Of a stretch of 64,000 nucleotides of DNA, positions 1 through 64,000 are shown piece by piece (within the stretch, counting starts at the first letter, position 1; every line of letters starts with the position of its first letter). The notes under the pieces were generated by a model that was given only the letters and a program-made list of their open reading frames with translations, made no database searches and was not told the DNA's origin. The stretch is from Vibrio sp. SCSIO 43137 (lineage in GTDB: Bacteria > Pseudomonadota > Gammaproteobacteria > Enterobacterales > Vibrionaceae): assembly GCF_028201475.1 (NCBI RefSeq), contig NZ_CP116384.1, positions 62,001-126,000 of the forward strand. Direction: 5' to 3'. The position numbers were made by a program, and so were the translations under genes.

Positions 1-626
1 TACTCATAGCCGGAAATTTCTGAGCTCTTGTTAAATTTATATGTCTTTCCGGAAGTGATATTAAAGATTCTGTGCCAATGATCTTTTGAATCCTGTGGCG
101 AGGTGATCAAGCCAAATTGAGTATCGTAGGCCAAAGCTTCCAGCATCTTATTTTTGCTGTTATAGAAAGACTTTTTGCTTAGTTTTTCAGGTAGTGCTAG
201 CGGCTCTATTTCTTCCCCTTTGCTATCAAAGCGGATTATGGCCGGAGTTCGTTCAAAAGAGACCAGCAACTGAGTGTTACCTTTTATGTTGTCTTTGTCA
301 TTCTGTAGTGCCAGCCCTTCACTATCAATCTTCCCTAAAAAGTAGGGTCTAAGCTGGTAATGGTGTAGCACCTTCAGTTGCGTAATCCGTTGTTTACCGA
401 ACCCGATTTTAAGGTGGTAAAGATCGCCCTTATCGCCGATGGCATAGAGGATATTCTCATCTTTATCGAAGGCGATATCGGATATTTCCACCAAGTGATC
501 ATCAATCCTGACGCTCTGCAGAATACGAAAGTTGTTGTCTGCTTCTGTCTGAATGTCCTTTGGCTTCCCGGCTGCCGCCGCGCTAAGGGATATAAGTAAA
601 GCTAAACCTGTAATTAAACCATGCAT
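1..626 (-). CDS. Secreted phytase-like / SdiA-regulated-type beta-propeller protein (3' end outside window)
   Basis: An open minus-strand frame runs from the ATG at 626 to the left edge with no stop, so only about 208 N-terminal residues are visible. The first ~20 residues (MHGLITGLALLISLSAAAA) look like a Sec signal peptide. The mature part contains motifs such as ISDIAFDKDENILYAIGDKG and KIDSEGLAL, which are typical of the esterase-like phytase / SdiA-regulated beta-propeller family. The likely location is periplasmic or extracellular and the substrate is unknown. A weak AAGAG lies about 12 nt before the ATG. The family call rests on motif style only. Confidence 0.6.
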   Translation of the reverse strand, partial: MHGLITGLALLISLSAAAAGKPKDIQTEADNNFRILQSVRIDDHLVEISDIAFDKDENILYAIGDKGDLYHLKIGFGKQRITQLKVLHHYQLRPYFLGKIDSEGLALQNDKDNIKGNTQLLVSFERTPAIIRFDSKGEEIEPLALPEKLSKKSFYNSKNKMLEALAYDTQFGLITSPQDSKDHWHRIFNITSGKTYKFNKSSEISGYE

Positions 627-768
627 ATGTTTGTTGTTATCTCTTTTAGATCCCTGTTTAAGCAAGTGTTTTAGGGCTTTGTTCTGCCTTGCTTATATAA
701 CTGTGCCTGTATGTTCCTGAACTTCACTATAGACGAACTTATTCACATATTTCCAGTGGATAGAGTTT

Positions 769-1788
769 ATGTCTTTGATTAACAGACGTTTGGAACATCA
801 GGGAGTCCCCGGAAATGGGAGACGACAGATGTATCCGTTCCCACAGTTGCTATTGATCTTTAGCTCAATAGTTGCTGATTCCGGCGACAATAATCATCAA
901 TTAATTTGGATGGGATTCAAGTTGGCAGTTAAGTCAAAAAGAAAAATAACTTACACAAAAGTAAACCGCGTTCCTTCAGCAGAGACGGTTTCTGCTCTGT
1001 TTAAGGAGCTTCTTCAAATCACGGGTCTGACAAAATCAGATTATGCAGACCTTACCGCTGAGCTTACAGGAGTAGAAACGGTCAGGGAGGCGAGTGTTAA
1101 AACCTGGTTGTATAACGGTGTTTTGCCGAGTAAAGGGTCGAGAAAAACCGTGCTTCGCATGTTTGAGCTGCTCTGTGATGGAGAGTTGGCAGCGCAGTGG
1201 AGTCAGGCCTTTATCGATCTTGAGATTAAGGCAAAGCGGCAAAGAAAGAGAAACACCCGACGGCCCAGTCATGCAGAGGTGATACCAGATGACTCATCAA
1301 CGGAAAACAGTCACACAGTAACCAGTGAGGAACTAAGCCGGAAAGAGCCGGTGGATGATAAGGTTGTCCGGAGAAAATGGTCTCTGCCTGTTGTTAAGCT
1401 GGCGGAGAGAGCCGGACGACCCTATCGCATGGGCGGTGTGTTAATCGTTGCTGCGCTGTTTACAGCTTCTGTGCTGCTATTTTTAGCCAGCGCTATCAAC
1501 AGGGTCACTATCGTGAATGAGATTGTGCTTGCGGATTGCAATGCTGATTTATCTGATTCAAGGCAGAGAGGCGCTTTGGAGTACTCAGTCAGGGTTATTA
1601 GAAATAATGTTCTGGCTGGTGAGCATGCAGATAATGCATTGCCAGATAATCAGGTTATAGAGGGTTATCACTCTCCTGACACTTGTCATTTGGTGGTTTC
1701 TCAGCAAAAGGAGCAAGGAGTGAAAATTCAGTTGCCCCCTCAACAGAGGCAACTGGTTAACAGTAAGCTAAGCAGGGAACAGCGATAA
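769..1788 (+). CDS. Single-pass membrane protein of unknown function with basic cytoplasmic N-terminus
   Basis: 339 residues from the ATG at 769. Residues ~60-150 are basic and helical, and the stretch containing VREASVKTWLYNGVLPSKGSRKT resembles a small helix-turn-helix or phage-repressor-like fold. A single membrane segment lies near residues 224-244 (GVLIVAALFTASVLLFLASA), and the ~95 residues after it would be periplasmic. This resembles one-component membrane-tethered regulators, but no family is recognised. The first 47 residues have low-complexity noncoding character, so the ATG at 910 (MGFKLAVKSKRK) is a credible alternative start. The gene ends 10 bp from the convergent radical SAM gene. 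Confidence 0.55.
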   Translation: MSLINRRLEHQGVPGNGRRQMYPFPQLLLIFSSIVADSGDNNHQLIWMGFKLAVKSKRKITYTKVNRVPSAETVSALFKELLQITGLTKSDYADLTAELTGVETVREASVKTWLYNGVLPSKGSRKTVLRMFELLCDGELAAQWSQAFIDLEIKAKRQRKRNTRRPSHAEVIPDDSSTENSHTVTSEELSRKEPVDDKVVRRKWSLPVVKLAERAGRPYRMGGVLIVAALFTASVLLFLASAINRVTIVNEIVLADCNADLSDSRQRGALEYSVRVIRNNVLAGEHADNALPDNQVIEGYHSPDTCHLVVSQQKEQGVKIQLPPQQRQLVNSKLSREQR

Positions 1789-1798
1789 TTGACTGATC

Positions 1799-2836
1799 CT
1801 AGGCAATTCTGGAGATAGGCTCTTTGTCTGACAGGTCTTCTTTCCAGTCTGTTTTACAGCTGCAGTTGGGGATTTGATCGGGGATATTGCCCGATTCACG
1901 GATTCCTTCCAGCATGGTAAGCATGGTGGGATCGCACTGCGGACAGTTTGAAGGGCCAGCAATAGGAGGGGGAGTATCATCAAACCCGCCAATGATCAGT
2001 GGCCAGTTTTTCGCTTTGGCCTGTAAGGCTATGTTGTAGATAGTCCACAGCCATGGCGGGCGAAACTCCCCTTTATTATACAGCTGTTCCAGATGAGTGC
2101 CTTCCGGTACAAAGGCACAGGATAAAACCATCTCATCAATACCGAGATCAGCCAGATAACTCAGGGTATTGATCACTTCCTGATAGGCCTGCCATTCCGT
2201 CAGTTCCGGAGCTTTCAGAAACACATAGATGGAGGTACGAACACCTAATTGCTGCATGATTTCGATTTTGGCTTCAAACAATTGTCTGTCGATACCCTTT
2301 TTCAGCATCACATTACGTACGGTATCGTTATGACTTTCAAAGCCGATACCGACAATCAGCTCTTTGTCTTTTAGCTGGATAAGGGCATCTTCCAGTTTTC
2401 GCTGGGTAATAAAGCGCGGATAGGCCTCAACAAAAAGCTGTTTGATATTAGGGTGATTGGCGACATGCTGATAAACATGGTGCTGAAACTCTGTCGGTAA
2501 TTCTGAGTCGGGGAAAAAGCTGCCACCGTTAAACACCGCCATTCTTTCTACTTGTTCATTCCCAGTGGTGAGGTGATCAAACATCTTTTTATAGGTGTCC
2601 GTTTCCAGTTTCCAGCTACCAAAGTAGTTTTCATTTCCCGAACCCATAATCACTTCTCTGGTAAAGCCCGGAAAAGCACAGAAGGTGCAGGCATCACCTT
2701 TCATTGCCCGGTAATAACTACAGCCGCCTCCCGGTACAAGAATAGTCTGAGTCACCAGAGGAGACTGGTGGCTGGGAATGTATTTTACTTCTGTTGACTG
2801 ATCACATGGGTATCCATCAATAAGCTGGTGGGTCAT
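1799..2836 (-). CDS. Radical SAM protein (archaeosine-synthase RaSEA-like / TIGR01210-like)
   Basis: 345 residues. The N-terminal third carries a cysteine cluster, C-x9-C-x2-C (CSYYRAMKGDACTFC), that would hold a 4Fe-4S cluster in the spacing seen in the Elp3-like and archaeosine-lyase radical SAM groups. Glycine-rich SAM-binding segments follow (AVFNGGSFFPDSE, VGIGFESHND). The C-terminus holds a second Cys group, NCPQCDP and CSCK near residues 300-332, which may bind a further metal or cluster. The substrate is not known in bacteria; RNA modification is the family-based guess. The gene is monocistronic and convergent with the membrane protein gene to its left. Confidence 0.75.
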   Translation of the reverse strand: MTHQLIDGYPCDQSTEVKYIPSHQSPLVTQTILVPGGGCSYYRAMKGDACTFCAFPGFTREVIMGSGNENYFGSWKLETDTYKKMFDHLTTGNEQVERMAVFNGGSFFPDSELPTEFQHHVYQHVANHPNIKQLFVEAYPRFITQRKLEDALIQLKDKELIVGIGFESHNDTVRNVMLKKGIDRQLFEAKIEIMQQLGVRTSIYVFLKAPELTEWQAYQEVINTLSYLADLGIDEMVLSCAFVPEGTHLEQLYNKGEFRPPWLWTIYNIALQAKAKNWPLIIGGFDDTPPPIAGPSNCPQCDPTMLTMLEGIRESGNIPDQIPNCSCKTDWKEDLSDKEPISRIA

Positions 2837-3025
2837 AGCTGAATCCTTAATTGCTCAATATGAGTGATCAATTATTAAGTCTGACATAATAAAACTCAGT
2901 AAAAACAAAGGGTAATGAAATGGTAATAGATGGGTAACAGAGCGGTAATTACCTTTATGTTGTACTGATTTTTACTTTTAACGGACGGATATTAAGGCTC
3001 TGATTACATAAGATGGAGTTTTACC

Positions 3026-3610
3026 GTGAAAGTAAGAACAGTCAAAGAGCAAGATTATCAGGAGATCGCTGATTTAGAGGTTACAGTCTGGGGGGAAGAG
3101 GGGGCCAGTTACGATATTATCCGCTCAAGACACGAGATTTTTCCCGAGGGAAGTTTTGTTGTCGAAGAGGAAGACGGCACTATTGTAGGATATGCTGCTG
3201 TACAGAGAGTAAACCGGGCATCGGATGATACATGGTTTGAACAGACCGATAGCGGTTATATTAAAGAGTCTCATGTGCCTGATGGTCATATCTTGTACGG
3301 AATAGGGATGGCAGGGCTGAAACATGGTGTGGCAGATCTCATTATCAAATATGCCCACGACTATTTTATAGCATCGGGTATATGCTATATGTTGGTACTC
3401 GGAAGTCGTGTTCCCGGCTTTGCAGCATGGACACGTAAAACCGGACTAGGAATTAAGGAATACATAACAACCAGAAGACCGGACGGATACTCCATTGATC
3501 CTGAACTGATGCTCTATCAGAAGCACGGTTTTGAGATCTTATGTGAAATGCACCACTACTTCCCTTGTGAAGACAGCTTAGATTACGGTGCATTAATTAT
3601 AAAAAAATAG
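3026..3610 (+). CDS. GNAT-family acyltransferase
   Basis: 194 residues from a GTG start at 3026, chosen because GGAG lies 7 nt upstream. The N-terminal MKVRTVKEQDYQEIADLE and the central GTIVGYAAVQ strand are typical of the GNAT fold. The C-terminal half (LGSRVPGF, then DPELMLYQKHGFEIL) resembles the GNAT domain found fused to carbon-nitrogen hydrolases, including the late DxxLxxxxxxGF motif. The acceptor is unknown. It lies 51 bp before a LuxR-type regulator gene on the same strand, separated by a perfect hairpin, so the two may be functionally linked. An acyl-transfer role in signal production is possible but is only inference. Confidence 0.7.
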   Translation: MKVRTVKEQDYQEIADLEVTVWGEEGASYDIIRSRHEIFPEGSFVVEEEDGTIVGYAAVQRVNRASDDTWFEQTDSGYIKESHVPDGHILYGIGMAGLKHGVADLIIKYAHDYFIASGICYMLVLGSRVPGFAAWTRKTGLGIKEYITTRRPDGYSIDPELMLYQKHGFEILCEMHHYFPCEDSLDYGALIIKK

Positions 3611-3623
3611 AACTGACTGACGA

Positions 3624-3649
3624 TTGCCGGCATTAGCCGATGCCGGCAA
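3624..3649 (+). terminator. Perfect 10-bp hairpin between GNAT and LuxR genes
   Basis: TTGCCGGCAT and ATGCCGGCAA flank a 6-nt loop (TAGCCG), giving a perfect GC-rich stem. There is no T tract after it. The hairpin ends 12 nt before the ATG of the LuxR-type gene, which has no visible Shine-Dalgarno sequence. It may partly terminate the upstream transcript or affect translation of the regulator. Confidence 0.5.
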
Positions 3650-3661
3650 CATGCTATAAAA

Positions 3662-4795
3662 ATGGAACGACAACTTAAACTTCAGGCCTTACTGCTGAAA
3701 ACGGTAACTGATATCGAATTATGGCAGGACGTTTTGGGCCAGATAGCAACTATTACCGGTGCTCGTAAGGGCATCATTATGCTGCGTAACAAGAGCACAT
3801 CTGATCTTTATATCTCTAAAGATATTCACTTCGATCTGCAAAGTCCTATGCTTTACGGCCTGAGTAATGAAGAAGTAGGGTCTTATATTACTCATTTCTA
3901 CAAGGTAGACCCCTGGACAGAAATTGAGAACAAACACCATCCTGTTGCACCTTATGCCATGTCGTCTTATTTGCCTATTGATGAGCTGGAAAAGACAGAG
4001 TTCTGGCAATGGCTGGAGCCACAGGGCATCAGCGATACGGTGGTGGTTGAGCTCCATTCCTCTGTTGATAGCTGGATCTCTCTTAATATGTTTTTTGACG
4101 GCAGAGACGAGAAAGTGAAACAAGCGACTCTGGAACTGCTGAGGAACATGCAGGATATCTTCACTCAGGTGTGGGAATTTGGAATGCAACACCGGGCAAC
4201 AACGGCTTCTCCTGAAAGCCTTAACTTTTTCCTTGAGCAGCAGGAGTTGCCTTCTTTACTGGTCGACGGACATTCAAAGGTTGTTAAAGCGAATGAAAAA
4301 GCAGAGCAGTTATTAGCTGAATCTTCATTTCCAATCAGCAATAAAGACGGCTATCTGTTTATTAAGGACAGAGCAGAGTTAAATAAGTTAAGGGAAGGTA
4401 TTGCTGCGCTGTCTAAGTCAGAGTCTCAGCCAGCGGCACTGCCAACTTGTGATATCAAGATTAACGGCTATAACTGCCTCTGTACGCTTCTCGGGGAAGG
4501 GGAAGATGTTATTGGTGCTGATACAGTGTTACGAATGCTCTCCATTAAACCTGAAAAAACAGTGACGGTGAATGGTATGTGCCTGATTTGGGAGAGTGAA
4601 GGTCTGACACGCAGGGAGAAAGAGCTGGTTGAGGTGCTCGCCAATGGTGGCAGGGTAGTTGATTTTATGAACCAGTATAATCTGGCGAAAAGTACCTCAC
4701 ATATTCACTGGGGCAATGTGAAAAAGAAGCTGAATGTGAAGGACAGAAACGAGATTTATGCATACCACAAGCTATATCTGGAGACGATTAATTAG
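3662..4795 (+). CDS. LuxR/FixJ-type transcriptional regulator with large N-terminal sensor region
   Basis: 377 residues. The C-terminal ~60 residues form a LuxR-type helix-turn-helix: LTRREKELVEVLANGG, then a recognition-helix region with KSTSHIHWGNVKKKL and the closing NRNEIYAYHK-like segment. Residues 1-180 resemble a GAF/autoinducer-type sensor (LWQDVLGQIATITGARKGIIML), and residues ~200-300 resemble a PAS-like unit (LPSLLVDGHSKVVKANEKAEQLL). No ligand can be named. The gene sits between a GNAT gene and a palindrome-rich promoter that leads into a structured RNA, which suggests a local regulatory module. No Shine-Dalgarno sequence precedes the ATG; the adjacent hairpin may matter for its expression. 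Confidence 0.75.
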   Translation: MERQLKLQALLLKTVTDIELWQDVLGQIATITGARKGIIMLRNKSTSDLYISKDIHFDLQSPMLYGLSNEEVGSYITHFYKVDPWTEIENKHHPVAPYAMSSYLPIDELEKTEFWQWLEPQGISDTVVVELHSSVDSWISLNMFFDGRDEKVKQATLELLRNMQDIFTQVWEFGMQHRATTASPESLNFFLEQQELPSLLVDGHSKVVKANEKAEQLLAESSFPISNKDGYLFIKDRAELNKLREGIAALSKSESQPAALPTCDIKINGYNCLCTLLGEGEDVIGADTVLRMLSIKPEKTVTVNGMCLIWESEGLTRREKELVEVLANGGRVVDFMNQYNLAKSTSHIHWGNVKKKLNVKDRNEIYAYHKLYLETIN

Positions 4796-4818
4796 TCATT
4801 CAGGGCTGTTTAATGGTT

Positions 4819-4864
4819 ATTGATTAATCAATTAGTAACTAGTTACTATTTTCTTTTATATAAC
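4819..4864 (+). promoter_or_regulatory. Two abutting perfect palindromes overlapping a candidate promoter
   Basis: ATTGATTAATCAAT (4819-4832) is a perfect 14-bp palindrome. It is followed directly by TAGTAACTAGTTACTA (4833-4848), a perfect 16-bp palindrome. A TATATAAC -10-like element follows at 4857-4864. The first palindrome would be centred near -43 of a start around 4869, a usual site for an activator, and the second would overlap -35. The adjacent LuxR-type regulator is the obvious candidate ligand, which is inference. Confidence 0.5.
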
Positions 4865-4869
4865 CAGTA

Positions 4870-5060
4870 CCTATGCTTTAACCCAGAATTACAACAATGT
4901 CAGTTGACTTCTAAATGAAAACAAAGCCTGACAATAACAGGCGAATACAAATTAGCTGAACCATGATAGCGGCTACTATCATCCAGCTTATAAAAAACCA
5001 GCGCATAGGGGCGCTTAATCTCGCGGGGGGTTAAGTTTCAATATGACCGCTGGTTTTTTT
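4870..5060 (+). ncRNA. Candidate structured small RNA with intrinsic terminator
   Basis: The gap between the LuxR-type gene and the DUF2999 gene contains consecutive stems: GCCTG/CAGGC (4926-4942), a nested AGCTG/CAGCT plus ATGATAG/CTATCAT element (4954-4988), and a long outer stem AACCAGCG (4996-5003) with CGCTGGTT (5048-5055) followed by seven T (5054-5060). Inside the last stem, CTTAA/TTAAG and a G-rich loop can form. The 5' end is set only by the -10-like element at 4857. No known RNA family is recognised. It could be a free small RNA or a terminated leader of the DUF2999 gene. Confidence 0.5.
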
Positions 5061-5131
5061 ATTTCTTCCCTCTATCCCTAACCCTTATGCTAAACTGCCT
5101 TCTTTATTTTCAAACTCTGGACTGACAGACA

Positions 5132-5383
5132 ATGAACCCGATTCTTGCAATATTAAAAGAAAACAATATCAGTGATGAGCAGATTAACGAGCTGTTTGAA
5201 GTGCTGACACAAAACCCGTTGGCAGCGATGGCGACACTTGGTCAGCTTGGATTACCTCAGGAGAAGTTACAGCTTCTTATGGGGCAGGTGATGCAAAATC
5301 CAGCCTTGATTAAAGAAGCCGTTAACGAGCTTGGTCTGGACTTTTCGAAAGTAGAAGCAGCGAAAGAGAAGCTTCAAAAGTAA
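5132..5383 (+). CDS. DUF2999 family protein
   Basis: 83 residues, all-helical and acidic, beginning MNPILAILKENNISDEQINE and containing FEVLTQNPLAAMATLGQLGL. This matches the short DUF2999 family, which is largely restricted to Vibrionaceae and has no known function. It is predicted to be cytoplasmic, with no signal peptide or membrane segment. A perfect bidirectional terminator follows 20 bp after the stop, so the gene appears monocistronic. It lies 70 bp downstream of a strong terminator that closes the candidate small RNA. Confidence 0.75.
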   Translation: MNPILAILKENNISDEQINELFEVLTQNPLAAMATLGQLGLPQEKLQLLMGQVMQNPALIKEAVNELGLDFSKVEAAKEKLQK

Positions 5384-5402
5384 TCGGCAAGTGTTAAAAG
5401 TG

Positions 5403-5430
5403 AAAACAGGCAGAAATTTCTGCCTGTTTT
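5403..5430. terminator. Bidirectional intrinsic terminator
   Basis: A perfect inverted repeat (AAAACAGGCAGAAA followed by its complement TTTCTGCCTGTTTT) with T tracts on both strands, placed between the convergent DUF2999 and lipoprotein genes. Confidence 0.9.
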
Positions 5431-5454
5431 TGTTTGTACTGTTTCGGCTGTTTA

Positions 5455-5844
5455 TTACATGTCGTAAACCGTATAACCTTTCTTAGTCAGGCATCTGCGC
5501 AGCACTTTAGATTGAGTTTTGGTCGCATCATTTGCGCCACCTGCCGCACCTGCCCCGGCACCAATCGCGCCACCTGCTGCCGCACCGACAAGTGCACCGC
5601 CGATACCGTCTTGCAGTACACCCGCAATCGCGCCAACGGCAGCTCCTGTAAGGCCACTGTTGACAGCTTCTGTTTTAGCCGCAGCACCTTTATCGACTTT
5701 CTCCGCGTATGACTGGCAGTAGGCAAAATCTTGCTCATACTTTGCCTGATCGACACCTTCCATATCGACAACCGGTTTTTGATTGTAAGCACAAGCTGAG
5801 AGTACCAAAGCCGCAATAGAAACAGAGATAATTTTATACATCAT
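5455..5844 (-). CDS. Glycine-zipper outer-membrane-type lipoprotein
   Basis: 129 residues. The N-terminus (MMYKIISVSIAALVLSACAY) is a lipoprotein signal with lipobox LSAC, so Cys18 should be lipidated. Residues ~65-105 form a glycine/alanine zipper (GAAVGAIAGVLQDGIGGALVG and following GxxxG repeats) that can pack in a membrane, as in SlyB- and YMGG-type proteins. The C-terminus has a conserved-looking RRCLTKKGY segment. Role unknown, probably envelope integrity. It ends at a shared terminator with DUF2999. Confidence 0.8.
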   Translation of the reverse strand: MMYKIISVSIAALVLSACAYNQKPVVDMEGVDQAKYEQDFAYCQSYAEKVDKGAAAKTEAVNSGLTGAAVGAIAGVLQDGIGGALVGAAAGGAIGAGAGAAGGANDATKTQSKVLRRCLTKKGYTVYDM

Positions 5845-5975
5845 AGTAATCCTGAATGAATGTTGTCCCAGATGCTACTTCATCTGAATAGCTGAATATG
5901 TAAGGAAAAGTAAGCAGCCCTAAACCTTATATTTTGAGGTAACTTAGGTTTATATAAGGTTAAGCACTGAAAAAT

Positions 5976-6003
5976 AAAAAGGGAAGCATTTTGCTTCCCT
6001 TTT
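5976..6003 (-). terminator. Intrinsic terminator of the MCP gene
   Basis: AAAAGGGAAGC and GCTTCCCTTTT flank a short ATTTT loop. On the minus strand the hairpin is followed by a T-rich run, 38 bp after the stop of the chemoreceptor gene. Confidence 0.85.
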
Positions 6004-6040
6004 CAGGTTAGGTTTGTAGCGACTGAATCAGCATGGCTTA

Positions 6041-7945
6041 TCAGATAGAGAAGCGTTTTACTATGGTCACTAGCTGCTCATTTATCTTAGCAATCTCTTC
6101 TGCGTCAGTAAGTGCCTGCTTACCGTTGGCGTCAAGCTCAGTAACAATTTCGCTAATTGCCGTCATGTTGGAGCTCACTTCTCTGGTGACACTGCTCTGC
6201 TCTTCCGCTGCTGTGGCAACCTGTGTGCTCAGACCGTTGATGTTTTCGACAAAATCCCCCATGGTCATCAGGCTACTTGCGACTTGTCCGGCATTGTTTG
6301 CCGTCTCTTCACAACGGGTTTTGGTAATGTCCATAGACTCAACCACACTATGAGTACGTGCAACAAGGCTTTCCAGCGCTTTCTCAACTTCCGCTGTGCT
6401 CTCTTTGGTTCTGCCGGCAAGGTTACGGACCTCATCAGCAACGACGGCAAATCCGCGACCTTGTTCACCTGCACGCGCAGCTTCAATCGCAGCGTTCAGG
6501 GCCAGAAGGTTGGTTTGTTCAGCAATATCACCAATCACCGTCAGGATACTGTTGATGTTTTCTGTTTCGTCATTCATCTTCTGAACGTTTTCAGAAGACT
6601 GAGTCACCTCTGAAATCAGCGCTGTCACAGTGGACTGAGCCTGCTCGGTTGTCTCTCTGGACTCCATGCTGGTGTCGCTGGCTTGCTGAGTGATCTCAGC
6701 GGTATGAGCGATATCTGATGCCATAGACTCAGCCGTTGCGTTCATCTCTTCAATAGCGGCGACGATTTGCTCTGTTTCAGAAAGATGGTTCTGCAGGAAC
6801 TCGGCGTTCTCTGCTGAACGGTCGCGCAGGCGAACCATGTTTTCCTGCATCTGATTTGAGGCTTCCTGAATATCACGCATCATCTGCTGGAAATTAGCAA
6901 TAAACTGATTTACACCGGAAGAGATGTCCGCCAGATCATCATGGCCGTTGACTTCCAGGCGCTGGGTCAGGTCTATAGTGCCTTGAGATAAACCGTTAAT
7001 GGTTTTCTTAAGCAGCGGAATCGGACGATAGACATAGTTCAGAATCAATGTGTACAGAATCAGTGAAATAATCAAAGAAACAATCGTTGCGATAATGGCG
7101 CGGTTTCTTACTTCAGCCAATTTGGCAAAAGCGGTCGATTTATCCAGCTCGATAGAGAGGAACCACTTCTTATCACCGATATCGATCTGGTGAGAGAAGA
7201 GGGCTTTGTCAACATCGTTGATTTCATACTCAGTTGCCAGCGTGTTGTTACGGGTGATGTCCTGAGCAAGCTGCTTAAAGTTACCGTTTTCCAGCAGAAT
7301 AGAGGTGTTTTTAATATCCGGATGATTGGAAGCGAGAACCGCACTATTCTGGTCAAGGATAAAGGCTTTTGCCCCTTCGATATCGATGGAATCAACAATG
7401 TCGTTCAACTTATCCAGCGTGATATCGGCAATCAGGGCACCGTTCGGAATTTTCTCAGCCACACTTACCATGGTGGTATCTGTGGTGGTGTCTACATAGA
7501 TATCGGTGTAAATGGTACCGGAAGCTGCGCGGGCATCTTTATACCAGAAACTTTCCGCTGGTTTATAGCTTTCCGGCGCCTTACCCAGATCCCAGCCGTC
7601 TACATTCAGGTCATTGGTGTATGCCGTGTTGTCACTGTAACCAACGGTCAGAATATCGATATTACTGGCGCGGCCCATCGCCATCAATCTGGAAACATCA
7701 TCAGGTGCGTTAGTGGTATTTTGACGGTAATCTTCCGCCATACCGTGAACGGAGCGCCCGATAGACTCCATAAAGTCCTGAACTTTTTTACTTTCAGATT
7801 TGGCTCTTTTGGTGGTGGCGTCAGCAATTAATTCAGTCAGGGAGTCTCTTTCATTGCTGTATGCGATGTAGTTGGTGATGCCGACGGATAGGGTAAGCAG
7901 CACGGAGGAGGAGACAAGCAGCGCTTTTTTAAATCCTAATTTCAT
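6041..7945 (-). CDS. Methyl-accepting chemotaxis protein with periplasmic Cache sensor
   Basis: 634 residues. The first membrane segment is near residues 8-28 and the second near 285-308 ([20 protein letters not shown]), enclosing a ~250-residue periplasmic double-Cache sensor ([39 protein letters not shown]). A HAMP domain follows ([24 protein letters not shown]), then the signalling helices with the invariant hairpin tip [18 protein letters not shown] and [13 protein letters not shown]. Cache receptors of this kind often bind amino acids or small carboxylates; the ligand here is unknown. There is no C-terminal CheR-binding pentapeptide (the protein ends VKRFSI). Monocistronic. Confidence 0.95.
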
Positions 7946-8183
7946 AATGGTACCATCGAAATTTTAGCGTGTAGGGAAGTGAAACTTATGATGGATAAGG
8001 CATTTCACATGAGAATTTGCCGCAGTGTAGCGCAATTTGTAACAAAATATGTACCATTGACTTCATAAGATATGGGGCAATGTCAGAAAATTCTGGCAGA
8101 TATGTGATCAGAATAGAATATCGGCGGGTGAATTGAACATTAATAGAACAATTTACTGTAAGGCTTGTTTGATAAAGATTTTC

Positions 8184-8861
8184 TTATGATTTGAACTCGC
8201 GGTTATATTTGTATATCGCGTGACGGGTAATCCCAAGCTGCTCTGACACAATGGCTGTCGCTTCCTTAAATTCAAAGATGCCCTTGTCAAACAAAACTTT
8301 GGTAATGGCCTTGTTTTTTCCTTTCAGGTTGATAGTTGCATCGCTCTCAACTTCGACCACCGCACTTTCAATAGCATCTTTGATAATTGATGCAGGTGAC
8401 GAACTTAATTGTTTATGAATTTTCAGATGAGTATCAGTTATGTCCGGCATCAGGGTTTTAATGATCTCCGGAAATGGATGAGACAAGTTCATATTGATGC
8501 AGAGTAGCCCTATCGGTTTATGGTTTTCTCCTGTTAGCACACAACTGGTTGATTTAAATAAAGAACCATCTTCTGCTGTAGTAAAATGATTTTCTGTTGC
8601 CACATCTCCTTTCTTCGCGAATGAGTCTAGTATTCTCAGGCCTGCATCGGTAATCGGAGAACCTACTTCTTGCTTTGTATTCTGGCTGTTCACAATCTTT
8701 ACTACAGAGTGTTTAAGGTTTTCGAGTGAGTAGATTACTACTTCGCAGTGAGGGCCAATAAACTCAGCAATCGTCTCTGCAAGGCGAAAATTCGATTCTA
8801 AATGCACTCTGTCTTTGTCAGTAAAATCTAAATGGAGTGAACTATATGCAGCAGGGGTCAT
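8184..8861 (-). CDS. YheO-like PAS / HTH_22 transcriptional regulator (DauR-like)
   Basis: 225 residues with two domains. The N-terminal ~120 residues form a YheO-type PAS sensor (AETIAEFIGPHCEVVIYSLENL, GENHKPIGLLCINMNL). The C-terminal ~60 residues are an HTH_22 DNA-binding unit (KNKAITKVLFDKGIFEFKEA, then VSEQLGITRHAIYKYNREFK). The same architecture is found in DauR of Pseudomonas (D-arginine catabolism) and E. coli YheO. Ligand and targets cannot be inferred here: no transport or amino-acid enzyme gene is adjacent. No strong Shine-Dalgarno sequence is seen, so the start is moderately certain. Confidence 0.85.
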   Translation of the reverse strand: MTPAAYSSLHLDFTDKDRVHLESNFRLAETIAEFIGPHCEVVIYSLENLKHSVVKIVNSQNTKQEVGSPITDAGLRILDSFAKKGDVATENHFTTAEDGSLFKSTSCVLTGENHKPIGLLCINMNLSHPFPEIIKTLMPDITDTHLKIHKQLSSSPASIIKDAIESAVVEVESDATINLKGKNKAITKVLFDKGIFEFKEATAIVSEQLGITRHAIYKYNREFKS

Positions 8862-9129
8862 TTCTGGTCACTAATGTTAACTTTATCTTGCGGTAATTCT
8901 CTTAAATTAACCTTTTTATTGCAATAAATCTCATGAGTATGTGTCGCTATACAACTTTACTTTCATTAGTGGGCCATGTGTAAAGTTACCTAAATGAAAC
9001 TGGGGTTCAGATTTATTAGGAGAAGATGGCCACTTTAAACATCTGTCAGAAAATGGTTATACAGAGTTCTAATCGTTCTTGCGATAGGTTAAGTTATTCA
9101 TATTCCGGTATTGAATATGGAGTTGTTTC

Positions 9130-9678
9130 ATGTTTTCCCTTCAGGTAGATAGCGAGCTGGAGCTTGCCCTTGTACAACCCTCTTTTGCTGCCTGTTATGT
9201 GGAGCTGGCCAAAAGGGATTTTGATTATCTCAATCAGTGGCTGGCGTGGCCGCCACACTGTCAGACAGAAGCGGCATTCTCTGAGTTTATAAAACGATCT
9301 CTGCACGATTATGCCGACGGCAAAAGCATGACTTGTGCTCTTATCTATCACGGAGAAGTGGTGGGCAATATCAGCTTTAATAAAATCAACCATTCTCTTA
9401 AATCCGTTGAGATAGGTTACTGGGTAAGTCGCCGGTATCAGGGCAAAGGCATAGTGACCCGCGGGGTAACTGCCTTGATTGAAATGGCTTTTAATCAGCT
9501 GGAAATGGAGAAGGTACAGATCTCAGCAGCAGAAGGTAACCAGCCGAGCCGGGCGGTGTGTGAAAGGCTGGGCTTCTCGCTGGAAGGGATTATCAGCCAG
9601 GCTGAAAACCTCAACGGCCGAATTGTTGATCACGCTATTTATGCCATGCATAAGAAGAACTGGAACAGGGCAGAGTAA
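9130..9678 (+). CDS. RimJ/RimL-type GNAT N-acetyltransferase
   Basis: 182 residues, preceded by GGAG. Family hallmarks are VEIGYWVSRRYQGKGIVTRG (the acetyl-CoA pyrophosphate loop, Q/RxxGxG/A type) and the late SRAVCERLGFSLEG segment, both typical of RimL/RimJ-like ribosomal-protein acetyltransferases. The substrate may be a ribosomal protein N-terminus or a small amine. Its stop codon overlaps the start of the next GNAT gene by one base (TAATG), so the two are translationally coupled. Confidence 0.85.
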   Translation: MFSLQVDSELELALVQPSFAACYVELAKRDFDYLNQWLAWPPHCQTEAAFSEFIKRSLHDYADGKSMTCALIYHGEVVGNISFNKINHSLKSVEIGYWVSRRYQGKGIVTRGVTALIEMAFNQLEMEKVQISAAEGNQPSRAVCERLGFSLEGIISQAENLNGRIVDHAIYAMHKKNWNRAE

Positions 9679-10208
9679 TGAAGTTAGAGACGGAGCAACT
9701 GATATTGCGCGACTTTCTCCCTCAGGATACAGATGACTACACAGAGCTGACGCAGGATGAGAAGTATCAGCGTTTCTATAGTGAAGCCGATTGCAGCGAG
9801 GAGAAAGCCCGCTTTCTGGTTAAGTTGTTTATTGAACAGTCGCAAGAGAGTCCCCGTAGTAAGTTTCAGCTTGCAATAGTCGATAAAGCCTCAGGAAAAC
9901 TGATCGGTACCTGTGGTGTCAGGCTGGAAGAGCACAGACAGGCGTCGATGGGGTGCGGGGTGGCAAGAGAGTTTCAGGGCAAAGGTTATGCGCTGGAAGC
10001 GTCCGGTGCTTTGCTGCAATATGCCTTTGAACAGTTAAATGTGCACCGCGTCTATGCAGAAACCATCAGCGAAAATCGTGCTGCTATTTTTCTCTGCCGT
10101 CAGTTGGGTATGGAAAAAGAAGCTCACTTTTGTCAGCACAGATATTTTAAACAGCGCTGGTGGGATACGGTGGTTTATGCGCTAACCAAATCTGACGCTG
10201 AGAGATGA
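9678..10208 (+). CDS. GNAT N-acetyltransferase, RimL-like, coupled to the preceding gene
   Basis: 176 residues, starting with an ATG that shares its A with the TAA of the upstream acetyltransferase. It opens MKLETEQLILRDFLPQDTDDY, the standard RimL/RimJ N-terminal beta strand, and has the acetyl-CoA loop VAREFQGKGYALEASG and the late NRAAIFLCRQLGM motif. The two tandem proteins are only distantly similar, so they probably arose by old duplication and have different acceptors. An inverted repeat (10207-10241) overlaps the stop. Confidence 0.85.
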   Translation: MKLETEQLILRDFLPQDTDDYTELTQDEKYQRFYSEADCSEEKARFLVKLFIEQSQESPRSKFQLAIVDKASGKLIGTCGVRLEEHRQASMGCGVAREFQGKGYALEASGALLQYAFEQLNVHRVYAETISENRAAIFLCRQLGMEKEAHFCQHRYFKQRWWDTVVYALTKSDAER

Positions 10209-10241
10209 TCATTTTACACTGTAAAACCGTGCAAAATGATC
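10207..10241. terminator. Inverted repeat at the end of the GNAT pair
   Basis: GATCATTTT (10207-10215) pairs with AAAATGATC (10233-10241), with an inner CAC/GTG. The stem is long but no T tract follows, so it may stop transcription only weakly or protect the mRNA 3' end. Confidence 0.45.
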
Positions 10242-10275
10242 CGGTTCCGCTCGGTGAGAAAAGTAGTTAATCAGA

Positions 10276-10304
10276 AAAGAAAAACCAGCCTGACTCAGGC
10301 TGGT
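10276..10304 (-). terminator. Intrinsic terminator of dctPQM
   Basis: ACCAGCCTG and CAGGCTGGT flank an ACT loop. On the minus strand the stem is followed by TTTTCTTTTC. It lies 24 bp beyond the dctM stop. Confidence 0.85.
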
Positions 10305-10327
10305 CTCCTTATTTCAGGATCAGGACA

Positions 10328-11737
10328 TCAGGCATAACCGATAAGGGCTGGCAGCCAGAGTACAATTCCCGGGAAGGCGATCAATACCGCTATGGTCAGT
10401 ACATCTGCGATAAAGAATGGTGTACAGCCGCGGAATACATCCTGAACAGAACACTCAGGGCGGACGCCGGCCACCACAAAGCAGTTCAGGCCGATAGGTG
10501 GGGTGATAAGACACAGCTCCGCCATTTTCACCACAATAATCCCGAACCAGATGGCACAACCGATACCGGAGACGCCAAAAGCAGAGTCTGCCGCCGCCAC
10601 ATCAACGCCGCCATTCAGGGCAATAATGGCCGGGTAAACCACAGGAAGGGTAAGTAGCAGCATACCAATAGCATCCATAAACATACCGAGCAAGGCGTAG
10701 GCGCACAGGATCAACAGCAGTGTCAGCATAGGGCTCTGTTCAAGGCTTACGATCCAGTCAGAGAATGCACTAGGCAGATCAGCAAAGCCGAGGAAGCGCA
10801 CGTAAATCAGTACCCCCCAGATAATGGCGAAGATCATGGCTGACAGCTTGGCGGTTTCCATCAGCGAGCTTTTCAGCTCCTTCCAGCGGCTGCCGTGATA
10901 AAGAGCAACCAGCAGGATAACTGTTGCACCCAGCGCACCGGCCTCTGTCGGCGTACCGACACCACCATAGATGCAGACCATAATAATGGCCACCACAAAG
11001 AAGATAGGCATAGCACCGGGAAGAGACTCAAAGCGCTGCTTCCAACTGTAGCCTTTCACCGGCGGGCCGAAATCCTTACGTGTCATGGCGAGAAAGACCA
11101 CCAAGCCACCGTAAATCAGGGCAGAGACAAAACCGGGGATAAAACCGGCCATCAGCAGTGCGCCGACATCCTGTTCCACGATAATGGCGTAGATAACAAG
11201 AATGGCCGACGGCGGGATCAGGGAAGCGAGAGTACCACCCGCAGCAACCACACCGGCCGCAAAGCGCTTGTCATAGCCAAGCTTAAGCATTTCCGGTACG
11301 GCAATACGGGCAAACACCGCAGAGGTCGCTACAGAAGCGCCCGATACAGCGGCAAAACCGGCAGTGGAGAATACCGTCGCCACACCCATTCCGCCCGGAA
11401 GCCAGCCAACCCAGCGTTTTGCTGCTTCAAACAGAGATTTGGTTAACCCTGCATGGTAAGCAAGAAAACCAATCAGGATAAAAGTCGGGATCAGAGAGAG
11501 GGCAAGAGAGGAGACCTTAGAGTGGGGAATGGTCCCTGCCATCTTCACGGCAACTAAAAAGCCGCGCTCAAAGCCCAGTTTGGCACTAAAGATCCACAAC
11601 AAGCCAAGAAAACCGGCAATTGCGGCTGCAAAGGCAACCCGAACACCGAGAATTACAAAGATAAGCATGGCGCCGGAGACCCAGAGACCAATCTCAATGC
11701 TCTCCATTTCCGCCATGGTTTGAAATAGTTGTGACAA
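10328..11737 (-). CDS. dctM: TRAP transporter large permease subunit DctM
   Basis: 469 residues from a TTG start at 11737. That start is preferred because AGGAGG lies 7 nt upstream, overlapping the dctQ stop; a longer frame has no ribosome site. The protein is a 12-segment DctM/SiaM-type membrane carrier with family stretches such as IPTFILIGFLAYHAGL, GMGVATVFSTAGFAAVSGASVA and LASLIPPSAILVIYAIIVEQ. It uses a sodium or proton gradient to import an organic anion delivered by DctP. It is co-transcribed with dctQ and dctP. The substrate is not fixed by sequence: C4-dicarboxylates are the default, but the hpa cluster nearby makes an aromatic acid possible. Confidence 0.93.
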   Translation of the reverse strand: MSQLFQTMAEMESIEIGLWVSGAMLIFVILGVRVAFAAAIAGFLGLLWIFSAKLGFERGFLVAVKMAGTIPHSKVSSLALSLIPTFILIGFLAYHAGLTKSLFEAAKRWVGWLPGGMGVATVFSTAGFAAVSGASVATSAVFARIAVPEMLKLGYDKRFAAGVVAAGGTLASLIPPSAILVIYAIIVEQDVGALLMAGFIPGFVSALIYGGLVVFLAMTRKDFGPPVKGYSWKQRFESLPGAMPIFFVVAIIMVCIYGGVGTPTEAGALGATVILLVALYHGSRWKELKSSLMETAKLSAMIFAIIWGVLIYVRFLGFADLPSAFSDWIVSLEQSPMLTLLLILCAYALLGMFMDAIGMLLLTLPVVYPAIIALNGGVDVAAADSAFGVSGIGCAIWFGIIVVKMAELCLITPPIGLNCFVVAGVRPECSVQDVFRGCTPFFIADVLTIAVLIAFPGIVLWLPALIGYA

Positions 11738-11747
11738 GATAAACCTC

Positions 11748-12362
11748 CTACTCGTCGTGTCCGCTGACGGTATCTGCTTCTTTTGCAGCAACTTCCGCTG
11801 CCGATTCAATGAGCGGTACTGCTACAGGCTTCTCGCTGTTCTGTCTTAGTGCCCGAAGGTAACCCCAGATTTGCAGCATCAGCCGCAGGGCCAGAACAGA
11901 CAGGGCAACAGGCACAACCAGCTTGGCCGGCCATGTCGGCAGATTGATATCCAGTGATGAGTCACCAATGGAGTAGGCACGCCAGAAGTGCAGGTATGAA
12001 CCGTAGATAAGAATTGAAGTGACGATCAGCATCAGTACGGTTGTGGTCAGCTCTGTAAACCAGAGCCAGCGTCCGTGTAGCCTGCCGACCACAATGTCCA
12101 TTCGGATATGGCCGCCCATTCGCTGGGTATAAGCAATACCGAGAAAAGCGATAAAGGCCATCGCCTGTTCCACCCAGTCCACATAACCACTGATAGGGGC
12201 GGAAAACAGCCAGCGTCCGAGCACGTTAACGGTGGCGAGAAGAACCAGCAGGAAGATCACTAATCCGCCCGTCAGGTTGAGAATCGACTCTAAGCGGAAA
12301 AACCATCGGTCTGTCCGGCTTAAGGCAGAGTTGTCCTGTAAAACAGAAGCAGCGGCCGACAT
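11748..12362 (-). CDS. dctQ: TRAP transporter small permease subunit DctQ
   Basis: 204 residues with four hydrophobic segments (for example LTGGLVIFLLVLLATVNVLGR and IAFLGIAYTQRMGGHIRMD), the layout of DctQ proteins. The WVEQAMAFIAFLG and RMGGHIRMDI motifs are typical. The long hydrophilic C-terminal tail (~35 residues, rich in A and E) is an extension beyond the usual family end. DctQ couples DctP to DctM in the inner membrane. Its stop codon sits inside the ribosome-binding region of dctM, so the two subunits are translated together. Confidence 0.92.
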   Translation of the reverse strand: MSAAASVLQDNSALSRTDRWFFRLESILNLTGGLVIFLLVLLATVNVLGRWLFSAPISGYVDWVEQAMAFIAFLGIAYTQRMGGHIRMDIVVGRLHGRWLWFTELTTTVLMLIVTSILIYGSYLHFWRAYSIGDSSLDINLPTWPAKLVVPVALSVLALRLMLQIWGYLRALRQNSEKPVAVPLIESAAEVAAKEADTVSGHDE

Positions 12363-12399
12363 ATCAGCCTCCTATTTTAAAATCAGTCAGGAAAAGCAG

Positions 12400-12428
12400 A
12401 ATCAGTGGCTAGAAGAGAGCCACTGATT
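12400..12428 (-). promoter_or_regulatory. Intercistronic hairpin between dctP and dctQ
   Basis: AATCAGTGGCT and AGCCACTGATT form a perfect 11-bp stem with a 7-nt loop in the 78-bp gap between dctP and dctQ, with no T tract. Hairpins here in TRAP operons are thought to favour the abundant binding protein over the permease by stabilising or trimming the mRNA. Confidence 0.6.
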
Positions 12429-12440
12429 CAGATCATTGGA

Positions 12441-13451
12441 TTACTGGTTAGCAAAAAGCTTAGCGGTGTAGTCGTAAACCGCCTGAGCATCAAATTTGCC
12501 CTGATACTTCTTCACCCACTCCTGACGTACAGATTCTGATAGTTGGTTTAGCTTCTCTGTCTGCTCAGGGGTAAAGGTGATCATCTTAAGTCCCTGCTCT
12601 TTAACTGCTTTTTCGTACTTGGCAGTGGTGTTTTGCTCGTAGTTCTGCACGTAGAAATCAAGCGCTTCGTCTACTGAGCCAAGTAGTGCCTCACGATGTG
12701 CTGGTTTCAGTGATTCCAGTGCTTCGGTGTTAACGATAACCGGGCAGTTAGCTGAACCAAGGTTCAGGTTAGTGGTTGCCCAGCTTCCCACTTTGTAGGA
12801 GTTAGTCGCCAGATGGGCATGGGGCGCGAAAGAGGCCGCATCGATTACGCCTGAGTCCATAGACTGACGTACTTCAGAGAACGGAACGCCGGTTTTTACT
12901 GCGCCCAGTTTGCCCAGTACGCCCATAATGCCGCCCGGGCCACGTACGCGAAGGCCGTCGAAATCATCCAGTGAGTTGATAGCATCACCTTTACTGACAA
13001 TGTTGTACTGAGGAAGCGGAGTCGGCATCAGCAAAGTAGCATTCCAGCGGGCAAGGTCTTTCTTCACTTCAGGATGTTTGAACACCTCGGAGTATATCTT
13101 GCTGACCTGAGCGAGTGACACATCCTGCGAGAAAGGAAGCTCGGTAACGGTAATCGTCGGGTTTTTATCGGCATGGTAGAAAGAGCAGAACTGCGCCATT
13201 TCAAAGGCACCAAAAGAGATACCATCCAGATTTTCACGGGACTTAGACAGGCCGCCGTAAGAGATTTTCAGCTTAAACTCACCTTTGGTCTTTGCTTCTA
13301 CCAGCTCTGCCAGCTTTTCTACGTTTTCAGTAAAGGCCCTGCGTTTGCCCCACAGAGAGACGTTCCATTCAGTGGCGGCATTGGCTTCCGCCACCATAAA
13401 ACCAGCCAGAGCCAGAGAGGTAATCAGTGATGTTTTCATCGCTTTCATCAT
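12441..13451 (-). CDS. dctP: TRAP transporter periplasmic substrate-binding protein DctP
   Basis: 336 residues with a Sec signal peptide ending near ANAATEW. Family motifs are present: the FDGLRVRGPGGIMGVLGKLGA segment with the arginine that contacts the substrate carboxylate in DctP proteins, followed by VRQSMDSGVIDAASF. A cysteine pair (QFCSFYH and NCPVIV) is unusual and could form a disulfide. The protein captures the substrate and passes it to DctQM. Expression is expected to depend on sigma-54 and DctD through the promoter at 13513-13530. Confidence 0.92.
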   Translation of the reverse strand: MMKAMKTSLITSLALAGFMVAEANAATEWNVSLWGKRRAFTENVEKLAELVEAKTKGEFKLKISYGGLSKSRENLDGISFGAFEMAQFCSFYHADKNPTITVTELPFSQDVSLAQVSKIYSEVFKHPEVKKDLARWNATLLMPTPLPQYNIVSKGDAINSLDDFDGLRVRGPGGIMGVLGKLGAVKTGVPFSEVRQSMDSGVIDAASFAPHAHLATNSYKVGSWATTNLNLGSANCPVIVNTEALESLKPAHREALLGSVDEALDFYVQNYEQNTTAKYEKAVKEQGLKMITFTPEQTEKLNQLSESVRQEWVKKYQGKFDAQAVYDYTAKLFANQ

Positions 13452-13512
13452 TTCGTCCTTGTTGTTTTATCTTTGTTGTAGGGTAGTAAAACTCATTTGT
13501 ACTCATGCCTTA

Positions 13513-13530
13513 GAGCAAATGGTTTGCCAA
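13513..13530 (-). promoter_or_regulatory. Sigma-54 promoter of dctPQM
   Basis: Read on the minus strand, TTGGCAAACCATTTGCTC fits the -24/-12 consensus, with GG and GC separated by exactly ten bases (TGGCA-N6-TTGCT). It lies about 60 bp upstream of the dctP ATG and fits control by the NtrC-family activator encoded by the divergent dctD. Confidence 0.8.
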
Positions 13531-13638
13531 CATGTCAGGCCAATATGAAATTAAAATGTAACAAGCTGATAACAAAAGAGTAATTTCGTTTTATTCTGTG
13601 TTGTGCAGAGAGGAGGCTGCGACGACTGAACAAAAATA

Positions 13639-13695
13639 AGCCAAATTTGGCTCACGTTATGGGGCGAAGAGGTCGACAATCGGCCATTTTTGGCT
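13639..13695. promoter_or_regulatory. Tandem palindromic upstream activator sites, likely DctD-binding
   Basis: AGCCAAATTTGGCT (13639-13652) is a perfect 14-bp palindrome. A second, related half-conserved site, GGCCATTTTTGGCT (13682-13695), lies about 43 bp away, near four helical turns. Both sit about 110-180 bp upstream of the sigma-54 promoter, the usual enhancer position. The rest of the 387-bp gap between dctP and dctB shows no gene. Confidence 0.65.
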
Positions 13696-13838
13696 TATTG
13701 ATAGGCAGAGTGTCTGATGTAAAACAGCGTTAACTTATTGTCTTGATTAGGCTGAAAAATTCAGTTTAAACCATGGCGTATAAATTGCTTACCAAGGGGC
13801 CAATAGGCTGAATACCGATACCAGAGTGGAGCGACAGG

Positions 13839-15719
13839 ATGTCACAAACCGGAATAAGCAGGCTGCTAAACACCAGAAAGGTGGATGGCTGGATCCTGAT
13901 TGCTGCATTAGTTACAGGTTTGTTACTGGCAGCAGTGCTGCTGAAGACCACAAAGAGTGCCTACTATAAGGAGCTTCACCATGTTGGCGAAGAGCGGCTG
14001 AATTTATATGCCTCAACAGTACAGGCCGAGCATAACCGTTTTGAGTATCTTCCTTATATAGTGGCGCAGGATAGTCAAATTCTTAAGTTGCTGGGAGGTG
14101 ATAAATCAATACCGCTGTTACAGGCAGTCAACCACAAATTGGAAGACTGGCAGAAGGAATCCGATGCTGACACCTTATACCTGATGGATCATAAAGGCCT
14201 TGTGATTGCCAGTAGCAACTGGAGCAAGCCTGAAAGTTTTATCGGCAGTGATTACCACTTTCGCCCCTATTTTAAAGACGCCATTAATGGCGGTGCAGGC
14301 CGCTTCTTTGCTGTTGGCGTGACCACCGGAATACCGGGGTTGTTCTTATCCCGCCCGGTTATTTCAAACGGTGAAGTGATTGGTGTTGCAGTACTTAAGA
14401 TTAATATGTCGGATCTTGAAGCCAACTGGAGTGCCGGCGGTGAACAGGTTTGGGTGAGCGATAACGACGGCGTGATCTTCTTAGCCAGTAATCCACAGTG
14501 GCGATACCGCAGCCTGACGCCTCTTTCCTTGCAGACACGTGCAAGGCTGGAGCAGGCTCAGAAATATCGCTCATATCAAATTGTTCCTTTAGGTCTGGCT
14601 GAGCTGGAAACTTCAGCGCAAGGCAAACCGATTATTCAACTGACACAGCAGAGTGATGCCAGAGGTGCCAGACCTGTTGCCCGTTCCTATATGCTGCACC
14701 ACCGGGAGATAGAAGGGTTGAACTGGAGCCTGTTCTACCTAAGTGACTTGTCGGAATTAAAGCAGAGAGAGACAAGTGCCATACTGATTTCTGTGCTGGT
14801 GGCGGCACTTTTTGCAGTAGCAGGGCTGTTCCTTCTCAGCCGTTATCGCCATCAGCAGCAGTTAGAGTCAAGAGTGACCCAGCGGACACAGGAGCTTTTC
14901 CGGAGCAATAGCCAGCTTAAACGGGAAATAGAAGAACGTATCCGCACCGAAAAGGCGCTGCGCCAGACCCATGAAGAGCTGATTCATGCCGAGAGGCTAG
15001 GTGCTCTCGGACAGATCTCTGCTGAGTTGGTGCATGAGATCAGCCAGCCGCTACAGGCAACCCGTACCTATCTGGCCAGTACCCGCCTGTTGATGGATCG
15101 CCAGCAGTATTCAATGGCAGAAGAGAATCTGCAGGAGATAGATAACCTGATCCGCCGCGTTTCCGGCATTATCACTCACCTTAAAACTTTTGCCGCTAAA
15201 TCCGTCGGAGAGCCGGGCCCGGTTGAGATAAGGCAGGTGATCGAAAATGCCTTGTTGGTACTGACCCCACGTATGGAGAAAACCGCCATTGCCCTGAAGT
15301 GGCAGCCACAGAAGCAGGACGTTTATGTGTTTGCCAATGAGATAAAACTGGAGCAGATCTTAGTGAACCTGATCCGTAATGCTATTGATGCCATAGATGC
15401 AGAAAACTGCCCGCGGAAGGGAGAAATTGTTATCCGCTACGGTGCTAATCAGAACAATGGTGAGAAACAGGGTGAGGCGGTTATTACCATCATAGATAAT
15501 GGTTGTGGTATCAAAACTGAACATCTTCCGACCCTGTTCGACCCCTTCTTTACCACTAAACCGCCGGGTGAAGGAATGGGACTGGGTTTATCCGTTTCTT
15601 ACGGCATTATCAAACAGTTTGGTGGTCATCTGGATGTCGAGTCAACGCCCGGTAAGGGAAGTCGTTTTAAGGTCAGGCTTCCGCTGGCCGCAGAGGAAAT
15701 CGATTATGAACAAGGATAG
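13839..15719 (+). CDS. dctB: C4-dicarboxylate-type sensor histidine kinase DctB
   Basis: 626 residues. Two membrane segments (residues ~18-35 and ~312-335) bracket a periplasmic double-Cache sensor with the YLMDHKGLVIASSNW and FFAVGVTTGIPGLFLSRPV motifs typical of DctB. A coiled linker (SRVTQRTQELFRSNSQLKRE) leads to the kinase core: the phosphoacceptor His399 in LVHEISQPLQAT, then N-box QILVNLIRNAIDAID, G1 IIDNGCGI and G2 GEGMGLGLSVSYGII. It phosphorylates DctD when ligand or the TRAP system signals. It overlaps dctD by 14 bp and is divergent from dctPQM. Confidence 0.93.
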   Translation: MSQTGISRLLNTRKVDGWILIAALVTGLLLAAVLLKTTKSAYYKELHHVGEERLNLYASTVQAEHNRFEYLPYIVAQDSQILKLLGGDKSIPLLQAVNHKLEDWQKESDADTLYLMDHKGLVIASSNWSKPESFIGSDYHFRPYFKDAINGGAGRFFAVGVTTGIPGLFLSRPVISNGEVIGVAVLKINMSDLEANWSAGGEQVWVSDNDGVIFLASNPQWRYRSLTPLSLQTRARLEQAQKYRSYQIVPLGLAELETSAQGKPIIQLTQQSDARGARPVARSYMLHHREIEGLNWSLFYLSDLSELKQRETSAILISVLVAALFAVAGLFLLSRYRHQQQLESRVTQRTQELFRSNSQLKREIEERIRTEKALRQTHEELIHAERLGALGQISAELVHEISQPLQATRTYLASTRLLMDRQQYSMAEENLQEIDNLIRRVSGIITHLKTFAAKSVGEPGPVEIRQVIENALLVLTPRMEKTAIALKWQPQKQDVYVFANEIKLEQILVNLIRNAIDAIDAENCPRKGEIVIRYGANQNNGEKQGEAVITIIDNGCGIKTEHLPTLFDPFFTTKPPGEGMGLGLSVSYGIIKQFGGHLDVESTPGKGSRFKVRLPLAAEEIDYEQG

Positions 15720-17094
15720 AGATGATATGGCCGGAGTGAAGGTGATTCTGGTTGATGATGAGCAGGCGATACGTAAAGCCACCAAACAGTGGCTCAATCT
15801 GGCGGGAATAGAGGTAGAGGATTACTCCGATGCCCGCTCGGCATTAACAGCCATTCAGCCGGGTTGCAACGCCATAGTGGTTTCCGATATCCGCATGCCG
15901 GAGATGGATGGTATGGCATTCGCCAATGAAATCCAGAAGGTAGACGCCGACCTGCCGGTTTTGCTAGTGACCGCTCACGGTGATGTAAAGATGGCGGTGG
16001 AAGCCATGCGAAACGGTGTGTATGACTTTATTGAAAAACCCGTTGAGCCGGAATTGCTGATAGATCGCATTGAACGGGCCAGTGAAAAGCGGCGGCTTGT
16101 GCTTGAAAACCGAAATTTGCAACGCATGCTGAGCCACAAGCACTCACTGGAGAGTCGTATAATCGGTCAGTCGTCGGTGATGGATCAACTGCGTAAACAA
16201 GTCGTCTTATTGGGACAGACACCAGTAGATACGGTGATTAATGGGGCTACGGGAACTGGCAAGGAGCTAATTGCCCGTTGCCTGCATGACTTTAGTGTCA
16301 GAAGCGGCAACCCGTTTGTAGCGGTAAACTGCGGAGCGATTCCAGAAAATTTGTTTGAGAGTGAACTGTTTGGCCATGAAAAAGGTGCCTTTACCGGTGC
16401 GGATAGCCAGCGTATCGGCAAGATAGAACACGCCCAAAAAGGCACCCTGTTTCTGGATGAGATAGAGAGTATGCCGATCAACTTTCAGATCAAACTGCTG
16501 CGGGTGTTACAGGAGCGAAAGCTGGAGCGGGTCGGCTCTAATAAGGAGATCCCACTGGATCTCTGGGTGATTGCCGCAACTAAGGAAGACCTGTCGCAGG
16601 CTTCTGCCGAAGGACGTTTCCGCGAAGATCTCTATTACCGTTTTAATGTGGTGGAGCTGCATCTGCCGGCAGTTTCCAAGCGGCGGGAAGACATCCCTAT
16701 GCTGTTTGAATTTTTTGCCCGTAAAGCGGCGATTCAGTATGAGCGCGACTATCCGGAACTGAGTGAACAGGATCTTGCTCAGTTGGTCGACTATGACTGG
16801 CCGGGTAATGTGCGCCAGTTGAAAAATGCCGCAGAACGTTTTGTGCTTGGTATGGGGAGTGCCAGCTCTATCGGTGCTATTTTGGGTAACCATGCCCAAC
16901 AAACGTCAGTTCCGGCGACCTTTAACTTGTCGGAGAGGGTACAGGGCTTTGAACGGCAGTTAATCATCCAGTCCCTGCAAAGGCACAAAGGAAACATACT
17001 GGCCGTAACAGAGGAACTTGAACTGCCACGCAGAACCCTGAACAACAAAATGAAGCAGTATCAGATTCAGCGTAAAGACTATATCCAAACCTAG
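15706..17094 (+). CDS. dctD: Sigma-54-dependent response regulator DctD
   Basis: 462 residues from the ATG at 15706, inside the end of dctB; MAGVKV at 15727 is an alternative. The receiver domain has phosphoacceptor Asp61 in VVSDIRMPEMDG and a conserved Lys in FIEKPVEPE. The AAA+ domain has the Walker A motif GATGTGKE (180-187), the sigma-54 contact loop GAFTGA (227-232) and GTLFLDEIESM as Walker B. A C-terminal Fis-type helix-turn-helix ends the protein (LAVTEELELPRRTLNNKMKQY). It should bind the palindromes at 13639-13695 and drive the sigma-54 promoter of dctPQM. A much longer in-frame reading upstream is a shadow of dctB. Confidence 0.93.
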   Translation: MNKDRDDMAGVKVILVDDEQAIRKATKQWLNLAGIEVEDYSDARSALTAIQPGCNAIVVSDIRMPEMDGMAFANEIQKVDADLPVLLVTAHGDVKMAVEAMRNGVYDFIEKPVEPELLIDRIERASEKRRLVLENRNLQRMLSHKHSLESRIIGQSSVMDQLRKQVVLLGQTPVDTVINGATGTGKELIARCLHDFSVRSGNPFVAVNCGAIPENLFESELFGHEKGAFTGADSQRIGKIEHAQKGTLFLDEIESMPINFQIKLLRVLQERKLERVGSNKEIPLDLWVIAATKEDLSQASAEGRFREDLYYRFNVVELHLPAVSKRREDIPMLFEFFARKAAIQYERDYPELSEQDLAQLVDYDWPGNVRQLKNAAERFVLGMGSASSIGAILGNHAQQTSVPATFNLSERVQGFERQLIIQSLQRHKGNILAVTEELELPRRTLNNKMKQYQIQRKDYIQT

Positions 17095-17371
17095 TCAGGT
17101 GACTCAGAAAGACAGAAGTTATCGCAGTGCTCATAGTCTTTAGCATTTTCAACAAAGGAATATATTGACCCCTCAGCTGTTTGCGACGCTGAAAAACACA
17201 CTCCCAATTAGCTACTCCAGAAAAACGGCTAGAGGTCCCTGAGCGACCTCTTACGTATCCCAATGCAATAAGATTTATTGTCTTTTGAATGTGACAAGTT
17301 GTTCTCTTAGTATTATTAAGCCATATGCGTGGAGCTGCTGAGTGAGCTCTGTAATTCAGTAAGGAAAAGAT

Positions 17372-17905
17372 ATGAAATCACTACTTCTAGTTTCATTCTC
17401 AGTTGTTATTTTGTTTGGCTGTAACGATGGAAGTAGTTCATCTCAGACTGAACAAAAAGCAGCGGTTGATAAGGCAAGTCAAGCAACCGAACTCTTAGTT
17501 GAATCCGGGGAATTACCTGAGTTGGATGTCAGTGATTCTCTGAAAGGACCTGATACAGATAATGATGGTATCAGGGATGATATTTCACAGCATATTGACA
17601 GCCTTCCAGTATCAGATAGCCAAAAAAGTAAGATAAGAAATGTAGCTAAATCAGTTCAGGCTTCAATAGTCGTCGATTCGACAAATTTTAACGCTGTTCA
17701 GGAAATAGATAACGAATCAACTAAGGCTATAGGATGTTTAAGTCAGGCGTTTAAAAATCCGGCAGATGCCTATAAAATGTTGAAACAAATAGAAAACTAC
17801 ACGGCTAATACTAAAAAACGGGCACTGGCATATTCTGCATATAATGAAGTTCTGGATGGAACAGTAACCAGACTACCTAAAGAACTTGATTGTGAAGGAA
17901 TATAA
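17372..17905 (+). CDS. Lipoprotein with calcium-binding-type DxDxDG loop
   Basis: 177 residues with a lipoprotein signal (MKSLLLVSFSVVILFGC; lipobox LFGC). Residues ~62-72 (GPDTDNDGIRDD) form a DxDxDG loop as in thrombospondin type-3 repeats, predicted to bind calcium. The remainder is helical with two cysteines (IGCLSQ, ELDCEG). Function unknown. The gene overlaps the translation start region of the following lipase-like gene (1 bp between stop and ATG), so it is probably a partner, chaperone or anchor for that secreted protein. Confidence 0.7.
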   Translation: MKSLLLVSFSVVILFGCNDGSSSSQTEQKAAVDKASQATELLVESGELPELDVSDSLKGPDTDNDGIRDDISQHIDSLPVSDSQKSKIRNVAKSVQASIVVDSTNFNAVQEIDNESTKAIGCLSQAFKNPADAYKMLKQIENYTANTKKRALAYSAYNEVLDGTVTRLPKELDCEGI

Positions 17906-17906
17906 G

Positions 17907-19202
17907 ATGAATAAAGGAATTTTACTTGCTGGACTATTGAGTTTTGGGGCCAATGCATCTTTATGTAGTAATGATGGCTACTTGGTTGGTTTTTTTAATG
18001 GTGTTTGGAATACAAAAAATGATGCAAAATTAGCAACTTTCACTTTCCAGACAATAATGGGCAATGAATATAACTCAGAACCAGTGGCCTATGAAACATT
18101 TTACAACGTCACAGGTTCAAAAGTTGACGCAAGTGCTTTTCAAGATATCGCGGAAGTATTTATGCAGCGAGCGGAGGAAATTGAACCTAATTTAGGTAAC
18201 CGATTTGATATCTTCTGGTCTGCTGTGACTGGGGATTCTGATGGGTTCTTCGATAAGGTTAAAAATATAGTTTCAGCTCCAACGGACTTGGTTTTGGGGT
18301 TGCTGAAAGATCTTTATGATTGGGCTACGGCAGAAACAGTAGCCTTGATTAGCAAGTTGTTATCCAATCCACCAACGGCTTCTGATTACTCCAGACATAA
18401 TACCAGAATACAAACGTTAGGCTCACATGGTGCAAAAATGCTATTCATAGCCCATTCTCAAGGGAATTTATTTGCTAACAGCGCTTATCGTTCAGCTCTT
18501 GAGTTAGAAAATATTGAGGAGCCAAATTTAGGTTTAGTGCACATAGCGCCTGCATCTGTAGAGCTGAATGGCCCATATACCTTAGCTAGTTTAGATTTTG
18601 TCATCAATGGATTAAGGGCTGTAGGATCTGTGCCGGATACTAACGTGAGTATTCCCGTTTCACATTTAAAAACCGATCCAAGTGGGCATATGCTGATTCC
18701 AACATATTTAAATACCAGCTTGGAAACAGCTCCAAAGATATTCAAAGACATCCAGAATCAAATGGCGTCATTAAAATCCCCTGAACCAACAGCTTTACAA
18801 GGGGCTTTTACTGCAACTCTTATTTGGAATGGAACAGGTGATGTAGATTTACACACCTTTGAACCTAATGGCTCTCATGTTTATTACTCAAATCAAAAGG
18901 GTGTTGTAGGTGAGTTGGATGTAGATAATATTATTGCATATGGCCCGGAGCATTACTTCGCGACTTGTGATGAAGATATGTTGGAAGAAGGCACCTATAG
19001 AATAGGGCTGAACAGCTATAGTAGAGCTGAGGGTAGAAAGGCTACTGTTCAGGTTTCTACTAGTAACATATCGGATCTTTTAACTCGCGATATGATTATG
19101 GGGCCAGAGCGGGGTAGTAGTGGGGATGCTAGCCCATCGCATATTCTTAATGTTGTCATTAGTAAAGATGGGGCTGGTGAGTTTAAAATCTCAGCAAATT
19201 AA
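17907..19202 (+). CDS. Secreted lipase-like alpha/beta hydrolase with C-terminal DUF2135-type domain
   Basis: 431 residues from the ATG at 17907, with a signal peptide (MNKGILLAGLLSFGANA). The central hydrolase part has the nucleophile elbow HSQG in MLFIAHSQGNLFANSAYRSA, as in class-3-like lipases and secreted esterases. Residues ~295-400 resemble DUF2135 / YfaP (LIWNGTGDVDLHTFEPNG, then GELDVDNIIAYGPEHY), a beta domain seen in surface proteins. The likely location is periplasmic or extracellular. A Shine-Dalgarno AAGGAAT lies before the start. AT content is higher than in dctBD, so recent acquisition is possible. Confidence 0.7.
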   Translation: MNKGILLAGLLSFGANASLCSNDGYLVGFFNGVWNTKNDAKLATFTFQTIMGNEYNSEPVAYETFYNVTGSKVDASAFQDIAEVFMQRAEEIEPNLGNRFDIFWSAVTGDSDGFFDKVKNIVSAPTDLVLGLLKDLYDWATAETVALISKLLSNPPTASDYSRHNTRIQTLGSHGAKMLFIAHSQGNLFANSAYRSALELENIEEPNLGLVHIAPASVELNGPYTLASLDFVINGLRAVGSVPDTNVSIPVSHLKTDPSGHMLIPTYLNTSLETAPKIFKDIQNQMASLKSPEPTALQGAFTATLIWNGTGDVDLHTFEPNGSHVYYSNQKGVVGELDVDNIIAYGPEHYFATCDEDMLEEGTYRIGLNSYSRAEGRKATVQVSTSNISDLLTRDMIMGPERGSSGDASPSHILNVVISKDGAGEFKISAN

Positions 19203-19331
19203 ATATGCCAGGTTTCACTGCATATATATTCTGATCAATGCCAAAAAATGAATAATTTTTGCTTTAGCTGTTATTTATCCGCCACTATAGTTGAGAGTTA
19301 TTATCAATAATGAAAAAGCAACTATACATAA

Positions 19332-20096
19332 ATGAAACGAACTCTATGTGCCATGTTGCTATTGCTGTTTTGTTCCGCAACATGGGCGCATTCGCAAAAA
19401 CTGATTGTTGTCAGAAGTGATGCCAGTTATCCGCCGTTTGAAATAATGACGGAAAAAGGAGAGCTCTCCGGTGTGCATATCGAGATGGTTCAACAGGTGG
19501 GGAGAGCTCTGGATTTAGAGATTGAGTTTCAAAGCCTGCCGTGGAAACGGGCTCTGTACCTGATTAAACAAGGTAAGGCGGATGCTATTACCTATATCGG
19601 TAAATCTTCAGAGCGGGAAGAATTTGCTCTGTTCAGGCCGGGAAATGTGCTGAGTAATACCACAAATGGCCTGTTTATAAGAGAAAGCGATAAAAATAGT
19701 ATTCACTATTCGGGTGATTTTGCCTCTTTGAAACCGTATAAAATAGGATTTATTTCCGGCTTTAGTTATGGTGAAAAGTTTGATGCCGTAAGCTGGCCTA
19801 ATATCAATGATACTGCTCATGATGAGATGGTTTTGCTAAAGCAATTGTTTATGAAACGTTTTACCGTTGGAATTGGTGAAATCAATCGCATGAAATATTT
19901 TGAGAAACAGGAAGATTTCTCTGAGCAGTTACATTTTCTCCAGCCCCATTTGCCTCCCATTCCTCAATATATTGCTTTTAGTAATAATAACAGAGTCTTA
20001 GCTGATAAATTCGAAGCAGCGATGAAGGTGTTTAAGCAGAGTGCAGAGTATCAGGTGTTACTAAGTAAATATGGGGTAACGGCAATAGAGCCTTAA
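19332..20096 (+). CDS. Periplasmic solute-binding protein, amino-acid ABC type (SBP_bac_3)
   Basis: 254 residues with a signal peptide ending around TWAHSQ. It begins LIVVRSDASYPPFEIMTEKG, the standard first strand of family-3 binding proteins, followed by VHIEMVQQVGRALDLEIEFQ and LPWKRALYLIKQGKADAITY. There are no permease or ATPase genes next to it. Such stand-alone copies in Vibrio often act as sensors or have unknown roles, so transport is not assured. Confidence 0.8.
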   Translation: MKRTLCAMLLLLFCSATWAHSQKLIVVRSDASYPPFEIMTEKGELSGVHIEMVQQVGRALDLEIEFQSLPWKRALYLIKQGKADAITYIGKSSEREEFALFRPGNVLSNTTNGLFIRESDKNSIHYSGDFASLKPYKIGFISGFSYGEKFDAVSWPNINDTAHDEMVLLKQLFMKRFTVGIGEINRMKYFEKQEDFSEQLHFLQPHLPPIPQYIAFSNNNRVLADKFEAAMKVFKQSAEYQVLLSKYGVTAIEP

Positions 20097-20105
20097 CTTA
20101 CAAGC

Positions 20106-20142
20106 AAAAAAAAGCAGGTGAAAGGCTCGCTTTCAACCTGCA
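20106..20142 (-). terminator. Intrinsic terminator of hpaC
   Basis: On the minus strand GCAGGTTGAAAG pairs with CCTTTCACCTGC and is followed by eight T. It lies 44 bp past the hpaC stop. Confidence 0.85.
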
Positions 20143-20185
20143 ACAGACACTACAACACAAAATCGCTTATCGGTGATTTGTCAGA

Positions 20186-20698
20186 TTAAGCCAGTGCTTC
20201 TTCCTTTGGTTTTGCACACTCGACGGTTTTAAATTCGCGGGCAAAGTAGACTAGGGCATCTTTGTCTTTATTTACTACGATATTATCTATTTCTACAAAG
20301 AACACGCTGTGGGTACCCACTTCAGAAATATTCGCTACCTTGCCTTCAAGGCTTGCCAGACAGCCTGTTAGTACCGGCACACCCTTATCATTTTTGTTCC
20401 AGATTGGATTAGCAAAGCGCTCTTCCATGGTGAGATCTGTCATGCCGGCGAAATCCAGTGAAAGTTGCTGGTGTTCTGCCGCGCACACATTAATACAGAC
20501 GTTTCCGTTTGCCTTAATGAGTTCGTTTGAGGCGCTGTTACGGTTTACACATACCATAATGGTCGCCGGTGAGTCTGTGACTGAGCATACTGCAGTTGCC
20601 GTTAATCCTATTGTCCCTGCTTCGCCCCCTGTGGTAACAATGTTTACTGCTGCTGCCAGGTTTGCCATTGCATCTCTAAATAGTGGTTGATTAGACAT
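20186..20698 (-). CDS. hpaC: 4-hydroxyphenylacetate 3-monooxygenase, flavin reductase component HpaC
   Basis: 170 residues of the short-chain flavin reductase family. Motifs are MANLAAAVNIVTTGGEAGTI, GLTATAVCSVTDSPATIMVC (flavin binding) and the late EVGTHSVFFVEIDNI segment (family GxHxxFxGxV-type). HpaC supplies reduced FAD to the oxygenase HpaB, which hydroxylates 4-hydroxyphenylacetate to homoprotocatechuate. HpaB is not encoded in the window, so HpaC either serves a distant HpaB or another flavin monooxygenase. The gene is divergent from the hpaH operon with a 475-bp control region between them. Confidence 0.88.
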   Translation of the reverse strand: MSNQPLFRDAMANLAAAVNIVTTGGEAGTIGLTATAVCSVTDSPATIMVCVNRNSASNELIKANGNVCINVCAAEHQQLSLDFAGMTDLTMEERFANPIWNKNDKGVPVLTGCLASLEGKVANISEVGTHSVFFVEIDNIVVNKDKDALVYFAREFKTVECAKPKEEALA

Positions 20699-21173
20699 CT
20701 CTTCAGTCCCTTACTGGTTAATGTGATGTTAATTTTCTGTGCTAAATCAAAAAAATAAAATAGACGAAATCATGGAAAGCTTGCACTTTTCATAGAGAGA
20801 TTTTTTTTGCCTATTTATTGTAGGCCTTTATTAACAAGGCTTAGCAAAGGGCTGAATACTACATGATTGGACAAAAAGTAAAATTAAAAAGGTTTCGGAG
20901 CAAGATTGAAATGTGATCAAATACTCATATCTGTTAACAAAAATTCAATATTTTTGTTGATAAAACTCCTTACTATTCATTAGTTTAGGCAATAAATGTA
21001 GCGTTTTTGCAGCGAATGTTGACCAATTTGGTCTAGTAATTAGTTAAGATGTTAATTAAGATGTTTAATATGTTAACTAATTGCGTGCCGGAACTCATGT
21101 TCGAAAACAGGCCGCAGACAAATAAGTCAGACAATCAGTCAGTGACAAGAAATTGGCAAAGGAAGGTCAAGTT
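20699..21173. promoter_or_regulatory. Divergent hpaC / hpaH control region with operator-like inverted repeats
   Basis: This AT-rich gap holds two symmetric elements. GACCAATTTGGTC (21021-21033) is a 13-bp palindrome overlapping a TTGACC -35-like hexamer (21019-21024). AATTAGTTAA (21038-21047) and TTAACTAATT (21073-21082) form a perfect 10-bp inverted repeat with a 25-bp spacer. They could bind the pathway repressor (HpaR is a MarR-type repressor in E. coli), but the regulator gene is not in the window. No coding region is seen. Confidence 0.55.
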
Positions 21174-21977
21174 ATGCTTACCCAAGAGCAGATTAAAAAT
21201 GCAGCTGAAAAACTCTATATAGCAGAAAAAGAGCGCTATCAGATCCCGGCGCTTACTCTGGATTACCCTGACATGACCATGGACGATGCTTATGCTATTC
21301 AGAGCAAATGGGTAGAGCGTAAGATTGCCGAAGGTGCTCAGGTTAAAGGTTATAAGATTGGCCTAACCTCACGTGCCATGCAGATGGCGGTTAATATCGA
21401 TCAGCCTGACTACGGCGTACTGCTGGATGATATGTTCTTTGAAGATGGGGCTCAGATCCCGGTAGATGATTTCCTTGATCCGCGTATCGAGGTTGAGCTG
21501 GCGTTTGTTTTGAAAAAGCCACTAAAAGGTGAAGATGTCACCATCTTTGATGTACTGAACGCTACCGACTACATTATTCCTTCCCTTGAACTGATTGCTG
21601 CCCGCTGTCACCGCACCGATCCTGAGAGTGGTTATACCCGTAAGGTGTTCGATACCATTGCCGACAACGCTGCAAACGCAGGCATTATTGTCGGTGGCCG
21701 TCCTATTAAGCCGATGGACTTTGATATGCGTTGGGCAGGCGCCATGCTTTATCTCAATGGTCAGATAGAGGAAACCGGACTTGCGGCAGGTGTGCTGGGT
21801 AACCCGGCTAACGGTATCTGCTGGGTATGTAAGCGTTTCGCTCCGCACGATATCGGCTTAGAGCCGGGGCAAGTGATCCTGTCAGGCTCCTTTACCCGTC
21901 CGGTACCGGTTAAAGCAGGCGATACCATTCATGCTGATTTTGGTCCGCTGGGCGGTATCTCTGTGAAATTTGTTTAG
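21174..21977 (+). CDS. hpaH: 2-oxo-hept-3-ene-1,7-dioate hydratase HpaH
   Basis: 267 residues from the ATG at 21174, chosen over an upstream TTG because AAGGAAGG lies 7 nt before it. It belongs to the FAH-related hydratase family (with MhpD): metal-ligand motif RIEVELAFVL, then YIIPSLELIAARC and the C-terminal GDTIHADFGPLGGISV. It adds water to 2-oxo-hept-3-ene-1,7-dioate to give 4-hydroxy-2-oxoheptanedioate, the HpaI substrate. It is the first gene of the rightward hpa operon. Confidence 0.93.
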   Translation: MLTQEQIKNAAEKLYIAEKERYQIPALTLDYPDMTMDDAYAIQSKWVERKIAEGAQVKGYKIGLTSRAMQMAVNIDQPDYGVLLDDMFFEDGAQIPVDDFLDPRIEVELAFVLKKPLKGEDVTIFDVLNATDYIIPSLELIAARCHRTDPESGYTRKVFDTIADNAANAGIIVGGRPIKPMDFDMRWAGAMLYLNGQIEETGLAAGVLGNPANGICWVCKRFAPHDIGLEPGQVILSGSFTRPVPVKAGDTIHADFGPLGGISVKFV

Positions 21978-21987
21978 GGGGCTCAGT

Positions 21988-22794
21988 ATGTTACCCGAGA
22001 ACAAGTTTAAGAAAGCATTAAAAAACAACGAGACCCTCTGGGGGTTATGGCTGGGTTTACCGGATACCTCCTGCGCAGAGATCTGCGCGGGAGCCGGTTT
22101 TGATTGGTTGCTCATTGACGGAGAGCATGCTCCCTTTGAGCTGAAAACCATTATGCATCATCTTCAGGCGATGGCGCCTTATGATGTTTCGCCGATTGTC
22201 CGCCCGGAAATCGGCTCGGTCTCGATGATTAAAAGATTACTGGATATTGGTGCTCAAACCTTGCTGGTACCTATGGTGAACACGGCAGAACAGGCCAGAG
22301 AGCTGGTTTCAGCCGTGCGCTATCCGCCGGAAGGTATCCGCGGAATGGGCAGTTCACTGGCAAGGGCTGCGCGCTGGAACAAGGTGCCGCAATATCTGCA
22401 GAAAGCGAATGAGGAGATCTGCCTGATCGTTCAGGTGGAAACATTAGAAGCAATGGACAATCTGCAAGAGATTGTTCAGGTCGACGGTGTTGATGGTGTC
22501 TTTATCGGCCCGTCTGACCTTTCCGGTGCCATGGGGCATGTCGGTAATCCCGACCATCCTGAAGTAGTGGCAAAGATAGAGTGGGGAATGGAAGTGATAA
22601 AACGCTCCGGCAAAGCATCGGGGATCCTGTCACTCAATCTGGAAAAAGCTCAGCATTTTGCTGAAACTGGAACAAACTTTGTCGGTGTTGGTGTAGACAC
22701 GCTTCTGCTGCGCAACGGTGCCGAACAGCTAATTAAAAAAGTAAAGAATCAGGGTCAGCCAGCCGGAAACGAATCGGTTTCCAGCGGCTATTAA
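21988..22794 (+). CDS. hpaI: 4-hydroxy-2-oxoheptanedioate aldolase HpaI
   Basis: 268 residues from the ATG at 21988, with AGGGGG before it. It is a class II pyruvate aldolase of the HpcH/HpaI family. The general base is in LIDGEHAPFEL, the metal ligands are Glu in QVETLEAMDN and Asp in GPSDLSGAMG, and the pyruvate-binding Arg is in IVRPEIGSV. It cleaves the hydratase product to pyruvate and succinate semialdehyde. The latter can be oxidised by the dehydrogenase encoded at the end of the cluster. Confidence 0.94.
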   Translation: MLPENKFKKALKNNETLWGLWLGLPDTSCAEICAGAGFDWLLIDGEHAPFELKTIMHHLQAMAPYDVSPIVRPEIGSVSMIKRLLDIGAQTLLVPMVNTAEQARELVSAVRYPPEGIRGMGSSLARAARWNKVPQYLQKANEEICLIVQVETLEAMDNLQEIVQVDGVDGVFIGPSDLSGAMGHVGNPDHPEVVAKIEWGMEVIKRSGKASGILSLNLEKAQHFAETGTNFVGVGVDTLLLRNGAEQLIKKVKNQGQPAGNESVSSGY

Positions 22795-22813
22795 ACAGAT
22801 AAAAGGATTTCAA

Positions 22814-23467
22814 ATGAGTTCTGATCAGTTAGTAAAAGGAAAGCTGGTGTGTGTGGCGTTAAATGACGCTAGCCAACTTGCTCAGCTTGACGCTACCTTT
22901 AACGAAAAACCATATGTAAAAGCACCGACTCAGCCAGTGCTTTACTTCAAAACCCATAATACCTGGTCTGTTGACCAAGCGGCTATCGAGCTTCCGCAGG
23001 ACGGAGAGTCACTGGTGGTGGGTGCCAGTATAGCTGCGGTTATCGGTAAAACTTGTTGCCGGGTAAAAGAGTCAGAAGCCCTTGAGTATCTGAGTGGCCT
23101 GACGCTGATGCACGATTTCTCTCTGCCGGAAACCAGCTACTACCGCCCGGATATTAAGGGTAAATGTCTGGATGGTTCTGCGCCGGTGGCGCAAACCCCT
23201 GTTGCTATGTCCGATATTCAGTCACTACAGGAACTTTCTGTAACCACGTCGGTAAACGGTACCGAGCAGCGGGTGCTTAAGGTAACTGACCTTCACCGCA
23301 GCATTGAGCAGCTAATCAGCCTGATATCCACCATTATGACCCTTGAAGAGGGTGATGTAATTGCCGTTGGTTTCCCGGGTGAGCGTATTCCGCTTCAGGC
23401 CGGTGACAAAGTAAGTTCGGCCTTAAATGGTCTGGTTCAGCTTAATAACAGTGTGAAGGGAGAGTAA
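22814..23467 (+). CDS. hpaG1: HpaG N-terminal-type subunit (isomerase/decarboxylase, FAH fold)
   Basis: 217 residues homologous to the first half of E. coli HpaG. The FAH-fold segment VLYFKTHNTWSVDQAAIELP is present, but the metal-binding ExE motif is not as well preserved as in the second protein. In E. coli HpaG the two halves are fused; here they are separate proteins with only 2 bp between genes, as in some Pseudomonas and Vibrio. HpaG decarboxylates 5-oxo-pent-3-ene-1,2,5-tricarboxylate and isomerises the product. The two subunits probably form one complex. Confidence 0.88.
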   Translation: MSSDQLVKGKLVCVALNDASQLAQLDATFNEKPYVKAPTQPVLYFKTHNTWSVDQAAIELPQDGESLVVGASIAAVIGKTCCRVKESEALEYLSGLTLMHDFSLPETSYYRPDIKGKCLDGSAPVAQTPVAMSDIQSLQELSVTTSVNGTEQRVLKVTDLHRSIEQLISLISTIMTLEEGDVIAVGFPGERIPLQAGDKVSSALNGLVQLNNSVKGE

Positions 23468-23469
23468 CA

Positions 23470-24240
23470 ATGAAAAGAGCACGCGTACTCTTTCAACAAG
23501 AGGTTTATCAGGTTGAGGTAACAGAAGCAGGTGAACTGATCACCGAGGCCGGCGCAAAACTGAATGAAGCAGAAGTGACCTGGCTGAGCCCGGTAGAGAA
23601 ACCGGGAACCATATTTGCACTGGGTCTTAACTATGCTGACCATGCATCGGAACTGGCTTTTGCTCCGCCGACAGAACCACTGGTGTTTATCAAAGGCCCG
23701 AATACATTAACGGGACACAAGCAGCCTTCTTATCGTCCTGATGATATCGAATTTATGCACTACGAGTGTGAACTGGTCGCGGTGATTGGCAAGGAAGGCA
23801 AAAACATCTCCCGTGATGAAGCGATGGATTATGTGTCCGGTTATACGGTTTGTAATGACTTTGCTATCCGTGACTACCTTGAAAACTATTACCGTCCGAA
23901 CCTGCGGGTGAAGAGCCGCGATTCACTTTGCCCGATTGGCCCATGGCTTATCGACAAAGACGATGTGGGTGATATCAGTGACCTTAAGCTGGAGACCACA
24001 GTAAACGGTGAAGTAACTCAGCAGGGAACTACAGCCGATATGATTTTTGATGTGCCGTTCCTGATTGAGTATCTGAGTAAGATTATGACCCTCAAGCCGG
24101 GCGATATGATCGCCACAGGTACACCAAAAGGGCTGAAAGATATGCAGCCGGGCGACGTGGTTGTCTGCTCTATCGAAAAGGTTGGTTCACTGGAAACCCG
24201 TATGGTCTCTGAGAAAGAGTTCTACGGAGAGAATTACTAA
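23470..24240 (+). CDS. hpaG2: HpaG C-terminal-type subunit (isomerase/decarboxylase, FAH fold)
   Basis: 256 residues of the fumarylacetoacetate hydrolase fold with an intact metal-binding motif (FMHYECELVAVIGKEG, the E-x-E pair) and NDFAIRDYLENYYRPN, followed by IMTLKPGDMIATGTPKGL, the family's C-terminal signature. It performs decarboxylation of 5-oxo-pent-3-ene-1,2,5-tricarboxylate to 2-hydroxyhepta-2,4-diene-1,7-dioate and its tautomerisation. It starts 2 bp after the hpaG1 stop, so translation should be coupled. Confidence 0.9.
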   Translation: MKRARVLFQQEVYQVEVTEAGELITEAGAKLNEAEVTWLSPVEKPGTIFALGLNYADHASELAFAPPTEPLVFIKGPNTLTGHKQPSYRPDDIEFMHYECELVAVIGKEGKNISRDEAMDYVSGYTVCNDFAIRDYLENYYRPNLRVKSRDSLCPIGPWLIDKDDVGDISDLKLETTVNGEVTQQGTTADMIFDVPFLIEYLSKIMTLKPGDMIATGTPKGLKDMQPGDVVVCSIEKVGSLETRMVSEKEFYGENY

Positions 24241-24312
24241 TTAACGGTTGCTAAGTATGAGTCACACCGGCATATATCGGACACAAACACGCGTAAACCC
24301 ATCCATGGGGCT

Positions 24313-24338
24313 CCTCTGCGCCATCCTTGGCGCAGAGG
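24313..24338 (+). promoter_or_regulatory. Hairpin in the hpaG2-hpaE gap
   Basis: CCTCTGCGCC and GGCGCAGAGG form a perfect 10-bp stem with an ATCCTT loop in the 176-bp gap. Flanking AAACCC/GGGTTT can extend it. No T tract follows, so it is more likely an mRNA-stability or attenuation element than a terminator. Confidence 0.5.
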
Positions 24339-24416
24339 GTTTGTTTACCGATATCTACCAAGTGAACTAAACGCTGGTGCTGAAAAACGGTTAACAGATT
24401 AAAAGGGATGAAACAT

Positions 24417-25937
24417 ATGAGTCAGGAACTTCAGAACAATATCGATAAAGCGGCAACCTATCTGGCGCGCTTTAAAGAGAAAACACTTGGCCACTACATT
24501 AACGGCGAGTGGATACTGGGCAGCAAAGGCGAAACCTTTGATAACACTTCTCCTATCGACAGTCAGTTGCTGGGTAAAGTGGTAAAAGCGACTAAAGAAG
24601 ATGTTGATGCGGCCTGTAGCGCTGCGGGTGCTGCGCAGGCAGAGTGGGCAGCGATGAGCGGCGCAAAGCGTAAAACTATCCTGCATAAACTGGCGGACAA
24701 AATTGAAGCCCGTGCCGAAGAGATTGCACTGGTTGAATCTTCCGATTGTGGTCAGCCGCTGCGCTTTATGCGTCAGGCTGCGGTACGTGGTGCTGCCAAC
24801 TTCCGCTTCTTCGCGGATAAAGCGCCTGAAGCGCGTAACGGCCTTGCCCTTCAGCAGGACACACACACTAACTTTACCGTTCGTTCCCCGATTGGCCCAG
24901 TGGCAGTTATTACGCCATGGAACACACCATTTATGCTGTCAACATGGAAGATTGCTCCGGCACTGGCTTCAGGTTGTACTATTGTTCATAAGCCGGCCGA
25001 GTTCAGCCCGCTGACGGCTGCGATTCTGGCTGAGTGTGCTGAAGAAGCCGGTCTGCCTGCCGGTGTATGGAACATGATTAACGGCTTTGGCGAAGTGGCG
25101 GGTAAAGAGCTGACTCAGCACGACGCTATTAAAGCTATCGCCTTTGTGGGTGAAACCGTGACAGGTTCCATGATCCAGAAGCAGGCTGCCGATACCCTTA
25201 AGCGTGCTCACTTTGAGCTTGGCGGTAAGAACCCGGTTATCGTATTTGATGATGCGGACTTCGAACGTGCGCTGGATGCTGTGGTATTTATGATTTACAG
25301 CCTGAACGGTCAGCGTTGTACCAGTTCAAGCCGTCTGCTGGTTCAATCCGGAATTAAGGACAAGTTTATTGCTGCCCTTAAGCAGCGTGTTGAGAATATC
25401 AAAGTGGGTCACTCACTGGATCCGGCCACAGAAGTTGGCCCGCTGGTGCATACCTCTCACTACAACAAAGTGCTGAGTTATGTGGATGCGGCTATTGAAG
25501 ATGGCGCAACCGTGGCGGTCGGCGGTAAGAAGATTACCGACCTTGGTGACGGTAACTACATCACTCCGACTCTGTTTACTGAAGCGGATAACACCATGCG
25601 TATAGCCCGTGAAGAGATCTTCGGTCCGGTGCTGACTGCCCTGACCTTTGAGACAGAAGAAGAAGCGATTCAGATTGCCAACGACACCGACTACGGTCTG
25701 GCCGCCTATGTCTGGACAAGCAATACCGGCCGTTCACTGCGTATGGCTCATGCAGTAGAAGCAGGTATGGTCTGGGTGAACTCTGAGAACAACCGTAACC
25801 TTCCTTCACCGTTTGGTGGAGTGAAGATGTCCGGTATTGGCCGTGACGGTGGTGACTGGAGCTTCGACTTCTATATGGAAACCAAGAACGTCTGTATCGC
25901 TTTCGATACCCATACTGTCCCGGTTCTGGGTAAGTAA
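24417..25937 (+). CDS. hpaE: 5-carboxymethyl-2-hydroxymuconate semialdehyde dehydrogenase HpaE
   Basis: 506 residues from the ATG at 24417, which has better Shine-Dalgarno spacing than 24408. It is an NAD-dependent aldehyde dehydrogenase: the catalytic Glu is in FELGGKNPVIVF and the catalytic Cys in NGQRCTSSSRLL; VITPWNTPFMLSTWKIAPAL is the cofactor-proximal segment. It oxidises the ring-cleavage product of HpaD to 5-carboxymethyl-2-hydroxymuconate. It follows hpaG2 and precedes hpaF, as in other hpa operons. Confidence 0.94.
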   Translation: MSQELQNNIDKAATYLARFKEKTLGHYINGEWILGSKGETFDNTSPIDSQLLGKVVKATKEDVDAACSAAGAAQAEWAAMSGAKRKTILHKLADKIEARAEEIALVESSDCGQPLRFMRQAAVRGAANFRFFADKAPEARNGLALQQDTHTNFTVRSPIGPVAVITPWNTPFMLSTWKIAPALASGCTIVHKPAEFSPLTAAILAECAEEAGLPAGVWNMINGFGEVAGKELTQHDAIKAIAFVGETVTGSMIQKQAADTLKRAHFELGGKNPVIVFDDADFERALDAVVFMIYSLNGQRCTSSSRLLVQSGIKDKFIAALKQRVENIKVGHSLDPATEVGPLVHTSHYNKVLSYVDAAIEDGATVAVGGKKITDLGDGNYITPTLFTEADNTMRIAREEIFGPVLTALTFETEEEAIQIANDTDYGLAAYVWTSNTGRSLRMAHAVEAGMVWVNSENNRNLPSPFGGVKMSGIGRDGGDWSFDFYMETKNVCIAFDTHTVPVLGK

Positions 25938-25946
25938 GGTGTGTCT

Positions 25947-25975
25947 GCCTCCCCTTGTGGTTGGGGAGGCTTTTT
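25947..25975 (+). terminator. Terminator-like hairpin inside the hpa operon
   Basis: GCCTCCCC and GGGGAGGC flank an 8-nt loop and are followed by five T. It sits between hpaE and hpaF, so it may be a partial terminator that lowers expression of the downstream half of the operon. Confidence 0.75.
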
Positions 25976-26021
25976 CCCAAAGCGGGAAGCCCGAGAAAAT
26001 TGAAATAAATAAGGATAACCG

Positions 26022-26414
26022 ATGCCGCATTTTATCGTTGAATACTCTGCCAACCTCGATGACCAGCTGGATGTGCCTGAACTGTTAAAGGTGCTGAATG
26101 AGACGGCTGTCTCTACCGGCGTTTTCCCGCTGGGAGGAATACGAAGCAGGGCAATACGTTGTGAGCATTTCCGTGTCGCGGAAGGGGATCCTGAAAACAG
26201 CTTTATCCATCTGACGGCGAAAGTCGGCAGTGGCAGACCGGTTGAAACACTTAAAGGGGCTGGAGACACAGTTTTTCAGGCATTTACTGAATTTCTGGAG
26301 CCCATTTTTTCTACCCGGTATCTGAGTATCGGCTTTGAGCTGACCGAGCTGCATCCGGTACTCAACTACAAAAAAAATAATATTCACGAAAAGCTGAAAG
26401 CAAAATCCAAATAA
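26022..26414 (+). CDS. hpaF: 5-carboxymethyl-2-hydroxymuconate Delta-isomerase HpaF
   Basis: 130 residues of the CHMI / tautomerase superfamily. The catalytic proline is Pro2 (MPHFIVEYSANL), freed by methionine removal, and the family's central IRCEHFRVAEGDPENSFIHL segment is present. It isomerises 5-carboxymethyl-2-hydroxymuconate to the substrate of HpaG. Length fits the family (about 125 residues). It follows a partial terminator and precedes hpaD by 67 bp. Confidence 0.93.
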   Translation: MPHFIVEYSANLDDQLDVPELLKVLNETAVSTGVFPLGGIRSRAIRCEHFRVAEGDPENSFIHLTAKVGSGRPVETLKGAGDTVFQAFTEFLEPIFSTRYLSIGFELTELHPVLNYKKNNIHEKLKAKSK

Positions 26415-26481
26415 CTGAATCTGAACATAATGGTTAGAGCCTGAGCGAGTTTTAACCAGAATAAACAAGGAGAGAAACAAG

Positions 26482-27333
26482 ATGGGTGAACTTGTTGTTG
26501 CTGCAAAAATTACTCACGTACCAACCATGCTGATGTCAGAACAGCCGGGTAAACTGTTCGGCTGCCGCCAGCACGCTATTGATGGTCACAAAGAGATCGC
26601 ACAGATCGCACGTGACAATAATGTTGATACCGTAGTGGTGCTGGATACCCACTGGCTGGTCAATGCCGGTTATCACATCAACTCTAAAGCCAACTTTAAA
26701 GGCCTGTTTACCAGTAATGAGTTTCCGCACTTTATTAAAGATCTGCCATACGAGTATGAAGGTAACCCGAAACTGGGCGATCTGATTGCTGACGTGGCGA
26801 CAGAAAAAGGAGTGTTTACCCTGTCTCATCAGGTGGACTCTCTTGAGCTGGAATACGGTACCCTTGTTCCGATGCGTTATATGAATGATGACAAGCAGTT
26901 CAAAGTGGTTTCTATCGCTGCTATGTGTACCGTTCACAGCCTTGAGTCATCCCGTATTCTGGGTGAAGCTATCCGTGAAGCGATAGAAGCAAGTGACAAC
27001 CGCGTTATGCTGCTGGCTTCCGGTTCTCTTTCTCACCGTATCTGGCCAAACGAAGAGTACGCCGCCAACAACGGTACTTTCACCATTTCTAAAGAGTTCA
27101 ACCGTCAGATGGATCTGCATGTGCTGGATATGTGGCAGAAGGGCGATATCGCCACTTTCCTTAAGATGCTGCCGGAGTACGCTGAGAAGTGTGATGGTGA
27201 AGGCGGCATGCACGATACTGCTATGCTGTTTGGTGCGCTTGGCTGGGATAAATATCAGGGTAAGGGACGCATTGTTAGTGAGTACTTCCCAAGCTCAGGT
27301 ACCGGTCAGGTTAACGTACTGTTCGAGGTGTAA
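26482..27333 (+). CDS. hpaD: Homoprotocatechuate 2,3-dioxygenase HpaD
   Basis: 283 residues of the LigB-type extradiol ring-cleavage dioxygenase family, preceded by AAGGAG. Motifs are AAKITHVPTMLM with an early metal-ligand His, VVLDTHWLVNAGYH and the late EGGMHDTAMLFGALGW. It binds Fe(II) and cleaves homoprotocatechuate (3,4-dihydroxyphenylacetate) to 5-carboxymethyl-2-hydroxymuconate semialdehyde. This step commits the carbon to the meta-cleavage route and confirms the cluster as homoprotocatechuate catabolism. Confidence 0.93.
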   Translation: MGELVVAAKITHVPTMLMSEQPGKLFGCRQHAIDGHKEIAQIARDNNVDTVVVLDTHWLVNAGYHINSKANFKGLFTSNEFPHFIKDLPYEYEGNPKLGDLIADVATEKGVFTLSHQVDSLELEYGTLVPMRYMNDDKQFKVVSIAAMCTVHSLESSRILGEAIREAIEASDNRVMLLASGSLSHRIWPNEEYAANNGTFTISKEFNRQMDLHVLDMWQKGDIATFLKMLPEYAEKCDGEGGMHDTAMLFGALGWDKYQGKGRIVSEYFPSSGTGQVNVLFEV

Positions 27334-27336
27334 TAC

Positions 27337-27783
27337 ATGGTGGTCACCGATACCAGCCTGAGCTGGCAGTCTGCCCTGCTGATTGCTCAGGCATCTATAG
27401 AGTATGCTGAGCTGAATAAGCTTAAGGTTTGCGTATCGGTACTGGATCGTCATGGCCATCCGCTGGCGCAGTTAAGGGTGAATAATACTGCCTTTCCCTG
27501 CACTCAGATTTCTGCTGATAAAGCTTACACGGCGGTGAGTTTTGGTTTTTCTACTCAGGAGTGGAATGAGAGGCTGAAACATAAACCGTCACTGCTTCAG
27601 GGGCTTTCTCAGCAAAAACGGATGGTACTGTTTGGCGGCGGCCTGCCCGTCTGTTCCGAAGGTGAGTTACTTGGTGCTGTAGGGGTGTCGGGTGCCAGTG
27701 AGGAGCAGGACGCCGCCTGCGCAAAAGCCGGAGTAGAGGCTTTTCTGAAATATGCAGATAATCACTATTGCCCTTCAGAATAG
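27337..27783 (+). CDS. GlcG/HbpS family protein
   Basis: 148 residues of the GlcG/HbpS family: LSWQSALLIAQASIEYAELN, SVLDRHGHPLAQLR, DKAYTAVSFGF and LFGGGLPVCSEGELLGAVGVSG. HbpS in Streptomyces binds haem and senses redox state, and GlcG accompanies glycolate genes. Its job in an hpa operon is not known; it may protect or serve an oxygenase, or be a small accessory enzyme. It starts 3 bp after the hpaD stop and lies 8 bp before the MFS start codon, so it is part of the operon. Confidence 0.8.
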   Translation: MVVTDTSLSWQSALLIAQASIEYAELNKLKVCVSVLDRHGHPLAQLRVNNTAFPCTQISADKAYTAVSFGFSTQEWNERLKHKPSLLQGLSQQKRMVLFGGGLPVCSEGELLGAVGVSGASEEQDAACAKAGVEAFLKYADNHYCPSE

Positions 27784-27791
27784 GGCACACC

Positions 27792-29009
27792 ATGAATAAA
27801 GATACCCAGTTAACCCTGTTTCTGATACTGATGGCGATGGTCAGCCCCGTCGCCCTTAATATCGTCGCCCCCATCATGCCACTGCTTGCCCGTGAGTTTT
27901 CTGCCTCCAGTAATATTATTCAGCTTAGTTTTACCGCCTATCTTGCCACTCTTGCTATTGGCCAGCTATTTGGCGGTCCGATTGCTGATAAGTATGGTAA
28001 AAGACGCCTGTTGCTTTGGGGATTTGGCTTGCACATTGTCGGAGGCGGGGTCGGTATTATTGCCGGTTCTGTAGAGCTTATACTGCTAAGCCGGATAATG
28101 CAGGCTGCCGGTGGCTGTATCGGGATGATGCTGGCAAGAAGTATTCTGGTGGATCTCTACCCGTCTGAAAAAGCGGTGGAGAAGCTTAGTTATATCACCA
28201 TGGGAGTGGCCGTTTCGCAGGCGGTTGCCCCGACGGTCGGTGGTATCAGTTCCGAGTATATGGGCTGGCACTCCGTCTTCTATATGCCGATGCTGATGGC
28301 GCTTCTGGTCTGGCTGGGGGTGTTTTTCCAGTATCCCAAACCCATTACCGAGAAGAATGTAAAACCCAAAGCCAGCTTTTTTGAAACCTATAAGATGCTG
28401 CTGGCAAACCGGGTTTATGTCTCCTTAGCCATATCCAGTACTCTGATTGCCTGTGGCTTTTTCTCCTTTGTTACCTGCGCCCCTTTTATTGCCAGCGAAG
28501 CCATGGGTGATAACCTGACCCGCTACGGCTTCTGGTTCTTATTTGTTGCCCTTGGTTTTATGGCGGGCAGCTTTGTCAGTGCGCAGCTTTCATCGGCGCT
28601 GTCACATAGCCGGATGGTATTGCTGGGGCATGGATTGTCCTTAACCGGCGCTCTTGCTATGTTTGTTGCTATCGGCTTTTACCCCATCAGCTTTGCCGGA
28701 ATGTTTCTGACCATGGCGCTATTTACCTTTGGCAGAGGGTTAAGCCAGCCGCACCTGCAGTCACTTTCAATCTCTGCCGTTCCTGTTAACCGGGCGTCGG
28801 CTTCTGGGCTGCTGGGCTTTATTCAACTGCTGCTGGGGGCACTGTTTGCTCAGCTGGTGGCAACACTGACGGAACATGTCGGGTTTGCTATGCTGCCTCT
28901 GTTTCTGGCCAGCTTTGCATTAATCGCAACTACTTTATATCTCTATTGCCATTACACCCTGATGCCGCAACAAGAGAAAAACATCTCATCAGCCAGCTCT
29001 ATTTCTTAG
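27792..29009 (+). CDS. MFS drug-resistance-type exporter (Bcr/CflA-like, DHA1)
   Basis: 405 residues from the ATG at 27792, with AGGGC upstream. It has twelve membrane segments and the MFS loop-2 motif GGPIADKYGKRRLLLWG. Motif C-type residues near LARSILVDLYPSEKA place it among DHA1/Bcr-CflA efflux proteins rather than the HpaX-type aromatic importers. It may export a toxic catechol intermediate or import substrate. It is translationally close to the GlcG-like gene and upstream of the SSADH gene. Confidence 0.85.
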   Translation: MNKDTQLTLFLILMAMVSPVALNIVAPIMPLLAREFSASSNIIQLSFTAYLATLAIGQLFGGPIADKYGKRRLLLWGFGLHIVGGGVGIIAGSVELILLSRIMQAAGGCIGMMLARSILVDLYPSEKAVEKLSYITMGVAVSQAVAPTVGGISSEYMGWHSVFYMPMLMALLVWLGVFFQYPKPITEKNVKPKASFFETYKMLLANRVYVSLAISSTLIACGFFSFVTCAPFIASEAMGDNLTRYGFWFLFVALGFMAGSFVSAQLSSALSHSRMVLLGHGLSLTGALAMFVAIGFYPISFAGMFLTMALFTFGRGLSQPHLQSLSISAVPVNRASASGLLGFIQLLLGALFAQLVATLTEHVGFAMLPLFLASFALIATTLYLYCHYTLMPQQEKNISSASSIS

Positions 29010-29040
29010 GACAGGCGGAATAATTAGAAGGATCTGAGTC

Positions 29041-30489
29041 ATGCAATTAAAAGATACAAAACTCTTCAGGCAGCAGTGCTATATCAATGGCGAGTGGAAA
29101 TCAGCCAATAGCGGTAAAACCACCGAGATTACCAATCCTTCTACTGACGAGGTAATTGGGTTGGTGCCGGATATGGGCGCGGAAGAGACCCAGCAGGCCA
29201 TTGAGAGCGCACAAGCTGCCTTTAAGCTATGGAAAAAAGAGACTGCCGAGCACAGGGCTAAAGTTTTGCGCCGCTGGTATGAGCTAATGCTGGAGCATGC
29301 AGATGATCTGGCGACGATCATGACCACAGAGCAGGGAAAACCCTTTGCTGAAGCGAAAGGTGAGGTAACCTACGCGGCCAGTTTTATTGAATGGTTTGCT
29401 GAAGAAGCCCGTCGTGCTTACGGCGATATTATTCCTACCCATAAAAGCAGCGCACGTATACTGGTGACCAAAGAGCCTATTGGTGTGGTCGCGGCGATTA
29501 CGCCGTGGAACTTCCCGGCGGCCATGATCACTCGTAAATGCGGCCCTGCGTTTGCTGCTGGTTGCCCGGTAATTCTGAAGCCTGCACCGGATACCCCATA
29601 TACCGCACTCGCTCTGGCAGAACTGGCGGAGCGTGCCGGGCTGCCTAAAGGTGTATTTAGCGTAATTACCGGCGATGCCATTGCTATCGGCGGAGAACTG
29701 ACTAACAGTAAAACAGTACGTAAGCTGTCGTTTACCGGTTCCACCAATGTGGGCAAGATCCTGATGGAGCAGTCTGCTTCCTCGGTGAAGAAGTTATCGC
29801 TGGAACTGGGTGGTAACGCGCCATTTATAGTATTTGAAGATGCCGATATCGATGCCGCCGTTGAAGGCGCTATGATCGCTAAGTTCCGCAATGCCGGCCA
29901 AACCTGTGTTTGTGCTAACCGTTTGTTTGTACATGAAAAGGTGTACGACGAGTTTGCTGAAAAACTGGCGAACAAAGTGTCGGCCCTAAAAGTGGGAGAT
30001 GGCTTTGAAAAAGATGTGGCTATTGGCCCGTTAATCAACGATGCCGCGGTGAGTAAGGTTGCCGAACATATTCAGGACGCCTGCGATAAAGGGGCCAAGG
30101 TGATCTACGGTTCGCTGCCTGAAGGAAACAGCAAGCTTGTGGTACCACATGTGATTACCGGTGTGGACGATACTATGAAGGTATCCAGTGAAGAGACCTT
30201 CGGCCCGTTGGCGGCACTGTTTAAGTTTAGCTCAGACGAAGAGGTGCTGGAACGCGCAAATAACACAGAATTTGGTCTGGCTTCGTATATCTACACCCGT
30301 TCCCTTGCCCGTGCATGGAATGTGGCGGAAGAACTGGAAACCGGTATTGTCGGCATTAACGAAGGGCTTATCTCTACAACCCTTGCCCCGTTTGGCGGAG
30401 TAAAAGAGTCCGGCCTTGGCCGTGAAGGCTCACACTTAGGTATGGATGACTATCTTGAATCTAAATATATGCTGATGGGGGGCTTGTAG
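29041..30489 (+). CDS. gabD: Succinate-semialdehyde dehydrogenase (GabD-type)
   Basis: 482 residues of the aldehyde dehydrogenase superfamily. The active-site Glu is in LELGGNAPFIVF and the Cys in NAGQTCVCANRL, and the VAAITPWNFPAAMITRKCGP and VPLGGVKESGLGREG-like segments match GabD. It oxidises succinate semialdehyde to succinate. HpaI releases succinate semialdehyde, so the enzyme completes the hpa route to the TCA cycle. It is the last gene of the operon, with GGA 10 nt upstream of its ATG. Confidence 0.9.
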   Translation: MQLKDTKLFRQQCYINGEWKSANSGKTTEITNPSTDEVIGLVPDMGAEETQQAIESAQAAFKLWKKETAEHRAKVLRRWYELMLEHADDLATIMTTEQGKPFAEAKGEVTYAASFIEWFAEEARRAYGDIIPTHKSSARILVTKEPIGVVAAITPWNFPAAMITRKCGPAFAAGCPVILKPAPDTPYTALALAELAERAGLPKGVFSVITGDAIAIGGELTNSKTVRKLSFTGSTNVGKILMEQSASSVKKLSLELGGNAPFIVFEDADIDAAVEGAMIAKFRNAGQTCVCANRLFVHEKVYDEFAEKLANKVSALKVGDGFEKDVAIGPLINDAAVSKVAEHIQDACDKGAKVIYGSLPEGNSKLVVPHVITGVDDTMKVSSEETFGPLAALFKFSSDEEVLERANNTEFGLASYIYTRSLARAWNVAEELETGIVGINEGLISTTLAPFGGVKESGLGREGSHLGMDDYLESKYMLMGGL

Positions 30490-30526
30490 GAGTAACCCTT
30501 TTTGCAGTATTAGATTAACACTGTTG

Positions 30527-30785
30527 TTCCCACGCTTCCCGCGTGGGAATACATATCTAAAGAAATCTCTACTCCGGTGAGAGTGTATATGTTATTTCTC
30601 CTTTCATTATTTGTGGCTGAGTTTTCATTCAGACCTACCTTTTTGTTTCGCCCTTGCGTGGGCGAGTAACTTTTGCCTGCGGCTGCAAAAGTCACCAAAA
30701 AAGCCGTTGTTTTTCTTTGTTGAACCAGGTTTTTCATCACCGTTTTGTAACTCGCCTTTCTGCCGAAAGACTCTGACACGACAAA
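30527..30785. repeat. REP-like hairpin and degenerate interspersed repeat after the hpa operon
   Basis: TTCCCACGC and GCGTGGGAA form a 9-bp stem with a TTCCC loop (30527-30549), which may also end the hpa transcript. The ~230 bp after it, read on the minus strand, spell fragments such as TGVEISLDMYSHAG and NKKVGLNENSATN. I recall these from spurious ORFs of a repeat found at many places in Vibrio and Shewanella genomes. No gene is called here. The rest of the 30490-31003 gap shows nothing else. Confidence 0.45.
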
Positions 30786-31003
30786 ACTGATTAAAGACTG
30801 AGAGTGGTTAGTTTTCAGTTTAAACGGTATTTATCCCGAGCAATTTTTTAAAAAAACTAAATCAATTATCTTCAATATCTTTATCAGGCTATCCCCTAAA
30901 TTATAACCATCAACCAAGACAATACGCAGCGACTACTAAAGCAACAAGACGTAAGCCGCTGTTCGATCAACCTGCCGTGAATGGCAATAACATTGTGAGA
31001 AAT

Positions 31004-31942
31004 ATGATGGTAAAGAAAGCTCTGGTAACAGCAATTACATCTGCAGTTCTGGCCTCTAACGCTTATGCAGATACAACAATCAAACACACTACCTTAAACA
31101 CTGAGGTTGGTAAGCTTGCAGCCAACGTTTATCTGCCTGATAACGTAGAAAACCCACCGGTTGTTGTTGTGACAGGCGCGTGGACAACAGTAAAAGAGCA
31201 GATGCCGGCAACTTATGCTGAGCACCTTGCAGAACAAGGCTACGCAGCGGTTACTTTTGACTTCCGTGGCTGGGGTGAATCAGCAGACGAGAAGAAATAT
31301 CTGGAAGATCCACAGCGTAAAATTGCTGATATCAAAGCGGTATTTGCCTCTTTGGGACAAATCAAAGGCGTAGATGCATCAAACGCTTATGGCTTAGGTG
31401 TATGTGCTTCTTCAGGTTATATGCTGGATGCGGTACTGGGCAATGACGACGTGAAAGCAGCAGCGGCGGTTGCCCCATGGCTACATGACCGTTCAATTGT
31501 AAATGCAGTATACGGTGGTGCTGAATCTGTGGCGAACCTGATTCAGACCGGTATCTCTGCTTTAACCAGCGATAAGCCGCAATATATTGAAGGTGCAAGT
31601 AACACTAACGACGCTTCACTAATGTACAAAGTACCTTATTACACAGAAGATGACCGCGGCCGTATTGCTGAGTGGGACAACCAGTTTAACCTTGGTTCAT
31701 GGGCCGGCTGGCTGACTTACGATGCGCATGCTACAGCGGCTCAGCAAGATAAACCTGTCCTGCTGGTGGCATCTGAATCAATGGCGATTCCTGCCGGTAC
31801 TCACGGTTACCTTGAGAAAGCGGGTGATAACGTAGAAGCAGTATGGCTGGAAAACGTTTCTCAGTTTGACTTCTATGACGTAGAGAAAGATGTTCAGGCA
31901 GCAACAGACGCAGTAACAGACTTCTTCGCATCTAACCGTTAA
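31004..31942 (+). CDS. Secreted alpha/beta hydrolase with Cys nucleophile elbow
   Basis: 312 residues from the ATG at 31004 (ATG 31007 and GTG 30977 are alternatives). It has a signal peptide (VTAITSAVLASNAYADT). The alpha/beta hydrolase core has VVVVTGAWTTVKEQMP and FDFRGWGES. The elbow reads LGVCASSGYM, with Cys where serine hydrolases have Ser, as in dienelactone-hydrolase-like enzymes. Likely periplasmic. It is immediately followed by a secreted SnoaL/NTF2-like protein, so the two form a transcription unit ending at the terminator at 32494. Confidence 0.8.
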   Translation: MMVKKALVTAITSAVLASNAYADTTIKHTTLNTEVGKLAANVYLPDNVENPPVVVVTGAWTTVKEQMPATYAEHLAEQGYAAVTFDFRGWGESADEKKYLEDPQRKIADIKAVFASLGQIKGVDASNAYGLGVCASSGYMLDAVLGNDDVKAAAAVAPWLHDRSIVNAVYGGAESVANLIQTGISALTSDKPQYIEGASNTNDASLMYKVPYYTEDDRGRIAEWDNQFNLGSWAGWLTYDAHATAAQQDKPVLLVASESMAIPAGTHGYLEKAGDNVEAVWLENVSQFDFYDVEKDVQAATDAVTDFFASNR

Positions 31943-31955
31943 TCAGGGGGAGCAC

Positions 31956-32471
31956 ATGTTTAAGAAAGGCTTACTTTTACTTTTAGGTTTAACGGTTATG
32001 AATGTACAGGCTTATGAACTGACCCGTGATGAAGCTAAGATTGCCCTGACAGCACAGAGCATGGGGACATTGGCTGATAACAATCAGTACACGCAGCTGG
32101 AGCAGATCTTTGCGCCGGAAGTATTAGTGGACTACACCTCTGCGTTCGGCGGTGAGGCAGCCACAATTAAACGTGGCGACCTGATGAACAACTGGGCTGC
32201 GCTGCTTCCGGGCTTTGATGTTACCTACCACGATCTGACCAACATTAAGGTTGTGCAAAAAGGTAATAAAGCCACCGTTACCGCAGATATCGTCGCCAGC
32301 CACTACATTGGCAAAGACGGTTACTGGCAAATTGCAGGGACATACACCTATGAGATGGTGAAAACGGCTAACGACTGGCAGATTGCCTCACTGACCCTGC
32401 ATGCAGGTGATGAACAAGGCTCCCGTGATGTCCTTGGTCAGGCCATCGAAGCAGTGAAAAACAGCAAATAG
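31956..32471 (+). CDS. Secreted SnoaL/NTF2-like protein
   Basis: 171 residues with a signal peptide (MFKKGLLLLLGLTVMNVQAYE). The mature part is an NTF2-like cone: DEAKIALTAQSMGTLADNNQYTQL, a DYTSAFGGEAATIKRGDLM turn and ANDWQIASLTLHAGDEQG at the end, as in SnoaL_4 proteins. These can be isomerases, hydratases or binding proteins. It starts 14 bp after the alpha/beta hydrolase stop, with AGGGGGAG before its ATG. Confidence 0.75.
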   Translation: MFKKGLLLLLGLTVMNVQAYELTRDEAKIALTAQSMGTLADNNQYTQLEQIFAPEVLVDYTSAFGGEAATIKRGDLMNNWAALLPGFDVTYHDLTNIKVVQKGNKATVTADIVASHYIGKDGYWQIAGTYTYEMVKTANDWQIASLTLHAGDEQGSRDVLGQAIEAVKNSK

Positions 32472-32493
32472 ATTAAGAGTTATCCACTCAGTC

Positions 32494-32528
32494 AAAAGCT
32501 CCGTTAACTTAGTTAGCGGAGCTTTTTT
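32494..32528 (+). terminator. Intrinsic terminator after the SnoaL-like gene
   Basis: AAGCTCCG and CGGAGCTT form the stem with an inner TTAAC/GTTAG and are followed by a T run. The rest of the 314-bp gap before cdiB is AT-rich. It has a weak TTGAAG-N15-TATAGT promoter-like pair at 32696-32722, whose spacing is poor. Confidence 0.85.
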
Positions 32529-32785
32529 ATGTAGAAAACCTGACTTACTCGTGCAGACCTTTATCTGATAAATACCTTCGCTGCATATCACAATATAGCC
32601 CCATTAAGCTTCTTATTGATACTTTTCTTATCGGCTCAATGTCAAATATTTCAAAAAATATAAGAGAAATTGTATGTAAATGTAAATTTTATCTTTTGAA
32701 GTGGATTCCATTTTTGTATAGTCACCAGCCTAAAAATTAGACAAATAAAAACAATTAATTAGTTGGTTAGGCAGGGTTTATACGT

Positions 32786-34477
32786 ATGGCGTACCGAAAA
32801 GAAACAATAAGGGCTTTTCTGGCTCTGTTTTTAAGTTGTTTTTCGTTTCTGGCTCACTCTTCTCCCTTGAGTGATATTTCACCCGCGGTTCAGAGTGATA
32901 TTGAGCGACAACAAAAAGAGCGTTTACAGCAGTTAGAGCAGAATAAACAAGCCGTAGAAAAGCTTCAGCCCCTTCCGGCTTTGCCGGAGCCGGTTACTGA
33001 ACCGGATAGTGATCAATCCGCCTGTTTTCAGGTAGAGAAGGTGGGTTTTCAGGGTAATACGGTATTTACTGCGCAAGACCTGTTGAAAGTCGTTGCCTTT
33101 AAGCCGTCCTGCATTGGCTTAAATAGCATCAATAACTACCTTCGTTTGATCACCAACCACTATGTCGATGCCGGATATGTTACTTCGCGTGCTTTCCTTA
33201 CTCCTCAGGAACTGTCATCCGGCGAACTCACAATTCTGATCATTGAGGGCAAAGTTGAAGCCCTTCGTTTTAATGGCCAGCCGGCGGACTTTCTATTGCA
33301 TGCCTTACCCGGGCTAACCGGAAAGGTGCTTAACCTGAGAGATATCGAACAGGGGCTTGAGCAAATTAACCGCCTCTCCCGCTATAACGCACAAATTAAG
33401 CTGCCGCCCGGTAGTAAGCAGGGCTACTCTGTGGTTGATATCCAGTCGAAGGAAAACAGCGCCGGCACAGCGTCACTCGGTTTTGCCAACAGCGGTCAGG
33501 AATCCACGGGCGAAACTCAGCTTTCTGCCAACCTTGGCTGGGGGAACGCGCTGAATATGCTGGATAACTGGCAGCTATCAGCAAGTAAAAGCAGTGAGCT
33601 GCGCACCAGTAAAGATGCCCAGAGTATTTCTCTGAGTGTTGATATCCCGTCAGGCTACTGGAATATCGGCTATCGCACCTCTTACAGCGACTATAAACGC
33701 ACCATCGACAATAACACGCTGGAATTTGAATCGACCGGTCGTACCAATAGCCACGATCTTGACTTCAAAAGGCTGTTTTATCGCGACAGTGAGAGCAAAG
33801 CCTCGCTAAAGCTGAACGTAAATCACCGCAAAGAGAAAAACTACCTTCTGGGCAACTTGCTGCAAACGGGTTCACGCCGGTTGTCATCGGCGTCACTCTC
33901 TCTTGATTACAGCACTCGCTTGGCCGGTGGTTTTCTCAGTATCTCACCCCGCTATGTCGTCGGAACTGACTGGTTTGGTGGTGAAGAGGACAGCAATAAA
34001 ACTACAGCGATGCCCAAAGCGCAGTTTAGTAAAGCCACCCTTACCGCCAGTTACAGCTATCCGCTGACAAAAACGCTCCGTTTAAGTAGCACCCTGTTTG
34101 GCCAGTGGAGTGACGATACCTTGTACGGCAGTCAGCGCCTGAGTATCGGCGGGCTTCACTCCGTCAGGGGGTTTAAAGACGTCTCTGTTTCCGGTGACCA
34201 AGGCTACTACTGGCGAAATGATGTGAACTGGTCGCTCGGTCAGCTCCCTTATCTGGGAAGGGTTAATGCCCAACTGGCGCTGGACAGCGGCGCCATTGTG
34301 ACAGACAGCCGTGACGAACTGGAAAGGGGCTCATTACTGGGCACCAGCCTGAGCCTGAACACCCGTAATGCCCATATCAGCACCAGCCTGACGCTAGGTG
34401 CGCCACTGCACTCGCCTCAGCGCCTGAATGCTGACGACACCGTAGTGTATTACCAAATCAACATTGCCACTCACTAA
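32786..34477 (+). CDS. cdiB: Two-partner secretion outer-membrane translocator (CdiB/FhaC/ShlB family)
   Basis: 563 residues with a signal peptide (RAFLALFLSCFSFLAHSSP). A proline-rich linker is followed by POTRA-type domains (VEKVGFQGNTVFTAQDLLKVV, then ELTILIIEGKVEALRFNG), and residues ~210-563 form the 16-stranded barrel. The conserved VRGF motif on L6 (SVRGFKDVSVSGDQGYYWRN) is present. It threads the CdiA-like partner through the outer membrane. It starts the locus, and its stop lies 16 bp before the ATG of cdiA. Confidence 0.93.
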   Translation: MAYRKETIRAFLALFLSCFSFLAHSSPLSDISPAVQSDIERQQKERLQQLEQNKQAVEKLQPLPALPEPVTEPDSDQSACFQVEKVGFQGNTVFTAQDLLKVVAFKPSCIGLNSINNYLRLITNHYVDAGYVTSRAFLTPQELSSGELTILIIEGKVEALRFNGQPADFLLHALPGLTGKVLNLRDIEQGLEQINRLSRYNAQIKLPPGSKQGYSVVDIQSKENSAGTASLGFANSGQESTGETQLSANLGWGNALNMLDNWQLSASKSSELRTSKDAQSISLSVDIPSGYWNIGYRTSYSDYKRTIDNNTLEFESTGRTNSHDLDFKRLFYRDSESKASLKLNVNHRKEKNYLLGNLLQTGSRRLSSASLSLDYSTRLAGGFLSISPRYVVGTDWFGGEEDSNKTTAMPKAQFSKATLTASYSYPLTKTLRLSSTLFGQWSDDTLYGSQRLSIGGLHSVRGFKDVSVSGDQGYYWRNDVNWSLGQLPYLGRVNAQLALDSGAIVTDSRDELERGSLLGTSLSLNTRNAHISTSLTLGAPLHSPQRLNADDTVVYYQINIATH

Positions 34478-34493
34478 GCAGGGAGTTACCGAT

Positions 34494-37400
34494 ATGAAAA
34501 GACATCCATCGTTCCATTCAGACCTTGCGGCAAAACCGGTAGCCAGATGGCAGCGCGGATTGGTTTATCTCCTTTGCGGGCTTATTAATGTGCAGCCGGT
34601 ACTGGCCAATGTGGTGGTGAGTGGCGGCAATACCACGGTGACCAATGCAGTAAACGGGGTAGAAGTGGTGAACATTGCCACCCCTAATGGCAAAGGGCTC
34701 TCCCATAACCAGTATCAGCAGTTTGATGTTGACTCTTCGGGGTTGATTTTAAACAACTCCACAGAGCACCTTGGTGTGTCGCAGTTAGGCGGCATATTGC
34801 AAAACAACCCTAACCTGACGGGCGGGGCGGCCTCGGTGATTTTAAATGAAGTGACCGGCGCCAATGCCAGTCAGCTTCAGGGCTACACCGAAGTGTTTGG
34901 CAGTCAGGCCAATGTGATACTGGCTAACCCTTATGGCATCACCTGCAGTGGTTGCGGCTTTATCAACACCCCGAGAGTCACCCTATCAACGGGGGCGCCA
35001 GACATCACTAACGGGGAGGTCACCAGCTTTGATGTGGCCGAAGGCGCAGTTACGATTGAAGGCTTGGGGCTGGATGCCACCCGCCAGAGCTACTTTGATA
35101 TTATCAGCCGCACCGCTGAGCTAAACGCCGCCATAAATGCCAAAGAGCTGACGGTGATTACCGGTCAGAACAACGTCCGCTACCAGACCAATCAGGTCAC
35201 AGAAAAAGCCGCTACGGTTGGCGATAAACCACAACTGGCCATCGACTCTTCCTCCCTTGGCGGCATGTACGCCGGACGCATTACCCTGATAGCCACCGAA
35301 GATGGTGTGGGAGTCAATGTAGGCAATCTGGCCGCCACTCAGGGCAAGCTGGTGTTGACCGCTGACGGCAAAATACAACTGGCTGACGCCAGCAGTAGCA
35401 GCGATATCACCATCAGCAGCAGTGATACGGTGGCGTTAACCGGTAAGCAGTTTGCAGAAAACAGCCTGAGTGTATCGGCTGACAACATTAGCGCCACTAA
35501 CGGCACCTTAGCCAGTGAAAAAGAAGTCAGCCTAAACGCCAGCAATGACGTTCAGCTAACCAGCTCAACCATTGCATCCGGTGTGGATAGAGACGGTAAC
35601 CGCCTGACTGGCGGGGATATCAAGCTAACCGCTGACCATACCCAACTGACCGATAGCCGCATTAACGCCGTTGACACTCTCACCAGCCAGTCAGCCAATA
35701 TCACGCTGGACAGTGACAGTGAGATAAACAGTAAAACAGTGAGCCTGAATAACCTGACTCAACTGAGCAATGATGGAACCGTCTCTGTGTCTGACACATT
35801 CACTCTGTCGGGAGAGATAATAGCGGTGACCGGTGCAGGCAGGATAAATGCAGAGAATGCCAATGTACAGGCCAATCAGGCTAATCTCGCCACGACCTTA
35901 AACAGTGGCACACTCGATTTGCGCACAACAGGCCAGCTTGATATTGCTGATACGGCGGCGCTGACCAGTCAGCAAGGGATGACCATACACAGTGACACCC
36001 TTAACCAGAACGGACAACTCACGGCGCAGGGCGATGCCTCGCTGACCGTCAACACCCTGACTCAAACCGGTAAAACAGAGGCGGCTAACCTGACGGTGAA
36101 TGCTGAGACCTTCAGTCAGCAGGGAGTGCTTCAAGCCAATGAAGCCCTTACGATTACCAGTAAACAACTTACCCTTGCAGGGCGAAGCAGCGCGGCGCAT
36201 AACGCCGGGATAACCACAGACCGCCTGACCTTAGATGGTGAACTGCAATCTGGCCGGAAGTTAAGTGTCACTGCCCGTGATGCGGTTACAACCGGTACTG
36301 CTGCCAACATGTTGGCGACAGAAACATTAACTCTGAACGCGGATTCTCTTGATAACCACGGAAGGATACAGAGTGACCAGACGCTATCACTTACCACACA
36401 AGAACAACTGACCAACCAAAGTACAGGCACACTGGAAACCCAAGGTGCGTTGACCATAAGTGCCGGTGAGCTACGCTCCGAAGGCACCATGCTGAGCGAG
36501 CAAGATGTCAGCCTGACGGCAGCCAACAGCAGCATTACTCTGGGAACCAATAGTGCTACCCGCACTAACGGAGCGATGAGCCTGACAACCGATAATCTTA
36601 ATCAGGCAGGGCAAGTGAGTGCAGGCACCAGTATCGCCAGCACCGCCAATCATATTGAATTAACCGGTGGCTCCTTTAAGGCAGGGGAGGATATCCGTTT
36701 TAATGCCGATACGCTGGAGCTTAATAGCCAGCTGACGGCCAGCCGGGATATCGTACTGGATACCAAAAGCAGCCTGACCACTGCCAACAATATCGTGGCA
36801 GGAAGAAACCTGAGCCTGACATCACAAAGTCTGGATAACCGTGCGGAGCTTTCTTCTTCCGGCAACACCAACATTACCCTGACCGGCAACCTGACGAATC
36901 AGACTACCGGGCTGATATCGGGTAGCAATACCACCTTGTCAGCGAACGGTGTAACCAATCATGGTCGTCTGCAGGCTCTGACGGATTTAGGCCTAACGGC
37001 GGCTTCATTAGACAACCGTGGCTCAGTGGTAGCATTACAGGATGCCACCCTCACTCTCTCGGGTGATGTAACTAATCATGGCCTGCTTTATGCCGGTAAT
37101 CACGCCAATCTATACTCTAATGCCCTGACGAACTTCAGCGATATTGTGGTGGGGAAAAACCTGCTGATAGCCAGAAATGCGGCTAAGCAACGCAGCAGCC
37201 GGATGACCAACAGCTCAGGTACCATTGAGTCCTTAGGCGGGGATATCGGGATATATGCGGATACGGTGGAGAATAAAGCAGTAGGAGATATTGTAGAGTT
37301 AATTAGTTCAAAAGATATTAGTGCGAGTTACCCAGAACTTTCAACACTTGAGCATACGGAACATAGATTAAGGTTTAACTACAGAGAAGAAGATTATGAT

Positions 37401-40400
37401 GATAGCCGTGGCCACTATGGTGGTACACGAACTTATTTTACACTTCTGTCTCCAGAGAGTTTTAGCGTAGAAGTAAAAAAAGATGTGCTTAAAGGAAAGA
37501 GCGATGTAAAGATTAGCACGATAAAAGCCAGAGAAAACTTGGGGATAGATAGTAATACAGTCACTAATAATGCAAGCTTAATCGCTGCTGATACCGTCAG
37601 TATTTCTGCAAATACACTGACAAACCAAGGATATGATCTTAAAACGTATTCAACTTATTATGACTATAGTCTTTGGTCGACGCATAAATTTAGCCGTGAG
37701 TACCAAAATTTTAGAAACTCACATGGAAGAGCTTATCAAAGAATAAATGTCCGTAAGGTTGAAACCAGCTCAGGAAAGAGCCTAAACGCCTCCATTACTG
37801 CTACCAATAACCTAAACCTGAATGTTACCAACAAGGTAAATAACGCCACCATCAGAGCTAATGCTGGCCCGGTAACCTTAAGTAAAGGTTCTACACAGGC
37901 ACAAAATACCCAGTCGGCCTCCGGGAATACGAATATAGCCGTGACTTCGGCAGCGATTAACTTACCCGGCAGTAATACGGTTGTGTTTCCTGCTTATCAG
38001 TTACCGGATAGTCCTCACGGCTTGTTTATCTACTCCCCCGACCCCAAAGGGAATTACCTGATAGAGACCAGTCCGGCGCTAACCAATATCGGCACCTACT
38101 TAGGCTCCGAATATTTTCAGAACAAGCTGGGCTTTAACCCTAACCGCGATGTGACCTTTTTAGGTGATGCTTTTTACGATACCCGCGTAGTTACACAGGC
38201 CATTTTTGAGCAGACGGGCAGGCGTTATCTTAATGACAGTGTCGGCAGTGACCTGAGCCAGATGCAGCAACTGATGGACGCAGCCGCTCAGCAGCAAAGC
38301 GCACTGAACCTCTCCGCCGGTATTGCCTTAACCCCTGAGCAGGTGGCTAACCTCACTCAGGATATCCTCTGGTATGAAGAGATAGAAGTGAACGGCAGGA
38401 AAGTACTGGCACCTAAGCTGTATCTTGCCAAAGCCACTAAACAGAACATGGTTGGCGGGGCGCGCTTAGCTGGTAACAACACCACCATTAACGCCGGCGA
38501 TTTCGATAACAGCGGCACGGTAGCGGCCACAGATAAGCTTAATATCGTCAGCCAACAGGGCATCGATAATATCGGCGGCAGCCTTACTGCCCAAGGTGAC
38601 ACCACACTGTTGGCAAAACAGGATATCACCAATATCAGCGGCACCATTCGCGGGGATAAGGTTGATATTACCTCTACTGAAGGAAGTGTGGTCAATAAAA
38701 CCCGGGTACAGCAGATTCATGCTGCTGGAACCGGCCAATTAACTCAGGATGCAGCAGCGACAGGTATTACCCACACCTTTACAGAAAAAGGCGCTAAAAG
38801 CTCGATAACTGCCACATCTGGTTTCACCATCACTGCCGGAAAGGATATCGTCAATCAGGCGGCGGAGCTTAAATCTGGCGGCGATATGAGGCTGGCAGCC
38901 GGCGGGGATGTTCGTTTTGAGGCCGCTAAAGAGGTGAGCTTCGATAAAAGTAGTTATGGCAGGGAGGTGAACCGTAATGTCAAGCACCTTGGTTCAGAGG
39001 TTACCAGTAACGGCGCCATCAGTGTATCAGCAGGTAAAGACATACAGCTTACTGCTGGTACCATTGCCGCCAACGATGAGCTGAGCCTGAATGCGGGCAA
39101 TAGTGTCACTATTAATAGCGGGTTGAATCAGAATTACAGCCATAAAAATCGCGGAAACGTCACAACCACCAATCACAGTAAAACCCATCAGGGCAGCCAG
39201 CTTTCCGGTGACAAGGTCACTATCAATGCCGGAGAAAACATCACCTTGTCGGGCAGCAAACTAAAAGCGAAAGGCGATGCAGAGCTTACGGCAAAAGGCG
39301 ATGTAGATATTCTGGCGGTGAACAATAGCCAGTACAGCTATTACAAGAAGAAAACTAAGAAATCCTTTGGCCGCAGCAAAACCACCATTATTGAAAGCCT
39401 GCATGAAACCGTGCAGGGCAGTGAGGTTGATGCCGGCGGTAACCTGACCATCACGGCTCAAAAGCACACCGGAGTACAGCAAGCCGGTGGTGACAGTGAC
39501 ATCTCCCTTGTCGGCTCAGCCCTCAAGGCCGATGGTAAAGCCACCCTTACTGCTGATGGTGACATATTGCTCACGGCTCAGCAGTACCGGGAGTACGCCC
39601 GTAAAGAGACCATTAAAAAAGGCTTTGGCGGGTTGAGTGGCCGCCAGAAAGGCAGTGTAAAAGACGCCACCTTGCTTGATAGCGGTTACCTCATTACATC
39701 CGGTAACACTAGGATCAACTCAGGTAAAGATATTGGCATCGTAGCCAGTGAAGTAGTGAGTGACGGTGAGGTGAACCTGACCGCCGTGGATGATGTGCTA
39801 ATAAACGCCGGAGAGGTTCTCAAACTTAGCCAGCAGTGGGACAAGAAAACCCGCTTCTTAAGCGGTGGTAATCTGTTTGAGATGGAGAGTAAGCGCGAAG
39901 GTGAGCAGAGCAGCACGGCGCAGGCCAGTGCGGTGCGTAGCCAAGGCAACCTGACGGTAGATGCCGGTTCGGTGAGTGTGGTGGGCTCTGAGCTTGATGC
40001 CCAAGGCAGCATTAACCTGAGTGCAGATACCGGAAGTATCGACATTGCCGCCGCCAAAGAGAGCCGGCAGAGTTACTACGACCATGAGAAGCTCACCATC
40101 GGGTTGGGCGACACCAGTAAGCTGGTGAGCGTAAAAGACGGTAAGCTGAAAATCACACTGGGTAAAGCCACCTACGATAAAGTGGATGAGAAGACCCAGA
40201 CCGGCACTCATAAGGGCAGCCAGCTCAACGCCACAGAGAACATTGCCGTAAATGCCGAATCAGATATCAGCGTGACCGGCTCAGCCCTTGCGGCAGATAC
40301 GGACGGCAACAACAGCGGCGATATCACTCTGACCGCCAAGGACAATATCCGCATTACGGAAGCGAAAAACACCAAAAGTACCCAACGTAAAGAAGTGCAC

Positions 40401-43400
40401 GGTAAGGCGGAAGTGAGCTTAGTGGTGCAGCATCAGGCTGCCGAGGTGGCGAAAGCCGCTCAGGCACTTCAGGAGGCGACCAGTAACCTTAAAAAAGCCA
40501 AGAGTGATTATAAGCAGTACCAGAAGCAGCTTGATTCACTGGAAGACACACTAGACACCCTAAAACAGGAGTACGCTGAACGTAAACCAGGGGTGGCTTA
40601 TGAAGATATTGAAGAGCTGAACGACCTGATAGCCGAGGTAAAAAGTGATGAAGGTTGGTACCAGACCGGCATCGCATTGGCCGCGGCCGATGTGGCTTCC
40701 AAGTCTACTCAGTTGGTTCAGCAGACCGCAGCAGCAGCGAAGAGTACCGGAACCTACGGCTTTAATGCCGGGCTTCAGTTCGATATGGATGCAACCAAAA
40801 CCTCCAGTGACAGCCAGCAGACTAGTTCGGTGGCCTCAACTCTGAGTGGTGAAAACGTTCATATTCGTGCCGGAAACGAGCAAGGCAAAGAAGTTAAGGT
40901 TCAGGGCTCCTCCATAAAAGCCAACGACATCTTGAGTGTAGAAGGTAATGAGATAAACCTTCTGGCGTCTGTCGATACGCAAAACCAGAAAAACGACAGT
41001 GAATCCGGCTCGGTGAGTGCCTCGATGACAGTCTATGGTGGCTCCAGTGGTATTAACCTGAACGCCAGCCTCAGCCGTAATCAAAGTAAGTCGTCTTCAA
41101 CGACTCACACCAACAGCGTATTAAACGGTGAGAACATCCGCATTGTCTCGGCACAGGATACTAATGTGAAAGGGGCTAATGTGGATGCCGGTGACAGCCT
41201 GACGGTGAATGTCGGCAATGACCTGAATGTGGCTTCGGTACAAGACCGGCACAGTGCCAGCCATAAGGGCATGGGCATCAGTGGCGGATTGAGCTTGTCG
41301 GGTGGTGAAGTCCCGCAAGACAACGCAGGACGAAAGGGTGGTGTAATAGATAATTTTGATGGTAATGCTGGAGACCTTACCGGTGCCAGCGGCGGCCTGA
41401 ATGCCTCAAACGGCCGTAGCCGAAGCAAAGAGACGGTGCTCTCCACGCTGACGTCAGGAAACACGGCAGATATCACCGTCGCGAACAACACTGATATTAA
41501 AGGTGCATTGGTTGCTACAGTCGATGGCGAGGGGAAAGACCAAGGCAACCTGAACCTGACTACAGATACGCTGACGTATGTCGACCTGACCAATACGGAC
41601 TATAACCAAAGCCGCAGTATGGGGGTAAACACAAGCGTTGGGGTAAACGGCGGTAAAATAGATGCCACCAACAACTCAACCAGCCTGCAATACAAAAACA
41701 CCTCAGGCTACAACAAGTCAAAAACGCTGGCGACAGTGGGTAAAGGTAACCTGACCATCAAGGACTCAGAAAACTCCGACGACACCTCTTCCCTAAATCG
41801 CGACACCGAGCATACAGAAAAGGACTTGTTCACTGTTGACCGTAAGCAGGGGGATATTGATGTTACGGTTGATCACCGTCTGCTGACCGAAGAGGGTAGG
41901 AAGGCAATTGCGAAAGACGTAGAAACCACTCATGAAGCAGGTCAGGACGTCTATCGTGCTGCTGAAACCTATGTCAACAGTGACGACATGGATCTGTTCG
42001 ACTTCGGTAAATCAGTCAGCGATAACCGAAAAGTCACAGAGCTGAAAAATGAGCTGCTTAGTAGCCAAGAGGGACTGGACTTACTAAACGACCTGAAAAG
42101 TACAGACCCAGATAAGGTATTAGCCGCTCAGGCTGAAATCAGCAAGTTGGCTCAGAAGAAATACGGATTAGAACCTGAGAAGGTAAACTTCTATAACGCT
42201 GATAAAACTACATCAGTCGCGATGCAAGATAATGATGTTCGAGATGTTAAGGGTGGTGTAGTAACAGACGATGACCATGAACTGCACGGTGAAGTTAACG
42301 TAGATGTCAGTGACGCTACCACTAAAACTGATCTTCTGAATACTCTGGGTCATGAGACCTATGAATCCATTACTGAAAATACCACTGGAGAGCAAACTGC
42401 CGCACAGGAAGATTTAGCGAAATCTTTCGGAAATCAGCTTGAAGATAGGGTTAATCAGGCCGCAGGGGGAGATTTAGATAGCACGGTAGACAACAATTGG
42501 AATAGCTCGTTAGTTAATAGTAGTACAGCTCAACTTGGTACAGAGCGTGTCAACAAAGTAGGTGATGCGAATGTTGATCACATGCTAGGAGCAATAGCTC
42601 TACCTGCTCAAAATGCTGCATTAGCGGGAGGTGCGGGGGCTTCGGGTAACAAGACAGTTGTCACGACTAAAGAAGTTGAAGAAATTCTTAATAAACCGCT
42701 TGAAGGAGTTAATAAGCTCTTAGATGGTGCTGAGCAAACATGGGATAGATTGATTGGAGCAGACGGCCAAGCAGACATGATCGACCATCATGCTGATAAG
42801 CTGTCCACACTTGAGACTGAAATAAAATTAGCACAAGCTGAAGGTGACATTGAACGAGTTAATGAGCTGAATGCAAGAATAGATGAAGCTTTATATATTT
42901 TAAGTAAGCAACCTTATGATGTGATTAGCGGGGTACAGGAGAAGCTAACGAACGAAGGAACAATAGCTAGTACTGGCGGTCAGCCAATACCAGATCCACT
43001 TCCGATGCCTAGTGGTAGTGAGATTAAAAAACCAGAAGCTGTTGTTCTCGTTACTCCAGAAGCTGATAAGCTAGACTCGACCACTGTGACACCTGCCTCA
43101 GGCGAGCAAGTGCTAGTCAAGACGGAGACTCCAGATCAGACAGGTGAGTCAGGACCAAATGTTTACTATAGCGAGGGTAATGGGTATGGTTCACCAAAGG
43201 GAATAAAGTTAGACTATGACACCGAAAGTAAGTCGTGGACTACTTCGGCGGGACTTATATATGGCCAAGGTTCAAAACATGGTAATCGTATTGAGCATGT
43301 TTTAGACCATGCTGATCCAAACCCCAACAAAAAGAAGCATAGTGTGTTTAATGTTGATCGGAATGAAGTTCTGGGTTTAATCGATGAGGCATGGAGCAAG

Positions 43401-43541
43401 AAAGGAACTCCGGTGGCTAATGATCCGGGTGCTTATATTATTCCGATGGGAAGAGAAGTTGGTACTGAAGGAGAAACAAATATCAAAGTAGTTGTCAGAC
43501 CAGGCACGAATGAAGTGATAACAGCATTTCCACTTAAATAG
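34494..43541 (+). CDS. cdiA: Full-length CdiA-type toxin: TPS exoprotein with RNase-like C-terminus
   Basis: 3015 residues from the ATG at 34494 (GGGAG before it). Signal region 1-40, then the TPS domain with the NNPNLTGGAASVILNEVTG and NPYGITCSGCGFIN motifs. Long FHA-1 repeats follow, then an AT-rich island at residues ~929-1095 in the receptor-binding position. A YP-type domain (~1165-1315) is followed by FHA-2 repeats with a coiled coil. A pretoxin region starts at about 2456 and contains a degenerate zincin motif (HETYE, 2620). The last ~125 residues are a candidate RNase toxin with EHVLDHADPNPNKKKHSVF and KVVVRPGTNEVITAFP, in the style of the BECR fold. No canonical VENN motif was found. 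Confidence 0.9.
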   Translation: MKRHPSFHSDLAAKPVARWQRGLVYLLCGLINVQPVLANVVVSGGNTTVTNAVNGVEVVNIATPNGKGLSHNQYQQFDVDSSGLILNNSTEHLGVSQLGGILQNNPNLTGGAASVILNEVTGANASQLQGYTEVFGSQANVILANPYGITCSGCGFINTPRVTLSTGAPDITNGEVTSFDVAEGAVTIEGLGLDATRQSYFDIISRTAELNAAINAKELTVITGQNNVRYQTNQVTEKAATVGDKPQLAIDSSSLGGMYAGRITLIATEDGVGVNVGNLAATQGKLVLTADGKIQLADASSSSDITISSSDTVALTGKQFAENSLSVSADNISATNGTLASEKEVSLNASNDVQLTSSTIASGVDRDGNRLTGGDIKLTADHTQLTDSRINAVDTLTSQSANITLDSDSEINSKTVSLNNLTQLSNDGTVSVSDTFTLSGEIIAVTGAGRINAENANVQANQANLATTLNSGTLDLRTTGQLDIADTAALTSQQGMTIHSDTLNQNGQLTAQGDASLTVNTLTQTGKTEAANLTVNAETFSQQGVLQANEALTITSKQLTLAGRSSAAHNAGITTDRLTLDGELQSGRKLSVTARDAVTTGTAANMLATETLTLNADSLDNHGRIQSDQTLSLTTQEQLTNQSTGTLETQGALTISAGELRSEGTMLSEQDVSLTAANSSITLGTNSATRTNGAMSLTTDNLNQAGQVSAGTSIASTANHIELTGGSFKAGEDIRFNADTLELNSQLTASRDIVLDTKSSLTTANNIVAGRNLSLTSQSLDNRAELSSSGNTNITLTGNLTNQTTGLISGSNTTLSANGVTNHGRLQALTDLGLTAASLDNRGSVVALQDATLTLSGDVTNHGLLYAGNHANLYSNALTNFSDIVVGKNLLIARNAAKQRSSRMTNSSGTIESLGGDIGIYADTVENKAVGDIVELISSKDISASYPELSTLEHTEHRLRFNYREEDYDDSRGHYGGTRTYFTLLSPESFSVEVKKDVLKGKSDVKISTIKARENLGIDSNTVTNNASLIAADTVSISANTLTNQGYDLKTYSTYYDYSLWSTHKFSREYQNFRNSHGRAYQRINVRKVETSSGKSLNASITATNNLNLNVTNKVNNATIRANAGPVTLSKGSTQAQNTQSASGNTNIAVTSAAINLPGSNTVVFPAYQLPDSPHGLFIYSPDPKGNYLIETSPALTNIGTYLGSEYFQNKLGFNPNRDVTFLGDAFYDTRVVTQAIFEQTGRRYLNDSVGSDLSQMQQLMDAAAQQQSALNLSAGIALTPEQVANLTQDILWYEEIEVNGRKVLAPKLYLAKATKQNMVGGARLAGNNTTINAGDFDNSGTVAATDKLNIVSQQGIDNIGGSLTAQGDTTLLAKQDITNISGTIRGDKVDITSTEGSVVNKTRVQQIHAAGTGQLTQDAAATGITHTFTEKGAKSSITATSGFTITAGKDIVNQAAELKSGGDMRLAAGGDVRFEAAKEVSFDKSSYGREVNRNVKHLGSEVTSNGAISVSAGKDIQLTAGTIAANDELSLNAGNSVTINSGLNQNYSHKNRGNVTTTNHSKTHQGSQLSGDKVTINAGENITLSGSKLKAKGDAELTAKGDVDILAVNNSQYSYYKKKTKKSFGRSKTTIIESLHETVQGSEVDAGGNLTITAQKHTGVQQAGGDSDISLVGSALKADGKATLTADGDILLTAQQYREYARKETIKKGFGGLSGRQKGSVKDATLLDSGYLITSGNTRINSGKDIGIVASEVVSDGEVNLTAVDDVLINAGEVLKLSQQWDKKTRFLSGGNLFEMESKREGEQSSTAQASAVRSQGNLTVDAGSVSVVGSELDAQGSINLSADTGSIDIAAAKESRQSYYDHEKLTIGLGDTSKLVSVKDGKLKITLGKATYDKVDEKTQTGTHKGSQLNATENIAVNAESDISVTGSALAADTDGNNSGDITLTAKDNIRITEAKNTKSTQRKEVHGKAEVSLVVQHQAAEVAKAAQALQEATSNLKKAKSDYKQYQKQLDSLEDTLDTLKQEYAERKPGVAYEDIEELNDLIAEVKSDEGWYQTGIALAAADVASKSTQLVQQTAAAAKSTGTYGFNAGLQFDMDATKTSSDSQQTSSVASTLSGENVHIRAGNEQGKEVKVQGSSIKANDILSVEGNEINLLASVDTQNQKNDSESGSVSASMTVYGGSSGINLNASLSRNQSKSSSTTHTNSVLNGENIRIVSAQDTNVKGANVDAGDSLTVNVGNDLNVASVQDRHSASHKGMGISGGLSLSGGEVPQDNAGRKGGVIDNFDGNAGDLTGASGGLNASNGRSRSKETVLSTLTSGNTADITVANNTDIKGALVATVDGEGKDQGNLNLTTDTLTYVDLTNTDYNQSRSMGVNTSVGVNGGKIDATNNSTSLQYKNTSGYNKSKTLATVGKGNLTIKDSENSDDTSSLNRDTEHTEKDLFTVDRKQGDIDVTVDHRLLTEEGRKAIAKDVETTHEAGQDVYRAAETYVNSDDMDLFDFGKSVSDNRKVTELKNELLSSQEGLDLLNDLKSTDPDKVLAAQAEISKLAQKKYGLEPEKVNFYNADKTTSVAMQDNDVRDVKGGVVTDDDHELHGEVNVDVSDATTKTDLLNTLGHETYESITENTTGEQTAAQEDLAKSFGNQLEDRVNQAAGGDLDSTVDNNWNSSLVNSSTAQLGTERVNKVGDANVDHMLGAIALPAQNAALAGGAGASGNKTVVTTKEVEEILNKPLEGVNKLLDGAEQTWDRLIGADGQADMIDHHADKLSTLETEIKLAQAEGDIERVNELNARIDEALYILSKQPYDVISGVQEKLTNEGTIASTGGQPIPDPLPMPSGSEIKKPEAVVLVTPEADKLDSTTVTPASGEQVLVKTETPDQTGESGPNVYYSEGNGYGSPKGIKLDYDTESKSWTTSAGLIYGQGSKHGNRIEHVLDHADPNPNKKKHSVFNVDRNEVLGLIDEAWSKKGTPVANDPGAYIIPMGREVGTEGETNIKVVVRPGTNEVITAFPLK
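39498..40413 (+). repeat. Long direct repeat, copy 1 (inside cdiA FHA-2)
   Basis: About 916 bp nearly identical to 44530-45445 at a constant offset of 5032 bp, with only scattered substitutions. It encodes the FHA-2 segment from DISLVGSALKADG to the HGKAE region. Homology continues at lower identity to about 41930. Such a tract is a ready substrate for recombination between the two toxin modules. Confidence 0.9.
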
Positions 43542-43552
43542 AGAGGTTTTTT

Positions 43553-43759
43553 ATGTGGTGTCCACGTTGTGAACAAGGTGAAGTTGTCAAAGCAACGATT
43601 AAAAAAACGCAAAATACGATCTATGTATGTGATGAGTGCGAGGCAACTTGGTTTAATAAGTCAGAAATTGACAGTAAGTCTTTTGTTGATTTTGGCTCTT
43701 ATATGAAATCAATTGACCTGGAACCATTGTGGTCTGAGATAGCGGTTTCGGAAAGTTAA
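43553..43759 (+). CDS. Putative immunity protein of the first toxin module (zinc-ribbon type)
   Basis: 68 residues, starting 11 bp after the cdiA stop, with AGAGG before the ATG. A zinc ribbon is visible: CPRCEQG at residues 3-9 and CDECEATW near 27-34. The C-terminal half (FGSYMKSIDLEPLW) is acidic-aromatic, suited to covering a basic RNase site. Its place directly after a CdiA C-terminal toxin is the main evidence for immunity. Confidence 0.7.
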   Translation: MWCPRCEQGEVVKATIKKTQNTIYVCDECEATWFNKSEIDSKSFVDFGSYMKSIDLEPLWSEIAVSES

Positions 43760-43818
43760 TAATATTCTGAGTTTAGGTTAAGCGGTTATAAAGACAATCA
43801 AAGCTGCAATAGATTAAG

Positions 43819-43942
43819 AGACGCCACTCATCCGAGTGGTGTCCCTTCCCACAACCACCCAATCCACCCACAGAACCCTCTCTCGCCACCAGAAACAGAA
43901 AATTCCAACGGTGTCAGCCACGGGAATATATTGTTAAACCCC
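43819..43942 (+). repeat. Module-end direct repeat, copy A
   Basis: 124 bp closely matching 49288-49410. It begins with the hairpin GACGCCACTC-ATCC-GAGTGGTGTC (43820-43843) and ends in TTGTTAAACCC. It lies downstream of the first immunity gene, as its partner lies downstream of the second, so it marks the end of each toxin-immunity unit. Confidence 0.9.
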
Positions 43943-43990
43943 GAATTATTGGGGACACACACCTCAAGAAAAGGCAAGTTTTAATAACAT

Positions 43991-44015
43991 AGGCACCGCA
44001 AACACTACGGTGCCT
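43991..44015. terminator. Terminator-like hairpin downstream of the small minus-strand gene
   Basis: AGGCACCG and CGGTGCCT flank a 9-nt loop. On the plus strand it is followed by TTCCTTT. It lies just beyond the stop of the small minus-strand gene at 44028 and may serve both directions. Confidence 0.6.
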
Positions 44016-44027
44016 TTCCTTTATCCG

Positions 44028-44186
44028 TTATTCCTTATCCTGATACTTAAAATGATTCAATAGCGTCAAAAGAAAAATGCGAATTTCATTTTCCTGCGGG
44101 CTAATTTCGCCAAGGCTATTGGTTGTGGCATTCAGAATAAAATCTTCAACTTGCAGATAGAAGTCGGAGTGTTTTGATGTAGTCAT
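44028..44186 (-). CDS. Small protein of unknown function, likely phage-satellite remnant
   Basis: 52 residues from the ATG at 44186, chosen because AAGGAACTAATC precedes it; a 73-residue frame from 44249 has no ribosome site. The sequence is helical and acidic (DFYLQVEDFILNATTNSL, ENEIRIFLLTLLNHFKYQ). No family recognised. It is divergent from the ash/icd-like segment at 44240-44435 and ends at a hairpin. Confidence 0.45.
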   Translation of the reverse strand: MTTSKHSDFYLQVEDFILNATTNSLGEISPQENEIRIFLLTLLNHFKYQDKE

Positions 44187-44239
44187 GATTAGTTCCTTGT
44201 AAACAACGTAATTGTCATCACCAAGGTCGCCAAACAGAG

Positions 44240-44435
44240 GTGGTGACATGGATCAGGTTGGCGAACCGGTCTACAAGGAATCCGGCATACCCGAAGGTAT
44301 CCCAATCCACATCACCATAATTCTACAGATGTGCGGAAGCCGCATACTCAGACCAACTTAAATGTTGGATATATACGCCTTGTAGTTATCAGAGGCTCGC
44401 CAAAACCTACGGGCACCGGATTTTGCCGGTGCGCG
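44240..44435 (+). ncRNA. Candidate P1/P4 ash-icd leader / C4 antisense-RNA-like segment
   Basis: The plus strand spells fragments MCGSRILRPT, LSEARQNLRAPDF and a GCACCGG-loop-CCGGTGC hairpin at 44412-44432. Their order and wording match the region upstream of ash / icd-like genes of P4 and P1-type phages, where C4 or CI antisense RNA is made. CGCCAA/TTGGCG and other inverted repeats are also present. This recall was not checked against a database. Whether it is active or a remnant is unknown. A 37-codon frame from about 44248 is not called as a gene. Confidence 0.4.
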
Positions 44436-44451
44436 GTAAGCATATGTTTTA

Positions 44452-47400
44452 TTGAGTTTCTGTGTCAATAATTGGTGCGTGGTTTGCGAGTTATCGGAGT
44501 CTATATCTTTATTTTATTTCCTCTTAAATGACATCTCCCTTGTCGGCTCAGAGTTGAAAGCCGATGGCGAAGCTACCCTTACCGCCGATGGTGACATCTT
44601 GCTCACGGCTCAGCAGTACCGGGAGTACGCCCGTAAAGAGACCATTAAAAAAGGCTTTGGCGGGTTGAGTGGCCGCCAGAAAGGCAGTGTAAAAGACGCC
44701 ACCTTGCTCGATAGCGGTTACCTTATCACCTCAGGCAACACCACGCTCAACTCAGGTAAAGATATTGGCATCGTAGCCAGTGAAGTAGTGAGTGACGGTG
44801 AGGTGAACCTGACCGCCGTGGATGATGTGCTGATAAACGCCGGAGAGGTTCTTAAACTCAGCCAGCAGTGGGATAAGAAAACCCGCTTCTTAAGCGGCGG
44901 CAACCTGTTTGAGATGGAGAGCAAGCGCGAAGGTGAGCAGAGCAGCACGGCGCAGGCCAGTGCGGTGCGTAGCCAAGGCAACTTGACGGTAGATGCCGGT
45001 TCGGTGAGTGTGGTGGGCTCTGAGCTTGATGCCCAAGGCAGCATTAACCTGAGTGCAGATACCGGAAGTGTCGACATTGCCGCCGCCAAAGAGAGCCGCC
45101 AGAGTTACTACGACCATGAGAAGCTCACCATCGGGTTGGGCGACACCAGTAAGCTGGTGAGCGTAAAAGACGGTAAGCTGAAAATCACACTGGGTAAAGC
45201 CACCTACGATAAAGTGGATGAGAAGACCCAGACCGGCACTCATAAGGGCAGCCAGCTCAACGCCACAGAGAACATTGCCGTAAATGCCGAATCAGATATC
45301 AGCGTGACCGGCTCAGCCCTTGCGGCAGATACGGACGGCAACAACAGCGGCGATATCACTCTGACCGCCAAGGACAATATCCGCATTACGGAGGCAAAAA
45401 ACACTGAAAGCACCCAACGTAAAGAAGTGCACGGTAAGGCGGAAGCTAGTTTCGTGGTGCAACATCAGGGCGTGGAAGTTGCGAAGGCGATTAAAGCATT
45501 AGAAGAGTCTACTCAGCGGCTTAAGCAGGCAAAAGAAGATTACAGCCGTTACAAAAAGCAAGTGGACTCTCTTGAGCATACTCTTGCCACGTTGGAGCAA
45601 CAGTATCGCGATAAAGAGCCCGGCGTGAACTTTGAGGACGTGGAAGAGCTGCGGGACTTGGTGTCGGATGTGAAGGGTGATGAGAGCTGGTATCAGGCAG
45701 GGATTGTATTGGCGACAGAAGATGTGGTTTCAAAAACCACTTTGGCCTACCAGCAGGGCAGGGCGTTATCCGAAAGCACCAGTTCTTTTGCCATGGGCTT
45801 TAATGCCGGATTGGAGCTGGATTTGTCTGCCTCTAAATCAGAGAACCAATCCCAGTCAACCCATTCACTGGCGTCATCTTTGACCGGTGAAAACATCACC
45901 ATTGATGCGGGGAATAATAAGGGCGATAAGGTAGACGTTCAAGGCAGCCAGCTTAAGGCTAATGACCGGGTGTCTATTGATGCCGGTGAGGTAAACCTGC
46001 TGGCCTCCACAGATACCAGTAACAGCCAAGGCAGTAATGAGAGTGTCAACGGCACAATATCTATGACCCTGTTTGGTGCTACAGGTGGTGCTAACGTCAA
46101 CCTTGGTTACAGCAAAGGGCGCAATAACAGCAACACGACCACTCATACTAACAGCACGGTAACGGGCAATAGCATCGATATCCGCAGTGACAACGACACC
46201 AATATTAAAGGAGCAAACGTAGCGGCGACGGATGTGCTGACAATGAATGTGGGTGGCGACCTGAACATAGAATCGGTGTCGGACAGAGAGAATTCCAGCA
46301 GCAAGAGTATGGGGGTAAACGGTGGCATAAGTTTGTCTGCTGCTGATTCAGATGCATCTGTTAAAACATATGAAGGAGTAACCCATAGTTATACTGGTGA
46401 AGGAGCCGGGGATGTTACGGGAGTAAACGCAGGCACACATACATCGTCTGACCGTAAAAGAAGCAAGCAGACGGTGCTGACCAGTGTCACGTCAGGAAAC
46501 ACCGCAGATATCACTGTCGCGGACAACACCGATATTAAAGGTGCATTGGTTGCTACAGTCGATGGCGAAGGCAAAGATCAGGGCAACCTGAATCTGGCCA
46601 CAGAGACGCTGACGTATGCGAACCTGACAAACACAGATTATAACCAAAGCCGTAACTTTGCAGTAAATAGCGGTGTTAGCATAAACAGCAAAGGAGAAGG
46701 CGAGGCAAGTGGTCAGGCAACGGCGGCTCAACCCAAAAATGATACCGCGAAAGACCAGTCACTGATAGACAGCACCTACACCAGCTCTAGCCTGAAGTAC
46801 AAAAACACCTCAGGCTATAGCAAATCAAAAACACTGGCGACAGTGGGTAAAGGTAACCTGACCATAGGTGATACCGATAAATCTGATGACCTGACTGCCT
46901 TAAATCGCGACACCGAACATACAGAAAAGGACTTGTTCACTGTTGACCGTAAGCAGGGGGATATAGATGTTACGGTTGATCACCGTCTGTTGATCGAAGA
47001 TGGGCGAAAAGCGATAGCGGAAGATGTCGAGAGAACAAAAAGGTTGGGTCAAGCTGTTGGAGATGTGGCTACTAAAGAGTCCATCACTATTACTGATACT
47101 TTAGATCATATTGGTGACGTGCAAAAAGATCTCGATGTACAGAAGAATCTCGCGCTGTCTGATGGCGGCAAGTCAGTCGATATCTTAGAGAACAAGGAGA
47201 ACTACAGCGTTAAGGAGTATGACCAAGCGTTAGATCAGTATGCTAAGGCTTACGCAAGTGTTTACGGAGTCACTATCGAGAGCGCTAAAGCGGTCGCGAC
47301 TGAGAAGTTCCGAGGAATGACATATTCCAATTCAGCGGATGGTAACGCGACAAACTCTAGGGTCTCGATTGATTATAACAATAATGGTGGAGCGACAGAT

Positions 47401-49026
47401 GTTGCTGAAACCATGGGACATGAAGCGGCTCACGTACGAATCGATCAAGGGCAAACAAGGTATCGTGAAGGGGCTCTGGCAGAAGAGTACGCAGATACCT
47501 TTGGTGAGTATTCATCGGATGGTATGGAGTTCTCCGCGGGTAGTTATACCAATGTACAGCTGAATGTACCTAAGGCTGATAGCGGTAAGCTGATTGGTAA
47601 TACTCAGTTAGTTAATAATACCACCAAGATGTATCAAGATATTAATCGTGATGCACAGGGTGACGGGGTGGTTAATTATCGCCAGCTAGACACTCCTGAA
47701 ATACAAGCTATACGAAAGCATGCTCCTCAGATGGCTAAGGAGCTCGGTATATCGACAGAAGAAGCCGAGAAAAGAATGGCTGAAGAGCTAGTCACGCGTG
47801 TTGATAGTGATTGGCAGGAGTATTACAAATCTAAGGGGCGCAAGGCAGATGGTGAAGCACTCAACCATTTGTCAGAGGCCTTAAGCTCATTAGGTGCAAA
47901 CTACGTACAACCAGACTTAATACCCGACCCTGAAGCCATTTATACCCCTGATGGTGTAAAAGCTGATCTTGTTAATTATAAAGATAACTATGAGCATCGA
48001 TACAATGACGCCACCTTGTATGGTGAGGGTCTGGTAACAGGAGATAAAGAGCAACAAGACTTTTATATTAACAACCTTGGTGAACATAAATCAGATCTCG
48101 GAGAAACAGCATCGGGCACGGTTGCTGGTGTAGCTAAACCAATTCTAGATGTCGTTGATGTGCTGGAGTGGGGAATAAAAAATCCCGAAGAAGGAATAAA
48201 ACTGCCTTCATATGGCTATCAAGAGATACTGAATAATCCTGAGGAAGTTGTAGAGGGTATATATGAGGGCTACGTAGATAGCCAAGTAAACTCTGTTTTG
48301 TCTTCTTTACAAGGGGATAACTATAACGCTGCGAAATCTGGAACTGCTGGAACGGTGCAGTTAGGACTTGATGTTGGTGTCGGTACTGTATTGGTTAAGG
48401 GAACTAAGGGTGTATCTCTTCCGGATGGGGGGAGGTTACCAGACAAATTAAATAGTGTGGACGGAAAACATGATAAAAAGGGTACATCTACAATCTATGT
48501 AGACTCTCATGGACTTGCTATTGAAGCACAAGAGGGATCTGTGTTTAGGGCTAATGCAGTAACACCTGAAATAGACAAATCAATTTCTGAAAATGGTTTT
48601 TCAACAGGTAAGTCCAGAGGAGTAACTCAAGAGGTAGGAGCAGCCTTACCAGAGAGTTCCCCATTAGAAGATAGAGTTGTTCAATACGTTGAAGGAAGTC
48701 CATTTCCTAGAGATACAGACTTCGTCGGTGTTAAAGAAATCCCTCATGACGCTCTAAACACAGCAATTCGCACAGGCAGACAGACTTTGAAAGAAGATAA
48801 TGCAGTTATAAGAATTGATGAGTTAAATATTAATGATATGAATCCTATTAATGTTGATAAAATTTATAGTGAGACTTTAAATAGACAGCCTCGTAGTCCT
48901 ATTGATGTTGCAGGGGAGTCGGTTGTTGAAGGAGACATTCCAGCAGATAAAATAGTTAATACGACTCGTTTATCTAAAGAGGAAGTTGATAAGATTAAGA
49001 AAAATAGAAAGAAAAAGGGACAATAA
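44452..49026 (+). CDS. Orphan 5'-truncated CdiA fragment with a second, different C-terminal toxin
   Basis: 1524 codons from a TTG with no ribosome site. The first 26 codons are unrelated filler, and homology to the full-length cdiA begins abruptly at 44530 in FHA-2. It has no signal peptide, TPS domain or translocator partner of its own, so it is probably not secreted as it stands. It reproduces FHA-2 and the pretoxin entry (TVDHRLL, ~46980). From about 47036 it diverges, with an intact zincin motif HEAAH at residues ~990-994 followed by ALAEEYADTFG. The last ~170 residues (VFRANAVTPEIDKSISENGF) are a different toxin candidate, vaguely ADP-ribosyltransferase-like. Most likely a silent toxin cassette. 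Confidence 0.75.
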   Translation: MSFCVNNWCVVCELSESISLFYFLLNDISLVGSELKADGEATLTADGDILLTAQQYREYARKETIKKGFGGLSGRQKGSVKDATLLDSGYLITSGNTTLNSGKDIGIVASEVVSDGEVNLTAVDDVLINAGEVLKLSQQWDKKTRFLSGGNLFEMESKREGEQSSTAQASAVRSQGNLTVDAGSVSVVGSELDAQGSINLSADTGSVDIAAAKESRQSYYDHEKLTIGLGDTSKLVSVKDGKLKITLGKATYDKVDEKTQTGTHKGSQLNATENIAVNAESDISVTGSALAADTDGNNSGDITLTAKDNIRITEAKNTESTQRKEVHGKAEASFVVQHQGVEVAKAIKALEESTQRLKQAKEDYSRYKKQVDSLEHTLATLEQQYRDKEPGVNFEDVEELRDLVSDVKGDESWYQAGIVLATEDVVSKTTLAYQQGRALSESTSSFAMGFNAGLELDLSASKSENQSQSTHSLASSLTGENITIDAGNNKGDKVDVQGSQLKANDRVSIDAGEVNLLASTDTSNSQGSNESVNGTISMTLFGATGGANVNLGYSKGRNNSNTTTHTNSTVTGNSIDIRSDNDTNIKGANVAATDVLTMNVGGDLNIESVSDRENSSSKSMGVNGGISLSAADSDASVKTYEGVTHSYTGEGAGDVTGVNAGTHTSSDRKRSKQTVLTSVTSGNTADITVADNTDIKGALVATVDGEGKDQGNLNLATETLTYANLTNTDYNQSRNFAVNSGVSINSKGEGEASGQATAAQPKNDTAKDQSLIDSTYTSSSLKYKNTSGYSKSKTLATVGKGNLTIGDTDKSDDLTALNRDTEHTEKDLFTVDRKQGDIDVTVDHRLLIEDGRKAIAEDVERTKRLGQAVGDVATKESITITDTLDHIGDVQKDLDVQKNLALSDGGKSVDILENKENYSVKEYDQALDQYAKAYASVYGVTIESAKAVATEKFRGMTYSNSADGNATNSRVSIDYNNNGGATDVAETMGHEAAHVRIDQGQTRYREGALAEEYADTFGEYSSDGMEFSAGSYTNVQLNVPKADSGKLIGNTQLVNNTTKMYQDINRDAQGDGVVNYRQLDTPEIQAIRKHAPQMAKELGISTEEAEKRMAEELVTRVDSDWQEYYKSKGRKADGEALNHLSEALSSLGANYVQPDLIPDPEAIYTPDGVKADLVNYKDNYEHRYNDATLYGEGLVTGDKEQQDFYINNLGEHKSDLGETASGTVAGVAKPILDVVDVLEWGIKNPEEGIKLPSYGYQEILNNPEEVVEGIYEGYVDSQVNSVLSSLQGDNYNAAKSGTAGTVQLGLDVGVGTVLVKGTKGVSLPDGGRLPDKLNSVDGKHDKKGTSTIYVDSHGLAIEAQEGSVFRANAVTPEIDKSISENGFSTGKSRGVTQEVGAALPESSPLEDRVVQYVEGSPFPRDTDFVGVKEIPHDALNTAIRTGRQTLKEDNAVIRIDELNINDMNPINVDKIYSETLNRQPRSPIDVAGESVVEGDIPADKIVNTTRLSKEEVDKIKKNRKKKGQ
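44530..45445 (+). repeat. Long direct repeat, copy 2 (start of orphan cdiA)
   Basis: This segment matches 39498-40413 without indels. The left edge is sharp: upstream sequence shares nothing with cdiA, so 44530 is a recombination or deletion junction. Recombination between the copies would remove 5032 bp and attach the second toxin to the full-length secretion protein. Confidence 0.9.
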
Positions 49027-49028
49027 GA

Positions 49029-49274
49029 ATGCTTGATGGTTGGAGTATAGTTGAAAATCAATATGAGTTCACAATCCATCGTACATACCCGGATGGTACT
49101 GATGTGATCATTTCAATTAAAAGCACCAATAATGGTTATGAGGTGTGGTCGAGTGCAGAACACAGATCGTCAGGTCCTAATAATCACTTAGATGGTACTG
49201 CAGAAACTCTTGAGTCTGCGGAGCAAATGCTCTGGTTGGAAGCTGAGGGTTGGGATGATGATTTTCTAAGCTAA
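49029..49274 (+). CDS. Putative immunity protein of the orphan toxin module
   Basis: 81 residues, starting 2 bp after the orphan cdiA stop. It is acidic, ending LEAEGWDDDFLS, with beta-rich segments (YEFTIHRTYPDGTDVIISIK). It is unlike the first immunity candidate, as expected if the two toxins differ. Its position directly after the toxin coding region is the main evidence. An AAAGGGA sequence precedes the ATG. Confidence 0.65.
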   Translation: MLDGWSIVENQYEFTIHRTYPDGTDVIISIKSTNNGYEVWSSAEHRSSGPNNHLDGTAETLESAEQMLWLEAEGWDDDFLS

Positions 49275-49287
49275 ATTGTATTGATTC

Positions 49288-49410
49288 AGACGCCACTCAT
49301 CCGAGTGGCGTCCCTTCCCACAATCACCCAATCCACCCACGGAACCCTCTCTCGCCACCAGAAACAGCATATTCCAACGGTATCAGCCACGGGAATATAT
49401 TGTTAAACCC
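49288..49410 (+). repeat. Module-end direct repeat, copy B
   Basis: 123 bp closely matching 43819-43942. Its leading hairpin is perfect (GACGCCACTC/GAGTGGCGTC), whereas copy A has one G-T wobble. The 229 bp after it, to 49639, contain no convincing gene or structure. Confidence 0.9.
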
Positions 49411-49639
49411 TGCGGTATTAGGGCTGTAATCTGGGCACTTTGGTTCGGAGTGAGAATCGGTTTATTCGTCAAGGTATGAATCACACAGGATAGATATGAG
49501 AGCAGTTCGGTACGAAGGAAACCTGCTTCTAGTGGGTATAAGCTAGGAGAATTCAGGGATTTTCCCAGCTCTTTTTTTGCCGAAAAGCGAGTTCCGCAAA
49601 TCATAGTGCGCGATATAAAATCTGAGCTCACTGAGCATA

Positions 49640-50197
49640 CTATGTATTTGCTTGTTCCGGCAAAGTGACTACCCATACCGCATGTTTATCCTTCAACGTC
49701 GTTTCTGCACTGTTAATCATTGCTCTAAGAAAGGCAAAGCGACGATTACCTTCAAGTAAGTGAAAAGGCTCTAGCATTGGTCCTTCATGCTCTGGATAAC
49801 GAAACTCCAATATCGGATGATTTTGGTCAGAGGCGTTTTGAGCAACAATAATAGGGACGGGGGTTGTACCGTGTTCAAGCATGAAATCACAAAAAGCCGG
49901 CGCGTTATTGCGTCCTGATCTCAACCACCACTCTCCTTTTTCTAGCAGCCGCTTCTCGTCGTAAGGATAATGCTTGATGATTTCAATCTCACCGTTAGAC
50001 AAATCAACCAACTGAAAGTCCCACTGCGATAGGTTTGGAATGAGATTAAGGGCATCAATGACATCTCCATCTCCTTTTCCATGTTCATAAACCCATTGTT
50101 TTAGGACATCTTCCGGGAAGTTACGTAGTTCTTCAGGCATCAATTCGCAAAATTCTTCAAAGCTTGTGTCATGTCCAATCTTTGGAAACTTAATCAT
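49640..50197 (-). CDS. ParB/sulfiredoxin-like domain protein, partner of the SMC-HEPN ATPase
   Basis: 185 residues with AGGGGGGAGAG before the ATG. The C-terminal half has PFHLLEGNRRFAFLRAMI, resembling the ParB/Srx nucleotide-binding motif (usually DGxHR or GExR followed by a helix), then HAVWVVTLPEQ. The N-terminal ~100 residues are acidic and of unknown fold. It lies 113 bp downstream of the large ATPase gene on the same strand with nothing between, so the two probably form one operon. ParB-like domains occur in several defence systems as nucleotide-using modules; no named system is recognised. Confidence 0.6.
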   Translation of the reverse strand: MIKFPKIGHDTSFEEFCELMPEELRNFPEDVLKQWVYEHGKGDGDVIDALNLIPNLSQWDFQLVDLSNGEIEIIKHYPYDEKRLLEKGEWWLRSGRNNAPAFCDFMLEHGTTPVPIIVAQNASDQNHPILEFRYPEHEGPMLEPFHLLEGNRRFAFLRAMINSAETTLKDKHAVWVVTLPEQANT

Positions 50198-50310
50198 TAC
50201 TCTCCCCCCTTATCGTCAGATAAGCGTATATATCCGCACAACTTGTGTCGAAGATTACTTATATAATCTTCTTACCAGCATTAAAGAATCGAAGGTCCAA
50301 CTAGCATTGC

Positions 50311-52929
50311 TCAGCTTAAAGCCTGATCTAAGCTAGTCAGAGCTGCAATAATCGCATTGACGGTTCCTCTATCAAACTCAGAACGATCATTTTCTTCATG
50401 TGTCCCTTTATTCAGGTATCGCCACTCTCGGCTGCCACCATTGATACCCAACAACACATTAATTGGGTCGTACACAGCACTTTTATCTATATCTTGAAAA
50501 TCAGGTTTATTGATTTTACTTCTTAGCTGATCAGTTAAATTCCTAAGTTCAATGGGAGCTGACGAAGACCGTAGCTTAATGCTTAAATTTCCGTCACCAT
50601 GTCGATTTACGTATTTCCACACTTTGCCCTTTGTAAGAGCTTCTAATGCTTGTCTAGCCTTTGATAAAGCTTCCCGTACTTCATTTCGCTCTATATGGTT
50701 GGCAGCAGCCAAAATGTAATTTCTGGGTGCACAGTTAAAGTCAACGCGGATATGCTGTTCACCCAATCTAGGCAAAAAACTTAGCAGCCTAGACTCACGA
50801 ACTTCACCTGCTGGCAGCAGATTTTGAATATCCTTAAAGAACTCTTCTCCGTGGCAGGTAAGGATAATTTGCTTTTCGCTAAAGTAACCATCTTCAAATA
50901 AGGAACGACGGATTGACTCGCGGTGATCATCATCAATTGCATTTACAGGGTCATCAAATATCAAAATAGGAGCTTGTTCCTTAAGGTTTTTTGCAAGCAA
51001 TATAGCTAGACCAAGGCAACGGACATGCCCTTCACTTAATATATGAAGTGCGTCGAAGAACTTGTCGGGTTGATCTTTAAAGGATATTTTCAGACGCTGG
51101 TGTTGTGCTAGCGGAAGCTGAACACTTGCCAATAGTTCAGTTTGCACATCATTTCGATTAAAGGCGTTGTACAGTTCGACTACTTGTTCACCTAGATCAG
51201 CGACCAGTTTAGCTGGTAATCCATTGTTATAGCCGTTTATTTTCTGAACAAACATTGCATATGCAGTAACAATTTCCTTGTTCTTGGCAACGGCTGCTTT
51301 TTCAGCTTCAACGTCCGCGATCAACTGTGCGTTATCAGTTTGGAAATTGTTGATTAGCATTCTTGCTTTAGCTAGGTTATTCAGTGCCGTCTTCTTCTGG
51401 GTACTTAAAACTGTAACTTGGCGGTCTATTTCACGTAATCGGTTTAACTCTGACAGTTTGCTTTCCCTTAGTCCTAGCGCCTTATCAACTTGTTTGTCCA
51501 TTGCTTCTAGTTGTTCAACTTGGCCAACTAAATGCTGCCAACCACTACAGTTGTCAGGTAATTGGCTCAATAAAGAGTCCCACCATAGCAAACTTGGTTG
51601 ACCATTGGTTATTTGTAGAAACTGCAATGGGTTATTCTGAGGGAAGAATCGCAAACAAGTATTTAATGTTTGTGAGATATTGAAAAGCCCCTGCAAAGCT
51701 TGTTGCTCAAGCAGAGCTACATTTTGTTGTAACTCAGCTAGCTGATGCAACTTATTCAACTCTTGTCCTGCATACATATATGGATTAACTACCACCTGTT
51801 GTAGAGGAGTTTTGCATGCAGGGCATACATCAGGGCTACTCGGCTGAAGTTGCGTCACAGCCTCATACAGTTGCTTAAATGACACTTGTTGACCTGCTTC
51901 TGTAAGCTGTTTTTGCTTTTGTCTAAGCTCATTGATCGTTGCAGCTGTTTCGTTCCCTACTGTAACTAAGTTAGCTTTTACAAGATTTGCTTTTAACGGC
52001 GGAGCCTGTTGCAACTCTGCGTCTAGTTGCCTTATGAGCCCTAGTGTTTGAGTGTTACCGTTAAGTTCGACTATCAACTGATCATAAGTTGCACCAACTC
52101 TATAGTTGTTGGCTAAATTTATCTCTTCACTGGCAATCCGTTGTAGCTCAGTATTGTTTAATTGGATCTGTTGTTCGGCGCCTTGTAATCCCTGTTGTTT
52201 CTGCAACAGTTGGATAGCCTGCTTGCCCTGCACGTCGATATATTGATTACCAATGTCTGAGGTGAAGCTACGGACAAACTCCGTAAATTTTTCTAGGCCA
52301 AATAGTGTTGCAATAAGCTCGGTTTGTTTCGCGGGTGCTTGTGCGGCGATACGGGAAAAATTATCAATACGGTTCTTTTCTACAAAACAGAATCGATATA
52401 CAGACTCATTTGACTCGATTCGTACATCATTTCCTTCGTAATCTAGTGCGACAACTTCAGGATGGGTTAAAGCATTAACAAACGCATTTTTTAAATATTC
52501 GTTTTGTTCACGAAAACGCTTACTTTCAGCTTCGGCCACATTACCTAACAGTGAATATTCCAGTGCTTCACAAAAGCTTGATTTGCCAGTTCCGTTAGGA
52601 CCATATATCAGGACGAGGCGACTATTGAGGTCAAACACTTCTTGCCTTGAAAACCCTCTAAAAGGACCAACCGTCATGGTTCTCAAAGAAGAAATTTGAG
52701 CAGTCTGTTCACCGTTATTGAGTGAAATAGCAGGGACTTGTGTAGGAGTTCCATCCCAATGAGCATGGCACAGCTGAACTATTTTCCTTATGCGTTGCCC
52801 TTGGTGCGTGCCCAGCGGGATTACTTCATCTAAATGAGCTGAAACTATATTAGCTATCTTACGTACCGAATCCGAAGTACCGGAGTCCTGTAGAGTTTGA
52901 AGAAATCGTAAATATTCAGCCCTTATCAC
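50311..52929 (-). CDS. SMC/Rad50-like ATPase with zinc hook and C-terminal HEPN-like domain
   Basis: 872 residues from a GTG start with GGAG 7 nt upstream. ABC/SMC features are Walker A GPNGTGKSS (110-118), signature LSEGH (631-635), Walker B ILIFDDPVNAID (655-666) and H-loop His693. Long coiled coils hold a zinc hook, CPAC at 369-372. The last ~140 residues are helical and contain R837-x6-H844 (RYLNKGTH), which fits the RX4-6H active site of HEPN RNases, preceded by ARQALEALTKGKVWKYVN. Such ATPase-nuclease fusions are typical of antiphage systems. I recognise no named one; RloC also has a Rad50-like body but a different nuclease end. Confidence 0.8.
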   Translation of the reverse strand: MIRAEYLRFLQTLQDSGTSDSVRKIANIVSAHLDEVIPLGTHQGQRIRKIVQLCHAHWDGTPTQVPAISLNNGEQTAQISSLRTMTVGPFRGFSRQEVFDLNSRLVLIYGPNGTGKSSFCEALEYSLLGNVAEAESKRFREQNEYLKNAFVNALTHPEVVALDYEGNDVRIESNESVYRFCFVEKNRIDNFSRIAAQAPAKQTELIATLFGLEKFTEFVRSFTSDIGNQYIDVQGKQAIQLLQKQQGLQGAEQQIQLNNTELQRIASEEINLANNYRVGATYDQLIVELNGNTQTLGLIRQLDAELQQAPPLKANLVKANLVTVGNETAATINELRQKQKQLTEAGQQVSFKQLYEAVTQLQPSSPDVCPACKTPLQQVVVNPYMYAGQELNKLHQLAELQQNVALLEQQALQGLFNISQTLNTCLRFFPQNNPLQFLQITNGQPSLLWWDSLLSQLPDNCSGWQHLVGQVEQLEAMDKQVDKALGLRESKLSELNRLREIDRQVTVLSTQKKTALNNLAKARMLINNFQTDNAQLIADVEAEKAAVAKNKEIVTAYAMFVQKINGYNNGLPAKLVADLGEQVVELYNAFNRNDVQTELLASVQLPLAQHQRLKISFKDQPDKFFDALHILSEGHVRCLGLAILLAKNLKEQAPILIFDDPVNAIDDDHRESIRRSLFEDGYFSEKQIILTCHGEEFFKDIQNLLPAGEVRESRLLSFLPRLGEQHIRVDFNCAPRNYILAAANHIERNEVREALSKARQALEALTKGKVWKYVNRHGDGNLSIKLRSSSAPIELRNLTDQLRSKINKPDFQDIDKSAVYDPINVLLGINGGSREWRYLNKGTHEENDRSEFDRGTVNAIIAALTSLDQALS

Positions 52930-53598
52930 TATGTTTCTCCTTTCAAATTATCTTAATCATTGGCTTGACCACCTGACTATCGAACGATTCAGCTTAGCTT
53001 GCCATTATTCCCAGAGACCTGTAGCTTAACGACTACTGATCAGCTATTTTTTTATAGCTATACTGAGTGTAATCAAATAGCTAACCCACTTTAGAGCATT
53101 TAACTTTGTTAGATTATGGTTTGTGTCACATGTTTCATAATGAGTTGGGAGAAGTTGAGCTAGATATGCAAGTTAATATTTCAAACGCAGAAATCTCTAC
53201 CGTGAGTTTCGGGAAATAAGCAGAATTAAAGCATGCGAAGTCACTTAATGACCGCGCTAATTAGACTTATAGCAGTAGTCCTAAATTGTTTTGTCCCAAA
53301 TTAGTTTAAAGATCCAAAGACATCACGTAGATATACAAACATCTAACGAAGCAACTTCTGTTGAATGGAGCAGAGAAAAAATGTCCAGATTTAGAATAGA
53401 AACAGATGTTTAGGTGGATTGCATTAGGCTGAGGTAATGTGTTTTCTCGATTTCGTACCTAGCCTGATAACAGTATCTTTAATCAGCAATCGCTCCACTA
53501 CATTGCCATTATCAGTAAATGAGTTAACTTGTTTAATAGTTAAAAATCAGCAAGTTAACTCAGTCTTTGAAAACTAAGCCGCTTTCGGTTTTCGTTTG
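52930..53598. other. Gene-free gap with a perfect 11-bp inverted repeat
   Basis: 669 bp with no convincing coding region. GAGTTAACTTG (53521-53531) and CAAGTTAACTC (53551-53561) form a perfect inverted repeat with a 19-nt spacer, just past the end of the polymerase gene. A short hairpin around GAAAAC/GTTTTC (about 53570-53592) may end the polymerase transcript. No tRNA or obvious att core was found, so the left end of the mobile element stays unplaced. Confidence 0.6.
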
Positions 53599-56457
53599 CT
53601 AGTCCAGCAGCAATTTCTTTGCCTCTTCCAGTTCAGAGGGGTGGAATATAAGCGCCATATCAACATCAGGGTGATGCTCTACCAGCCAGGCCAGTAGTGG
53701 GATGATTTGTTGAGTAACAGGCAATAGCTGTTCATACACTTTGCGTGTTTTCGCTCTGGCGTTAGCGCAGTCTTTCTTGGTGGTCTCAAAGCCAGCTTCT
53801 GTTAACTGCTCTGCCAGATCCTCATAGAAGCCTTTAGGGATTCTGGCGGGGTGCTCAGGCAGTCCCCACTTGCCTTGTGTAATGGCTCGTAGCATCTGTA
53901 AGCGAAAAAGCTCCAGCGAGCCGCCCTTGGTGTATTTTAGTCCGGTGCCCTTGGTAAACTTCTTAACCTTGTAAAAGTCCATCCAGCTATACCAGTCGTG
54001 CAGGGTTTTCAGGCAGTGGTTCTCCCGCCATTCATCAAAGTAGGTGCGGGCAAACAGGCCATCTTCTACCGTAGGCCAAGGAAGGGTATCAAAGGCCAGA
54101 TGTTCAACGGTTTCCCCCGTTTCAGGATGACGCACTTTCACCATTCTTGGGTTGATCGGGCAGCGTTTAAAATCAAACTCGAGATTAAGTCGCTTGTTTC
54201 TTGAAATAGAAATCAGATCTAAATGGTCCCTCCACATATCACGCGGTGAGGCTAAATGGCTCTCTTCAAGGCGCTGGCCCGGATATCGGTCCAGAAAGGT
54301 CTTCACCATCCAGCTGTTTTCATCCACGCCTTTAGGAGCCTTCTTTCCGGCTTTAGCGCATACAGGTTTGGTCGTTCCGGGCTCTGCCGTTAACTGGCCC
54401 CGGGTTTTCATGGCAATCAACTGGCGAACATGATGTTTGAGCTTGATCATCTCACCGTCACCCACTTCACGGCATATCTGCAAAAAGCGCTGGCAGTTAG
54501 CACCACTTAGATCCAGTTCATGCTGAGGGCAGTCAGTAAGGTAGCCATCTGTGGTGGCGCTGATAATGGAATAGCCCTTTCGAGCGGTCGACATTATCAG
54601 CTCATAAAGACAGGCTCTGACAAAACCGGTCACATGGCTGGCCAGTTGTGCGTTGGTGATGGGGGAATAGGGGATTTTCTTACTCAGTCCGGTATTGGAG
54701 TCAAAAACGTTGCGTTCGACAAGCCCCTGAGCTGCTTTGCCATAGACACTGTTTCCGAGGGTTTTAATCAGCTGGCTGTACAGCTCATTGCCTTGGCTTT
54801 CATACTTAGCACGCTGGTCCCGGATAATTGCAGTAAAAGTCTTAAACAGAGGTTCAGAGCCTTTCACCCATGGAATAACCGTTCCGAACTGGATATCTAT
54901 TTTGCATCCCATATTATGCGCCACGGCAATTTCAGGTGCGGTCAGATACGCCTGTCCTGAACGGGGGTAATAGATGCCCCTCATGTCTGTTCTGCAAGGA
55001 ATGCAGGGATAAGGTTCGTCTTTATCAAAGCAGAATCGGACATAGGCAAAGCCCATGGTATGGCCCAGATAATCCTCAACACGGGTAGAGCTGAATGCGT
55101 TCTGATAATCTGGAAAAAGTACGTCAACCAGCGCACTGGTATACGCGCCACTAAGGTCATAATCGTAGTAGTCGCCTATCTCAGTCGGGCCGTAATGACT
55201 GCCGAAGTTGGCACCGCCCATAAAGCTTGAAATCGCCAGTTGATTGGTAAATTCACGAGCGGGAGTAAGACAGGTATCAGTGCGGGTATTGATAGTGCCT
55301 GTCTTCGGATTAAAGTACTGAGTTTTACGCGTCTCCAGACCCAGAAAGGCGTTCATTCGTTGGGTACTGCCACAGGTCGCCTTAAGCAGAGAGACCGCCA
55401 TATTGCCCAGTGTTGCAGGCAGACGTTTTACGCCCAGTTCAATGCCATCCGGTAAGTCCTGATTCATCTCTTTTAAGGCGAAGGATTCAAGCTGCAATCC
55501 GTACGACAAGGCTATATCCGAATCTCTCAGAGCATAACGGTTGAAAGTGGCAATATCTTCACAATAAAGGTCGCTCATACGCTCAATCATACCCGGTGGC
55601 AGAGTCTCTTTTTCATAGCCTAGCATGGCACCCAGTGCATCCAGACTGGCCTTGTTCGGGGCTAACAGGCAGGTGTCTCTGAAGACCAGTTTAGTTTCGA
55701 ATGCGTTATTGGACTTATCGAAGAAGCGAGTGTTTTCCAGCTTGTACCGGCCCTGTCCGGTAGTATCAATCTTCAGGCCATAGTCGGCACCAACAGAGCA
55801 GACGGTGTTCTGAACCACCTCCAGAGAATTTTTGTGGTTCTTATTGCTCTTGCCAATGTTCCAGAACTCGTTAAAAGATGCGATGTCGGCTCTCATAAAA
55901 TGGGCGAATACGGTGGTGTATTCCGGCCAGTTATCAAACAGTCCACGGCTTTTGCCTTCAATCAGTATGTCACGGATAAAGTCCTCAAAAGAGAGCTTAT
56001 AGCCCTTGTCACTAAGTTCTTTTCTCTGTCGCATTTCCTCTTCTTTGGATAAGCCATTATCCCGGCAGTGTTTGATTAACTTCGCCATGTCGGTATGGAT
56101 AACGCCATTAAATCGCTTGCCATCCACATCGATACTGTAGGAGTAGCAAAGAATGTCATTACCATTTTGCTCGGGGTTATATTCCCATTCCGAGTCCATG
56201 GCAATGCTGCAATGCTGGCCTTTGCCTCTTCGGGCCAGCCAGGGGGCTAAGGTGCGGGTGTCCATAAACTCAGCCAGTTCGTTATCTACTAACTGAACGT
56301 CTTTAACCGGGTTATGCATTAACGCCTGAAAATCGGCAATGACTTCATCTCTGCTATGGACAGAGTCAGGGCAGTACGTCTCAACAAGCGCTTCTCTGAT
56401 TTCATTATCGCTGTATTTGTTGAGCTGGAATTGGGTGGTTATATCACTACGTTGCAT
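53599..56457 (-). CDS. Family B DNA polymerase, probable primer-independent piPolB of a pipolin
   Basis: 952 residues from the ATG at 56457 (AAAGG before it; a longer frame starts without a ribosome site). The proofreading exonuclease motifs are ExoI DSEW (88), ExoII HFMRADIASF (D191) and ExoIII YALRD (308-312). Polymerase motifs are A YDLSGAY (433-439), B KTLGNSVYG (565-573) and C TTDGY (635-639). Motif C lacks the usual DTDS wording, as in piPolB and other divergent protein-primed-like enzymes. No terminal-protein gene is next to it, which favours piPolB over a tectivirus-type enzyme. Two small genes upstream on the same strand complete the unit. Confidence 0.82.
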   Translation of the reverse strand: MQRSDITTQFQLNKYSDNEIREALVETYCPDSVHSRDEVIADFQALMHNPVKDVQLVDNELAEFMDTRTLAPWLARRGKGQHCSIAMDSEWEYNPEQNGNDILCYSYSIDVDGKRFNGVIHTDMAKLIKHCRDNGLSKEEEMRQRKELSDKGYKLSFEDFIRDILIEGKSRGLFDNWPEYTTVFAHFMRADIASFNEFWNIGKSNKNHKNSLEVVQNTVCSVGADYGLKIDTTGQGRYKLENTRFFDKSNNAFETKLVFRDTCLLAPNKASLDALGAMLGYEKETLPPGMIERMSDLYCEDIATFNRYALRDSDIALSYGLQLESFALKEMNQDLPDGIELGVKRLPATLGNMAVSLLKATCGSTQRMNAFLGLETRKTQYFNPKTGTINTRTDTCLTPAREFTNQLAISSFMGGANFGSHYGPTEIGDYYDYDLSGAYTSALVDVLFPDYQNAFSSTRVEDYLGHTMGFAYVRFCFDKDEPYPCIPCRTDMRGIYYPRSGQAYLTAPEIAVAHNMGCKIDIQFGTVIPWVKGSEPLFKTFTAIIRDQRAKYESQGNELYSQLIKTLGNSVYGKAAQGLVERNVFDSNTGLSKKIPYSPITNAQLASHVTGFVRACLYELIMSTARKGYSIISATTDGYLTDCPQHELDLSGANCQRFLQICREVGDGEMIKLKHHVRQLIAMKTRGQLTAEPGTTKPVCAKAGKKAPKGVDENSWMVKTFLDRYPGQRLEESHLASPRDMWRDHLDLISISRNKRLNLEFDFKRCPINPRMVKVRHPETGETVEHLAFDTLPWPTVEDGLFARTYFDEWRENHCLKTLHDWYSWMDFYKVKKFTKGTGLKYTKGGSLELFRLQMLRAITQGKWGLPEHPARIPKGFYEDLAEQLTEAGFETTKKDCANARAKTRKVYEQLLPVTQQIIPLLAWLVEHHPDVDMALIFHPSELEEAKKLLLD

Positions 56458-56628
56458 CGTATTTACCTTTACGGTTAGGAGTAAACATAACAATGCACGC
56501 CAATTTCAGACGTGCATTGTCTCGGGAGTACAGGCTACGAATGACGGTTAATAATGAAGGGCAATATATGGGTAAAGATGAGAGCTAAGAAAGACAGGCA
56601 ATAATAGAGCGCACGCAGGCAAAAGGAG

Positions 56629-56931
56629 TTATTTTAAAGTGAATACCACCTCGATATGGTAAACCTTACGAAAAGCCAGAATCACTTTATTAAAGGCTTC
56701 GGTCCAGCCAAAGTTAGTTTTCTTGCTGCCATCCGGTTTCTTAGCGCTGCGCATGGCTTTAGCGAAGTAGTTTTGTAGATAAGCCGCGTTATCCAGTGGG
56801 CCAAACTCCTCGACGTATTTTTCAATATTCTGCTCTAGAGCCAGCATAAAGGCGTTCGCGCCCTTGGTTCTTAGCAGGCTAAAGTCCTTCTCAATATTGC
56901 CAGTCAGGGTGTTCATTTCATTGGTGTTCAT
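56629..56931 (-). CDS. Small pipolin-associated protein of unknown function
   Basis: 100 residues from the ATG at 56931, 4 nt after the stop of the upstream gene and with GGAGG overlapping that stop; a longer frame lacks support. The sequence is helical (DFSLLRTKGANAFMLALEQN, AYLQNYFAKAMRSAKKPDG) and ends in a hydrophobic strand (YHIEVVFTLK). No family recognised. It lies between the 159-residue protein gene and the polymerase gene, so it may help replication. Confidence 0.7.
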   Translation of the reverse strand: MNTNEMNTLTGNIEKDFSLLRTKGANAFMLALEQNIEKYVEEFGPLDNAAYLQNYFAKAMRSAKKPDGSKKTNFGWTEAFNKVILAFRKVYHIEVVFTLK

Positions 56932-56935
56932 CGTA

Positions 56936-57415
56936 TTACGCCTCCATAGCGTTTTGGTTGGTGAGTAGAGTGCCCCAGTCAGGACGGTGTCTTTTGGTTT
57001 TGGGTAAAGGCTCCAGCGCCTGCGCCAGTTCATCGGCTATCAACTGATGCAGAGCGATATCCTCTACTTTCAGAAAGTCGATGATATGGTTATCCAGTCC
57101 CCGGATAATCAGGCCACAGAACTGCTCTCCGGTATGTTGCTCAATAGCCACAACCGATTCACGCCTTACATAGTTATTGTTCGGTAGCTGTATCATCGGG
57201 TTCTTACTGCTTTCAGCATGAGCCACGATAGATTCGATATACTCCTGAGCCTGCTCCTCGGTGATCTCTTTCTTACCTCCTAAGGTGAAATAATCAGTGA
57301 CGCGATTATGTTTGTCTTTAAACACATATTTGCCTCCAGCCTGATGCGCTGAAGAGATATTTTCCGGGCTTCGGTAGTCTCCCGAGCAGGACTTTAATAA
57401 ACCTTTGTTGGACAT
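56936..57415 (-). CDS. Pipolin-associated protein of unknown function
   Basis: 159 residues with GGAGCGAATAAA before its ATG. It is charged, with KYVFKDKHNRVTDYFTLGGK, a RRESVVAIEQHTGEQF segment and a LPKTKRHRPDWGTLL tail. No family recognised. It is the first gene of the minus-strand polymerase unit and is followed after 4 nt by the 100-residue gene. Confidence 0.65.
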   Translation of the reverse strand: MSNKGLLKSCSGDYRSPENISSAHQAGGKYVFKDKHNRVTDYFTLGGKKEITEEQAQEYIESIVAHAESSKNPMIQLPNNNYVRRESVVAIEQHTGEQFCGLIIRGLDNHIIDFLKVEDIALHQLIADELAQALEPLPKTKRHRPDWGTLLTNQNAMEA

Positions 57416-58345
57416 TTTATTCGCTCCATTTTCGTGAATGTCTTCTTAAAACATATATCAACACTCAAGGAGTTACAATCGTCTGACTTGTAGAAAATAC
57501 CAACTAATACAATGCATTAAATATGATGAAAGTATAAATAAGGTGATTTTATAAACACTCTGAGCCACAAACTAAAATGGGGAACTACCTTCCTCAAGGC
57601 GCAAAAAAATGCCGGTCGTTTTCTCCCTTAAATAAGGCGCGAAACATGTGTCTAAATATTCATCAAATGGTGGAGTTATGAACAATGAAAATCTGGAAAA
57701 ATAATTGAAATTTTCTATAAAAAATTACTCAACTTTGCGTTAGTAATGGTGGATTGCTTGATATTTAGGCAGGTTTGCAACTGTAGAAAGTGGCAGATAT
57801 CGGCTGTAATGAGGCTACATATCGGAATGATGCTGATAGACCCCGCTCTTTATCCAAAAAGAAACGATGCAGATTATGGTCTTCGTATACGTGATTGCTC
57901 AGAAACCCTTTAAAGCAGTAGGATACGGAGAAAACTCAAACTCAGTCTATGGCAATATCATTGCCGCCGATTAGCTTTCGATGGCAGCCATAGTTTCGAG
58001 ACTTAATCATCAGTACATCATCATAGATTGAAACTCAGCAACACTACTGTATTGCCATAATCAGGGTTTGAGTTTGTTGCTGGAAGACAGAACAGGTAAG
58101 GCGTGAGGGCTAGCTGAAGGAACGAGTCCTTGTATCATATGTCTGTTGGAAATCTGCTGTGATTTCCTTTTCTGTCTTTCTATAGTTGCTAAGTTAACTC
58201 AAATTACGTAATGTTTATAATATTCAAGTGCTTATCATGTTTTTTGTCATTATCGCTTTCAGTGGCTGTTGGAAAGATTCGAGAGTGATATGCGGACTAA
58301 AACTATATAGAAAGCGTTATGTTACAAGAAATTAAGTGAGGCAAC
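57416..58345. other. 930-bp gene-free control region of the pipolin
   Basis: AT-rich, between the divergent polymerase unit and HNH gene. It holds GGCAAT-ATC-ATTGCC (about 57952-57966). It also holds a composite inverted repeat around 58030-58080, where AAACTCAGCAAC is matched by GAGTTT and GTTGCTG. TATTGCCATAATCAG (about 58050) resembles ATTGCCATTATCAG near 53503, so a shared protein site is possible. No ORF of credible coding quality was seen. Confidence 0.55.
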
Positions 58346-59143
58346 ATGAGTGAAGGAAGAGATAATTTTTCTGAGGGTACGAAACGGATTTTGGCTGACC
58401 GAGCAGGTTGGCGCTGCTCGTTTCCCTATTGTGGGCAGTTTACGCTAGGTCCCTCTAACACAGATCCTGAGAAAAAAATTAATAACGGAATAGCTGCACA
58501 TATTTGTGCTGCTGCCGAAAATGGGCCTAGATATGATCCAAATATGACGCCAGAACAAAGAAAAAGTTTAGATAACGGAATTTGGATGTGCAGGAATCAT
58601 GGTAATTTGATTGATGCTGATTTTTCTACTTATACTGTTGAACAACTGAAAGAGTGGAAAGTTCAAGCTGAGAATTTTGCTTATGCTATGCTCGCAAATC
58701 CAAGTGCAGTTGCGCCTTCCATAAGCTCATATTCAGAGCAAGATCGTCGAGTTTTTGATTTTCTTAATAATATCTTACCTTATGATGTAATTCAGAAAAT
58801 TAATGATGAGCCATTTGGTAGGTATGTTCCTGATTGCGTCATTAAGCCATTCAATGACCTGATATATTATGAGAATGATCCAGTTTACCATTTTAATAAT
58901 GCCGAGCTTGAAGGTCTAAGAGCTCAACTTCTTCAGCAAGCATGGAAGTTCATACGACACTTTTCACAACAATCAGCTGGTGCTATTGGTGGGTATGATT
59001 ATATTAATATTCCAGAGTTTCGTCGCTATAACCCTGATATTCCTGAATCGTATTGGATAAAGTACTCAGACGACACTAGCAAGCTTGCAAGAGAGTTCTG
59101 CTCTACGGCGATGAAGCTACGAGATATGCAAAGAAATTTGTGA
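58346..59143 (+). CDS. HNH nuclease with Cap5-type HNH domain and a different C-terminus
   Basis: 265 residues with GAGGCAAC before the ATG. Residues ~8-110 match the HNH region of the CBASS effector Cap5: the C24xxxxC29 pair, GIAAHICAAAENGPRYDPNM with His52, then NGIWMCRNHGNLIDAD with Asn77 and His85. Cap5 follows this with a SAVED sensor of cyclic nucleotides. Here residues ~120-265 do not show SAVED features and are not recognised (VFDFLNNILPYDVIQKI, FRRYNPDIPESYWIKY). No CD-NTase gene is nearby. A stand-alone nuclease with its own trigger is likely, probably defensive cargo of the mobile element. Confidence 0.75.
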   Translation: MSEGRDNFSEGTKRILADRAGWRCSFPYCGQFTLGPSNTDPEKKINNGIAAHICAAAENGPRYDPNMTPEQRKSLDNGIWMCRNHGNLIDADFSTYTVEQLKEWKVQAENFAYAMLANPSAVAPSISSYSEQDRRVFDFLNNILPYDVIQKINDEPFGRYVPDCVIKPFNDLIYYENDPVYHFNNAELEGLRAQLLQQAWKFIRHFSQQSAGAIGGYDYINIPEFRRYNPDIPESYWIKYSDDTSKLAREFCSTAMKLRDMQRNL

Positions 59144-59226
59144 CATACAAATCATTTAGAGTGATTCCCAACGCTTGGCATTCTTAGTTCAAGGTTGGGG
59201 GTGGAGTTTTGATATAGGAGCTACAT

Positions 59227-59667
59227 TTGAATTCGAAATATACGAAGGGCTATAAGTTCTTATTTTCACATTTAGAGTATGAAATACAAGCGATAGGAAG
59301 TCTTTCAGGAAAGGAACTTATAAAAGTCAATGGAGAGGCTTTATCTGAGAAGTTTCGTTATACTTTAAACTCGACGCATGAGTTTCAAATAGGGGAGGAT
59401 GCTTTTAAAGTTGACTTCAAAATGATCAGTTTAATGAGAGGAGTTGTTGCTTGTAGGTTAAGCATCGATGGGCAAGTTATCAAAATTCTTCAAGCTGATC
59501 CTCAAATTTCACACAAGAAACTGATGGCTTTTTATGTCGCGCAGGTGGTAGGAAGTATATTTCTTTCTCCGCAGGTGTCCGCGGTAGTGATCTATAACCT
59601 TATGATGATCATGCTCTACCGCAAACTATTCTTTAGAAAAATGCAGATTCGAGAGCTTAAAACCTAA
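59227..59667 (+). CDS. Small membrane-associated protein after the HNH gene
   Basis: 146 residues from a TTG start supported by GGAG 6 nt upstream. The N-terminal ~95 residues are soluble beta (HLEYEIQAIGSLSGKELIKV, DGQVIKILQADPQ). Two hydrophobic segments follow near residues 100-135 (LMAFYVAQVVGSIFLSPQVS, AVVIYNLMMIMLYRKLFF). No family recognised. It lies 83 bp after the HNH gene on the same strand; a membrane partner to a nuclease is possible but unproven. Confidence 0.55.
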   Translation: MNSKYTKGYKFLFSHLEYEIQAIGSLSGKELIKVNGEALSEKFRYTLNSTHEFQIGEDAFKVDFKMISLMRGVVACRLSIDGQVIKILQADPQISHKKLMAFYVAQVVGSIFLSPQVSAVVIYNLMMIMLYRKLFFRKMQIRELKT

Positions 59668-59808
59668 CATAGTGTTTAAGTGTGATTGCATGCGCACGCC
59701 GGCTTGTTACATTCACATCTGGTCATTGAATAGCAATGCATACCCTATTTTCTACGTAGCCGTGTCTATTTAGCTCAATTCTGGGAGTTCCTGTGCACAG
59801 ATAACAGC

Positions 59809-59843
59809 AAAAAAAGAAAGCAGAGGGAGATTTTTCCTCTGCT
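59809..59843 (-). terminator. Intrinsic terminator of the small glycine-rich gene
   Basis: AGCAGAGG (59819-59826) and CCTCTGCT (59836-59843). On the minus strand the stem is followed by TTCTTTTTTT. Confidence 0.8.
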
Positions 59844-59857
59844 CGATTCAGTCATTT

Positions 59858-60052
59858 CTAATCGTCCAACACCTCATCAATCAGTATACCAGCGGCAAAG
59901 CCCACGATTGTGCCTGCAAGTAACCCGTAAGGCCCTCCAAAGCGTAGTCCAATGGCCCCGCCCAGTTGAGCTGCTCTAAAACCCGTCTCTTTTCTGTCCT
60001 TGGGTAGTGAGGGAGATTCAGGGTAGAAGTGATTTTGCTTATTCTTTCCCAT
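59858..60052 (-). CDS. Small glycine-rich, membrane-active-looking protein
   Basis: 64 residues with AAGGAAATAACC before the ATG. A basic N-terminus (KNKQNHFYPESPSLPKDRK) is followed by a glycine-zipper-like hydrophobic stretch (AAQLGGAIGLRFGGPYGLLA, then GTIVGFAAGILID). Gene families of this kind include small holin- or toxin-like proteins, but none is recognised here. Its own terminator follows. Confidence 0.55.
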   Translation of the reverse strand: MGKNKQNHFYPESPSLPKDRKETGFRAAQLGGAIGLRFGGPYGLLAGTIVGFAAGILIDEVLDD

Positions 60053-60078
60053 GGTTATTTCCTTGTTTTCCAGATATG

Positions 60079-60109
60079 AAAAAGGGCAGTACCATTACTG
60101 GAACTGCCC
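60079..60109 (-). terminator. Intrinsic terminator of the small secreted-protein gene
   Basis: GGGCAGT and ACTGCCC with an inner CCA/TGG; on the minus strand a T run follows. It ends the transcript from 60486. Confidence 0.8.
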
Positions 60110-60210
60110 TGTATAGGTGTTGCATGAACCATTGGCTTTACTTGATTAGAAGAGTCCCCACTAAAATAACCCAGTTCAGCCCTATCAGTACATGCAACAA
60201 GCTTTATGAT

Positions 60211-60486
60211 TTATTGAGACATCTTTGGTGAGTCTGCTGGACACTTTGTTTCATCACTGACCTGACCATTTAAGGTTCCGCACACATCGGCTTTCCAGTG
60301 AGCAATGATCCCTGCTATCGGAGTAGATTGTTCACCTGCTTTGCCGTTCCAGTGTTGCTCTAGTTGTTCTTTGGTCAGCGATGGAGAACCACCACGACCA
60401 CCTGAACCCCCGCCATACGCCATAACCTGAAGTGACATTGTTGAAATAGTGATTACTGCTAGAAGTTGTACTGCTGTTTTTCTCAT
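60211..60486 (-). CDS. Small secreted protein of unknown function
   Basis: 91 residues from the ATG at 60486 (AAGGTAATAACA before it). A signal peptide (RKTAVQLLAVITISTMSLQVMA) is followed by a glycine-rich linker (YGGGSGGRGG) and a short domain with two cysteines (KADVCGTLNG, DETKCPAD), which could form a disulfide. No family recognised. Confidence 0.6.
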   Translation of the reverse strand: MRKTAVQLLAVITISTMSLQVMAYGGGSGGRGGSPSLTKEQLEQHWNGKAGEQSTPIAGIIAHWKADVCGTLNGQVSDETKCPADSPKMSQ

Positions 60487-60726
60487 TGTTATTACCTTAT
60501 TGATTGAAGTAAGCACACCTGCTGCGGGTATGGCTTACTAGGTTGAATAGTATTGAAGATGGAGTGGACAGGTGCTGTCCGTGATAGTGAAAAAGTTGAA
60601 TAAATGGTGAAAGCCCTTGTTGGTCTTACCCTATGAAACCTATGGCAAATCTGAGTGCGTGACGGATTAAGGCGTTTAAAAATGGTATTCCCTTAACCTG
60701 TCCATCAAGACCGTTACGCTATTGCC

Positions 60727-61587
60727 ATGAGTGATAAGAGTGCAAAGTTAGCTTTAAGACTTGGAGATATCCTGACCCGTTTGTTTATGGGTGAAGTGCT
60801 GCGTCCTGAGTCTTTGATTGATGAGTATCTGGTAAGTGAAAAGACCCTTCGTCGTGACTTTAATGAAAGGTTGATAAACGCTCCGATTATCCGCAGTGAT
60901 GAAGGTTACAAGTTAGATCCAGCACTTCGAGCCAATGGTAATGGGAACATAAACAAGGTGCTGAACGACATCGGCTTAACGTCCTTGCTCCCTGTTAGCT
61001 ACTTATCCAATGCTCAGTCTGTTGTTCTGTTTAAGAATCCACGCTCCGAGTCTCCAGAGCAATTTGATACTCTGTTTAAGCAGTTGATTGATGTCATTAC
61101 CAGCCATTCGGTCATCGACCTTATCCATGATGGAAAATGTTTCGAGCAGGTGCATCCGTACCGAATCGTAAATGATGGAGGTATTTGGTATCTTGCTTCG
61201 GTTCACTCAGGACAGCTTTATTCGTATCGATTGGCTAAGATTTCACAGATTCACCGACGTGAGGATAAATATAAACCCAGTCGAAAGGTTCACGAGGAGA
61301 TCTACAGGCAAGGCATGGAATGGCTAACTGCGGATAATGCTGATGTGCTTGTGCAGGTTGATAGGGAGATTGCACCGCACTTTCTTGATGCCACTGTTCT
61401 GCCTAACCAGCAGCTATTGAAAGAGCTGAGTGATGGTAGCTTGCTGATTTCCAGTCGGGTATCCAAGTTAAGTGAGATTGTGCCCGTACTAAAATGCTGG
61501 ATGCCGAGATTAGAGGTTTTGTCCCCTGTCAGTTTACGACTTGAGTTGATTAGAGAATTGTACGCCTCGCTGGAACGTTGCCAGTAG
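60727..61587 (+). CDS. WYL-domain transcriptional regulator
   Basis: 286 residues. The N-terminal HTH (LALRLGDILTRLFMGEVL, VSEKTLRRDFNERL) resembles DeoR/YafY-type regulators. The C-terminal part has the WYL-like segment HPYRIVNDGGIWYLASVHSG followed by LYSYRLAKISQIHR. WYL proteins sense nucleic acids or nucleotides and often control defence systems and mobile elements. It lies inside the pipolin-like region, and the control of neighbouring genes is inferred. No clear Shine-Dalgarno sequence. Confidence 0.8.
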   Translation: MSDKSAKLALRLGDILTRLFMGEVLRPESLIDEYLVSEKTLRRDFNERLINAPIIRSDEGYKLDPALRANGNGNINKVLNDIGLTSLLPVSYLSNAQSVVLFKNPRSESPEQFDTLFKQLIDVITSHSVIDLIHDGKCFEQVHPYRIVNDGGIWYLASVHSGQLYSYRLAKISQIHRREDKYKPSRKVHEEIYRQGMEWLTADNADVLVQVDREIAPHFLDATVLPNQQLLKELSDGSLLISSRVSKLSEIVPVLKCWMPRLEVLSPVSLRLELIRELYASLERCQ

Positions 61588-61895
61588 AATCCCGCTTCCG
61601 TTTTATCTTATTTATGCTTCCTTCTGGAAGCCATATACCACTCTGACGTTTAACCGTTGCATACTGTTGCCCCTGTGAAGCGTTTCCCCTACTGCTTTGC
61701 TTGTTGTTTCTACTATGAACTGAGATTTGCTTACTCTATGGCGGGTATTGAAAATGGCAGTTTGGGTGAAACTGAAAACCCTTATCGGGTATCGGAAGGT
61801 TGAAAATAGCCCCAGTTTTTACCGCGTGGACACTAACTAATAAATAACTCCGACAGGAGGCCGGATTTAAATAAGATATTGAGTAGAGGTTTCCC
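61588..61895. other. Gene-free gap after the WYL gene
   Basis: GCTTCC-TTCT-GGAAGC (61616-61631) is a short hairpin that may end the WYL transcript. A minus-strand frame at 61736-61930 lacks a ribosome site and overlaps the small gene starting at 61896, so it is not called. Nothing else is visible. Confidence 0.5.
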
Positions 61896-62027
61896 ATGAA
61901 AAACATCACCCTGACAGACTGGTTTAGCATGATGAGTCAGTCGCCTTATCTCTCTTTGGTTGAGTTGATGAATTATGTTGCCTGTACCGTGTTCGGTACT
62001 GTTGTCTCATTGTCGCTATGGCAATGA
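61896..62027 (+). CDS. Possible 43-residue small membrane protein
   Basis: ATG at 61896 with AGAGG 6 nt upstream. The C-terminal half is hydrophobic (LVELMNYVACTVFGTVVSLS). It is too short for many gene finders. It overlaps the next frame, which suggests a coupled pair or a frameshifted single gene. No homology is claimed. Confidence 0.4.
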   Translation: MKNITLTDWFSMMSQSPYLSLVELMNYVACTVFGTVVSLSLWQ

Positions 62028-62163
62028 GGCTGCCATTTCTCTGCGGGTCTTAAATCTTTGGATTTTTGTTGGTGTGGTTATGATTTTCCTTACCGTGTAT
62101 CGCTCTCAATTTGAAATGGTGAGTTTGCCGTTATCCCGTAACGGTTCATGGCTAACTGACTAA
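61975..62163 (+). CDS. Possible small membrane protein overlapping the preceding gene
   Basis: 62 codons from a TTG at 61975, in another frame from the 43-residue gene. One membrane segment (VLNLWIFVGVVMIFLTVY) is visible. With no ribosome site of its own it would need coupling, or a frameshift could join it to the preceding gene. Confidence 0.25.
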   Translation: MLPVPCSVLLSHCRYGNEAAISLRVLNLWIFVGVVMIFLTVYRSQFEMVSLPLSRNGSWLTD

Positions 62164-62301
62164 AAATCGAGTCCGATTGCTAAACATAGAATTAAGTGCG
62201 CTCTTGGCGCTGAATTAGAAGTTATTCCCTGATGATGGATGTTCCTGATTGCAGAGAAACCTCTACGTCTATTACTTCTCTCCAGACTCTGTCATCGGAA
62301 C

Positions 62302-62333
62302 CCCCCTATTGCTAACAACATGGCAATAGGGGG
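62302..62333. terminator. Strong 11-bp hairpin
   Basis: CCCCCTATTGC (62302-62312) and GCAATAGGGGG (62323-62333) form a perfect GC-capped stem, followed after a few bases by a T-rich stretch on the plus strand. It is the only clear element in the 62164-62552 gap. Confidence 0.65.
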
Positions 62334-62552
62334 ATTTACTCGCTTTTTCTTTCCATCAGATTGCCAGATTTTTTAAATCCGCGGTTGTTTGCTTACCGAT
62401 TAACGTCAAAACACCCCATTAAGCCAGTCACCACTTGGGTTTGTGTTTTGGGGTAATGAGCAATTTAAATCTTGAAATCGACGCTACGGTCTTCTGACGG
62501 TCTTTTGGAGAAAGCTTTGTGTAATGGACAGGCGCTTGAGGGAGGGGGTTAT

Positions 62553-63005
62553 TTACTTCTTGGTGGAGGGCTTTGCCATTGCCAGTAGTGCTTTCTTCTT
62601 GGCGGCATAGTCAGGGCTGACCTGATGAAGGAAGATGGAAGCATCCGATTTTACGATTAAACCTAAGTCTCGCGTAACACTGGAAAAGAAGGATACATTG
62701 TTGCTGCTGCCGCTTTTAAACAATGGCCTGAATACCGCACTTTTAAAGGCGTTGTCTTTCTGCGTTTCGATTAAGGTTAAGACGGAATCAATCGGTATCC
62801 ACTCTTTAGAGAACAGCCCTGAATCGGTTTGCTCTACGAGGTGAATATAAAGCTGCTTCTCTTGTTGGTGGAGAGCCACTTCATACTTGATTTTCCCTGT
62901 GGCCTTAGGGCTGAGTTTGTCAGCTTCTGCGCTATGGACAATCTGCTGGAATGGGTTCAGCTCTTTGGTATCTGTGTTCTTTTTCGCATTGGTTTTAGCG
63001 TTCAT
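62553..63005 (-). CDS. Hypothetical pipolin-region protein
   Basis: 150 residues with AGGAG 7 nt before the ATG. A basic N-terminus (MNAKTNAKKNTDTKE) leads to a beta-rich middle (KYEVALHQQEKQLYIHLVEQ) and a late SSVTRDLGLIVKSDASIFLH segment. The C-terminus is basic and ends STKK. No family recognised; a DNA- or RNA-binding accessory protein is possible. Confidence 0.6.
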   Translation of the reverse strand: MNAKTNAKKNTDTKELNPFQQIVHSAEADKLSPKATGKIKYEVALHQQEKQLYIHLVEQTDSGLFSKEWIPIDSVLTLIETQKDNAFKSAVFRPLFKSGSSNNVSFFSSVTRDLGLIVKSDASIFLHQVSPDYAAKKKALLAMAKPSTKK

Positions 63006-63104
63006 GATGATACTCCTGTGGTGATAGTGATGAAAATATGGGATTAGGGTGAGTGTCTTGGGTAACTCTGGTTAGTAGTGTGGGCTGAAACTAAATGAAT
63101 TGAG

Positions 63105-63479
63105 CTAGGCGGTGACCTGAGAAAGCAGTGTCTTAACCGCACTTGTCTCGCTATCGGTGTGTCCGACCAGATAGCAGCCTGAACCATGGTCATTGAGAAT
63201 CGCCAGCCCTATAACGAAAGGCTCTAAAATAAGGACGTATTCGGGGTAGCTTATGACGTACTCAATCAGGGAAAGTGACTCTCCATCTATAAGAGAGAGC
63301 TCATGGTCGGTATCACCCTCATCGATAAGAATCAGAGTAATGCCTACTTTCTCCCAGTTTTTCTTAAGCTCATTGGTTTTGCCTTGAAAGCTTTCGGCTA
63401 AATGAGTGATGAGGCTGTCTTTATGCGTTATGGGTAAATCAAGCTCTATAAGCTCGGTATAGCTTTTAATTATTTGCAT
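63105..63479 (-). CDS. Hypothetical acidic protein upstream of the small basic gene
   Basis: 124 residues with GGAAACCCACC before the ATG. Acidic, with LTLILIDEGDTDHELSLIDG and EPFVIGLAILNDHGSGCYL. No family recognised. It lies 14 bp downstream of the integrase gene on the same strand, so it is probably co-transcribed with it. Confidence 0.6.
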   Translation of the reverse strand: MQIIKSYTELIELDLPITHKDSLITHLAESFQGKTNELKKNWEKVGITLILIDEGDTDHELSLIDGESLSLIEYVISYPEYVLILEPFVIGLAILNDHGSGCYLVGHTDSETSAVKTLLSQVTA

Positions 63480-63493
63480 GGTGGGTTTCCAGA

Positions 63494-64000
63494 TTATTGT
63501 TGATGGTGTTCCAGTAAGGGTGACTGGGATTCAATGAGGTTAGAGAGTACGGCTGCGCCGCCTCTTAGCTTTTGCTCAGAGTGTTTCACATAAATTTGAG
63601 TGCTTTTGATGTCTTTATGGTTGAGCAGACGTTGCACCGTAAGTAAATCCACACCGCTATCGAGCAGGTTAGTCGCCACACTGTGTCTGGCATGGTGGAA
63701 GCAATATTGCTCCGGGTTTTCTATGCCTGCCCGTTTCTTAATTAAGGCGAAAGCATTGCGAGGGGGTGAGATATGAATGCCTGCTTTGTGGCTTGGAAAG
63801 ACATAAGGGTTATTGGGTTGCCTTAACATCTTGAGCTCTTTAAACAGGGTTATCATTAGTGGTGTTAAATAAACGGTTAACTCAGTACCGTTCTTGGTTT
63901 CAGGAATTATCATCTTGCCTTCAGATAGAAAGATTTCAGACCAGCGTCTTGCCAATAATTCATTACTTCGGCATCCCATCAGAAACAGCAAGGCGATGTA
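63494..64000 (-). CDS. Tyrosine recombinase / integrase, catalytic domain (5' end outside window)
   Basis: The frame is open to the right edge, so the N-terminal DNA-binding part is missing. The catalytic residues are visible: Arg in FLMGCRSNELLARRW, His and Arg in FHHARHSVATNLL, His in LLNHKDIKSTQIY and the nucleophile Tyr in QIYVKHSEQ. Spacing fits phage and pipolin-type integrases, and pipolins in Vibrio and E. coli carry such enzymes. It is expected to recombine att sites that lie outside or at the unseen ends of the element. Confidence 0.88.
   Translation of the reverse strand, partial: YIALLFLMGCRSNELLARRWSEIFLSEGKMIIPETKNGTELTVYLTPLMITLFKELKMLRQPNNPYVFPSHKAGIHISPPRNAFALIKKRAGIENPEQYCFHHARHSVATNLLDSGVDLLTVQRLLNHKDIKSTQIYVKHSEQKLRGGAAVLSNLIESQSPLLEHHQQ

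What the first reader, a model, noticed from the sequence alone, without database searches (positions are those of the whole stretch)
53599..57415. Chromosomal or plasmid pipolin with piPolB-type polymerase
The B-family polymerase keeps all exonuclease motifs, has a divergent motif C (TTDGY) and no terminal-protein gene nearby, and is accompanied by a tyrosine recombinase and a WYL gene. These features fit pipolins, whose polymerase can start DNA synthesis without a primer. Two small genes upstream appear to belong to the same operon and are uncharacterised.
Basis: partly seen in the sequence, partly recalled or inferred. Interest (0 to 1): 0.75.

Follow-up and report, generated by a model that had tools for sequence, protein, structure and literature searches.

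The report
Vibrio pipolin with conserved polymerase partner
This is a mobile element in a Vibrio chromosome that carries a self-priming type of DNA polymerase, a known kind called a pipolin, and the small gene just before the polymerase proves to be a conserved companion of it that may bind DNA.

Summary
The polymerase (53599-56457, minus strand, 952 aa) lies inside a 29-row piPolB clade (100/100), apart from 7 protein-primed phage polymerases. It keeps the exonuclease residues and lacks the first Asp of motif C (TTDGY). A tyrosine recombinase, two integrase-linked genes and a WYL gene lie to the right. Unlike relatives in tRNA-Trp, it is at no tRNA; no att repeat was found and no UDG on this replicon. 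That is a new member of a known kind.

The parts
53599..56457 (-). piPolB-type family B DNA polymerase, 952 aa
56458..56628 (-). Non-coding segment between p100 and polB: imperfect direct repeats, then a long hairpin (56489-56521)
   Evidence: Hairpin in 8 of 8 sequences folded; repeats in 7 of 10; one place per element; window copy only E 0.13 to 0.49 in leave-out models
56629..56931 (-). p100, small protein of unknown function (100 aa from the likely ATG)
   Evidence: PHROG 21259 at E 2.4e-7, unknown function
56936..57415 (-). p159, conserved companion of piPolB, LytTR-like predicted fold
58346..59143 (+). HNH-type protein like PADLOC PDC-M68A (candidate defence cargo)
   Evidence: 91.7 bits; Pfam HNH_2 only below cut-off
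60727..61587 (+). WYL/WCX-domain regulator
62553..63005 (-). p150, integrase-linked gene of unknown function
   Evidence: Relatives in 29 of 72 loci
63105..63479 (-). p124, integrase-linked gene of unknown function
   Evidence: Relatives in 23 of 72 loci
63494..64000 (-). Tyrosine recombinase, C-terminal part; the gene runs on past the window end (412 aa in all)
50311..52929 (-). SMC/SbcC-like ATPase, nearest PADLOC model LmuB (probable cargo; left edge of the element is not fixed)
49640..50197 (-). 185-aa protein beside the ATPase (probable cargo)
   Evidence: No family match; DNA match of 84% in one other genome

Best explanation
A pipolin integrated in the second chromosome of a Vibrio species, between two CdiA-tail modules. 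The tyrosine recombinase, perhaps with p124 and p150, moves the element in and out, and piPolB copies it without a ready-made primer. The same operon encodes p159, a two-repeat LytTR-like protein that accompanies this polymerase. Most likely p159 binds DNA of the element, either to mark where piPolB starts or to control the operon; the segment with repeats and hairpin just before polB is the natural candidate target. Shown here: the polymerase's family, the gene content, the link of p159 to polB, the predicted fold, the conserved place of the hairpin. Inferred: primer-free synthesis (from the family), excision, DNA binding by p159 (about 0.55), and an origin rather than a regulatory role (about even).
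Confidence: 0.75

Rival explanations
1. The polymerase is protein-primed and a divergent terminal protein is encoded beside it, for instance p159, which holds the slot just upstream of the polymerase that terminal proteins hold in phi29, PRD1 and Cp-1.
For: Terminal-protein genes lie directly upstream of the polymerase in phi29, PRD1 and Cp-1; p159 lies upstream of polB.
Against: Separate clade from 7 protein-primed polymerases. The single-domain relatives of p159 are only 77-114 aa, and the model is a beta-rich fold nearest to LytTR. E. coli piPolB has intrinsic priming capacity according to PMC7385651 (abstract and introduction seen).
Confidence: 0.04
2. p159 is only a transcription regulator of the element, with no part in replication; the hairpin before polB is a transcription attenuator.
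For: The six best VIA rows are LytTR domains of known transcription regulators such as ComE and AgrA. The hairpin reads as terminator-like in the window, 13 pairs, and is followed by a T run in L034 and its kin.
Against: The gene stays beside polB while other genes of the element vary, which a general regulator need not do. Neither point excludes it.
Confidence: 0.4
3. The element is a stranded or decayed pipolin that no longer moves.
For: No tRNA and no att repeat found, while relatives use tRNA-Trp. A related genome, G287, holds a polB with many stops.
Against: polB, p159, p100, WYL, p150, p124 and the integrase all have open frames here.
Confidence: 0.25

Closest known systems
Pipolins of E. 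coli (Flament-Simon et al. 2020, PMC7385651; abstract, sections 3, 9, 10 and passages read)
   Same: piPolB (36% identical), tyrosine recombinase, relatives of p150, p124 and the WYL protein, varied cargo
   Different: Here no UDG on the replicon, no att and no tRNA-Leu site found, no second recombinase found beside polB in the window, and a different gene upstream of polB
Vibrionaceae and Ferrimonas piPolB elements (L034-L039)
   Same: Same order int - p124 - p150 - p159 - polB; the non-coding segment
   Different: Three relatives end in direct repeats that overlap tRNA-Trp; the window element is at no tRNA
S. epidermidis plasmid pSE-12228-03
   Same: Same polymerase clade
   Different: 8-kb plasmid with relaxase and resolvase-type recombinase, no tyrosine integrase annotated, polymerase 26% identical over about half
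Protein-primed PolB systems (phi29, PRD1, Cp-1)
   Same: Family B polymerase; a small gene upstream
   Different: Separate clade; no terminal protein recognised here
LytTR DNA-binding domains (AgrA, ComE)
   Different: No LytTR match by sequence; p159 has no receiver domain and accompanies a polymerase

Membership tests
Pipolin | Encodes a polymerase of the piPolB clade | tested here: met
   29-row clade at 100/100 including the S. epidermidis plasmid enzyme and E. coli enzymes; the published HMM itself was not available
Pipolin | Motif C without the first Asp (stated for piPolB in PMC7544198, passages read) | tested here: met
   TTDG in all 17 aligned sequences
Pipolin | Primer-independent DNA synthesis | not testable with these tools
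   Needs the purified enzyme
Pipolin | Tyrosine recombinase in integrated forms | tested here: met
   Phage_integrase at 84.5 bits; full frame of 412 aa
Pipolin | att-like terminal direct repeats, often at a tRNA (usual, not required by PMC9710591) | tested here: not met
   No repeat found; no tRNA in 104 kb
Pipolin | UDG gene (frequent in E. coli pipolins, not defining) | tested here: not met
   Two PF03167 matches in the genome, both on the other contig
Protein-primed PolB system | Polymerase groups with protein-primed enzymes | tested here: not met
Protein-primed PolB system | Terminal-protein gene | tested here: inconclusive
   None recognised, but terminal proteins diverge beyond such searches
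LytTR DNA-binding domain (p159) | LytTR fold | tested here: inconclusive
LytTR DNA-binding domain (p159) | Match to the LytTR sequence profile | tested here: not met
   Not among Pfam matches at E up to 10; p159 is called LytTR-like, not a member

The most novel reading that the evidence does not exclude
Pipolins carry a two-part initiation module: a LytTR-like protein encoded with piPolB, and a cis segment with repeats and a hairpin between the two. The protein binds the segment and gives a polymerase that can start on many templates a defined start site, which makes the pipolin a replicon with its own initiator and origin.
Probability: 0.25. Interest if true: 0.75.

Novelty: new member of a known kind. 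Interest (0 to 1): 0.45.

Why it matters
PMC9710591 says that the biological role of piPolB is still unclear, apart from a putative part in damage tolerance. A protein family found in 18 of 20 genomes that carry the polymerase, and in none of 276 others searched, is a concrete handle on that question: it can be expressed, tested for DNA binding and deleted. If it marks a start site, pipolins are replicons with a known initiator; if it regulates polB, it tells how the enzyme is kept in check.

Tried and rejected
att search: exact repeats of 13 bp or more between 63.9-66.7 kb (extended coordinates) and 40-63.9 kb gave CDI-tail repeats of 15-32 bp and scattered matches of 13-14 bp; a gapped comparison of the left junction with the right flank gave at best 64% over 76 columns, E 0.09. 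Left edge: a repeat downstream of the CDI modules (49288 to about 49495, against 68556 to about 68766 in extended coordinates) suggests that the element starts near 49.5 kb; inference. tRNA-Trp remnant in the window or the next 40 kb: none that stood out. Empty site: DNA of the two flanks in 227 genus genomes gave none that I could recognise.

p159 as a known family: no match above a cut-off in Pfam or NCBIfam. E. coli-type upstream gene as a p159 relative: 52% in a first comparison, 7.6% in a deeper one, not claimed; its structure prediction failed (pLDDT 47.1) and I made no fold search with it. Aeromonas-type upstream gene: 0.7%. Consensus structure of the whole non-coding segment: RNAalifold kept only 5 pairs, so the hairpin rests on single folds. 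Rfam: nothing in 49000-64000 at E up to 1. Phage records by protein and E. coli genomes by DNA: no match.

Literature: seven searches (only listings and abstract starts seen) showed no title or abstract about a conserved gene beside piPolB. The 2017 discovery paper (PMC5695915) and a later pipolin paper that I looked up under a recalled DOI are not held, so novelty of the partner in print is open. A KTRG stretch after motif C as a piPolB mark is recalled from memory; no held paper has both words.

Full report
WHERE IT IS. The window is bases 62001-126000 of the second contig (1,563,780 bases) of a 4.94-Mb genome in two contigs. The genus code is shared with G213, whose contig 15 has the length and match coordinates of a Vibrio splendidus record; that the host is a Vibrio is thus an inference. 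The element is chromosomal, on the second replicon.

THE POLYMERASE. The ORF is at 53599-56493 with a TTG start; ATG at 56457 gives 952 aa. Pfam calls it DNA_pol_B_2. I aligned it with 16 of the 42 other proteins found: the residues that I assign to the three exonuclease and three polymerase motifs are invariant, and motif C reads TTDG in all 17. Lack of the first Asp of motif C is given as a feature of piPolB in PMC7544198 (passages read). By tblastn 41 plasmid records match, among them S. epidermidis pSE-12228-03, a species named in PMC9710591 as a carrier of plasmid pipolins; no phage record matches. A pattern-based scan of species genomes gave 71 loci, from 81% (Photobacterium galatheae) through 55% (Vibrio, Ferrimonas, Photobacterium) and 36% (E. 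coli) to 24-28% in Lachnospiraceae and Gordonia. One relative in a second protein search bears the name 'Primer-independent DNA polymerase PolB' (P0136; 120 of 2073 hits are listed).

TREE. 38 rows that I chose: the window, 28 candidate piPolBs, 7 protein-primed phage polymerases and 2 of the RNA-primed kind. The window groups with Vibrio, Photobacterium and Ferrimonas enzymes (100/100) inside a pi clade of 29 rows (100/100); the protein-primed rows form their own clade (99/95). Several rows have long branches and the two outgroup rows meet as long branches, so the root is unsure; the pi group held in 100% and the protein-primed group in 98% of bootstrap trees.

THE ELEMENT. The WYL gene is in 2 of these 6, and in other loci including E. 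coli types. p150 relatives are in 29 and p124 relatives in 23 of 72 loci. The integrase runs past the window end. In three relatives the element ends in direct repeats that overlap tRNA-Trp: 77 bp in L036, 118 bp in L037, 49 bp in L039; tRNA-Trp is also on the integrase side in L035, L038 and the genomes G136, G264 and G138, while G278 and G224 have tRNA-Leu there. The window element has no tRNA in the 104 kb examined and no recognisable att repeat. It lies between two CDI modules: an ORF with CdiA-like repeats ending at 49026, and past the window end a 513-aa ORF with a CdiA_C domain, which share repeats. Cargo includes an SMC/SbcC-like ATPase and an HNH-type protein, both with matches to PADLOC defence models. 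Both UDG-family genes of the genome are on the other contig.

THE PARTNER GENE. A profile of its C-terminal 70 residues or so, against 14,470 translated segments of 71 loci and the window: 21 of 21 hits at E 0.005 or better are among the segments flagged as upstream of polB (174 of 14,470), and so are the next 8 weaker hits. Some loci are near-duplicates. Vibrionaceae carry a two-domain form; beta- and some alpha-proteobacterial loci a single domain, many with a P-D-W motif near the end. A second Vibrionaceae form, beside more distant polymerases, is the same family: 138 columns, 95.1%, E 3.2e-8. In 296 Vibrionaceae genomes, a sample, polB is in 20; the first form is in 10, the second in 10, together 18 genomes, all with polB, and 0 of the 276 others (Fisher 6.8e-27; related genomes are not independent). 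Of the two polB genomes without a hit, G028 has a single-domain form in its locus and G214 has only a 103-residue piece of polB. 19 of the 20 copies lie upstream of polB; in G224 the copy is about 1.4 kb downstream. For the E. coli-type upstream gene, whose frame overlaps polB, the evidence is mixed (52%, 7.6%) and I do not claim homology. A database search with the first form found 76 proteins; the named ones are hypothetical proteins of Vibrio and Photobacterium.

THE NON-CODING SEGMENT. Between p100 and polB lie 171 bp, 167-223 bp in nine relatives. The part before the hairpin is 57-73% pyrimidine, and in 7 of 10 species it has a direct repeat that at most 4 of 100 shuffles equal; in L037, L038 and L039 it has not, and five of the seven are near relatives. 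A long hairpin follows: 8 of 8 sequences folded form one, with differing stem sequences, z -2.5 to -4.8. A profile of the ten finds the segment at one place per element of this clade, between p100 and polB, and nowhere else in about 1.7 Mb of fetched DNA, duplicates included. A model made without the window and its sister L036 finds L036 at E 3.7e-4 and the window copy at E 0.13, at the right place, so the window's share in the repeats is weakly supported. It may be an attenuator, an operator or an origin.

VERDICT. The pipolin reading is right, and by itself ordinary. The conserved, LytTR-like companion of piPolB is the part worth pursuing. I saw no paper that names it, but the key 2017 paper is not held.

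Noticed in passing
window 43819-49495 and L004 2619-4752: CDI (CdiA-tail and presumed immunity) modules with a repeated downstream sequence of about 140-200 bp, at three places; the pipolin lies between the second and the third.
   Followed up: partly
L004 6128-7318 and 18147-19310: Two copies (1457 bp, 99.9% identical) of what looks like an insertion-sequence transposase gene to the right of the element.
   Followed up: no
window 49640-50197: The gene of the 185-aa protein matches another Vibrio-genus genome (G214:C1:453885-454451) at 84% DNA identity over the gene only, as a mobile cargo gene would. The stretch was fetched (L127) but not analysed.
   Followed up: no
L050 and L052 (JAQTWB010000006.1): Two places on one contig encode the polymerase with the same partner gene upstream.
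   Followed up: no
G213, G079: These genomes hold two pipolin polymerases of different clades, each with its own form of the partner gene upstream.
   Followed up: no
L036 7750-10597; G287:C1 near 2929000: polB is interrupted in the Photobacterium galatheae assembly and carries many stops in G287, where the partner gene has stops as well.
   Followed up: no
L040-L043, L046, L047, L061-L064, L073, L074, L078, L079: Many other pipolin loci have a second tyrosine recombinase and a small helix-turn-helix (excisionase-like by eye) gene between it and the partner slot; the window element shows neither.
   Followed up: no
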